NCBI RefSeq assembly: GCF_025602895.1
Contig: NW_026516445.1
Span: 1 to 40,400 of the forward strand
Reading direction: 5' to 3'
Source of the DNA: Polychytrium aggregatum
Lineage: Eukaryota; Chytridiomycota; Chytridiomycetes; Polychytriales
DNA length: 40,400 nucleotides
A program made the position numbers and the translations under genes. The notes beneath the pieces are model-generated. The model ran no database searches and was not told the origin of the DNA. It was given only the letters and a program-made list of their open reading frames with translations. Shown here piece by piece: positions 1 to 40,400 of this stretch (position 1 is its first letter; the number at the start of each line of letters is the position of its first letter).

Positions 1-2777
1 AGCTCAGCAGCAGTCTCAAGAAACTGGTTGGTAACATCAACAAGAACTGCATCGATCTGTTCGACGAAAGCGATGCGCTGCTGCACCACAAGTACCAGCT
101 TGTGTACGCCATGGGCAGTCCTTCGTCGCTCGAGAGCGTCACGATTCGGGAGATGGTCATCGAGGCCGTCCTCCGGGCGATCAACGATAACCCCCACATC
201 CTGACCCGGAGCGACAACATGGCTGTCGAGTCCGTTTACGAACGCCCGCATCTGCAGCACGCCGTCGGCTACTTCCGCGCCTTCCGGCTGCTGCCCATGT
301 CGCCCAAGAGCGAGATCCGCGCCACCTTCCGAAGAGAAGTCGTCGAGGCGCTGTTCGCCGATCCGCCGTACGAACTGGAATGGGTCAGGTCGCTCGACGA
401 CGCGGAGACGATCCAGCGGCTTGTCTCGTATATCTGCGACTCAACCATCAGCGCGGAGAGCCTCGCTGAGGACAGAATCGGCCATGAAACCCTGGTTCGC
501 CACTGGAACCAGGTGTTGATGCTGCGAGGCCTGTTGGCTCACGGCGTCCTCGAACACTGCCTGGAGCTCCGATACCGGGTCGACTACGGTCTGACTCCGC
601 TGTCGATGAGCCGGATGGCTATTCCGTTCAAGGCAGCGGATGTGCCCTCAGAACGATCCGAGTTCAGTCACCCAGATGTGTGTCTGACACTGACCGCCCT
701 GTCGTACTATCAGAACGGGCTGACGCAGCAACAGCTCGTCGAGGCCTTTTCGATGCTTCTGAAACTCGGTCCGTCGGCACAGACCTATCGATACAACAGG
801 ATGCTGAAACCTATCAAGGAGCACCTGGCCACCTGTGACTACGACCTGCGGCGGAGCATCGACAACGTCTCCAAGCTGGATCTGTCCAACTCAATCCAGC
901 GGCAGCTGCTCTACCAATGCTTTTCTCACTCGATGGAGCTCATCGATTTCTGGATGAATCCATGCATCATTGAGGCAGATATGACTCAGTATTCGAAGCG
1001 GCTGCTGGGAACCCCGTGGCATCTCTGCGGATCGAGTCCTGCGATCGGGTTTTCCGGTACCAACGATACCTCGTTGCTGCTTCCTTTGAGCGTGGCGCCA
1101 GAACGAGCCTGAGGTCGACGAGCTCCTCGCTACAAACGGCAAGATGATTCAGCTCATCATGGACCGAACCATTGGCTGGAGCTGGTGCGCTCGCCCGAAG
1201 GCGAACCCTTGTGGAGGACGCTGCTCGATCGGGTCGCCGAACGTAAGCTCAGGGCGATCATCGACACAGGCTCGCTCCTCTCGGGTGTCTCGAACCTGGA
1301 GGCCGCCAAGCACCTGGCCACCATCTTGGATCCCACCGAGTTCATGGGCGTCATTTTCTTCGAGGTCAATAGCGGAACCGATGGCGAGTGGAAGATGCTC
1401 GACATCCACACAAAGTCCGTGGTCCCAAAGGAGTCGAGCCCGATTTCCGACAGCGAGGCGTTTGTCATTTTTGATGACGCTCGAACGAGAGGAGCCGACA
1501 TGAAGCTGGCTGCCGACGCCGTCGCTGCGCTGACACTGGGCCTCAAGCTCACCAAGGACAAGCTTGTTCAGGGTGCCGGGCGGCTCCGTCAGCTCGACAA
1601 GAACCAGCGGCTCTGGATCTACGGATCCCATGAAGTCGCGGTCATGGCCGGAATCGAGGACGCCGTGGGAGACTGCCGCACGCAAGCTGCTCGGATTCTG
1701 CGATGGGTGGTGTCGAACACTATGCAAGTAACCGCCGACGGCCTGATGCACTGGGCCCGCCAAGGCATCTACCACCACACAACTGCCGACGATCCCGACA
1801 AGGCGCTTCTGGACGATGTCTGGGATCTTGAGCATATGTACTCCCTCCCGGAAGGCCAGGCGAGTCTGCCGGATGTCGTCGACGATCACAGTCGGTTGCT
1901 GGTTGAAGGCAGCACAGCGACCCTTTCTGAAAGGCATCGAGGGTCGCTAGACAACATCAGCCGTCATTGCCGAGACTACGGTGAGACTATCCAGGTCTCT
2001 GTTCAAGAAAAGGAAGAGGAATGCGAAAGAGAGATCCAACAAGAGGAGGATCAGATGGCCGAGATTCATGCGCAGACGGTGTCGGTAACGCCCTCTTCCG
2101 AGCCCTTGTGGCGATACGAGGATATCTTGGCCTGCACAAATGCCAACGACCTTGCAAGGATCGACAGGCTTGCGCTATATGACATGGAGACTGCCTTCAA
2201 CACACTCCTGGCCCCGTCGACTCGCCTCCGCCGTCTGGCATGGGCATACCATGGCCTTGCGAGCATGGTCAAGTTTAGCGAAAACTTTGTCCGGACCATA
2301 CAGCAATCCTTCAAGTCGGGATGCTGGGACGATGAGAATGCGAACATCCCAATCTCCCTTAGTCGGATGGTATCGGCGATGGTGGTCTTGGCCGACGGTA
2401 CAAGAGTTGTCGTCTCAGACCGTGAGGCAGATGGCGTATTGGCAGCGCTCACAGCCAACTCCAACGCCAACGCTGAAGGCCCGTGGTCGTCGGTGGCCCT
2501 GACGACCGTGCAGCAGAACCTCGCCGAGACGCATTGGTGGTTCCCAGGTCACTGCTCAGCGGAACTGAAGCTGCCGATCGACAGCCAGCTTCTCGCCATC
2601 CTACGGCTCTATAACGGCGAATGCAACTTCCCCACTCCCGAGCAGCTCCAAGGCATCGAGCAACTTATCGGATGCCAGGGACACATGGTTGAGGAAGCGA
2701 TCCGCCAGATCATGCTGGCAAGGGGAACGACAAACCACTGGGACTGCTCCGATTTGCATCGCATGTTCATCGTTTGA
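1..2777 (+). CDS. DUF3638/DUF3645 family protein, C-terminal part (5' end outside window)
   Basis: The frame is already open at base 3 and reads into a DLFDESDALLHHKYQLVY stretch, the conserved acidic motif followed by the QLVY segment of the very large fungal DUF3638/DUF3645 proteins. Further on it shows the family marks SERSEFSHPDV, GFSGTND, RGADMKL and LVQGAGRLRQLDK. The visible part is about 920 residues of a family that often exceeds 2,500. The DESD motif looks like a Walker B/DEAD box; ATPase or deubiquitinase roles given to this family in databases are not proven by anything here. The frame breaks twice: a +1 shift near 1100-1110 (with a TGA at 1110) and a compensating -1 shift near 1165-1171. 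The protein is colinear with the family on both sides, so this is either two assembly indels or a slightly damaged gene. No introns are evident. The stop is at 2775-2777. Confidence 0.85.
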
Positions 2778-3484
2778 ACGCGAAGCTGCCCGGGCCCTGT
2801 TTGGTTATTGTAATGTATAGCAGCTCGAGGAATATACATGGCGTCCGTGAGATTGTCAAAGCCGGCGTTTTATGTGCTGACTGAGTGGCGACTCTAAGTG
2901 GGCCTGCATCGATTCGGCGTCGTCGTTATGATGTTTCTCGAGATGCATGGTTGGTGCTGATACACATGTTCCTAGGCCGATGTGAACGCAGGAACGGGAG
3001 TCATGATCCATGGACACCAAGGCCATAAGTCATATATACTCCCTTGGCACAATCCAGGCTCGCCAACCATTCCAGTTCGCCAACCATTCGAGCTCGCCAA
3101 CAATTCGAGCTCACCAACCGTTTGAGGTCCCCAAGCGACGTCACCGCGAATCGGCTTTCATCGACGTCGACGTCAAATCCGCCGGCCCGTTCCTGAATCA
3201 TATCGGCATCCCAGGACTCCCTTCGTCACCGATGACGCAGTCAGGCAGTCGAAAATGGGTTTCTCCGTGGCTTTGGGGCGAAGCTTGTGGAAGAGCTCCC
3301 TGCCCTCCATCCAAACGGTTCAGCCCTGCTGGCACCAGCAACACTGCTCCATCACGCAGGCATCCAGAGGCCATCCTTTCCCGTCAGGGTCTCATCGACC
3401 TGGCTCTCTCGAGGCTGCTGTGATTGCCCAGTGAGCCAAACGGATTTCCGGAAGCTTCCAACAGCCTCGTATCTTCTGCGGGAC
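2778..3484. other. Intergenic stretch
   Basis: It lies between two plus-strand genes. I see no convincing coding exon. It holds a degenerate 17-bp tandem repeat (listed separately) and presumably the promoter of the membrane-protein gene that follows. Confidence 0.5.
3058..3126. repeat. Degenerate tandem repeat, about 17 bp x 4
   Basis: Four consecutive variants of a unit close to CTCGCCAACCATTCGAG are visible, each with one to three substitutions. Confidence 0.7.
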
Positions 3485-5249
3485 ATGACCGATATCTCAC
3501 CAGAGATGTCGCTCCGAGGGCAATATGGGATTCTTTCCATCGCCTACGCCATGCACCTCTACATATTCCTGGTCTTTCTGAAGAGTCTTGGATGCCCTCC
3601 ACTTTGGAGCTCTCTGAATGCCCTGTTTTTTCTCCTGGTCTTTGTGGTCAGTCACGGTTGTCTCCTCTCCTCAGGCTCTTTCGTGAGAAATCGAGCCACT
3701 TGGGCTCACCTTGATCAACACCATGATGGAAGTGTTTGGGGCGGGGCTTTTCTCACGCCTGTGCTCTGTGCTTCCAACCTGTGTTGCTTCAGGTCATGCC
3801 CCCAGTCGAGGTTCTCAGCGCCATCTTGGTTCCACTGCAGCTCGACGTCGTCAACGATACAGCCTCCCAGGACACAGTGGGTGGTTTTGGCTCTTGTTGA
3901 TGGTGCTGTCCTGTGGTTTGCCTTGCTCTGTTGGTAGTCTATCCACCGGCAACAGCAGAATGAGACGGCGGTCTATGTTTGAAATCACATCCACACCCAT
4001 GATTGTGGATTTGGCATGGCACACCTTCCATACCCGCTCTCAACTCGTCGCTTCTCTGGGGCCATTGCCCAAACAGATGCAACTCTCCACGATCCTGGGC
4101 AAGGTCTCGAACTGCTTCATTGCATTCTATGGCCTCATCACCATTCACTTTTCACATCGCTCGATTCAGTTCCTGAAGGCCGTGTTCCAGTATTCGGTGC
4201 TCTGGGTAATGCGTGGTTGCATCTCTTGCTTCGTTTCCTCGTCGATATCCGTAGCGTACAGCCGACGAGACTAACTTTCGATTCCAACGGCTTTATGGAT
4301 ATGGATATGGATATGGATATGAATGTGGCTATGGTTATGGTTATGGATGTGGTTCAGGACTACGCCGGCCACGCCTTCAACCTCCTTCTCTTTGTCGGAT
4401 ACTGTTTGTTCTCGCTCGTCGACCGCCTGCGGCCATGGCGCACAGCCGCTCAAGCCTTCTATGCCTTTATTGTGTCGACGACATGGCTCCTGACGGCCGC
4501 ATTGATCCACTGGAAACTCAACCGCTGGGCACGAGCACTGAGTTCGGGGCTCGAGAGCCGTCTTGGGAAGGGCAGCCGGTCCAGCCGAGATCGAAGGTCG
4601 TCGCTGCTGCCGACGAGCCAGAGCCTTCGTCTGGGGGCAGTCCGGGTGGCGTTCTACCTGTTGATGGTGATCAGGTAAGGTCCTTTCCCTTGACCCTGGC
4701 AGCTGCGCAGTGCCATGATTTCTGTGAGCCGATTGCACTCGTAGTCGCATATCTGAAGGGAAAGCGGAATGTCTGTGAGACGATGGACCAGAGGCTATCG
4801 TTTGACGACTCACTGGCACTATACGGGCCGGCATTCTCTCGTTTCACTCTGCACCCACGATTCGCAACCGCAACGACCGCAACCGCAACCGCAACCTCGA
4901 CTACATCTGCAACGACAGTATCTCGTCGACGGGCGCCATCGGATTCGCTGCCATCCTGTCCACCTCCATGCCCAACATCTCGCTAATCTTGTTGCGGTCG
5001 GGGATCGTCTTCTTGGCTTCGCATGTCATTGTGGCCTGGCACATGCTCTTCAGCATCCTGCCACAGCGGATCCAAGAGATTGCCACCTCGGCGATGGATC
5101 CTGCGGCGCTGTCGCTCGACGGAGGCCGGCCACTCGACAACAACCGATCTCTTGAACTCACTGTCCCATACAGTCCGTCGCAAAGCCACGGGGCCATCGA
5201 GCATCGGCCAAAGCATATCATAAGGTCGATGTCAGAGACAGCGGCTTGA
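3485..5249 (+). CDS. Polytopic membrane protein, multi-exon, unknown function
   Basis: The chosen ATG (3485) opens a frame with two hydrophobic helices (AYAMHLYIFLVFLKSL and LNALFFLLVFVV). Later exons add LGKVSNCFIAFYGLITIHF, AFNLLLFVGYCLFSL, FIVSTTWLLTAALI, a helix that spans a splice junction, and IVFLASHVIVAWHMLF, giving roughly seven membrane segments. Two introns are well supported: GTAATG...TTCAG from about 4209 to 4351, and GTAAGG...ACAG at 4675-4918, where the join reads LLMVIS-ISSTGAIGFAAIL. A 5' intron around 3683-3792 is likely, but the joins between 3683 and about 3960 could not be fixed. The C-terminal tail is hydrophilic and ends at TGA 5247-5249. The seven-helix layout is receptor-like, but I recognise no family motif and assign no function. 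Confidence 0.6.
4294..4348. repeat. Intronic hexamer repeat (GGATAT)n and variants
   Basis: About four and a half copies of GGATAT are followed by GGTTAT/GGCTAT variants. They lie inside the intron of the polytopic membrane protein gene, just before its acceptor. Confidence 0.8.
4863..4896. repeat. Intronic hexamer repeat (CGCAAC)n
   Basis: Five CGCAAC-type units, one altered to CGACCG, lie just upstream of the ACAG acceptor at 4915-4918. They can be read as an RN-rich peptide, but the splice that skips them restores a continuous membrane helix. Confidence 0.75.
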
Positions 5250-5648
5250 AGAGGCTTCCACAGCCTGCCGTCTGATCGCTTTGGCCAAGGCGCTGGCTTC
5301 CACTTTGATCGACCAAGCGATGCGACCACCTATCCGGAATGAAATCGAGCAGCCACTGTTCACCTCGGCTCCCCTGTTGCAGCAGCGAATGCATCCCACA
5401 CTCCGATTCACAGTCGCGCCTTTTCATGGTCAGTCGTTTGGTGCTCCATGCTGGTTGCCATCGCCAATACATCTGCCCTCGTTTAGCACAGATGCCACCG
5501 TCAAAGGCGCCCCGCTATATCTCAGCAACGATGGCACTTGCCAACATTGTTCGTTTATTGCGTTGTGTGCTCTCAATGCGTGCCATTGCGAGCAGGAGAG
5601 TTACATCTTTATGGATAGAACAAATCGCCAAGAGCGGGATCAAGAAAC
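5250..5648. other. Convergent intergenic region
   Basis: It lies between two genes that converge on it, so it should contain both 3' UTRs. No coding pattern was recognised. Confidence 0.5.
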
Positions 5649-6635
5649 TCAGGCACAGTTTGACACCAGAAGCTGGCCCAGGGTCGAGCACTCCGAGCTG
5701 ACATAAGGGCCAATGCACTTGAGGACCTGGCCATCGAAGTAGGCTGTCTGCTGCAGCGTTGCGTCGCTGAGGGAGACCCATGTGTTTTCCGCCTGTTGAA
5801 CACAGTTGGAGATGGTGAGGTCATTATCTGGAACGAGGCTTTCCCAGTTCGAGACAGAGTTGTAACAGTCTTGCCATTGGGACTGGTAGTTAACGACAGC
5901 GCCGCAGCACGCCGAAGAGATGCTCATGTCGCCAGAGGATTGGATGAAGGCACATGCGTCAGTAGAGCCACCGGCGGCAAAAGTAGCAGCCCGAGAGGTG
6001 GAAATGGCCGTCGTCACGACGCCGTTGAAGACCGAGGCAGCGACGACGGTGGCAACGGCAGCACCGATGGCCAGCTTATCGGCGATCGAGTGTCCGGTGT
6101 TATGGGCGACCTTGTGCACCTTGGCACCGGCACCGATGCCGCTGTAGAAAGCCTTGTTGCCGACGGCGTCGACTTGCTTGCCGATCTGCTGCGTGACAGT
6201 GTCGTCGATGGGAACCTCCATCATGGTGGGGTCGGCCACGGTTCCGTGGGGCGTGACGCCCTGGGCTGCAGGGTCGTTGACGGCAGTCACGCGAGGGCCT
6301 TCACGGATGATGTTGAGGAAGACCAGGGAGAGCAGGGCGCTGACGACGGAGCACCAAGTCGTCCACTCGGCGACACCGATGCTGGTGAGAGACCAGATGG
6401 AGGCACCCAAGGAGACCACGGTGAAGAAGCAGGCTGCCCAGAACAGGGTGCGGTAGGTGATGCCGCAAAGGCCCTGGCGAGAGTAGAACTCGCTGAGCTC
6501 GCCGGTCGAGCGCATGGCGCTGATGCTGCCAGACACCTTGACGACCTTGGCGACAGAGACGCCGGCGGCCAATATGCCGACGACGGCAGCGGCATAGCCA
6601 CCATACTGCAGGAAGAAGGTAGAAGCGTCGGACAT
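5649..6635 (-). CDS. Four-helix membrane protein with Cys-rich C-terminal domain, unknown function
   Basis: This is a single uninterrupted frame of 328 residues. Hydrophobic segments are YAAAVVGILAAGVSVAKVV (about residues 13-31), LFWAACFFTVVSLGASIW, WCSVVSALLSLVFLNII and IGAAVATVVAASVFNGVV (about 190-207). A polar linker lies between helices 3 and 4. The last 110 residues contain at least eight cysteines, including a CCGAV motif, and look like a disulfide-bonded outside domain. Third positions are strongly G/C biased and uniform, suggesting good expression. The ATG at 6635 is the first in the frame, and a TATAAA box sits about 200 bp upstream. I do not recognise a named family. Confidence 0.8.
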   Translation of the reverse strand: MSDASTFFLQYGGYAAAVVGILAAGVSVAKVVKVSGSISAMRSTGELSEFYSRQGLCGITYRTLFWAACFFTVVSLGASIWSLTSIGVAEWTTWCSVVSALLSLVFLNIIREGPRVTAVNDPAAQGVTPHGTVADPTMMEVPIDDTVTQQIGKQVDAVGNKAFYSGIGAGAKVHKVAHNTGHSIADKLAIGAAVATVVAASVFNGVVTTAISTSRAATFAAGGSTDACAFIQSSGDMSISSACCGAVVNYQSQWQDCYNSVSNWESLVPDNDLTISNCVQQAENTWVSLSDATLQQTAYFDGQVLKCIGPYVSSECSTLGQLLVSNCA

Positions 6636-6830
6636 TGATGGGGAGGAGGCAGGCGAAGACAGGCGGGGGCTTGAGAGGGTGCTTGATCAGGCGAAGACAA
6701 GAAGTAGACTGAACAATGTGGATGTAATAGAATCAGACCAGAGACATAGGATGGAGCAGGAGTGGGAAAGAAGCCTCAGGCAAACCCGTCAGAGGAACGA
6801 CTGGTGGGCCAGACGGCGACGGGCACGGCG

Positions 6831-6836
6831 TTTATA
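6831..6836 (-). promoter_or_regulatory. TATA box for the minus-strand membrane protein gene
   Basis: TATAAA on the minus strand within ACATATAAACG, 196-201 bp upstream of the ATG at 6635. The long leader leaves room for a 5' UTR or a leader intron. Confidence 0.5.
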
Positions 6837-7353
6837 TGTCCCCGATGGCGGCCCTGGAACGGCGGCGCCGGCATGGGAGTGCATATGTTGGTCGTCGACT
6901 GTGCAACATGGGAGGGTCACTTGAAAACCGTCCAATCGAGGACCGAGGCAAGGCGGTCCTCGATGTGAAGGTGGCGATATGACGGTATCGGCAAAGGCGC
7001 AACGGACGACGCATTGAGGGCGGGTCAGGGCAACAGGGTCAGCAAGGCCGGGTATCGGCGGCAGGGCAAATGGGTGTTTCAGATGGAGTGCGGTGTGTGG
7101 TGTGCGATGCAGGGACAAGGGATGCGGTTCGAGCAAATCGAATGCGCCTGCGGGTGGAGCAAGTGCGGAACGGGTGGTGCATGTTCGGTCGTTCGAGACG
7201 CTTGCGATGCGAGAAGCACAGCCATGCGGCGACAAGTCGGGGCGTGGTGCTATCGGGAAGTCGATACGACAGAAGTGTCGGTGCAATCCGGGCAGTGACA
7301 GCAACGGGAAGGTGCAATTTGGGCATGGCGATCGGGGAGGGGGTCTCAGCCGT

Positions 7354-7400
7354 TGCTTGGTCGTCGCTTGGTCGTTGCTTGGTCGTCACTTGGTCGTCGC
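7354..7400. repeat. 11-bp tandem repeat, GCTTGGTCGTC x 4
   Basis: Four near-perfect units (GCTTGGTCGTC, GCTTGGTCGTT, GCTTGGTCGTC, ACTTGGTCGTC) lie in the intergenic region upstream of the SUN-domain gene. Confidence 0.8.
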
Positions 7401-7671
7401 TCAAGGCGAACATTGGGTTGTTCGGCGGGTGGAACGTTCGTCGACACAAGCGCCACGCAGCTCGGGCCTGTGCGCAGCGCCAGTCGAAATATGGAAATCG
7501 ACGACGATTGTGCCCCGTTGCTTGCGTTCTGTTGCTTTTGTTTGACTGGCCGCGACGGCACCTTGGTTTCAGGTTTGCACCCCGAGCTGCCGCCGTGCTG
7601 CAGACACAAGCCGGCGCACAGAAGCCGGCGACTGCGGCCTTCCAGTCTCGAATCCCCACGCTGTTTGGCCA

Positions 7672-7735
7672 TGATGGATGATGGATGATGGATGATGGGT
7701 TATGGATTATGGATGATGGATGGTGGGTTATGGGC
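7672..7735. repeat. ATGGATG-type low-complexity repeat
   Basis: Runs of ATGGATG and variants. They supply several in-frame ATG codons upstream of the SUN gene start, which I regard as spurious. Confidence 0.7.
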
Positions 7736-7852
7736 TGTGTTTTCCAGGAAAATAGCTCATTGCCCGATTTGGATCGTGTGCTCGAATGCCGACCAAGGCG
7801 CGCGGCGCAGCAGTCCACTGCGCCACGGCGTGCCATACACGTGATACGAGAC

Positions 7853-10800
7853 ATGGGATTGGTCGCTCCTTTGCGCCGCTCTCCCAGGATCGCCATAACC
7901 ATCATCGCTATCACCCTCACAATCATCATCACCATCAGCATCACCCTAACAATCATCACCCACAATCATCATCACCATCATCACCATCATCATCACCTTC
8001 ACCGTCACCGTCACCGTCACTATCGCTCCGCACCATCGATGCCCTTGCCTTTGCTCGCCCCGGACACTTGCCCAAACTCGCCTCCATTCGTGCCGGTGCC
8101 GGTGCCTTCTGTGCCGTCATGTCCCTTGACTCACGAGCCACATCCAACGATATCATCGCCCGTTCTCTCTCAGACATCGCCCTCGATCCATCCCCCGGTC
8201 TCGATTGAAGTATCGCGCGATCCGCCGTCGCTATCCGAGCCCACCATCACCCCAACCCAGACCTCATTATTGCTTCAGACCACGGATGCATCTCCCGTCG
8301 TTTCTTGTGAAGATGCCGTTGCGACAGTCCCAGCGACTGCATTGCCTTCCACCGAGCCTGGAGACCCAGAGCCGAACCTGCCCAGCGCTCCAGGCATGAT
8401 TAGCCGCGATCCCATTCCCCACGAACTCAGCAGCACAGCAAGGCCAGCTTTGGCTACGACCGAAACTCCATCAGCAGCCCTGTCCGATGATGCCGATTCC
8501 CCGCAGCAGCCATATTCTAGCGTGGAGCCATCTTCAAGTGCAAATGGGCCAGCCATAGCCGATGTGACGGACACATTCGATCTGTCGTCTGTGCCCTCGC
8601 AAGCTTCCCCCACACCCATCGATACACCGCCTGACCCGACAAGCCTCTCCGAGGCATCTTCAACCGCATGCCTCGCCCATACCGACCTCAAGCCCTCTCT
8701 GTCGCACTCCGTGGACAGTTCGACCTCGACATCACATCACACCCATTCACCAATCTTGCCTTACAGCGACAACTCCACCACAGCCACATCCAAGGAGATC
8801 CTGACCGACCCGGTGAGGCCGTCTCAGTTCAGCGCCGAACCGCTGACCACACCCAGTGTCCCGGCTCGGGCAAGTTCAGCCGTCCCCGAATCGCCCTCGC
8901 CGCCTCCAGTGCCTCCAGCATGGATCCCTGAGCTCTCTCAGAAAATCTCCTCGGAGCGCTTCAACTATGCTTCTTTCGACTGTGGTGCCCTGATCTTGAA
9001 GGCCAATCGCGGAGCGACCTCGGTCAAGAATATCCTCAACTCTAAAAAGGACGACTACATGCTCAATCGGTGCGACTCCACTTCCAAGTTTGTCATTATC
9101 GAGCTCTGCGAGGAGATTCAGGTGGACTCATTCTCGCTCGCCAACTTTGAGCTCTTCTCGAGCACCATTCGCGACTTTAATGTCTATGGCGCCAGCCGGT
9201 ATCGCCCGGATCAGAACTCGTGGATTCCCCTGGGATCGTTTGTGGCAGTCAACTCAAGACAGGTTCAGGTATGTGTAGCCCGCCATGTGGGCGTATCATT
9301 CAACTGCAGGCAAATCCTCCGCACGAAATAGAGTGCCGGCTGCACTTGCTGTCATGGTGCATGTGAGAGGGCGGGCTACAATCTATGCTCTTGTCGCTGG
9401 CGTCGACCGGGCTTATCGCCAAGGTCGGCTCGCGGTTCAGGGTTAGCACCGGTCGTGCCTAGACTTGCCGATATACGTTGCCGGTTGGGTCTTGCCTGGG
9501 CTCTCACCCGGTCGCCCCTTCCGGCCGTTCCTTCCGTCCGCCCATAGACATTCAAAATCCGCAATCCCAACCCAGGGGGATGGTCGCGTTACCTCAAGTT
9601 TGAGTTTCTCACCCACCATGGCTCTGAATACTACTGTCCCCTCAGCTTCATTGCTGCCTACGGTGTCACCATGATGGAGGAATACAAGGAAAGCGACACT
9701 GCCGACGCTGGTGACTTGATTGACCCTCCAGCGCCTCCGCCTTCCTCCATTTGGGACATCCTTGATCTGCCTGTCAGTCCCCCCGAGGACACTGACGGAC
9801 CTGGGCGCCGTCGGATCTCGTTCGACCGCTCGTCATCGCCGTCGTCGCCGTTTACCCTCCAGAGTTTCTCGTCGCGGTTCCAAGACGCATTCAAGCGCAT
9901 CTCTAGCGGCGAAGGGAGCTTGAATGTACCTTCAATCTTTGATCCGTCGCCCGAGACTGCAGATGTCGACGGTAGCGTCTCACGGGAATCAGCCGATACA
10001 TCTGCAATGACCTCGGCAGGATCGAGCTCCATCGGCAGCGGAGGCAGCGGAAATGGCGCCAGCGGTGCCAATGGCAATGTTCCGTCCTCAAGTACCTCTT
10101 CTGAAAACGTCTTTCGGGCAATGAAGCGGCGCATCGATAGCCTGGACCGCAAGAGCGAGTTATTCGAGCAGTACATTGGCGAAATGGCCAAAGTCATGAC
10201 AAACGTGTTTGCCAAGCTCGACACAGGCTACCAGCAACAGCTTACCGAGACCCAGGCCAAGATGAACAGCACTCTGACGTTTTTACTGCAGAACATGGTG
10301 AGGTTCTCGTGCGGGATCGTGGTGGTGGTGGTGGTCCAAGGTCGATCGCTTTTGATAGAGCGGTGGTTGCCGAGCCCGGATCAGGCATCTGCATGCTACC
10401 AAGTCAAGTTGGTACTTTGGCCCGCTTGGAAACGGGGCGGTGTCATTGGCTCTTGACTTGTATCAAGCGTTTGGCACCCCCGGATGCCTGATGGGCTCTC
10501 GGAGAGCCAATGCGGAGCGCATTCGATCACTTGCCGGCGCAGGACATCATCCAAAGCAATCTAATGCCGTCTCTTCTATGCAGCATCGGCACTACGAGAA
10601 GACCTGGGGGGTGTCGATCGCCGAGCTCCGGTTGCAAAACGCGCAAATGTATACCGAGATCGAGGCGCTCCGTAACGAGGCAAGTCGTCTCTGCTGGTTG
10701 CTATCCCTACTGGTCCCGATTTAGTCTCTTATCTTGCACATCGCTACACAAACCCTGCCATGGTCCGCATCGCTTTGGGTCTCGCCATCATTCGTGTGTG

Positions 10801-12266
10801 ATTCGATTGGCCGAATAGTCAGGTCCTCGAAAGCGGATCATGTGCTTGTTGCTTGGCTGTGCGGAGCTGTGCTTGTCTTCGTCCCGATACCATCGCCGAA
10901 AGGAGCCTCTCAGCAGCGACCGATTCTCGCGCGTTTGATGCCGTTTTGGCCACCTTCCTCGACTCGGAAACGCTCACCAACCTCCCATTCTCTTGGCTTT
11001 TGCCAATGAATGCTGCAGCTGTTCCTACAGCGGATCGTCCTGGGCGCGATCCTTGTGTGGGTCCTCTTTCGCACTCAGATCCTGTTCCTGCTCAAGGGCA
11101 TCCGCGAGACCTTTGAAATGAAAGACGAAGAGGAGGATGGCCCAGAATCCGCCCGAGGTGATCGTGGCTCGAGCCATTCGCTTCGGTCCACTGTGTCGAC
11201 GCCCGAGCTGAGAACCGATGGCGATCTCAGGTATAGCTGGCCGTCCACTCCAACCCCATATGCTTTAATGCCCCTCTGGGCCCTGAAGATTGCTCTGGCG
11301 GCGAGTTTCGGGTCACGAAATGTAGCCTCGAGGGACGTGCTCTGTCGAGCGGACATTCGAAGCGGCGGCGACAAGATGATGGCTGGACGACTTCGGGACA
11401 GCCTGGGCGACGATACTAATGCTGGTTGGATGTGTGGCACAGAACTACAGATCAACCCGAGCGGCTCTCTCAGCGAAAGGCAAGTGCTCACGAGCGCCTG
11501 ATGATGTGGTTCACCGTGAGTCTGGGTCTGTTGACCACTTGCTGATCGACCGCTGACTTTGGTATTGGTGATTTATCGCAGCAGAAGTACAAGCGCCGAG
11601 CCTCTCTCTTTGGGCCGCAGACACCTCTCCCCGCCGATTGGGGACGATCGCGTTGATGCACTCGGTCCAGGAGAGAGAGCGGGGTCAGGATCGTCCGAGA
11701 GCGCCCATGTCCAACAAGCAATACACGGCCAAAGCGATCATCGGCAGCCCCCGGGTGAAGAACTCGGGCTGCATCCACGCCGCGATCCCGCGATCCACAT
11801 TCCACATTCCACATTCCACATTCCGCATTCCGCATTCCGCATTGCGTGGCTACTGGGATTCTGGTCCTGTGGGTGGCATTTGTCGGCCGACACTTGGTGC
11901 TCATCGTTGTGGCACCGCCGCGCGCACCCCCGTCCTGTCCCGCGCACGAACGCGACGAGCCAACCCGATTTTGCCCAAGAGCGACAACCAGGCAGAACGA
12001 AGACCAAAAATGCTTCCTGGGGGCTCCAAGCGCCGTCTTCTTCTGGCCGGCTCTGTCTCGCATCGCCGCGATGGATATCAAATCCCTCCTCTGCTGCCTG
12101 CTGCCCCACAGCCCTGACGACGACAACGATGGCAGCGACGGCGGCTTGGTGGTTTCTCGGGCGGACGCTCGCACTGAGGCTGCCGTGCCTGCACGCGGGG
12201 TCCAATCTCTCACAAAGACCGACCCTTTTGGCCCTTGGCTCCATCCCGTCGAGTGTCTCGTTGTAA
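7853..12266 (+). CDS. SLP1: SUN-domain protein of the SLP1/SUCO type
   Basis: Exon 1 (7853-9268) starts with a hydrophobic, repeat-derived leader and a His run. A Ser/Pro/Thr-rich region follows, then the SUN-like domain: FNYASFDCGALILKANRG, FVIIELCEEIQVD, FELFSS, FNVYGASRY. Exon 2 (9548-10297) completes it with LKFEFLTHHGSEYYCPLS and YGVTMMEE, hallmarks of the Slp1/SUCO group. Exon 3 (10584-10679) is a coiled-coil segment. Exon 4 (11019-11479) holds a membrane helix (VLGAILVWVLF). Exon 5 (from about 11582) is a low-complexity tail ending at 12266. Introns 9269-9547 and 10298-10583 are GT-AG; 10680-11018 and 11480-11581 begin with GCAAGT (GC-AG). Family members act in the ER or nuclear envelope; yeast Slp1 is linked to membrane-protein folding. 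The start and the exon 5 end are the least certain parts. Confidence 0.8.
7900..8025. repeat. Trinucleotide-rich tract (ATC)n/(CAC)n/(CGT)n
   Basis: Low-complexity DNA inside the 5' part of the SUN-domain gene, encoding alternating Ile/Thr, then His, then His-Arg. Confidence 0.75.
11797..11842. repeat. 8-9-bp tandem repeat CATTCCACA / CATTCCG
   Basis: Five to six units (ATTCCACATTCC then ATTCCGC variants) in the predicted low-complexity tail of the SUN-domain gene. Confidence 0.75.
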
Positions 12267-12454
12267 TGGCTCGAGACGAGCCCAACGCCTCTGCATCAGC
12301 AGCTATGAAGACGAATTGATGCTGGGCGGTAGATTCGGCTTGGGGGGGGGGAGCGACTTTACAAGTTTGTCATTTCTGGAAGCCTGTATGTGTGAGAGTA
12401 CATAACAAGACTTGATCGATTCCTGCATCGCGCCTGGCCAAAGTTCTCTCGCTT

Positions 12455-12853
12455 ATGCACTGTAACTTACATTCGGGGCTTTCGCGGCTCCGATTACCCC
12501 ATAGTCTTATTTCCGAGAACAAGATCTTTGAGATTGTCAACTCGTATGGCTGGAAAGTCCTGTCTGAGACTCGAGAGCTGTCCCGAAGCCGTCTTGAAGC
12601 CGATCCGTCGATGAAGGATAATCCGCTGTTCCCGCTGCTTTATGTCACTATGGACATGTCGATCCAGATCAACAACACCAATACTCGTGCAATCTACCCA
12701 GCTCCCAGCCCTCCGGCTGATGAGATTGTGCACAAGTGCTTGAGATATCTCTATCGAGTGGGATACTTCCCGGCCCCTTCGGTTTCTCCGTCACCGATGA
12801 AGGAGGAGGAGTATCCCGAGGTTTGCATCTTTGGCCGCACCGGCCGAAACTGA
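12455..12853 (+). CDS. Hypothetical protein, probably the 3' exon of a small gene
   Basis: A 132-residue frame opens at ATG 12455. From about residue 18 onward it looks protein-like: IFEIVNSYGWKVLSE, LFPLLYVTMDMSIQINN and CLRYLYRVGYFPAP. The first 15 residues may not be coding; an acceptor CCCATAG lies at about 12505. A short upstream frame at 12071-12319 beginning MDIKSLLCCLLP may be the 5' part of the same gene, or belong to the tail of the SUN gene; I could not find a clean splice joining them. The family is not recognised. Confidence 0.4.
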   Translation: MHCNLHSGLSRLRLPHSLISENKIFEIVNSYGWKVLSETRELSRSRLEADPSMKDNPLFPLLYVTMDMSIQINNTNTRAIYPAPSPPADEIVHKCLRYLYRVGYFPAPSVSPSPMKEEEYPEVCIFGRTGRN

Positions 12854-13765
12854 TTGCTATCGAATCCCCGAGCAAGCGCTGAAGTTGTTATTCTCTCTTG
12901 GCCGTTGCTTGAATCTCGGCTGTTTCTTTCGTATTCGATTCCATTTTGTTGTCACATGGCACTCACAAAGGTTCCGAGAATGGCAGTATGCCTGATTGCC
13001 TGTTACTCTTCCCGTCGTTCGGGACCAAAGAACCGTATGCACGTGCCCCTCTTCCCGCTTCTCTCCATTCTTTTCTCCCCTCTTCACTCTTCCCTCTTCC
13101 CCAGTTTCCAATGTTGATCGTCGCATTTGAGGTCTTGTGAATTGGAAAATATAGAGGTCATTGTGACTAAATCAGCAGCCATATTCCATTCTGGTTTCAG
13201 AGATTACCGTGACTCAGATGACGACACTTGAGTTGTTTCACTGTTGATCAGAATAGCAATGCACCATCCTCTACGAGATGAATAGACTGTTCTGACTGGG
13301 GCGACTCACTGTGCGTTCCAGGTCATGATCGCTCTGGCAACTTCTCCTGGAGGATGCCAGTGACCCATAACTAGTTGACGCAGATCAATGTTTGCTCAGA
13401 TGTCTGGACATCCAAGATATTCACTGTTCTCCTCGAGGCTCGATCCAGATGCGCCCAGCCAACGAGGTCAACACCTCTCAGGGATGCACTGGACATCTGG
13501 GGGCATTGGACCCGTCGCCCAACAATCCGGATGCCGCTATGCTGACATGTCAATCGTTTGTCACACATGGGTGCCTCTGAATCATAACGATCGCTCCACG
13601 ATATATGTGGGTTATGGGTACTCCGGGACTCAGAACGACGCAACGGGGCCACTATAAGGGATGGTGAAATATTCATTTTTATCAAGGTCTCTGACGCATA
13701 CGTGCAAGGGAGGAGGTGCGGTTGGCGGCCAATTAAGGGCCTCGTCGGACCAGATGATTCATGAC
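12854..13765. other. Intergenic region with a pyrimidine-rich tract and a possible gene remnant
   Basis: A CT-rich tract runs from about 13040 to 13110. At 13388-13657 the plus strand has overlapping frames with a Cys-containing, secreted-looking composition (IQMRPANEVNTSQGC in one frame, STIYVGYGYSGTQND in another). This could be a decayed exon; no complete gene can be built. Confidence 0.4.
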
Positions 13766-14867
13766 TTAGAGATCGCCGCCACGGGGTTTGACTGAGGGCG
13801 TCCAGCCGCTGATCTTGGGGACAGTAGTACTGTAGGTCTTGAATGCAGCAGTTGTGCCGGTAAGGTTCTCGATATGAGCGGGTGGGTTGTACTTGGCGGG
13901 CTTGGGCAGGGTCTTTTCAGTGGGGATATCGTCGGTCATGCGGTGGAGCCACTGGTGCCTTTGATCGGCCGCCCATTGGTGCGCATCGCGAGGGCGGTGC
14001 CGTCCGACGGAGTGGTACGTAATTGACGGAGAGTCCCGCCCAGATCCGAGGTGTTCCATGGAGAGAGTCGATCAGTGGACGGTCGAGTAGGATTCAGGCA
14101 GGAAGTTTAAATAGGGGACAGGTAAGCTCTGTTGCCGGTCTCACGAGCCCATGCCCTTGAGGGCCGAGAGACGTGCATAAGTGCATCAAATTGCGACGTG
14201 AAGCCAAAGCAGCGCGCGAGACGGCTGTCACTCGGTGCCTGGCACTTACCACTCCGGTGGGACCTGGGAGGCATCGGAGTTCCAGCGGCTGAAGAGAACC
14301 CAGCGGTCTCTCACTGAAGCACAGGGCGAACGGAGTTAACAAAGTCGGCAGGTCTCAGGAGTGGGACAGGCGTCGTCTCAATTGAACGGCCTGAAGAGTT
14401 CATCCAAAGTGGATGTCGGGGCAGCAGGGCGGGCACGGGATGGACCAGTTGCGCAAAGAGCTGGATCAGCGTGGCCTATTGTCGCATCTCTCACCAACGA
14501 CATCGTTCTTGTTTTCGTAGTACTCGTTTCCGAGGTAGTCCTTTCCAACAAACGTTCCAGCCTTGGCCTGATCACTACGGCAGTGCGAAGATCGAGAAAA
14601 ATGCATGTGGTCGGTCAGATTGTAGGTTCCAAGGCAGGTTGTAGCACAGCAGATGATCGCCGAGTCAGGACGATCGACGTTGTCGAGCGCTGGAGAACCA
14701 GCGGCGCGTCGTTGTTGGATAGGACAGAGTCGGCCGGATGTCCTAGCGTCTGAAACTGCTCGGGCAGGGCGAAGAGCATACATGGTGTTGTACTGCCAAA
14801 CGACTCGCTTCCATCCATGGGCTTTGATGGCATCGATCTTGATGGAGAGAGCCAGGGAGAGTGGCAT
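13766..14867 (-). CDS. NDUFA12: NADH:ubiquinone oxidoreductase subunit NDUFA12 (B17.2 family)
   Basis: Four exons join cleanly: 14782-14867, 14495-14574, 14250-14313 and 13766-13958. Donors are GTATGC, GTGAGA and GTAAGT, with phases 2, 1 and 2. The product is 140 residues, close to the usual length of about 145. Family marks appear in order: AGTFVGKDYLGNEYYEN, RDRWVLF, SQVPPEW joined across the last intron to HQWLHRMTDDIPT, and a C-terminal AFKTYSTTVPKISGW. This is an accessory subunit on the matrix side of mitochondrial complex I; a cleavable presequence is neither expected nor seen. An upstream in-frame ATG at 14993 would add 42 residues; I prefer 14867 on length. Its presence implies the organism has complex I. 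Confidence 0.95.
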
Positions 14868-15539
14868 GTCAGAAAGGATGAATATCCGAGGAGGGGGAGA
14901 AAACGGATGGAACGATGACGGTGCATATGCCCTGCCGATCGGTAAGGCAGATTCATTTACCGTTTGAAAAAGTGTGTTTTTCCAGCTCGACATGGCGCTG
15001 CAAGATTAGAGATGCGATGTAAGTCGCAGTGGCAGATGTCCAAAGGCGCGAAGATGGAGATCAGATGACGTCGAGGATGATCGAGAACGAGAGAAGTGTT
15101 TGACGACTTGATGGCGAGTGTCGGTCGAGGGCCCTGGGCACTGGGGCAGTGTGGTCGACGTGGCGCCGGGAATCGATCATCTCCGAGGAAGGAGCCGGAG
15201 AGTCGAGGGGTCTGGAGAACAGCCAGCGGCGCAGTCGACTTACCGATTCGAGGGGACAGAGACGGATGGATGGACGGCGGGTCAGATGAAGCGCAAGAAC
15301 AAAATCCCGAGCCAAAGAAACGCAAACGCCGAAAAGGCAGGAAAGGCGCAAGGCCGTGCGCAGCGCAGCGGCGCAGGGGAAAGGCCGGCGCAAGGAGCAA
15401 GAGCCTGGATCGATCCGGCTGGAGTGAGTCTCTCCGCCCCAAACAGCCCGTCCCTGGGTGGGTTCTGGCGGCTCTGCTTCCTCCATCGGCTGCTTCCTGC
15501 ACCGGCTGCTTCACCGCTGCCGTGACCCTCGGAGCCACA
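14868..15539. other. Divergent intergenic region
   Basis: It lies between NDUFA12 (minus) and the plus-strand gene at 15540. Open frames here have no protein-like pattern that I trust. It presumably contains both promoters. Confidence 0.5.
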
Positions 15540-17652
15540 ATGTCGCTCGACCCTCGCGACGGCCGCAGTAAAATGATCGAGCCTCCCGGTGGAAGCGGCG
15601 ATCGCTTTGGCCAACAAGTTCAAGCTAGCCACGCCTCTTGTCGTCCGGAAGCGATCCCCGCGAGCGAAACTTCTCCACCCGCTTCTCCAGTCTTCAGTAT
15701 TTCCAGGTCCCAAGTCCGCCAGCAGCTACATCAAATTGGTTGTGACAACGCTCTCCAACTCGATGACTCGGTTTTGGATGAATTTATCCAAGAGCTCAGG
15801 GTTGCATACGAGGCCGAGATGAAATGGGTTGATAGAGAGCTGGAATCCTTTCGGGAAATGAATCTTGCGAGCGAATCATGGCATGCCTCGCATAGTCAAT
15901 CTGGCGACGACCTTTATGGTTTGTATCGATCATGGCGCAGCTTGTATAGACATTCAACCTGACTCTAGAATGGGCGAGTGCGTGGTAGCCGCAATAGCCC
16001 CTGCCAATAGTGAGCTCTGTTACCAATTCTGGATATCGGTGCTCTGGACAAAGCCATGCAATTCGGCACCTGTGATGGACTTGCTCGATGGGAAGAACTG
16101 ACGTCGATTCTCGCTTGCTTCGAATACCAAAAACCTTGTTCTGGATCATAATGGGTCCGTTCCAGACGCTGGATTGGACATGTCTTGTCCTCAGACCAAC
16201 GACACTGCATGCAACATTCAGCAGCCACAAGGCCGTTTTGTCGAATCCGGCCGACCACCAGGCTCATCACCAATAGAAACCAACTTTGCCGCTTGTCAGA
16301 CTGATTCCTTTCACACAAAGAGCGGCTTGCCTCAGCCTCAACAGCCAACTTGGATCAAGACAAGGGCTGGTCATCAAATCCCGGACTTTGACTTGGATGA
16401 GGTGAACTCGGCGCCGCTGCCTCAGACTCCCCCACCGCCGGCCGGTGGAACAACATTGTATGGATCGAATGACGGGATTCCCCGGAGCGACCTTCGCGAT
16501 CCTGCTTCGTCAGGCGACACAATGGCGAGACATCAGCTATATCCCATGGAGTCGCTTCAAAGACCCTTGGCTCCTGCTGACTATGGTCGCAAGTTCCCAT
16601 TACCGTCGAGAGGCGTTCCATCGCAAGCAATTGAATGTGGATCGCAGCAACACGACGCCTACCCACAAGTCCGACGACGAACTCCCAATCCTCTCCTTTC
16701 ACTTGAAACAGAGCAAGGGTCCGAGAGACCTAGCTCAACTGCCTATGTCGATTTCAGCGCACCCACAAGCCGAGCCACTGCTCCAGTTACACACCATCTC
16801 AGTACATCAGCATCTGTGGGGCAACATGAACCGATTTCATCAGTGAATTATCAGCTGCCCAGTCCCAAGATGGATGCTCCGATTGAGAGCTTCTCCAGAA
16901 GCTTTTCTTCCTCAACTTCATCCGAGTCCATGCGCCTTCTCAAGGAAATAGAGATGGACATGCTGGCACGCGAGTCTGAATATCGTGTGCGCTTGACCGA
17001 TCTTGATTTGCGTCCAATCCACAGAAGGATCCGTCAACAGCAGGAGCGAAGAAGAGCAGCTAGCCACACACAGCAACTAATCGAGCCATTGGAAGGAGAC
17101 GTTGAGAGTTATTCTCCGCCCCGATATTCACCTTTTGAAAGATCCAACCGGCGGTCAGATGGTGCGAAGTGGATCTCAAGCTCCACCATCTCTCCCAAAC
17201 GCTATTCGACCAGTTTTGAGCCACTGGAGACGGCGCCACTGGAGACTGAGCCGTCGCGAACCCCAAAGTCTCACCAGGCAGCAAGGCAAATCAGCAGAGG
17301 ACCCAAAGCAAGAAATGGTGACGACGTAGCCCATGCACGAGAGCAAAGATCACAATTGCTGTACGATAAAAGTCATCAATATCCAGCGTTTGAATCGACA
17401 ACGAGGACAAAGACGAGCGGTCAACGGGTCCAACTATGGACATCACATGACGACATTGGCCAAGAATTAGGAGTAGGTCTCCCAAACGCTGTGCTGTATC
17501 TGGTGGCATTGCCAACGACTGCGCTCTCACTCTTACACATCTGCCACCGACGAAATAGCTCGGTGCGGAATCATATTCATCAAGTGCGCCAGTTTCACCA
17601 ACTTCGAGCTCAGCAAGCTCAAGTCATCATGGGAAAACATCCAAGAAACTGA
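15540..17652 (+). CDS. Hypothetical Ser/Pro-rich protein with an N-terminal HYLS1-box-like helix
   Basis: Exon 1 starts at ATG 15540 and runs to about 15921. It carries VRQQLHQIGCDNALQL and VLDEFIQELR, resembling the short conserved N-terminal helix of HYLS1-type centriole proteins (an L..LG spacing followed by LDEF..EL). A long downstream exon (about 16102-17652) is mostly disordered and rich in Ser, Pro, Gln and Arg, with one helical part (RLLKEIEMDMLARESEYR, then a basic RRIRQQQERRR). The joins between 15920 and 16165 are unresolved; a donor at about 15922 with an acceptor ending GCAATAG at about 15998 is one option. I did not find the C-terminal motifs of HYLS1, so the link to flagellar basal bodies is only a suggestion. 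Confidence 0.5.
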
Positions 17653-18237
17653 CTCGTCGGACGCGATGTATGTGTGCAAACGATAGTGCGGTAGCGAGAT
17701 CGCCGATAAAGCTCTTGACGCCACCTCGAGTGTGACGAGATGAACGCCAAGGCACTCCGAGAGCCATTTGTCGCTCTGAAGCTTTGAGCTTCGATTGCTA
17801 TAGCCGAGTAGGCGATGGCATCGGGGATTTATGTGGGTAGAATTGGAAGGCAAGGAGCAGGAGTTCGCATGGACTGCCATCGGACTTGCCGAAACATTGA
17901 CCCTTTGAATCAATCTACAATATCTCTCTGGAACAATAGACACCCCTCCAGCGGAGCCCGGGCGAGTCCCGAAGAAACACGACCCAGTCTCTCGATACCA
18001 TCAGCACAAAGCGAGATGGGATAACGACAAATTTCTCAAACGTTTATCTTGACGGCATGGCTAGTTCACTTGCATCAGGATGAGATCCAAGTTCAAGCCC
18101 CATCGCAGAATGCTTGGCCAAGTTCATATGACCTCGGAATGAAAACTTTGATCAGGTTTTGAAATTTGATGGACAAAGTATCGCTGCTGATGATCGATGA
18201 AATTGGCGAGGCTGTTGGAAAAATGCCGGGAGTGCAA
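17653..18237. other. Convergent intergenic region
   Basis: It separates the plus gene ending at 17652 from the minus gene ending at 18238. A minus-strand open frame at 17533-17943 lacks an ATG at its start and overlaps the end of the plus gene, so it is not called. Confidence 0.45.
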
Positions 18238-18791
18238 TCAGTAAGACGATAGCTTCTTGTTCACCTTGCGGCCTTCTGGGAAAATGAAACGGGACAGTGT
18301 CCCATTTCTGAAGTGCTTGGCGGTATTGAGTGCCTTGGGAAATGCCAGGTGTTCGTTTCGAAGGAGGAGACCAATGATGTTTGAGAGTGGTAGCTCCTTC
18401 CACATCGGGAACTCGAACTGGTAGCCCATGGTGGCATCAGCCTTGTCGGTAAACTGGGCAAGGTCGTGGGCACCGGTATTGAGGTGGGCATAGATACGGA
18501 TGACATCATTCTTGACGACGCTCGTGTCCTGGCAGAAGATGTGGATCGAGAGGGAATGGTACTTGTCATTCGTGGTCCAAAGAGTCCTCTCTCAGTCGCC
18601 AGGCTGCACTACAGTGGACTGGTTTCATCCTCTCATGGTCTTACCACATACGCTGGCGTGCCCCGGCGTCCCTGGGTCGGATCGAGGGTGGACCAGAAAG
18701 CTGCAGTGTGGCCATTTTCTTTCCTTTGGCGGCTGGAGAGGCGAACCTCTGCCCGTTTGGATCCAGGCCATTCGTCGCCTTTGCCATCCAT
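18238..18791 (-). CDS. Two-exon hypothetical protein, 165 residues
   Basis: Exon 1 (18645-18791, ATG at 18791) reads MDGKGDEWPGSKRAEVR and ends in GRRGTPAYV at donor GTAAGA. A 56-nt intron (18589-18644) follows, then exon 2 (18238-18588) with SLSIHIFCQDTSVVKNDV, IRIYAHLNTGAHDLAQF and FPMWKELPLSNIIGLLL. Both exons are in phase 0 and the intron has the usual size for this genome, which supports the model. The second half looks like a compact folded domain with a short basic tail (EGRKVNKKLSSY). No family was recognised. Its 5' end lies about 300 bp from the stop of the Sel1-repeat gene on the same strand. Confidence 0.65.
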
Positions 18792-19097
18792 TTGTCGGTA
18801 CCATGTGGCGTGGGATGGTCTGGATCGTGCTCGCCATCTATGGTTGCAGAACGAGTATCGACAGTGGTGATAGAGTGGTCATTGTCGAGTCATCGGATGG
18901 TTCTCCCGGTCGATCAACATCAGCGGTTCTTATGGGACAGCACTGTTGTATATTGGATGCATTGGATGTATTACTGTCGAATATCCTGTGGGGCTCTGGT
19001 GTCTGGGACGGATGATGGCAGTGCGGTTGCTTGGCTGCTTGCATGTTCAGTGTTACGAAATGGTAGTTTGGAAGTGGAACTTGAGAGGGCATCGGAA

Positions 19098-20681
19098 TCA
19101 AGGCCACTTACCGAGTTCTTTGAGGCTATTGATGGCATAAGGCCATCCATGGTCGGCCGACTTGCGGTACCAGAAAATGGCGGTGTCGATGTCTTGAGGG
19201 ACACCTCTGCCACCGTGGTAACAGTGGCCGAGCCAATCTTGTGCGTATCGATTGCCCTGCTCGGCCGACTTGCGATACCACTCGACTGCCTTGGTGTGGT
19301 CCTTGATGACACCATATCCATGGTAGCAGCAAAAGCCAACTATCCACTCTCCGTATGAGTTGTGCTGGTTTGCCGACTTGCCGAACCACTCGAATGCCTT
19401 CTCGTAGTCCTTCGATACTCCTCCACCATGGCGGTGGCACATTCCGATCCAAAACTGGCTGTCGCTGTGGCCGTCGTTGGCGAGTTGCTCAAATATGTCA
19501 GCTGCTTTTGCCTGGTCTTGTGTGGTTCCGAATCCATAGTACAGACATGCAGCCATCAGGTGCCTGCACAGCCAGCCTCGGTCCGATCCGAGCTGGCACA
19601 GCTGGAAGAACTTGCGGGATGTGCGTTGGTTGGACAAAATATCGTTCAGATATCCTGCCAGACTCTCGTCCTCCCCGAGCTTGAACTCATCCGATTCATT
19701 GTCTCGGATGATCTTGATGCCTTTCTGTTTATCGAGCTGGGTACCCCGGCCGAGATAGTGCATCCACCCAACCATGTGGGTGGCGATGGGTTTGATGATC
19801 GGATCGGTGGATTGGGTGATAACTTCCTGCCAGTGGTTGAGAGCAGCGACATCGCTCTGTTCGACATTGTGGCCAACGAACGAGAACCATCCTCGGAGGA
19901 ACACGATATGGAGTCGACCATCCTCGCTGCCCTGGTCGGCGGCCTTGGAATACCATTCGATCGCGTTGTTATAATCTTGCTCGACACCCTCGCCATTCTC
20001 AAAGTATTGGCCGAGGGCAATTTGCGCCCGAGGGATTCCACGATCTGCAAGATTGAGATACAGCTCGACGGCCTTGGTGTGATCTTTGTCGACCATGACA
20101 CCGTTGCGATAGCATTCGGCCAGGCGAAACTGTGCCATCGGATGTTGGGCTTGGGCGGCACTCTCCAAATGGTGGAATATCTGCTGACGGTTGGTGTACT
20201 CTTCAGGCTCATCGTCATCGTCTGTTTGTGAGTCGATCTCAGATTGCAGCATTCGAGCCAAGAGATACGAGGCAGCACCATTGCCCATATCGGCTTGATC
20301 TTCGAGCCAGGATCGGTCGGCTGTGACCGGATCGTCGCAATGCAGCGATATGGCAATCAAGTCGCTCGGTGTGAGACCGATTCGCATCTGTCCATCTGGA
20401 TTGCGCAAGCCTGCATTCTGGCACCAGCTGTGGAAGCGAGCCACCTTGGAGCTCAGGAGAGGCTGGACATGCCTACACACTCGGAGGAGAGCCTTGATGG
20501 AGCTGTGATCGAGGGCAAGCTGGAAGCTGTCGTTGCAGCATATGATGGTGAAGATATCTGGGCTGTGCTCGAGTGAGAATTGGGTGATATCGGGCATCGA
20601 CGAGGTTGCTCTGGTTTCAGCTTGAGCTTGGTGAGTGGGAGATGATGCGGTGGTTGAAGCAGGCTCGTTGATGCTGGCCAT
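19098..20681 (-). CDS. Sel1-repeat (SLR) protein, 527 residues
   Basis: A single frame from ATG 20681. The first 120 residues contain a BTB-like or F-box-like globular start (PDIFTIICCNDSFQLALD, then LRVCRHVQPLL). About eight Sel1-like repeats follow, each a helix pair with the A..LG..Y..G.GV..D...A..WY.KAA..G pattern; the clearest are QIALGQYFENGEGVEQD, WIGMCHRHGGGVSKD, IVGFCCYHGYGVIKD and WLGHCYHGGRGVPQD. Such solenoids act as adaptors in protein complexes. A frame-open extension upstream to 20873 exists, but the ATG at 20681 begins a sensible N-terminus. The C-terminus KELGKWP also contains a GTAAGT, so an alternative splice is possible but not needed. Confidence 0.85.
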   Translation of the reverse strand: MASINEPASTTASSPTHQAQAETRATSSMPDITQFSLEHSPDIFTIICCNDSFQLALDHSSIKALLRVCRHVQPLLSSKVARFHSWCQNAGLRNPDGQMRIGLTPSDLIAISLHCDDPVTADRSWLEDQADMGNGAASYLLARMLQSEIDSQTDDDDEPEEYTNRQQIFHHLESAAQAQHPMAQFRLAECYRNGVMVDKDHTKAVELYLNLADRGIPRAQIALGQYFENGEGVEQDYNNAIEWYSKAADQGSEDGRLHIVFLRGWFSFVGHNVEQSDVAALNHWQEVITQSTDPIIKPIATHMVGWMHYLGRGTQLDKQKGIKIIRDNESDEFKLGEDESLAGYLNDILSNQRTSRKFFQLCQLGSDRGWLCRHLMAACLYYGFGTTQDQAKAADIFEQLANDGHSDSQFWIGMCHRHGGGVSKDYEKAFEWFGKSANQHNSYGEWIVGFCCYHGYGVIKDHTKAVEWYRKSAEQGNRYAQDWLGHCYHGGRGVPQDIDTAIFWYRKSADHGWPYAINSLKELGKWP

Positions 20682-20928
20682 GTTGAATGTGGGATGGAGG
20701 AAACAGGGTGATGGAGATGGACAGGGGACAGAGGGAATTTGTGGCAAAGCAAGCCAAACAATGGCAGGCCATACACTGGCCATTGAACACACACACACAC
20801 GCAGTCCTGGCTCGATCCGATGGTTTGATGGCTGGAATCGATGTTCTTTGCACTGCCACAGGCACCGCCACATTCATCGAACATGAATCGAACATGGAAT
20901 CGAACCCCACAACACACACACACAGTGC
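20682..20928. other. Upstream region of the Sel1 gene with a (CA)n tract
   Basis: It contains a CACACACACACAC run at about 20790-20802 and a second one near 20912. It probably holds the promoter of the Sel1-repeat gene. Confidence 0.5.
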
Positions 20929-21702
20929 TCACAACCATGTCCATCCTAGTTCCCTCATTTTCTCATTCCCTTGCATCTCGTAGCACACCAGAACCAACAC
21001 CAGCTTGATGGTCGACCAAGATGGAATCCAGATTGCAGAGGTCATGGCCAAGATCACTTGCGCGATGCTTCCACCAGGGTGTTGTGGTTCAAGTATGGAG
21101 GGGCAAGCAATGCAGTGACTCCTGGGAGGAGGAGGGGTACTGGACGAAGTTGAGACCAAGGGTCGTCCTTGTCCCAGGCTATGGGATAGAACTGGGTCGA
21201 TGGTCGATGAGAGTGAGATGAGTGACTCGGCCATGAAATGCAGTCTTGGACCGAAGTTGGTTCGTGAATGTAATCTCGGTTCTCTTGGAATGCTGCGACT
21301 CTGGTCCTCATAAGGGATCGCATCAGATGATCGCGTGGGGTTTCGTTATTTCTGGTATTCGTGGTCAGCGCAGATGCAGTGAGGCCAGTGACAGCAGTAA
21401 GTTGGAGCATGTGGTTGAATCGGTAAGGATGAACCAGGCAGTGGTAGACAGGATGGTGATCCATGAGGAGACGACAAAGCAATGCACTATACGGCTTTAT
21501 CGTACGCCATATAAATGAGATCGGTCGCATGACCACTTGGATCAACGAGCGTCCGCGTGTGTTGATGCAGCACTGGGAGATCATATCCACCCATGCGGGT
21601 TGATGAAATGCGAGGAATCGATGGCAAGGGCGTCAGTGTCAACCACGATCGGGTGTCGAGGAACGAGGCGATCTCGCTCCAGATCTCAAGTGACAGTTCC
21701 AT
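20929..21702 (-). CDS. Possible minus-strand gene with an F-box-like start, model unresolved
   Basis: ATG 21702 opens with MELSLEIWSEIASFLDTRSW, which fits the L-P-E-[IL]-x-x-x-I-x-x-[FY]-L-D pattern of F-boxes, although the Pro is replaced by Ser. The frame stops at 21487. Two overlapping frames continue: one at 21054-21590, and one near 20929-21234 that ends in a hydrophobic SWSTIKLVLVLVCYEM. I could not find splice sites linking them with confidence. It could be a multi-exon gene, a frameshifted one, or a pseudogene. Confidence 0.3.
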
Positions 21703-21916
21703 CGCTAGGCGTCATGATGTACATGTGTATTGATCCACTGACTGCGTTTTGTTGTCGTTCGATGGTAGCCACACACCCTCCATCACAAGAGATACCCGTT
21801 CCAGTGAACAGACTTGGATACTTGGCTGTGATCGTTGTCATTGGATATACATGTTAGCCGATCCATAGAATCCACAATTGTCCCCAACCGCTCGAGCAGG
21901 CCGATAGCGGTCTCAG

Positions 21917-22270
21917 CCTCCCATCAATGAGAACCAGCTCGCACCCTGTGCCACAGCAATCGGCACCATTCAGTCCAACTCCAACAAATCATACCAGCAG
22001 TGCATGCTCGACAACAAAGACATCACTCAAATTGCCCAGGGCAACACAACCAAGACATCGAGCCAGTTCTCGTCTGACCAGAATACTTCCGGTCTCGACT
22101 CGACAGCGATCATTGCCCTGGTTGCTGCATGTCTCTGTTGTTGCTGCGGCATCTCGTCGATTGCGGCCATCGGGTATTATGCTTACCAGAGCATCGATTC
22201 CGGGAGCGGCAGCAGCGGACCGGGCGGTATGCCATCGCCAGCATCCATCGTGAGCAAACTCAAGAAGTAG
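21917..22270 (+). CDS. Small single-pass membrane protein, 3' exon
   Basis: From an acceptor ending TCTCAG at 21916 the frame reads PPINENQLAPCATAIG, a Gln/Asn/Ser-rich outside part with two cysteines, a membrane helix (AIIALVAACLCCCCGISSI) with a run of four cysteines that could be palmitoylated, then YYAYQS, a Gly/Ser stretch and a basic SKLKK end. The 5' exon is not identified; MVATHPPSQEIPVPVNR with a hydrophobic end (from 21762) is a candidate. The composition resembles the minus-strand neighbour at 22260-22798, suggesting a local family. The function is unknown. Confidence 0.5.
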   Translation, partial: PPINENQLAPCATAIGTIQSNSNKSYQQCMLDNKDITQIAQGNTTKTSSQFSSDQNTSGLDSTAIIALVAACLCCCCGISSIAAIGYYAYQSIDSGSGSSGPGGMPSPASIVSKLKK

Positions 22271-22798
22271 ACGCAGCATGTAGTAGGTATGCCGAGTTGA
22301 TGGTGATCGTGCTTGGCGCAAAGAGTAAATTGGTGATCGAGCGATTGTCACTGTTCAAAATGACATCACACGGGTCGCTCGCTGCTTCGTATCCTGTGCG
22401 GTTCCAGAGCTTGTAGTTGGTCGAGTTGGGTCCACAGGTGTATATGTCGAGATTCAGCGTCTGTTGGGAGGCCAGGGTGGTCGGGGTGGGTACATTTTGG
22501 ATCATGTTAGCACACTCATCCATCGGACTGACACTACCATCACCTGTGGCGGCACCCGGGTTCACTGGGAAATAATAGCAGCCATTACCGTCAGTGTTGT
22601 ACATGCACTCGGCGTTGTTCTGGTTGATCGTGCAACGGTGTACATCTTGATGGTCGGGACGTAGATGCAGGACCATGGTGTTGTCGAGTGGGTCTTGTTG
22701 TACTGATAGAGCCCAAATCCTCCACTTGCAGTCAGGAGCGATGAGGAGACGCAGCACAGAGCGATAACGGCCACGATGATCCAGATTTGACTTGACAT
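22260..22798 (-). CDS. Small secreted or single-pass membrane protein with Cys-rich ectodomain
   Basis: ATG 22798 starts a signal anchor (IWIIVAVIALCCVSSSLL) followed by GFGLYQYNK. The rest continues in a different frame: CTINQNNAECMYNTDGNGC, MDECANMIQNVP, NLDIYTCGPNS, then YEAASDPCD. The frame changes near 22630-22650 by one missing base, or by an unseen splice; no intron of normal size fits. The Cys-rich part looks disulfide-bonded. Its 3' end overlaps the stop of the convergent gene at 22270 by about 11 bp, so the true end may be earlier. It starts 72 bp from the divergent TFIIS-like gene. Confidence 0.5.
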
Positions 22799-22870
22799 TG
22801 GTCTGCTGCGAAGGGCGTGTCAGAAAAAACGCAGTAAGGGTTTCATCCTCGGCATATGCAATAGCACCCG

Positions 22871-23625
22871 ATGGACTCGCAGCGTAGCATCGCCCTGCAG
22901 ACCCTCCAGGCAAAGACGCCCGACCACGCCGAGGTCTTGGAAGAGAGCATCTATCGCTATGCCACCACAACCTACAAGGGCGTGTGCAGCTGGATCAACC
23001 CGCAGTTCCGAGACGCATACAAGTCCCGCGCCATCATGATGCTATCGAACCTGGAGGCCATCGTCGGCATGTTCAACTCGGGTGCCATTCAAGACCCTGC
23101 CAACTGGACGACCTGACACACCAGAGCCTTCGTCCGGACGCTTGGCTGGTGCAAGACCAGGGGGCCACTGGCACGACAGCGGCAGCAGCGGCAAACGGCA
23201 AGTCCGGAGGAGCCGACGGCCAGATGAAATGCACCGACTGTGCTCGCATGGGCAGAGACTCGTATAACACCGAGTTCATCCTGGCCCAGCATCGCTCTTT
23301 GGACGAGGCCAGCACCATATACGCCCACTGCTCCGCCCACATCGCATTCCATCGCATTCAATCGCACACCATCATACCAAATGCAAGTCGTCACTCGTAT
23401 CACTCTCCCAGATTGCCAAGAAGAGCGCACTTGGCAATGCCCAAGAGAATACCACATCCATGCATTCCAGACCACCCGGCCCACAACCACAGAGGAGCTT
23501 CATCGTGGCCTTGGTCAATGCTGGGAATGCTGGATGCGTCTCTTCCATGGCAAAACTGGCGTACCACTACGCAAAGGGAGATGGCGTCGAGAAGAACGAC
23601 GGCATCGCATCCAAGTGGCTCATGA
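22871..23625 (+). CDS. Short TFIIS-like protein (central domain plus zinc ribbon), frameshifted
   Basis: From ATG 22871 the product begins with a helical part resembling the TFIIS central (polymerase-binding) domain: VLEESIYRYATTTY, FRDAYKSRAIMMLSNLEAI and SGAIQDPAN. A one-base shift near 23103 moves the frame to LDDLTHQSLRPDAW, an Ala/Gly linker and then a zinc-ribbon-like MKCTDCARMGRDSYN...AQHRSLDEASTIYAHC. The RSLDE segment matches the acidic hairpin (RSADE) that TFIIS inserts into the RNA polymerase active site. The second metal pair reads C-x2-H rather than C-x2-C. The N-terminal LW domain of full TFIIS is absent. The frame stays open to 23625, overlapping the Sel1 gene, so the real end is probably near 23360. 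It could be a degenerate copy or a small specialised factor. Confidence 0.5.
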
Positions 23626-24638
23626 AGGCTTGCGAGCATGGCCATCTACCCTCGCAGTACACACTGGGAGTTCGCTTCCAGAATGGTATTGGTCTCCCAA
23701 TCGACCATGTGAAAGCCGCCAGGCTACTGACTGGGTGTCTGGAGAAGCAGCCCAATGGATCAATCATCCCGATCGGGCCCCATCTCACCAACAGCATCCT
23801 CGACCAGCAAGATCCTGTTTTGGCTGCCAAGGTGTATTCCATCCTGGCCGCGAGGAACAACGCCGAGTCACAGGTTCGTCTTGGTCGATGCTACCGAGAT
23901 GGCATCGGAGTCCCCAAGAATCACCAAGAAGCATTCTTCAACTTCCGAAAGGCGGCCGAAGTGAAGAACCTCACTGGCTGCTTCGAGTTTGGAATGCGGC
24001 TACCTCAATGGCATTTATGTCGACAAGGACTCGACCAGGTGCCTCAAACGGCTTGTCCTCGCAGCCGATGGTGGTCTGGCCTGTGCTCAGAATGGCATTG
24101 GCACCCTCTACTATGACAGTATCGGCATCGTCAGAGACAGCCACATTGCAGTGGTATGGTTCAAGAAAGCCGTCGATCAAGGACATTCGAGCGCACAGTA
24201 CAACCTCACCTGTGCGTACTTTGACGGTGATGGTGTAGAGAAGGACAACGACAAGGCATTCGAGTTCTTCTCCAAGGCAGCTGATCAGTCATTTGCTGAG
24301 GGCATCTCGGGACTCGCAACATGCTACCAGTCTGGCCGTGGTACAGTTGCTCCATTATCATGTCGTTCGAATTGCACACTCAAGCAGCCGCACTTGGGTC
24401 AGAGTTCTCGTTTGAGGTGATCCGCTTCAAGTACCTCAATGGCTTTGACGACAACCAGGTCAACGCCATCATCAGCGATATCCCAAAGGAGCTTTCCCCA
24501 GCGATGCGACACCTGGCTCGCCGATATTCCGATGTTGTGGGTGTCACCAGAAACCCAGTGGTGGCCAAGGAACTGTACGCCAGAGCAGCTGGACTTGGCG
24601 ATTCTGATGCAGAGCTCGCCTTGCGCCAGATGGAATGA
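23460..24638 (+). CDS. Sel1-repeat protein with two compensating frame breaks
   Basis: ATG 23460 starts about eight Sel1-like repeats: KLAYHYAKGDGVEKN, TLGVRFQNGIGLPID, RLGRCYRDGIGVPKN, CGYLNGIYVDKD, GIGTLYYDSIGIVRD, LTCAYFDGDGVEKDN, GLATCYQSGRGTV and RHLARRYSDVVGVTRN. The frame shifts +1 near 23994 (in repeat 4) and back -1 between about 24345 and 24370 (in repeat 7). The repeat register is kept across both points, so the gene either carries two assembly indels or is lightly damaged. It ends KELYARAAGLGDSD...RQME at 24638. Unlike the larger Sel1 gene at 19098-20681, it lacks an N-terminal extra domain. Confidence 0.7.
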
Positions 24639-24700
24639 GCGTCGTGGTGTTTGCTGCAAACGTTATTATTGACTTATCTGTAAGTCAATACATTCTCAGC

Positions 24701-25339
24701 ATGGCGTTTTCTGACTCTACCGACTACATTTCGACCAACCCGAACATCTTCTGGGGGCATCATCATCGCTGTCGTCGTGGGTGTGAGGTATGTGGCGGCG
24801 AGAGTTCTGCCCTTGGTTCGGCGGTGCTTCCACTTCTGCCGGAGAGTGTTGGCAAGAAAGCAGTTTGGACACCGACATCGTGGAGTCTGGCAGGTCGAAC
24901 CCTTGTATCCATCCCAGACACATACCCTGGAATCATCCATCATTCTTCTGATCCAGTGGCTCACACAAAGGCTACCTGGGTTCGATCCCCACGATTGGAG
25001 ATAGGGGTTTTGCTCCGTGGTGGATTGCATTTTGGCTCGTCGCCTGCTCGCGATATTCATATCCGGGGGTTTCTGCCCTCGCCGCTGCTGGAGCAGCGGA
25101 CTTGCCCCTCCCCACTCCCCAGCAGATCTCTGCTCCTCCATCACCATTTGCCTCATACCGATGCCAGATCGACACTCCGTGCCCAGTTCAGCCCCCATCG
25201 GGTCTTGATACTTGGTAAGACCTTCAGCAACCCCACTTACCTCGATTTGGCTCCCGTCCTGTTGTCCATGTCTTCCTCCTCTGACCTCTCTGAGTCCCAT
25301 CTCCAGGCCATCCAGGCCGTGATCACCCCCAGTCCGTAG
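24701..25339 (+). CDS. Possible small membrane protein gene, model uncertain
   Basis: ATG 24701 reads MAFSDSTDYISTNPNIFWG. One base later in register the DNA encodes IIIAVVVGV, an obvious membrane helix, ending at GAG followed by GTATGT (a good donor at about 24789). This suggests an extra base in the G5 run at about 24751-24755. A plausible last exon at 25268-25339 encodes SMSSSSDLSESHLQAIQAV. It resembles the other small single-pass proteins in this neighbourhood. The middle of the gene is not resolved. Confidence 0.3.
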   Translation: MAFSDSTDYISTNPNIFWGHHHRCRRGCEVCGGESSALGSAVLPLLPESVGKKAVWTPTSWSLAGRTLVSIPDTYPGIIHHSSDPVAHTKATWVRSPRLEIGVLLRGGLHFGSSPARDIHIRGFLPSPLLEQRTCPSPLPSRSLLLHHHLPHTDARSTLRAQFSPHRVLILGKTFSNPTYLDLAPVLLSMSSSSDLSESHLQAIQAVITPSP

Positions 25340-25732
25340 GGAACGTCCGTTCTCTCCAAAGCTTCACCAGGTTCCTCAGGGAACAGTAACTGAATAGCCT
25401 TTCCAATCGATGAGCCACTGCAACTTTTCGAGCATGAGCCTGGTGGCTACGATCTCCGACCTCCCACTTCAAGTTCCCATCGATGACCACCACAGAAGGC
25501 GCCGGAGCGGATACAAGCATACCCGGAGAAACAAGTTGAATGAAACCACAGATTTCCCTGTTGATTTCGCCTCATCAGACGATATGTTCATCCAACAACA
25601 GGGGGCAATCTCGGAGGTGCCAAACCACAGAGGCAGGTCTGCACTCCGCGGTCCCCGCCTCATTTCTCCCAGCCTTGCATCCAACGCCGAAGCGGACACT
25701 GCATTGGCGCCCGTCAACACACTGGAACATGA
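25340..25732. other. Intergenic region
   Basis: No convincing gene was seen. It leads into a decayed LTR. Confidence 0.4.
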
Positions 25733-25906
25733 ATAGCCCGACCTACGCGATGTGTAGTCGAGTCCTAGGGTTCAAACTTGGACTCGATGATGTGCCTTCG
25801 ACTTGATATTCTGAGTGTCCATCCCATGTCACTTCGAGACAAGGCTGAGCTTGAAAGGATAACTGCCTTCCTCGCTCCCTCTCCGAGTCCAAGCCGGTTA
25901 TTCGAT
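25733..25906 (+). mobile_element. Decayed solo LTR fragment, same family as the LTR at 32067-32298
   Basis: GCGATGTGTAGTCGA, ATGTGCCTTCGACTT, TTCTGAGTGT, CACTTCGAGACA and CCTCGCTCCCTCTCCGAGTCC occur in the same order and spacing as in the LTR at 32067-32220. It is clearly diverged, so it is an old copy. Confidence 0.7.
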
Positions 25907-26143
25907 CCAATCGGGTTCATGCGCAAGTTGTGTCTTGCCTGTGACACCGCCTGGCAGCGCAGCAGGCTCGTGCCGTGAGGCTTGACACCCTATCGGCATC
26001 CACAGACACTTACGGTTGTATATTACTTGACGAGGTGTTATACATATTGCGTTGTTGGTGGCGTCCGTCCTTCCCCTTTCGCATCGCGCAGCTATGGCCG
26101 AGCTTGGGGGCTCGGGTCCCCAATTCACCCGGAGAAAGGACGA
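25907..26143. other. Upstream region of the NLR-like gene
   Basis: Non-coding as far as I can see. It ends in the TATA box of the NLR-like gene. Confidence 0.4.
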
Positions 26144-26150
26144 TATAAAA
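26144..26150 (+). promoter_or_regulatory. TATA box of the NLR-like gene
   Basis: TATAAAA within CGATATAAAACATCC, 54 bp upstream of ATG 26204. The spacing allows a start site at about 26175 and a short leader, which supports the small first exon. Confidence 0.6.
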
Positions 26151-26203
26151 CATCCACCCAACCCCCGGTCCTCCCTTTTCTCTTCGTCCTGATCTCACCC
26201 ACG

Positions 26204-29200
26204 ATGCTCCTGTGGATCATCGTCATATCCGCCCTCGTCGGACTATTGTCCCTCTGGTGGCTGCACCGGAAGAAGCAAGTACCAGGTCAGTGGAGATCGT
26301 TGGTTGCTGAGTCGATTTTGATCAATAATAGCCGTGAAATAGTTTCATTCGAATCGGCGGCCATGGATTGTGATGAATCAGGATGAGTTCTTGGCCATTT
26401 TCTCTCGGCGACGTGGTCCGGAATCGAACTCCCGCCGCCGGGGTGATATCGGATCGAACCACGAGTTCAGTGCGACTCGATTCACCTTGGCTTGAGTGAT
26501 ATTGGCTCGATTCGTATCGGCTTGTCATGTGACCTGATATTCACTCATTCGACATCGAAAACAACTCCAAAGTTAACACCAAGGAACCCAGCGACATTCA
26601 ATCCAAGATCGAAAACACCTCTAATGAAGACGAAGAGACCGAAGAGACTGAAGGATCTAAAGCTTTTGATGAATTCATAAGGAAATGTGGACTCGATAAA
26701 ATGAAGCATCTCTTCATCGCAAATGGATTGGACACCATCGAGTTGGCAAGCTTGACCTCGGCTTTGATCCTCGGTACTTTGACTCGCATTGCTAATTAGT
26801 GCGCCAGCTCCTTACACTAGATGACGGAGAGATGAAGGACATCAGCTTGAAGATTGGCCATGTCAAAACCCTCAAGAATGCGCAGGGAAGGCATCGTCAA
26901 GCTTTTGCCTCCACCTCCAGTTCCAATCTGGCACCAGCATCCACTTCGATTGTCCAGGAAGCGAGTGTGACTGAAGGTAGAGAAGCAACTCCCGAACTCA
27001 AATCAGACGACAAAAGGGCAGGAAATGAAACGCCACTGCATACCACTCTCCCAACTCCACCTCCCGAATATCAAGCCAGTGTCAACGATACCATTCAAAC
27101 AGAGTCAATCAAAACAAGCACCACGAGCGAGCGTCCACCAAGCAATAGCTCTAATGCGTTCCATAAATTTCTTGAGGACAATGTACTAACTAAGTACAAG
27201 GGCCGTTTTGAGGAGCGCGATTACGACACCGTCGATGTGGTATGTGTGCTTTGTCATTCATAATGTTAACCAAGTGCGTTGCTGACTCTTGAACTCCACA
27301 GCTCCTTGCTCTCGATGATAACCAGATTGCCAAGATCGGACTGAATGATGGTGCCACCATGAAGCTCAAGATTGCACAACAAAAGCATGTTTCACCCAGG
27401 CTCGATATACCAAAGGAGTCACCAAGGCTGACAGAACCCACTTTTGTTCCGTCCGAGCGTCTCCTGGATCCAAGCGAGTACACTCCGGTAAAACCGACCC
27501 TGAATTGGAAGTGCAAAAAACATTATGTGAGGCACGATGTCTTCATCAGGTACGTGGTGATTCGTCAGTTTCTGCTCCATTTCATAATTCTAATAAGTGA
27601 TTCCACAGCTATCGGGTCCGAAGTGACACAATCAATGCGACCACCTTGCATGGGACCCTCGCCGTCCCTCCGCGTGGTCAAACAGCAATCCATCCCTATC
27701 TGGACACTGTTTGTCTCAGTGATGGAATGGATTGGGCGCAAGGCTTTATCAACGGCCTCTATCGATCGAATGTGATTGTCCTGATCCTCTCAGAGGCTGG
27801 ACTCGAGCCACTCAATGCTCATCATAAGCACGATAACCAGTTTCTCGAGGTACGCAGGCTTGCATCACACTATTCCATCGACTTTGAACCTCACTATATT
27901 GTGTCTATAGATCCAGCATGCTCTGAAGAGAATGAAGGACGGTGAGAAGAATGGACAATCTGTCATCATCCAGCCCATCTTCATGTGGTCCACCAGAGAG
28001 TTTGATGGAGAAACACTCCACATGAAGTATTTCCCATCCGTCAAAGAGTTCCCCGACTACCCTCCGATCCATAAGAAGAGTCCGTTGTTCGATGGCAAGC
28101 CAATGACGATCCGTGAAACCTTTGCCGAGCTGTTGAAGCTGCAGGCACTCGATGCTGCCGATGGGAACGCTCTCAGGAGGTATGGATTTCGCTGTCGCAT
28201 GGGATCTTGTTGTCACGAACTCACACGATCAATGTTCGATAGGTTGGTGCCCAATATTCGCGAACTCATAATGAAGTCTTCCATTGCAAACAAGCAAGGC
28301 GATGTGTACACACAAGGTGGTAGTGTGATCCTCACCGCTGAACAAGAATCGCTCCTGCGATCCCTCCTCAGTCCCATCGACTCCACTTCCGACAGAAGGG
28401 CACTCGAGGATCTGTATGTCGAGAGCACCCGCCAGTGGCTGTTCGACCAGACCACCGACTGGGTCAACCAAGACACCACCGACACTGCCCTGTAGGTCAA
28501 TGCCGTTGCTGGTGTGGGCAAGTCTGTTGCTGCCGCCCAGATCGCCAACATCCTCACAGCCAGCAACCAGCTGGTGTCGGCGCTGTTCCTCAAGTACAAC
28601 GACACTCGCAAGAGCGATCCACGAGTGGTGTTGAACACCATCGCATATGGACTGTGCAAGTGGCACTCGCCGATCGGCCGCAAGCTGCTCGAGGCTGGCC
28701 ACACCAAGGACAGTCTCGACAAGATGAGCATCCCGGACCTGTTCAAGGCCGTGATTGCCGATCCACTCGAAGCCATCGGCGAATACAGACCCAAGGGATC
28801 GGTGATGATCCTGGTGGATGCACTCGACGAGTGCTCTCCGCGCGACCAGCTGCTCAGTCTGCTTGCTTGGCGCTTCGTCGAACTGAACAAGACCCGTCCG
28901 TGGCTCAAGCTGCTGCTGACATCCCGACCCGAGGACGACATCAAGGCAGCATTCGATGGAGTCCCGACCAAGACAATCGAACCCTCGAGCGAGGAGAACA
29001 TCCGTGACCTCGAGGTGTACATCCATCACCGACTGCGAGTGTATGACACTCTCACTGACTCGGACCGCACCGAGGCAGTCGCCATCCTGCTGGACCAGTC
29101 CAAGACATTCGTGTGGATCAACCTGATCCTCAACACCGTCGACGCAGCATCCACGGACGGCCCAGTGACACTCGCCACGATCAAGGACATCAACGACAGC

Positions 29201-30376
29201 GCCGCCGATGTCGGGCAGCTGTATCACAAGACATTCGCCAAGATCCACTCGCAATCGAGCCACCCGGCCGAGTTGGTCACGGTGGTGTCGGCCATCGCCA
29301 CGGCCCAGTCGATCCTGACCCCGCAGATCATCGCCGATGTGTTTGGACTCGAGATCGGCGTCGTTCGCGAGTGTCTCAAGAGCCTCAGTCTGGTCCTCGA
29401 TCCAGGCGCCAATAGCTTGGGTCCCCGAGGCAGCCAGTCCACCAACACCGAGGTCAAGTTCAACCACAAGTCGGTGGCGGACTATCTCCTCGGCGACACA
29501 TCGGCTGGCCATCCGTGGCATGTATCGACCTCGTTCCACACGGTGTTTGCCAAGGGATGTCTCGGAGCGATCCTCTCGCACGAGCCAGTGGTCAACATCT
29601 GCGAGATCTACGAGTTTCACGACAAGATCCCAGACCTCGAGGACAGGGTCGCAGCCAAGATCACACCGTCGCAGCGATACAGCGTCGCCCACTGGATCAC
29701 ACACTTTGTGTGGTGTGTGGAAGGAGTGGCCGAGTCGAGTCCGGTGTGGCAGTTGACCGAGATGGTCGATGTGGCAGCGGTGCTCACTCGGTTCGTCAAG
29801 ACGCATGTGTTCTTCTGGCTCGAGTGTGGGTCGCTCACACATGTGGTCGAGCCGATCATCGGGCAACTGGCTGTGCTCCGAGGAGTGATCACCAAGGCAC
29901 CCAGCACCACTGTCGACGACACCACGAAGGAACTGGTCAAGGACACGTATCGATTCATCCGCGAGTTTGCCGATCCGATCATCAAGAGTGCACCACAGGT
30001 GTACAACTCGGGGTTTGCATTCACACCGAAGGAGACGGCGATCTACAAGACATATGCCACCCAACTCGAGGACAAGATCCCGTTCCTGGTCACGACGGGT
30101 CCAGCACCCACCTGGGATCCGAGTGAAATGACAATGACAGGGCACACCAACTGGGTGTACTCCGTGGCTATCTCGCCAGATGGCAAATGGATTGCATCGG
30201 GATCAAGCGACAGGACCATCAAGGTGTGGGACTCTACCACGGGCCAGATGAAGCACACCATCGAGGGACAACATAATCCTGTACTTTCCTTGTCTATTTC
30301 GCCAGATGGCACAACAATCAAATCTGGTGATTGGTTTGGTAACCAGATCATCTGGGTATGTCGTGATAAACAGTAG
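26204..30376 (+). CDS. NLR-like receptor: membrane anchor, SAM, SAM, TIR, NACHT, partial WD40; interrupted by an amber codon
   Basis: Exon 1 (26204 to about 26285) encodes a signal anchor (LLWIIVISALVGLLSLWW). SAM1 spans the GC-AG intron 26746-26807 (FIRKCGLDKMKHLF...IEL-LLTLDDGEMKDI). SAM2 spans intron 27240-27301 (FLEDNVLTKYKGRF...VDV-LLALDDNQIAKIGL). TIR follows introns 27550-27608 and 27850-27910: HDVFIS-YRVRSD, CLSDGMDW, SNVIVLILSEA, and DNQFLE-IQHAL with a candidate catalytic Glu. After intron 28180-28242 come a helical linker and NACHT: Walker A GVGKS at 28511-28525, Walker B ILVDALDEC at 28808-28831, and LLTSRPEDD. A winged-helix-like region leads to about two WD40 blades (30127-30376). 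TAG at 28493-28495 replaces the Trp expected before VNAVAGVGKS; both flanks are in one frame. The exon 2 acceptor is not fixed. The role is inferred: ligand-triggered assembly of TIR, possibly cleaving NAD. Confidence 0.8.
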
Positions 30377-30524
30377 GTTCATTCCGACAAAGATTATCTT
30401 GGTAAGCTAAGCTGACTCGCTGTTCGAATCCCTAACCCACTTTGACCTCGTCGCTTCCACAACCAATCTTCCTCAACACCCCCGAGATCCAAAGCGACGT
30501 ATCCTGTTACCGCAGGGTACTAGC
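30377..30524. other. Short spacer between the NLR-like gene and an LTR
   Basis: The WD40 part ends at 30376. GTATGT at 30356-30361 just before that stop could be a splice donor, so further WD40 exons may once have followed. The LTR begins 149 bp after the stop. Confidence 0.4.
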
Positions 30525-30967
30525 TGAGAAGATAATATCAGTGTAATGTATATTACAATCGATTAAATCGGTTGTAAGAACACTGTCCGTAAGCCGTGTG
30601 AATTTGGGCAGAGGTCCGCCACTGTCACGTCCTGTGCAGCCAAAGGCGGGAGTCCTTTCCCTTCTCGGCCTATAAATGGCCTGAACCCCTTCTCTAACAT
30701 CAAGCGGGCAATTCCAATGTATTTCGTCTGACCCCACAAGAGGGAAAGAGCCTGGAGGGGGTTTATGTCCGACAGCCCGACAACGCGGTTGCGCAGTTGG
30801 GAGGCGCTGTGCCTCATACGGTTTCCATAAGCAGCCACATTTGCTCGTGCTTTCCTCTTCCTCAGACGTGCATAATCTCATGAGTGCTAATGGGCTTCCT
30901 CTCGAGCGTGCCTCATTGGCCCCTGTGGAGCATCGTCGGCAATGATGCTCCCAGGAAGTGTCCCTCA
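30525..30967 (-). mobile_element. 3' LTR of a minus-strand chromovirus (Ty3/gypsy)
   Basis: The ends are TGAG...CTCA (inverted). On the minus strand a purine-rich tract (AAAGTTGGGGGGGG) at 30968-30981 abuts the LTR start, as a 3' polypurine tract should. The pol remnant with a chromodomain ends 45 bp before it. The boundaries are inferred from these marks; the 5' LTR is not in the window. Confidence 0.6.
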
Positions 30968-31012
30968 CCCCCCCCAACTTTCAATTTAAATTTCCTTGAA
31001 CACACAACCCAC

Positions 31013-31250
31013 TCATACTTCTATTTCCTTCCAATAACATTGTATCAAGTCGTCGGAGATGTGTGCCTCATTTTCCCAGGTTGCTTCTTCGATTGGATAA
31101 CTTTCCCACTGAACAAGATATTGTTGTTTGCGCCTGTAATTTCGGTCGTCAGTAGTTTTTCTACGTGGTACTCATCGGTGCTTCCCACAAGTGGAGGAGG
31201 CCGGGTGTGAGTGTGTTTTGATGGGAAAACGTTATCTGGATCCTTGAATA
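31013..31250 (-). pseudogene. Integrase tail with chromodomain, relic
   Basis: On the minus strand the sequence reads DPDNVFPSKHTHTRPPPL, DEYHVEKLL, then after a one-base frame shift near 31135 QYLVQWESYPIEEATWEN, AHISDDLIQCYWKEIEV and a stop at 31013-31015. The Y-L-V-x-W-x-x-Y and E-x-x-T-W-E core is that of a chromovirus chromodomain. Upstream of about 31250 the integrase is lost at an abrupt junction. Confidence 0.8.
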
Positions 31251-31361
31251 TAGTTAGGAACTGGAACGGGGAAAACGGGGTCGTGGAGCGAGAAACGGGG
31301 TCGTGGAGACTGGGCAAGAAGTTTGGGAGAGGTTCCCTCGCCTGGGACGGGCCGGGTGTTA

Positions 31362-31514
31362 GAGTCCAATGGGGACTCAACGGCAAAAGAAGAAGTGAGC
31401 TCGAAGTGAGCTCAGGGAAGGCAAGGGTAAAGTCCGAAGTGGACTCGGAGAGGGAGCGAGGGAAGCAAGGATCCGTTCAAGATAAGACTAGTCTCGAAAT
31501 GAGACGTGAGGAAC
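31362..31514 (-). repeat. Inverted arm of the hairpin-rich LTR family
   Basis: The reverse complement matches 32148-32298 almost base for base, from GTTCCTCACGTCTCATTTCG to GAGTCCCC. It retains the complete sixth hairpin (GAGTCC, 5-nt loop, GGACTC) that is cut short in the other arm. Confidence 0.85.
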
Positions 31515-32147
31515 TGTTAGGGATAGCTCCTGCTTGTTCTCCACTTTGACTGCACACTTGGTTGTTCTTTTGCCTTTCTGTTTGTTTGTGTGTAGCTTTG
31601 CAGTTCCCCTCCAATTTTCCGCCCTTTGCCTGTCTTTTCCGCTCTTTCCGCACTTCCGTTTTCCCGCGCTGCTCCGCTTCCTTTGTCTTCTTCGCACGCG
31701 CCGGTTTGTTTGTGCACGCGCCTTGCTGCGATTGGTTGCAATTCGGCTGCCGGTCATGTGTCCCCCCACCGGTGACTCATGACCTGCCTGACCGCCCCGA
31801 TCTCTTGTTCATCTCGCATGCATTTGCCCCAACCTTATACTTGACCAATCCGCTTCTTGGATGTTGAGTCACATTGCTTCGCCTTTGCACGTTTCTCCTG
31901 CCTGGTGCTTCGCTTTTGCTTGCGCCTCTCTCGCTTTGGTTCTCTGCCTGTCTCGGTGGTCCTTCTCGGCCCTCGTTCGTGCATCGCCCCCTTCACCCTG
32001 CTCGATCGCCCACTTTTCCCTCCCTTGGCCGCCCTTCGCTGCCAAGTCCGAACTTGTCTATAAATAGCCTGACCCCCGCGATGTGTAGTCGAACCTCAGC
32101 GTTCAAAATAGGACTAAATAAAGTGCCTTCTACTTTATTCTCTGAGT
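31515..32147. other. Spacer between the inverted LTR arms, includes an LTR promoter region
   Basis: It is pyrimidine-rich on the plus strand and has no gene. CTATAAATAG at 32059-32068 is a TATA-like element, most likely of the plus-oriented LTR copy. Confidence 0.5.
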
Positions 32148-32298
32148 GTTCCTCACGTCTCATTTCGAGACTAGTCTTATCTTGAACGGATCTTTGCTTC
32201 CCTCGCTCCCTCTCCGAGTCCACTTCGGACTTTACCCTTGCTTTCCCTGAGCTCACTTCGAGCTCACCTCTTCTTTTGCCGTTGAGTCCCCCTCGGAC
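32059..32298 (+). mobile_element. LTR fragment made of serial hairpins (family E), interrupted by element A
   Basis: From a TATA-like CTATAAATAG it carries six successive short hairpins (32091-32104, 32117-32139, 32157-32171, 32217-32231, 32249-32265, 32284-32298). Element A begins inside the sixth, after GGAC. The same family occurs inverted at 31362-31514 and decayed at 25733-25906. Confidence 0.7.
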
Positions 32299-32608
32299 TG
32301 TAGGAGATGGTATCTCCGACGCTGTGCTGCGCGTACTGCGCGTACTGCGCGGCGCAGTGGGTCGTGACCTGTGCTGCGCTTTGCGTTTTCACGCACCGCA
32401 GGCAGGCCACCGCAGGGTATACCTGCGGGTTGCCCCCGTTCCCCCCGTTTGTCTGCAGTTCGGTTTTATCGTGAATAAACGTAAGTGCTTCCCCGAGCTC
32501 ACCCGTCCGCTAGAGTAGCCTAGCACCGCCCTGTTCTGCCCTGTCCTGTCTTGTCTTGTACCCCCTCCCTCCCCGTCTTGCCCCAACGTCCCAGTAGTGG
32601 ACGTTACA
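32299..32608 (+). mobile_element. 5' LTR of Ty3/gypsy element A
   Basis: 310 bp with TGTA...TACA ends, followed directly by the primer site. It matches the LTR at 37398-37706 with only about three substitutions and one indel. It contains CGTACTGCGCGGCGCAGT (a tight hairpin), the near-palindrome CCGCAGGGTATACCTGCGG and an AATAAA at about 32473. Confidence 0.9.
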
Positions 32609-32620
32609 TGGTAGCATCGG
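32609..32620 (+). promoter_or_regulatory. Primer binding site, element A
   Basis: TGGTAGCATCGG immediately follows the LTR end CA. The same 12-mer follows the LTRs of elements B and D. The TGG start fits the CCA end of a tRNA primer; it resembles but does not equal the initiator tRNA-Met type. Confidence 0.7.
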
Positions 32621-32730
32621 AAATCCTCGTCTTGTTTTCGTCCTGTTTGTCCTCTTTCTAGATCCTCAAGCTGGATCCCGCCTCTCTTGCCGACCGACTC
32701 TCCTCTCTGTCCCTGGAGCCTGCCCCTGCC

Positions 32731-33552
32731 ATGAGCAACCCCCGCCCACTTCCGGAAGCCTTCCTCAAGACCTTCCGTGCCCCAGTGTTTACTGGGAAGA
32801 GCCGCTCCTCCTCGGTGGAGGACTGGCTGCAGCAACTCGAGGACTACCTCGATGCTGCCCAAGTCGCCCCCACCCACCACATCGTCGCAGCCAAGCTCTG
32901 CTTGAAGGACCAGGCGTACCGTTGGTACCGCCGCCAAGGGTTCGACGAGCAGAGCGAAGGTGTGTTTGACGACTTCAAGGACCGCCTCCGTCGCCGCTTC
33001 GGCAGCCCCAATGCTGAACTTATTGCCCGTGACAAGCTATACTCTCTCGTGCAGCGTGGTTCCGTAACCCGCTACATCGAGGAGTTTGAAGACCTCTCCT
33101 CCCAGATTGAGGAGCTGGGCTCTGCTGACGCGATGTACCTCTTCCAGAAGGGCCTCAAGCCCAAGATCAGAGAGTACATCGCCAGCAACCCTGATGCCCG
33201 CAAGTCCCTGGACGTGATGATGGACGTTGCCGAGAACCTCGACAACGTCCAGTACCATGGCCGCCAGTTCTACCCGCAGCTGGCAGGCGGCCATCGGTCT
33301 CATCACGTCCCAGCCCGTCCGCCTCGCCCGGCCCCGCCCGCAAGACCCATGCCTGAGCCCATGGACGTTGACGTCAACGCCATGGAGGCTCGTGGCCCTC
33401 CCCGCTCCCGGTTCCAGCAAGCTGCCACTGTCTCCCCCAAGGACAGACAGAAGCAGGAGGACCTCCGCCATGGTTCCTGCTTCTTCTGTCACCGACCGGG
33501 ACACCAGGCCAAGGAGTGCCCCATGAAGTCGGGAAACGGCCGACCCTACTAG
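32731..33552 (+). CDS. gag: Gag polyprotein, element A
   Basis: 273 residues from ATG 32731. A capsid-type region ([51 protein letters not shown]) is followed by a Pro-rich linker and a single zinc knuckle [14 protein letters not shown] (C-x2-C-x4-H-x4-C). It is identical in protein sequence to the copy in element B. Gag forms the virus-like particle of the retrotransposon. The stop TAG lies inside the hairpin of the frameshift signal. Confidence 0.95.
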   Translation: MSNPRPLPEAFLKTFRAPVFTGKSRSSSVEDWLQQLEDYLDAAQVAPTHHIVAAKLCLKDQAYRWYRRQGFDEQSEGVFDDFKDRLRRRFGSPNAELIARDKLYSLVQRGSVTRYIEEFEDLSSQIEELGSADAMYLFQKGLKPKIREYIASNPDARKSLDVMMDVAENLDNVQYHGRQFYPQLAGGHRSHHVPARPPRPAPPARPMPEPMDVDVNAMEARGPPRSRFQQAATVSPKDRQKQEDLRHGSCFFCHRPGHQAKECPMKSGNGRPY

Positions 33553-33574
33553 GTGGCTCTGGAGCCCTAGTAGG
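33531..33574 (+). promoter_or_regulatory. -1 ribosomal frameshift signal, element A
   Basis: The slippery heptamer GGGAAAC (33531-33537) is in the right register (tcG GGA AAC). It is followed by a 7-nt spacer and a perfect 9-bp stem, CCTACTAGG (33545-33553) with CCTAGTAGG (33566-33574), enclosing a 12-nt loop that can form a further small GCT/AGC stem. The gag stop is at 33550-33552. The -1 frame continues into pol. Confidence 0.85.
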
Positions 33575-33997
33575 AGGCCAACGCCGTGGATTGCTCAATG
33601 CAGTCCACGCGTCTCCAGAGGAAGTTCACCTCGCCCCCTCCCCCGAAGGAGAAACAAACCAAGTGTTGTGCGTCGTGCGAGAGGTGCATGGTGGCGCAAG
33701 CCGCCTGCCTCTCCACGAACGTGAAGAGAAAACCAAAATTGAAAACCAAAACAAAAGAGAAAATCAAGAACCCTTGAGAGACAGGACCGCCTGTGCCCTC
33801 ACCCCTGTCAAGTCGTGTGTGTCGGATGCTTCCGACATGTGTCCGCAAGCCGTGGACGTCGTGTGCAATGGCGTGCTGACGCCGCAGGCCCCCGCAATGG
33901 CCGAACCCTATCCAAAATGTCCGAGTGGCCGTGATGAAGCCAACCAAGACCAAATGTCGCCCGTTCCCCCAAGTCAAGTCATGGTGCAGGAGGCTGT
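33537..33997 (+). pseudogene. Truncated pol, element A
   Basis: The -1 frame continues after gag with [18 protein letters not shown], a Lys/Glu/Asn-rich linker and [19 protein letters not shown]. At 33998 it is cut by an LTR of another element before the protease active site. Up to that point it is nearly identical to pol of element B. Confidence 0.9.
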
Positions 33998-34224
33998 TGT
34001 CAAGACTGGACAACGGGGCAAGCAGGGAAGTGCGCAAGAGTCCTAATACAAGACTCGAACGTAGGGAAATGAGCGGGGACTGGACTGGGACACAGAGTGT
34101 CAAGTGTAAAGCCAAAGTTTTATTCTAGATCCAAGGCTTAGGATACTAAAAATACAAAGTTCATTTCAAGGACAAGGCAAGATAACTAGGCAAGATACAA
34201 GGCAAGGAAACTCGGTTCATGACA
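33998..34224 (-). mobile_element. 3' LTR of minus-strand Ty3/gypsy element C
   Basis: 227 bp with TGTCA...TGACA ends. On the minus strand it follows TAAGGGGGAGATAG, a typical polypurine tract right after a pol stop. Its left edge cuts element A inside pol. A matching 5' LTR is not found near the gag start of element C. Confidence 0.75.
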
Positions 34225-34238
34225 CTATCTCCCCCTTA
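34225..34238 (-). promoter_or_regulatory. Polypurine tract, element C
   Basis: TAAGGGGGAGATAG on the minus strand, directly before the LTR. Confidence 0.7.
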
Positions 34239-35523
34239 TAGGTCAGCCATAATGGCTCGATAGGACTGGAACATGAACGGCACCCCAGCTCGGGCTTTTC
34301 CGAAATTCAGTGTCAGCATCGGTTTCGAACCGGCAACCTCCAGACTGGTATGCAGACACCTTAAACGAACTCGGCGAACTGGGGCACTGGCAGGGGACTC
34401 GGAACGGCGGATGAAACCCTTGGACAAGTTCTCTTGGATGTAGGTGTGGAGGGCGTCCATCTCCGGCTTGGAGAGGTTGTAGACGGGCCCAAACGACGGA
34501 GACGCACCTTCGACCAACGGGATCGTGTGGTCGTAAGGGCGGTGCTGGGGGAGCTTGTCGGCCTCGGACTTGGAAAACACCTTGGCAAAGGACGAGTACT
34601 TGGAGGGGACAGAGGGCTCGGCCTTGGGCTTGGCTCCAGCGTCGACGGAGCAGAGGGACAGGACTCGGGCAGCATCCAAGAGGAACACTTCCAGGCCTTC
34701 CTTCTGGACGGCGTGCTGGAAGGGGATGCTGCCGATCAGGCTGACGCTGGGCAGGGACTGGGTCTTGGTCTTGGTCTTTGGGACGGCAGGAGGCAAGGCA
34801 GGACTGGGCTTGGGCACGGCAGGAGGCAAGGCAGGGAGGATCTCGGGCTCGGCTGGGGACTCGGCTGGGGACTTGGCAGGAACAATCTTGGACTCGGGCA
34901 GGGACACGGCAGGCTCGGCGGGGACCTCAGCAGGGGACTCGGCAGGGCTGGAACTAGAGGACTGTGGCTCGGGAGAGAACGGGGAGGCCAAACTGTGGAT
35001 AGAGGTGCAAGGCAAGAAAATAGAGTCATGGTGCCAGTCAAAGTAGGGTTTGTGTTTCTTGATCCAATCCATACCCAAGATGATCGGGTATGAAGCCAAG
35101 GGAATCAGCGCGAACGAGATTTGTTCATAGTGGCTGATGCCTGTGATCATAGAAACACAAACTCCAAGACTAGACTCCATCGAAGAACCATCGGCAAGAG
35201 TGATGACGAAAGAAGTTTCAAAGGTGGGGAGAGCGTGGGTTGCGGCGAATCCAGTGTCCATAAACGAAGTAACCGCGCCGGTATCGATCATGGCGGTTGC
35301 CCGTATGGACTCTGGACCGCACAGCAGAGTCACAGCGAGGGAGGGCTGACGTTGGATGTCAGGCTCGGGAGGCGAAGACGAAGAGGCAAGAGCGGTGGAA
35401 ACGGTGGCAATGGTGACGGGGGCAAGATGGCAAAAGGCAGAAGAGTGATTTACCGTGGAGACATTTACAGGAGGAAGATTTATGACATGATTGACGCCTA
35501 GGAAAGCTCCTCCGACCTTTTCT
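34236..35523 (-). pseudogene. Pol of element C: protease and start of reverse transcriptase, then a foreign join
   Basis: The pol frame overlaps the end of gag in the -1 register (LCLEKVGGAFLGVNHVIN) and reaches the protease: ATAMIDTGAVTSFMD (D-T-G active site) and YPIILGMDWI. A long Pro/Ala/Glu-rich linker follows, then the RT N-terminus (YDHTIPLVEGASPSFGPVY, LSKGFIRRSESPASAPV). Instead of the expected L-F-V-K-K, the reading switches to unrelated sequence containing a tRNA-like patch, then FMFQSYRAIMADL and a stop at 34236. The rest of RT, RNase H and integrase are missing, so the copy cannot move by itself. Confidence 0.85.
34312..34384 (-). other. tRNA-like patch at the pol deletion junction of element C
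   Basis: The minus strand has an A-box-like TCGCCGAGTTCGTTTAAGG (34359-34377) and a perfect B-box GGTTCGAAACC (34321-34331), 46 nt apart as in a tRNA gene. GGAGGTTGCCGG before the B-box also looks like a variable loop and T-stem. The acceptor and anticodon stems do not pair, so it is a relic or a truncated copy, not a working tRNA. Confidence 0.4.
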
Positions 35524-36613
35524 AGGCAGAGAAGTTTTCCTGGTCGTCAAGTTTATTCACATCAACGACAGCCAAAGAAGCATCGATGGCAGCCAAGCGG
35601 GAGGATGCCTTATTGGGGCAGCGAAGGGCAATGTGCCCTTCCTGCTTGCAATAAAAGCAGCGGTTGGCAGCACGGAGGGCGGCCTTGTCCTCGGCGGTCA
35701 GCCTGCGAGCGGAGGCCTGGCTGAGGTCCATGGGCTGCGGAACGTTGAAGGCTTGAGCGGGGCGAGGAGGAGGAGCAGGAGCGAAGGGACGAGGAGCCGG
35801 ACGGAAAGGGAGAGGAGCCGGACGAGCAGGAGCAGGAGCAGGAGCGGAGCGGTGGTTGGGACGGCGGGAGCGTTGGTCCTCCTGGCGGTTGTCGATGGCG
35901 ATCGCCGCTTGCATGAGATCTTCGAGGTTGTCGAAGGAGCGGCGGGAGAGTTCGTCTTGGACCGAGGGCTTGAGTCCACTCTCGAAGTGGAACATGAGAG
36001 GGTCTTGGGACCAAGTGACGAGGTGGACGGCTTGGCGGCGGTACTCGGCGGCATAGGCGGCGGCGGAGGTGACTTGGTAAAGCCTGACCATCTCGCGAGC
36101 AGCGGCGATGGTGGGCTGGACCTGGCCAAAGGCAGCACGGAGCCACTCGGAGAAACCGGCAAAGTCACGGATGGCAGGGGGAGAGCACTCGGGGTCTCTC
36201 TCCAACTGATCGATGTACGGCTGCATGTAGTCTGCAGCAGTACCATCGAGATAGGATAAGGCGTAGAACACCTTATCCCTTTCAGTCTGGAAGAGGGGAG
36301 GGTTGGACACGAAGGCCAGTCTGCAATGCGAGAGGAAGGCATTGCAGCGGCTCGGGTCCTTACCAGAGAAGCGATCAGGGGGACCTATCTGCCTGGTGGC
36401 AGAGTTGCGACCAGCAGGGTTGTCCTCGGGGTCTTGGGCAGGATCATCGACGTCGTCAGGAACGCCGAAGTAGGGGCGACCTGCACGACGGATCGGGGCG
36501 GGAGCGGGAGCAGGAGGAGGTAGCTGGGCCTGGTAGCTGCGGAGGGCCTCCTGGACACTGGCTGCGACAACTTGGCGGACATCCTCTTCACGGCGAGCCA
36601 GGACCTGGTCCAT
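35522..36613 (-). CDS. gag: Gag polyprotein, element C
   Basis: 363 residues from ATG 36613, though the frame is open further upstream without an ATG. It has a helical N-terminus, a Pro/Ala stretch and a Ty3-type capsid (PDRFSGKDPSRCNAFL, VFYALSYLDGTAADYMQPY, FSEWLRAAFGQ, YAAEYRRQAVHL), then an Arg/Pro/Ala-rich linker and the zinc knuckle CFYCKQEGHIALRC. Only the general plan is shared with Gag of elements A and B; the sequence belongs to a different Ty3/gypsy lineage. Pol follows in the -1 frame, but no canonical slippery heptamer was found; GGAAAAC before the stop is a weak candidate. Confidence 0.9.
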   Translation of the reverse strand: MDQVLARREEDVRQVVAASVQEALRSYQAQLPPPAPAPAPIRRAGRPYFGVPDDVDDPAQDPEDNPAGRNSATRQIGPPDRFSGKDPSRCNAFLSHCRLAFVSNPPLFQTERDKVFYALSYLDGTAADYMQPYIDQLERDPECSPPAIRDFAGFSEWLRAAFGQVQPTIAAAREMVRLYQVTSAAAYAAEYRRQAVHLVTWSQDPLMFHFESGLKPSVQDELSRRSFDNLEDLMQAAIAIDNRQEDQRSRRPNHRSAPAPAPARPAPLPFRPAPRPFAPAPPPRPAQAFNVPQPMDLSQASARRLTAEDKAALRAANRCFYCKQEGHIALRCPNKASSRLAAIDASLAVVDVNKLDDQENFSA

Positions 36614-36861
36614 ACGATCGGTGATGCGGTTGAGCGCATCATCCTGATCGTGGAGGAACTTGGAAAAGTCCTGGAGAGAACGGGCGTTCTCGGCGGACTG
36701 GATAATTGTGACACGATTGAGGATAATCGAGGTATAGCCGTGAGCGAGAGCTTTCTTACGATACCGATTTCATCCAGAACGGATGAGAACTGACTGCTGT
36801 AGCACCGTGGGAAAGATTGTAGTGTATCGAGGGAGTAGTCCTGGGTTACTGTGTGTGTGTG
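36614..36861. other. 5' leader side of element C and a (GT)n tract
   Basis: On the minus strand this should be the leader of element C, but no LTR end or primer site is recognisable. A GTGTGTGTGTGTGT run at 36850-36863 abuts the next LTR. Confidence 0.4.
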
Positions 36862-37007
36862 TGTAGCTGGGGAACGGATAAGGAAATGGGGCACGCTCCT
36901 GTATGACTCTGGGCGCGTCAACGCGTCAGGCTGCTGGACATATAAGGCCGCCCCCTCGCCCTGCTCTGCTGGAGATCATCTGGAAAAATATAGTGGCCTT
37001 GGCTACA
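36862..37007 (+). mobile_element. Short LTR of Ty3/gypsy-like element D
   Basis: 146 bp with TGTAG...CTACA ends and an internal ACATATAAGG, followed at once by the primer site TGGTAGCATCGG. The left boundary sits in a GT repeat, so it may be off by a few bases, or the LTR may be truncated. Confidence 0.6.
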
Positions 37008-37019
37008 TGGTAGCATCGG
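37008..37019 (+). promoter_or_regulatory. Primer binding site, element D
   Basis: TGGTAGCATCGG, identical to the sites of elements A and B although the LTRs differ. Confidence 0.7.
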
Positions 37020-37071
37020 CAACGACGGTTCTCCTCTCGCGTCCAGTTTTCCCAACGTTCCGATCTCTCCT

Positions 37072-37330
37072 CCTGTCTGTCTGCCCAAGGCCCCCGCCGT
37101 CTGCCCAACGTTCCGATCTCTCCTGTGAGGCTCTGCCGTGAGCCTGTCTGTCTGCCCAAGGCCCCCGCCGTCTGCCCAACGCTCCGATCTCTCCTGTGAG
37201 GCTCTGCCGTGAGCCTGCCTGTCTGCCCAAGGCCCCCGCCGTCTGCCCAACGTTTCGATCTCTCCTGTGAGGCTCTGCCGTGAGCCTGTCTGTCTGCCCA
37301 AGGCCCCCGCCGTCTGCCCGACGCCCGAAC
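37072..37330. repeat. 71-bp tandem repeat in the leader of element D
   Basis: Three full units start at 37072, 37143 and 37214, and a partial one at 37285. They differ by one to three substitutions. Each contains GTCTGCCCAAGGCCCCCGCC and CTCCTGTGAGGCTCTGCC. Confidence 0.9.
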
Positions 37331-37356
37331 TTGCTGGGGAGGCCCTGCCAGTACCC

Positions 37357-37397
37357 ATGACGGAGGAGACAATTACTTTTGAAGACCTTATTGCAGG
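37357..37397 (+). pseudogene. Start of gag of element D, interrupted by element B
   Basis: ATG 37357 begins MTEETITFEDLIAG and is cut at 37398 by the LTR of element B. The last five bases before the insertion (GCAGG) are the expected left target-site copy. Confidence 0.55.
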
Positions 37398-37706
37398 TGT
37401 AGGAGATGGTATCTCCGACGCTGTGCTGCGCGTACTGCGCGTACTGCGCGGCGCAGTGGGTCGTGACCTGTGCTGCGCTTTGCGTTTTCACGCACCGCAG
37501 GCAGGCCACCGCAGGGTATACCTGCGGGTTGCCCCCGTTCCCCCCGTTTGTCTGGAGTTCGGTTTTATCGTGAATAAACGTAAGTGCTCCCCGAGCTCAC
37601 CCGTCCGCTAGAGTAGCCTAGCACCGCCCTGTTCTGCCCCGTCCTGTCTTGTCTTGTACCCCCTCCCTCCCCGTCTTGCCCCAACGTCCCAGTAGTGGAC
37701 GTTACA
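37398..37706 (+). mobile_element. 5' LTR of Ty3/gypsy element B
   Basis: 309 bp, TGTA...TACA, about 99% identical by eye to the LTR of element A. The element continues past the window end. Confidence 0.9.
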
Positions 37707-37718
37707 TGGTAGCATCGG
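37707..37718 (+). promoter_or_regulatory. Primer binding site, element B
   Basis: TGGTAGCATCGG directly after the LTR. Confidence 0.7.
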
Positions 37719-37828
37719 AAATCCTCGTCTTGTTTTCGTCCTGTTTGTCCTCTTTCTAGATCCTCAAGCTGGATCCCGCCTCTCTTGCCGACCGACTCTC
37801 CTCTCTGTCCCTGGAGCCTGCCCCTGCC

Positions 37829-38650
37829 ATGAGCAACCCCCGCCCACTTCCGGAAGCCTTCCTCAAGACCTTCCGTGCCCCAGTGTTTACTGGGAAGAGC
37901 CGCTCCTCCTCGGTGGAGGACTGGCTGCAGCAACTCGAGGACTACCTCGATGCTGCCCAAGTCGCCCCCACCCACCACATCGTCGCCGCCAAGCTCTGCT
38001 TAAAGGACCAGGCGTACCGTTGGTACCGCCGCCAAGGGTTCGACGAGCAGAGCGAAGGTGTGTTTGACGACTTCAAGGACCGCCTCCGTCGCCGCTTCGG
38101 CAGCCCCAATGCTGAACTCATTGCCCGTGACAAGCTATACTCTCTCGTGCAGCGTGGTTCTGTGACCCGCTACATCGAGGAGTTTGAAGACCTCTCCTCC
38201 CAGATTGAGGAGCTGGGCTCTGCTGATGCGATGTACCTCTTCCAGAAGGGCCTCAAGCCCAAGATCAGAGAGTACATCGCCAGCAACCCTGATGCCCGCA
38301 AGTCCCTGGACGTGATGATGGACGTTGCCGAGAACCTCGACAACGTCCAGTACCATGGCCGCCAGTTCTACCCGCAGCTGGCAGGCGGCCATCGGTCTCA
38401 TCACGTCCCAGCCCGTCCGCCTCGCCCGGCCCCGCCCGCAAGACCCATGCCTGAGCCCATGGACGTTGACGTCAACGCCATGGAGGCTCGTGGCCCTCCC
38501 CGCTCCCGGTTCCAGCAAGCTGCCACTGTCTCCCCCAAGGACAGACAGAAGCAGGAGGACCTCCGCCATGGTTCCTGCTTCTTCTGTCACCGACCGGGAC
38601 ACCAGGCCAAGGAGTGCCCCATGAAGTCGGGAAACGGCCGACCCTACTAG
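37829..38650 (+). CDS. gag: Gag polyprotein, element B
   Basis: Same 273-residue product as in element A, with the zinc knuckle [14 protein letters not shown]. The two copies differ only at a handful of silent sites (for example GCA/GCC, TTG/TTA, CTT/CTC), so both were copied recently under selection for Gag. The stop TAG is at 38648-38650 inside the frameshift stem. Confidence 0.95.
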
Positions 38651-38672
38651 GTGGCTCTGGAGCCCTAGTAGG
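38629..38672 (+). promoter_or_regulatory. -1 ribosomal frameshift signal, element B
   Basis: GGGAAAC at 38629-38635, a 7-nt spacer, and stem strands 38643-38651 and 38664-38672. It is identical to element A within the signal. Confidence 0.85.
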
Positions 38673-40400
38673 AGACCAACGCCGTGGATTGCTCAATGCA
38701 GTCCACGCGTCTCCAGAGGAAGTTCACCTCGCCCCCTCCCCCGAAGGAGAAACAAACCAAGTGTTGTGCGTCGTGCGAGAGGTGCATGGTGGCGCAAGCC
38801 GCCTGCCTCTCCACGAACGTGAAGAGAAAACCAAAATTGAAAACCAAAACAAAAAAGAAAATCAAGAACCCTTGAGGGACAGGACCGCCTGTGCCCTCAC
38901 CCCTGTCAAGTCGTGTGTGTCGGATGCTTCCGACATGTGTCCGCAAGCCGTGGACGTCGTGTGCAATGGCGTGCTGACGCCGCAGGCCCCCGCAATGGCC
39001 GAACCCTATCCAAAATGTCCGAGTGGCCGTGATGAAGCCAACCAAGACCAAGTGTCGCCCGTTCCCCCAAGTCAAGTCATGGTGCAGGAGGCTGTGCAGG
39101 AGGACCATGAAGAGTCCCTGCTGTACCTCCCTGCCACCGTCCAAGGTCACACCGTCCGAATGATGGTGGACTCTGGAGCAAGCTGCAACTTTGTCAGCAG
39201 ACGCTTGCTCCAGGAGCTCAACATACATGCAACCAAGAAGAAGTCGCCGATGAGTGTGGCGCTTGCAGACGATCGTGTGCAGCAGTGCACACACCAAGTG
39301 GTCCTGCGAGTGGCCCTCCATCCCAAGTACCATCCTGTCCTGTTGTTCCAAGTGATCGACACCAAGTTCGATGCCATCCTCGGCATGAGCTGGCTTGCTC
39401 GTGCCGAGCCGACTCCAGTCGTCGACTGGAAAGGCCGCACTGTCCGTGTTGGCCCTGACATTGTCCTGCAGGGCATGGCCTCACCCAACATGCCACCTCT
39501 CCTCTCAGCCATGCAATTCAAGAGGCTGATCAAGAAGGACACGTCGTTCCTCTGTGTCGTGCGTGAGGTCGACGACACCGACCAAGCCGGTCCCGGTCCC
39601 CCGCCTGTGGTGACCAAGCTGCTCGACGAGTACAAGGACGTATTCCCCGACCAGTTGCCACAATGCCTGCCACCCCAACGCACCGTCGATCATCGCATCG
39701 ACATCGAACCAGGCTCGTCGCCTCCGTCAAGACCGACGTACCAACTGTCGCTGACGGAGATGGACGAACTCAAGCGCCAGTTGGATGACCTCCTCGCCCA
39801 TGGGTTCATCCGCCCGAGCCAGTCACCGTATGGTGCACCAGTGCTCTTTGTCAAGAAGAAAGAAGGTGATCTCAGGATGTGCGTCGACTATCGCGCACTA
39901 AACAAACAGACCATCAAGAACACCTACCCGTTGCCCAGGATCGACGAGTTGATGGATCGTCTGAGTGGAGCAAAGGTCTTTAGCAAGATAGACCTCCGCT
40001 CAGGCTACCATCAGATCCGCATCCACGAGGATGATGTCCACAAGACCGCCTTCAGGACTCGCTACGGACTGTACGAGTTCCTAGTGCTGCCGTTCGGATT
40101 GACGAACGCACCTGCCACGTTCATGCAGCTGATGAACGATGTGTTCCGCCAAGAGCTCGACAACTCTGTCATCGTGTACCTGGATGATATCCTTGTGTAC
40201 AGCAAGGATGAAGCGACCCATGAAGGTCATGTCGCCCGCGTGCTGGCCAAGCTACGCGAGCACAAGTTGTATGCCAAACTGTCCAAGTGTGAGTTCTTCA
40301 AGAATCAAGTCCCGTTCCTGGGACACGTTGTCTCAGGAAGAGGAATCGAAGTCGACCCCGCCAAGGTCAAGTCTGTGGTCGAGTGGCCGCCGCTCGCATG
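38635..40400 (+). CDS. pol: Pol polyprotein (protease, reverse transcriptase...), element B, runs off the window
   Basis: The -1 frame relative to gag is open from the slippery site to the last base. After a charged linker comes the aspartic protease ([12 protein letters not shown] at about 39160-39195, then [10 protein letters not shown]). The reverse transcriptase follows: [69 protein letters not shown], the catalytic YLDDILVY at 40177-40200 and [11 protein letters not shown]. RNase H and integrase must lie downstream. Domain order and motifs are those of Ty3/gypsy. No stop or frameshift is seen, so this copy could be active. Confidence 0.95.

Follow-up and report, generated by a model that had tools for sequence, protein, structure and literature searches.

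Does the locus at positions 26,204 to 30,376 (forward strand) of the Polychytrium aggregatum window, the whole stretch of 40,400 nucleotides analyzed here, encode an intact receptor that joins SAM and TIR domains to a NACHT ATPase and WD40 repeats? The initial annotation described an intact, working gene with the order anchor-SAM-SAM-TIR-NACHT-WD40. This order was recovered in seven exons separated by six introns, all on one strand (Table 1), but an in-frame TAG, which had been missed together with a GC donor, splits the gene. Because of this stop the window copy, judged from its sequence, is a broken, stop-interrupted allele and not an intact gene, even though the domain order and the six introns proposed for it are right.

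Exon borders were set on the window copy and then checked against seven other copies in the same genome. All six introns were GT-AG in all seven of these copies, and the donor of intron 2 was GC in the window copy alone. The hydrophobic anchor of exon 1 had a mean hydropathy of 2.4 over 19 residues, and the dN/dS of this exon was 0.08-0.18 in three pairs of copies. The two-SAM form with an anchor was modelled in eight copies, the window copy and the seven others. AVAGVGKS and MILVDALDE in exon 7 are taken to be the Walker A and Walker B motifs of the ATPase, and the TAG sits two codons before the former. Chance open reading frames were ruled out by the conserved splice borders and the region-specific dN/dS. 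No tRNA genes were found in the window.

Table 1. Positions of the gene parts and motifs of the receptor-like locus in the window.
Feature	Position	Strand	Remark
Exon 1: start codon and hydrophobic anchor	26204..26285	+	donor kept in 7/7 other copies
Exon 2: acidic linker and first part of SAM1 (from ~26656)	26573..26745	+	followed by GC donor in window copy
Exon 3: remainder of SAM1 (to ~26888), linker, first part of SAM2 (from ~27150)	26808..27239	+	
Exon 4: remainder of SAM2 (to ~27388), linker, first TIR strand	27302..27549	+	
Exon 5: TIR core	27609..27849	+	ends in the codon (27847-27849) of the conserved FLE-motif Glu
Exon 6: remainder of TIR region	27911..28179	+	
Exon 7: linker, NACHT-type ATPase, C-terminal helical part, two WD40 units	28243..30376	+	interrupted by TAG
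In-frame TAG	28493..28495	+	absent from three near-identical copies
Walker A motif AVAGVGKS	28502..28525	+	sequence
Walker B motif MILVDALDE	28805..28831	+	sequence
Two WD40 units, contracted array	30127..30355	+	Pfam and motif count

The reading frame of the window copy runs for 565 codons through the anchor-SAM-SAM-TIR part to the TAG and is then open for 626 codons of the NACHT-WD40 part up to position 30,376. Placement of the TAG inside a further intron was rejected, as the exon reads on with no stop in C374, C125 and C24, the three near-identical copies. When the genome was searched with the NACHT part, this was the only stop inside a match among the 102 NACHT matches listed. At most, the window copy can yield the anchor-SAM-SAM-TIR part, and a working receptor is unlikely. 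The stop falls after a complete SAM-SAM-TIR part, so it could instead leave a shorter but functional product, anchored in the membrane and lacking NACHT, that acts as a helper or decoy. We consider this very improbable, given the GC donor at intron 2 and given that no other NACHT match listed carries such a stop. A long untranslated remainder after a stop also favours transcript decay, and the window copy has such a remainder.

The copies of the gene fell into two groups by similarity to the window copy. C374, C125 and C24 were near-identical to it (97.8-98.8% over positions 26,204-29,800), and C68, C57, C301 and C46 were more distant, at about 77-81% over most of the gene and lower in the 5' part of C46. 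Contig C161 makes up the entire window, and its positions 15,500-21,500 were collinear with C374 (95%) and partly with C125 (90%) and C24 (95%); 41 of the 60 rows of this search entered the later tally. From this collinearity, C161 and C374 look like alleles and C125 and C24 like segmental copies. Alternatively, the stop might come from faulty assembly or sequencing of a small haplotig, with the gene otherwise intact, and the short contig (40.4 kb) and its collinearity with C374 fit such an error. We regard an error as quite improbable, however, since many positions within the gene differ from C374 and several of these are common to C24, as in a distinct allele, and since the window copy also has the GC donor and, like C374, a short WD40 array. 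A broken allele remains the preferred reading of the window copy.

Spliced copies elsewhere in the genome were free of stops, with lengths of 1573 (C24), 1701 (C57), 1669 (C46) and 1192 (C374) residues, and C125, C68 and C301 were stop-free over the approximately 1000 residues read. The copies differed in the size of their WD40 arrays, built of units of 42 residues: by motif count C24 had nine units, C57 eleven and C46 ten, and the window copy and C374 had two each. Serial units were 55-74% identical in C24 and 81-93% identical in C57 and C46, where the last pair was lower (38 and 40%); the strict motif used in this comparison skipped a few units. The four most variable positions of the unit were 4, 5, 7 and 23 in all three arrays. 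Internally conserved WD40 repeats are described for the HNWD genes in a review, where a low number of repeats is noted as typical of inactive het-e alleles (PMC12881547). Conserved repeats with few variable positions, as in HNWD genes, were thus present in three of three arrays, more weakly in C24, and the window copy has only two units.

Selection was compared region by region with the Nei-Gojobori method for pairs of C24, C57 and C46. Between C24 and C57, dN/dS was 0.18 in the anchor, 0.23 in the first acidic linker, 0.23 in SAM1, 0.12 in SAM2 and 0.11 in the TIR domain, and it rose to 0.31 in NACHT, 0.51 in residues 731-1100 and 0.59 and 0.94 in the two later linkers. The corresponding values between C24 and C46 were 0.09 (anchor), 0.39 (acidic linker), 0.50 (SAM1), 0.12 (SAM2), 0.12 (TIR), 0.31 (NACHT) and 0.75 and 0.55 (later linkers). 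Between C57 and C46, SAM2 was identical, SAM1 was saturated, and dN/dS was 0.15 in the TIR domain and 0.06 in NACHT. Overall, dN/dS was lowest in TIR, SAM2 and the anchor, SAM1 was less constrained in one comparison (C24 with C46), and the two later linkers ranged from 0.45 to 0.94. Purifying selection is stronger on SAM2 and TIR than on the linkers. The synonymous distance between the copies varied strongly along the gene, which suggests that segments have been exchanged between them.

Profile searches bore out the proposal that a SAM-SAM-TIR part stands on a NACHT-WD40 chassis. The window protein up to the stop matched SAM_2 above the cut-off in two stretches (E 6.7e-6); taken alone, SAM1 scored 20.7 bits (cut-off 20.5) and SAM2 22.8 bits, just below its cut-off of 23. 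All eight SAM domains from the window and six other places matched both SAM_1 and SAM_2 at E<=0.1, with four rows joined and approximate borders. The N-terminal part of C57 matched SAM_1 at 2.4e-9 and TIR_2 at 7.8e-4, the latter below the cut-off. The window TIR was likewise below the Pfam cut-off (TIR_2 E 0.027, and 0.0031 for the domain alone), and nine of nine family TIRs of the genome matched TIR_2 at E<=0.1, the best at 3.2e-7. Profile support for SAM and TIR had been set beforehand as a test of the annotation; it was obtained for SAM from the window itself and for TIR from family profiles that match SARM1, the window TIR alone being sub-threshold. The window ATPase matched NPHP3_N at E 1.4e-20 and was not listed for the classic NACHT model PF05729 at E<=1e-3. 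In full-length C24, WD40 was found at 4e-112 in nine stretches and NPHP3_N at 2e-27. The tripartite NLR layout of effector, nucleotide-binding domain and C-terminal repeats was present in the stop-free copies C24, C57 and C46, for C24 by full-length Pfam scan, and the window copy has it split by the stop. No PADLOC model matched the part after the stop or protein P0002.

A likeness to SARM1 had also been proposed, and it held for the TIR domain. Ten TIRs, three of them from this genome and seven from other chytrids, were combined in a profile whose best TIR matches were SARM1 TIR structures (from 4.5e-9); C. elegans tir-1 followed at 6.9e-6, and a plant TIR was listed at 6.5e-5. A second profile, restricted to nine TIRs of this genome, retrieved 17 SARM1 sequences among solved structures (9.9e-6 to 0.0019) and no TIR other than SARM1; three VCAM-1 rows appeared at 0.03. 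Searches with single family TIR sequences found no TIR significantly, so the SARM1 signal needs a profile, although the single TIR of Rhizophlyctis P0003 placed SARM1 first among its TIR rows at 0.03. The explanation that any TIR looks SARM1-like was rejected with another TIR of the genome (L029), which listed Cat1 (0.016) and one 'TIR domain protein' (0.023) and not SARM1, in an uneven control that sets a single-sequence search against a family profile. By these profiles the family TIR is SARM1-like.

The TIR pocket, for which the initial annotation singled out the Glu of the FLE motif, gave a mixed result. This Glu aligned with a SARM1 Glu, which we take to be the catalytic one, and was kept in all 22 sequences read (13 and a further nine). 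The residue four positions before it is Trp in the aligned SARM1 and was Asn in 22 of 22 family sequences, none of which had Trp. In the accessible portion of PMC7075850, the Trp of SARM1 is described as ligand-binding together with the Glu, whose importance is also described. The replacement makes NADase activity uncertain, and the invariant Asn is the strongest point against transferring the chemistry of SARM1 to this family. A catalytically dead or weak TIR could serve only as an assembly adaptor, with clustering by NACHT and the SAMs producing a TIR scaffold to which further TIR or SAM proteins bind; the Asn, the nature of SAMs as interaction domains and the richness of the genome in TIR proteins all speak for this. 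Such a role appears unlikely to us, as the Glu is invariant and the TIR is among the most constrained regions of the protein.

The likeness did not extend to the SAM domains. A family SAM profile matched Eph and Caskin SAMs at 6e-8 and SARM1 only at E 1.0, so SARM1-like SAMs were not found by profile; two single-sequence SAM searches were weak, and the top row of one was not a SAM protein. SAM1 and SAM2 also lie about 90 residues apart. On these two grounds, the SAM-SAM-TIR arrangement may have been assembled independently of SARM1. The family thus shares with SARM1 and TIR-1 the SAM-SAM-TIR order, the aligned Glu and a SARM1-type TIR sequence, and differs in its separated, non-SARM1-like SAMs, in the Asn for Trp and in the NACHT and WD40 domains that follow the TIR. 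ARM repeats, a feature of SARM1, were not seen: no ARM model matched the N-terminal region of either C57 or the window copy at E<=10.

The same architecture was searched for across the genome, and the family proved large. With the TIR exon as query, 119 matches were listed at E<=0.001, all free of internal stops. Among the 94 strong places, which had 47 different scores, 91 had a NACHT match within 1.8 kb downstream on the same strand, and 62 had a match to the exon holding the SAM tail, linker and first TIR strand within 900 bases upstream on the same strand. The upstream feature was scored as an exon match, the Pfam scan having covered part of these SAMs. This count drew on 94 of the 119 TIR rows (25 weaker than E 1.5e-12 were left out), 93 of the 102 NACHT rows, and 54 of 56 and 38 of 50 rows of two further listings, leaving out fragments, duplicates and remote rows. 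The counts are of places and not of genes, and many of the places are alleles or recent copies. HSP90, in contrast, had a single full-length place in the genome. Its sequence was 100% identical over the full length to HSP90 of Polychytrium aggregatum (Chytridiomycota, Polychytriales); the closest other named chytrids listed stood at about 81-87%, and the two top-scoring rows were plant proteins of greater length with 72-73% identity. At least one SAM was read in each of L017, L024, L049 and L050, in stretches too short to exclude a second, and L021 had no SAM in the stretch read.

Multiplicity of this kind, with equal-score groups of TIR exons (16 places in one) and retroelement genes nearby, could point to a selfish or transposon-borne repeat instead of receptors. 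We find this scarcely credible in view of the domain-wise purifying selection, the structured WD40 variation and the stop-free frames in 119 TIR matches and in all but one of the 102 NACHT matches listed. A receptor family is the reading retained here.

Beyond this genome, a protein database search with the SAM-SAM-TIR region, length-limited and scoring the top 7998 candidates, yielded a single protein, which came from Rhizophlyctis rosea. The same database includes Polychytrium HSP90, yet the search gave no protein from Polychytrium; repeat masking during annotation is a plausible explanation for the absence of the Polychytrium family proteins. With the R. rosea protein as query, nine proteins were found including itself, presumably all from chytrid genera; four had WD40, and the related proteins share TIR-NACHT. 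Those of Borealophlyctis (P0004), Nowakowskiella (P0005), Obelidium (P0006) and Siphonaria (P0008) have a TIR of the same family with DNxxLE, an NPHP3_N-type ATPase and WD40. A TIR with the DNxxLE signature followed by an NPHP3_N-type NACHT is present in the locus studied here, as in this chytrid TIR-NACHT family. The four are unnamed hypothetical proteins with no SAM listed, P0004 and P0005 being judged from N-terminal pieces. The family lists of the related chytrid proteins contained no SAM (for P0006, among the top 25 of 49 families, and for P0008, among the top 25 of 52).

Several known systems share parts of this architecture. In plants, TIR-NB-LRR receptors form large families with the TIR on the N-terminal side of the NLR ATPase, as here; they differ in having NB-ARC and LRR and no SAM, where the chytrid proteins have a NACHT-type ATPase and WD40. 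The HNWD proteins HET-E, HET-D and HET-R of Podospora are likewise built as effector-NACHT-WD40 with internally conserved repeats (PMC12881547), but their effector is a HET domain and not an anchored SAM-SAM-TIR; at E<=10, no HET family matched the N-terminal region of C57 or of the window copy. In an animal lineage, amphioxus, the same modules occur in pairs or threes, as TIR-SAM, TIR-NACHT and TIR-[NB-ARC]-WD40 genes, and no gene named in the consulted portion of that paper has SAM, TIR, NACHT and WD40 together (PMC2575513). SARM1 homologues that carry the Glu occur in choanoflagellates (PMC6040629). For fungi, a 2014 survey reports no NLR in chytrids (PMC4986451), and another paper mentions Chytridiomycota NLRs with TIR domains and, separately, SAM_Ste50p at the N-termini of fungal NLRs (PMC9815663). 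The initial annotation took the exact order as not known to be described in fungi; neither SAM-SAM-TIR-NACHT-WD40 nor the family size was found in searches of open papers, and the presence of TIR in Chytridiomycota NLRs was already in print (PMC9815663).

On balance, we think it probable that the locus represents a disrupted allele from a large NLR family of a chytrid, whose intact members sense through WD40 and cluster a SARM1-like TIR through NACHT and the SAMs. The N-terminal anchor would hold the intact receptor at a membrane, and about ten similar WD40 repeats would recognize a ligand with the few surface positions that vary. Once the ligand is bound, the NACHT ATPase would be able to oligomerize, and the oligomer, helped by the SAMs, would bring together TIR domains. 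These might in turn attack NAD+ or another nucleotide related to it, with cell death or a signal as the outcome, in a putative immune or allorecognition role. The functional steps of this scheme are modelled on the biology of SARM1, plant TIR-NLRs and HNWD proteins. More tentatively, this chytrid may possess a TIR-NLR repertoire at the scale of plant TNLs, with a SARM1-type SAM-(SAM)-TIR effector under NLR control, and truncated alleles such as that in the window could be membrane-anchored helpers or decoys.

The value of the locus lies in the family, a large chytrid TIR-NLR repertoire with a SARM1-like TIR and SAM domains. An invariant Asn beside an invariant Glu provides a sharp test of the chemistry of its TIR. 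If the TIR is active, control of a SARM1-like enzyme by an NLR would extend to fungi, and this saprobe would be a convenient organism in which to study the joining of SAM, TIR and NACHT.

The positions at which the window copy of the receptor gene differs from the two stop-free, near-identical copies C374 and C125 are clustered within the segment 28276-28610, and at many positions there it carries the same letters as a third copy, C24. This pattern hints that gene conversion has affected the tract in which the stop lies.

The receptor gene is adjoined by two Sel1-repeat genes, whose related family is dispersed across the P. aggregatum genome (41 places counted). A strong TIR exon was found within 10 kb of 10 of these places, compared with about 1.2 expected, although the window locus together with the copies collinear with it makes up four of these ten. 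The other features detected in the window include a SUN domain, the two halves of which are apparently separated by an intron, and retroelement-like genes, one of which has nearly the same reading as a further open frame.

Features in the window and at another TIR locus
Feature	Coordinates	Strand	Remark
Sad1/UNC (SUN) domain, one half	7682-9331	+	window
Sad1/UNC (SUN) domain, other half	9548-10456	+	window
Sel1-repeat gene	19098-20873	-	adjoins window NLR
Sel1-repeat gene	23268-24116	+	adjoins window NLR
Retrotransposon gag/Ty3 capsid-like gene	32662-33552	+	window
Retrotransposon gag/Ty3 capsid-like gene	35522-36769	-	window
Open frame, nearly same reading as 32662-33552	37760-38650	+	
L029, different TIR gene	C386:1072842-1073114		

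Elsewhere in the genome, the best TIR_2 match (1e-15) was L029, for which the search listed Cat1, not SARM1. At another TIR locus, L050, the SAM-TIR-NACHT gene belongs to a group with 16 equal-scoring TIR exons; upstream of it lies a frame (L050 123-603, minus strand) whose motifs, judged by eye, resemble those of a non-LTR reverse transcriptase.

Among related proteins of other chytrids, P0003, a TIR-NACHT protein of Rhizophlyctis rosea, has a C-terminal part (residues 686-811) that matches not WD40 but the ZZ-type zinc fingers found in MIB1, KCMF1 and p62. In P0004, from Borealophlyctis nickersoniae, a weak PB1-like match under the cut-off (residues 18-60; E 0.16) precedes the TIR domain, the position held by the SAM domains in the window family, and this stretch is possibly another self-associating domain.
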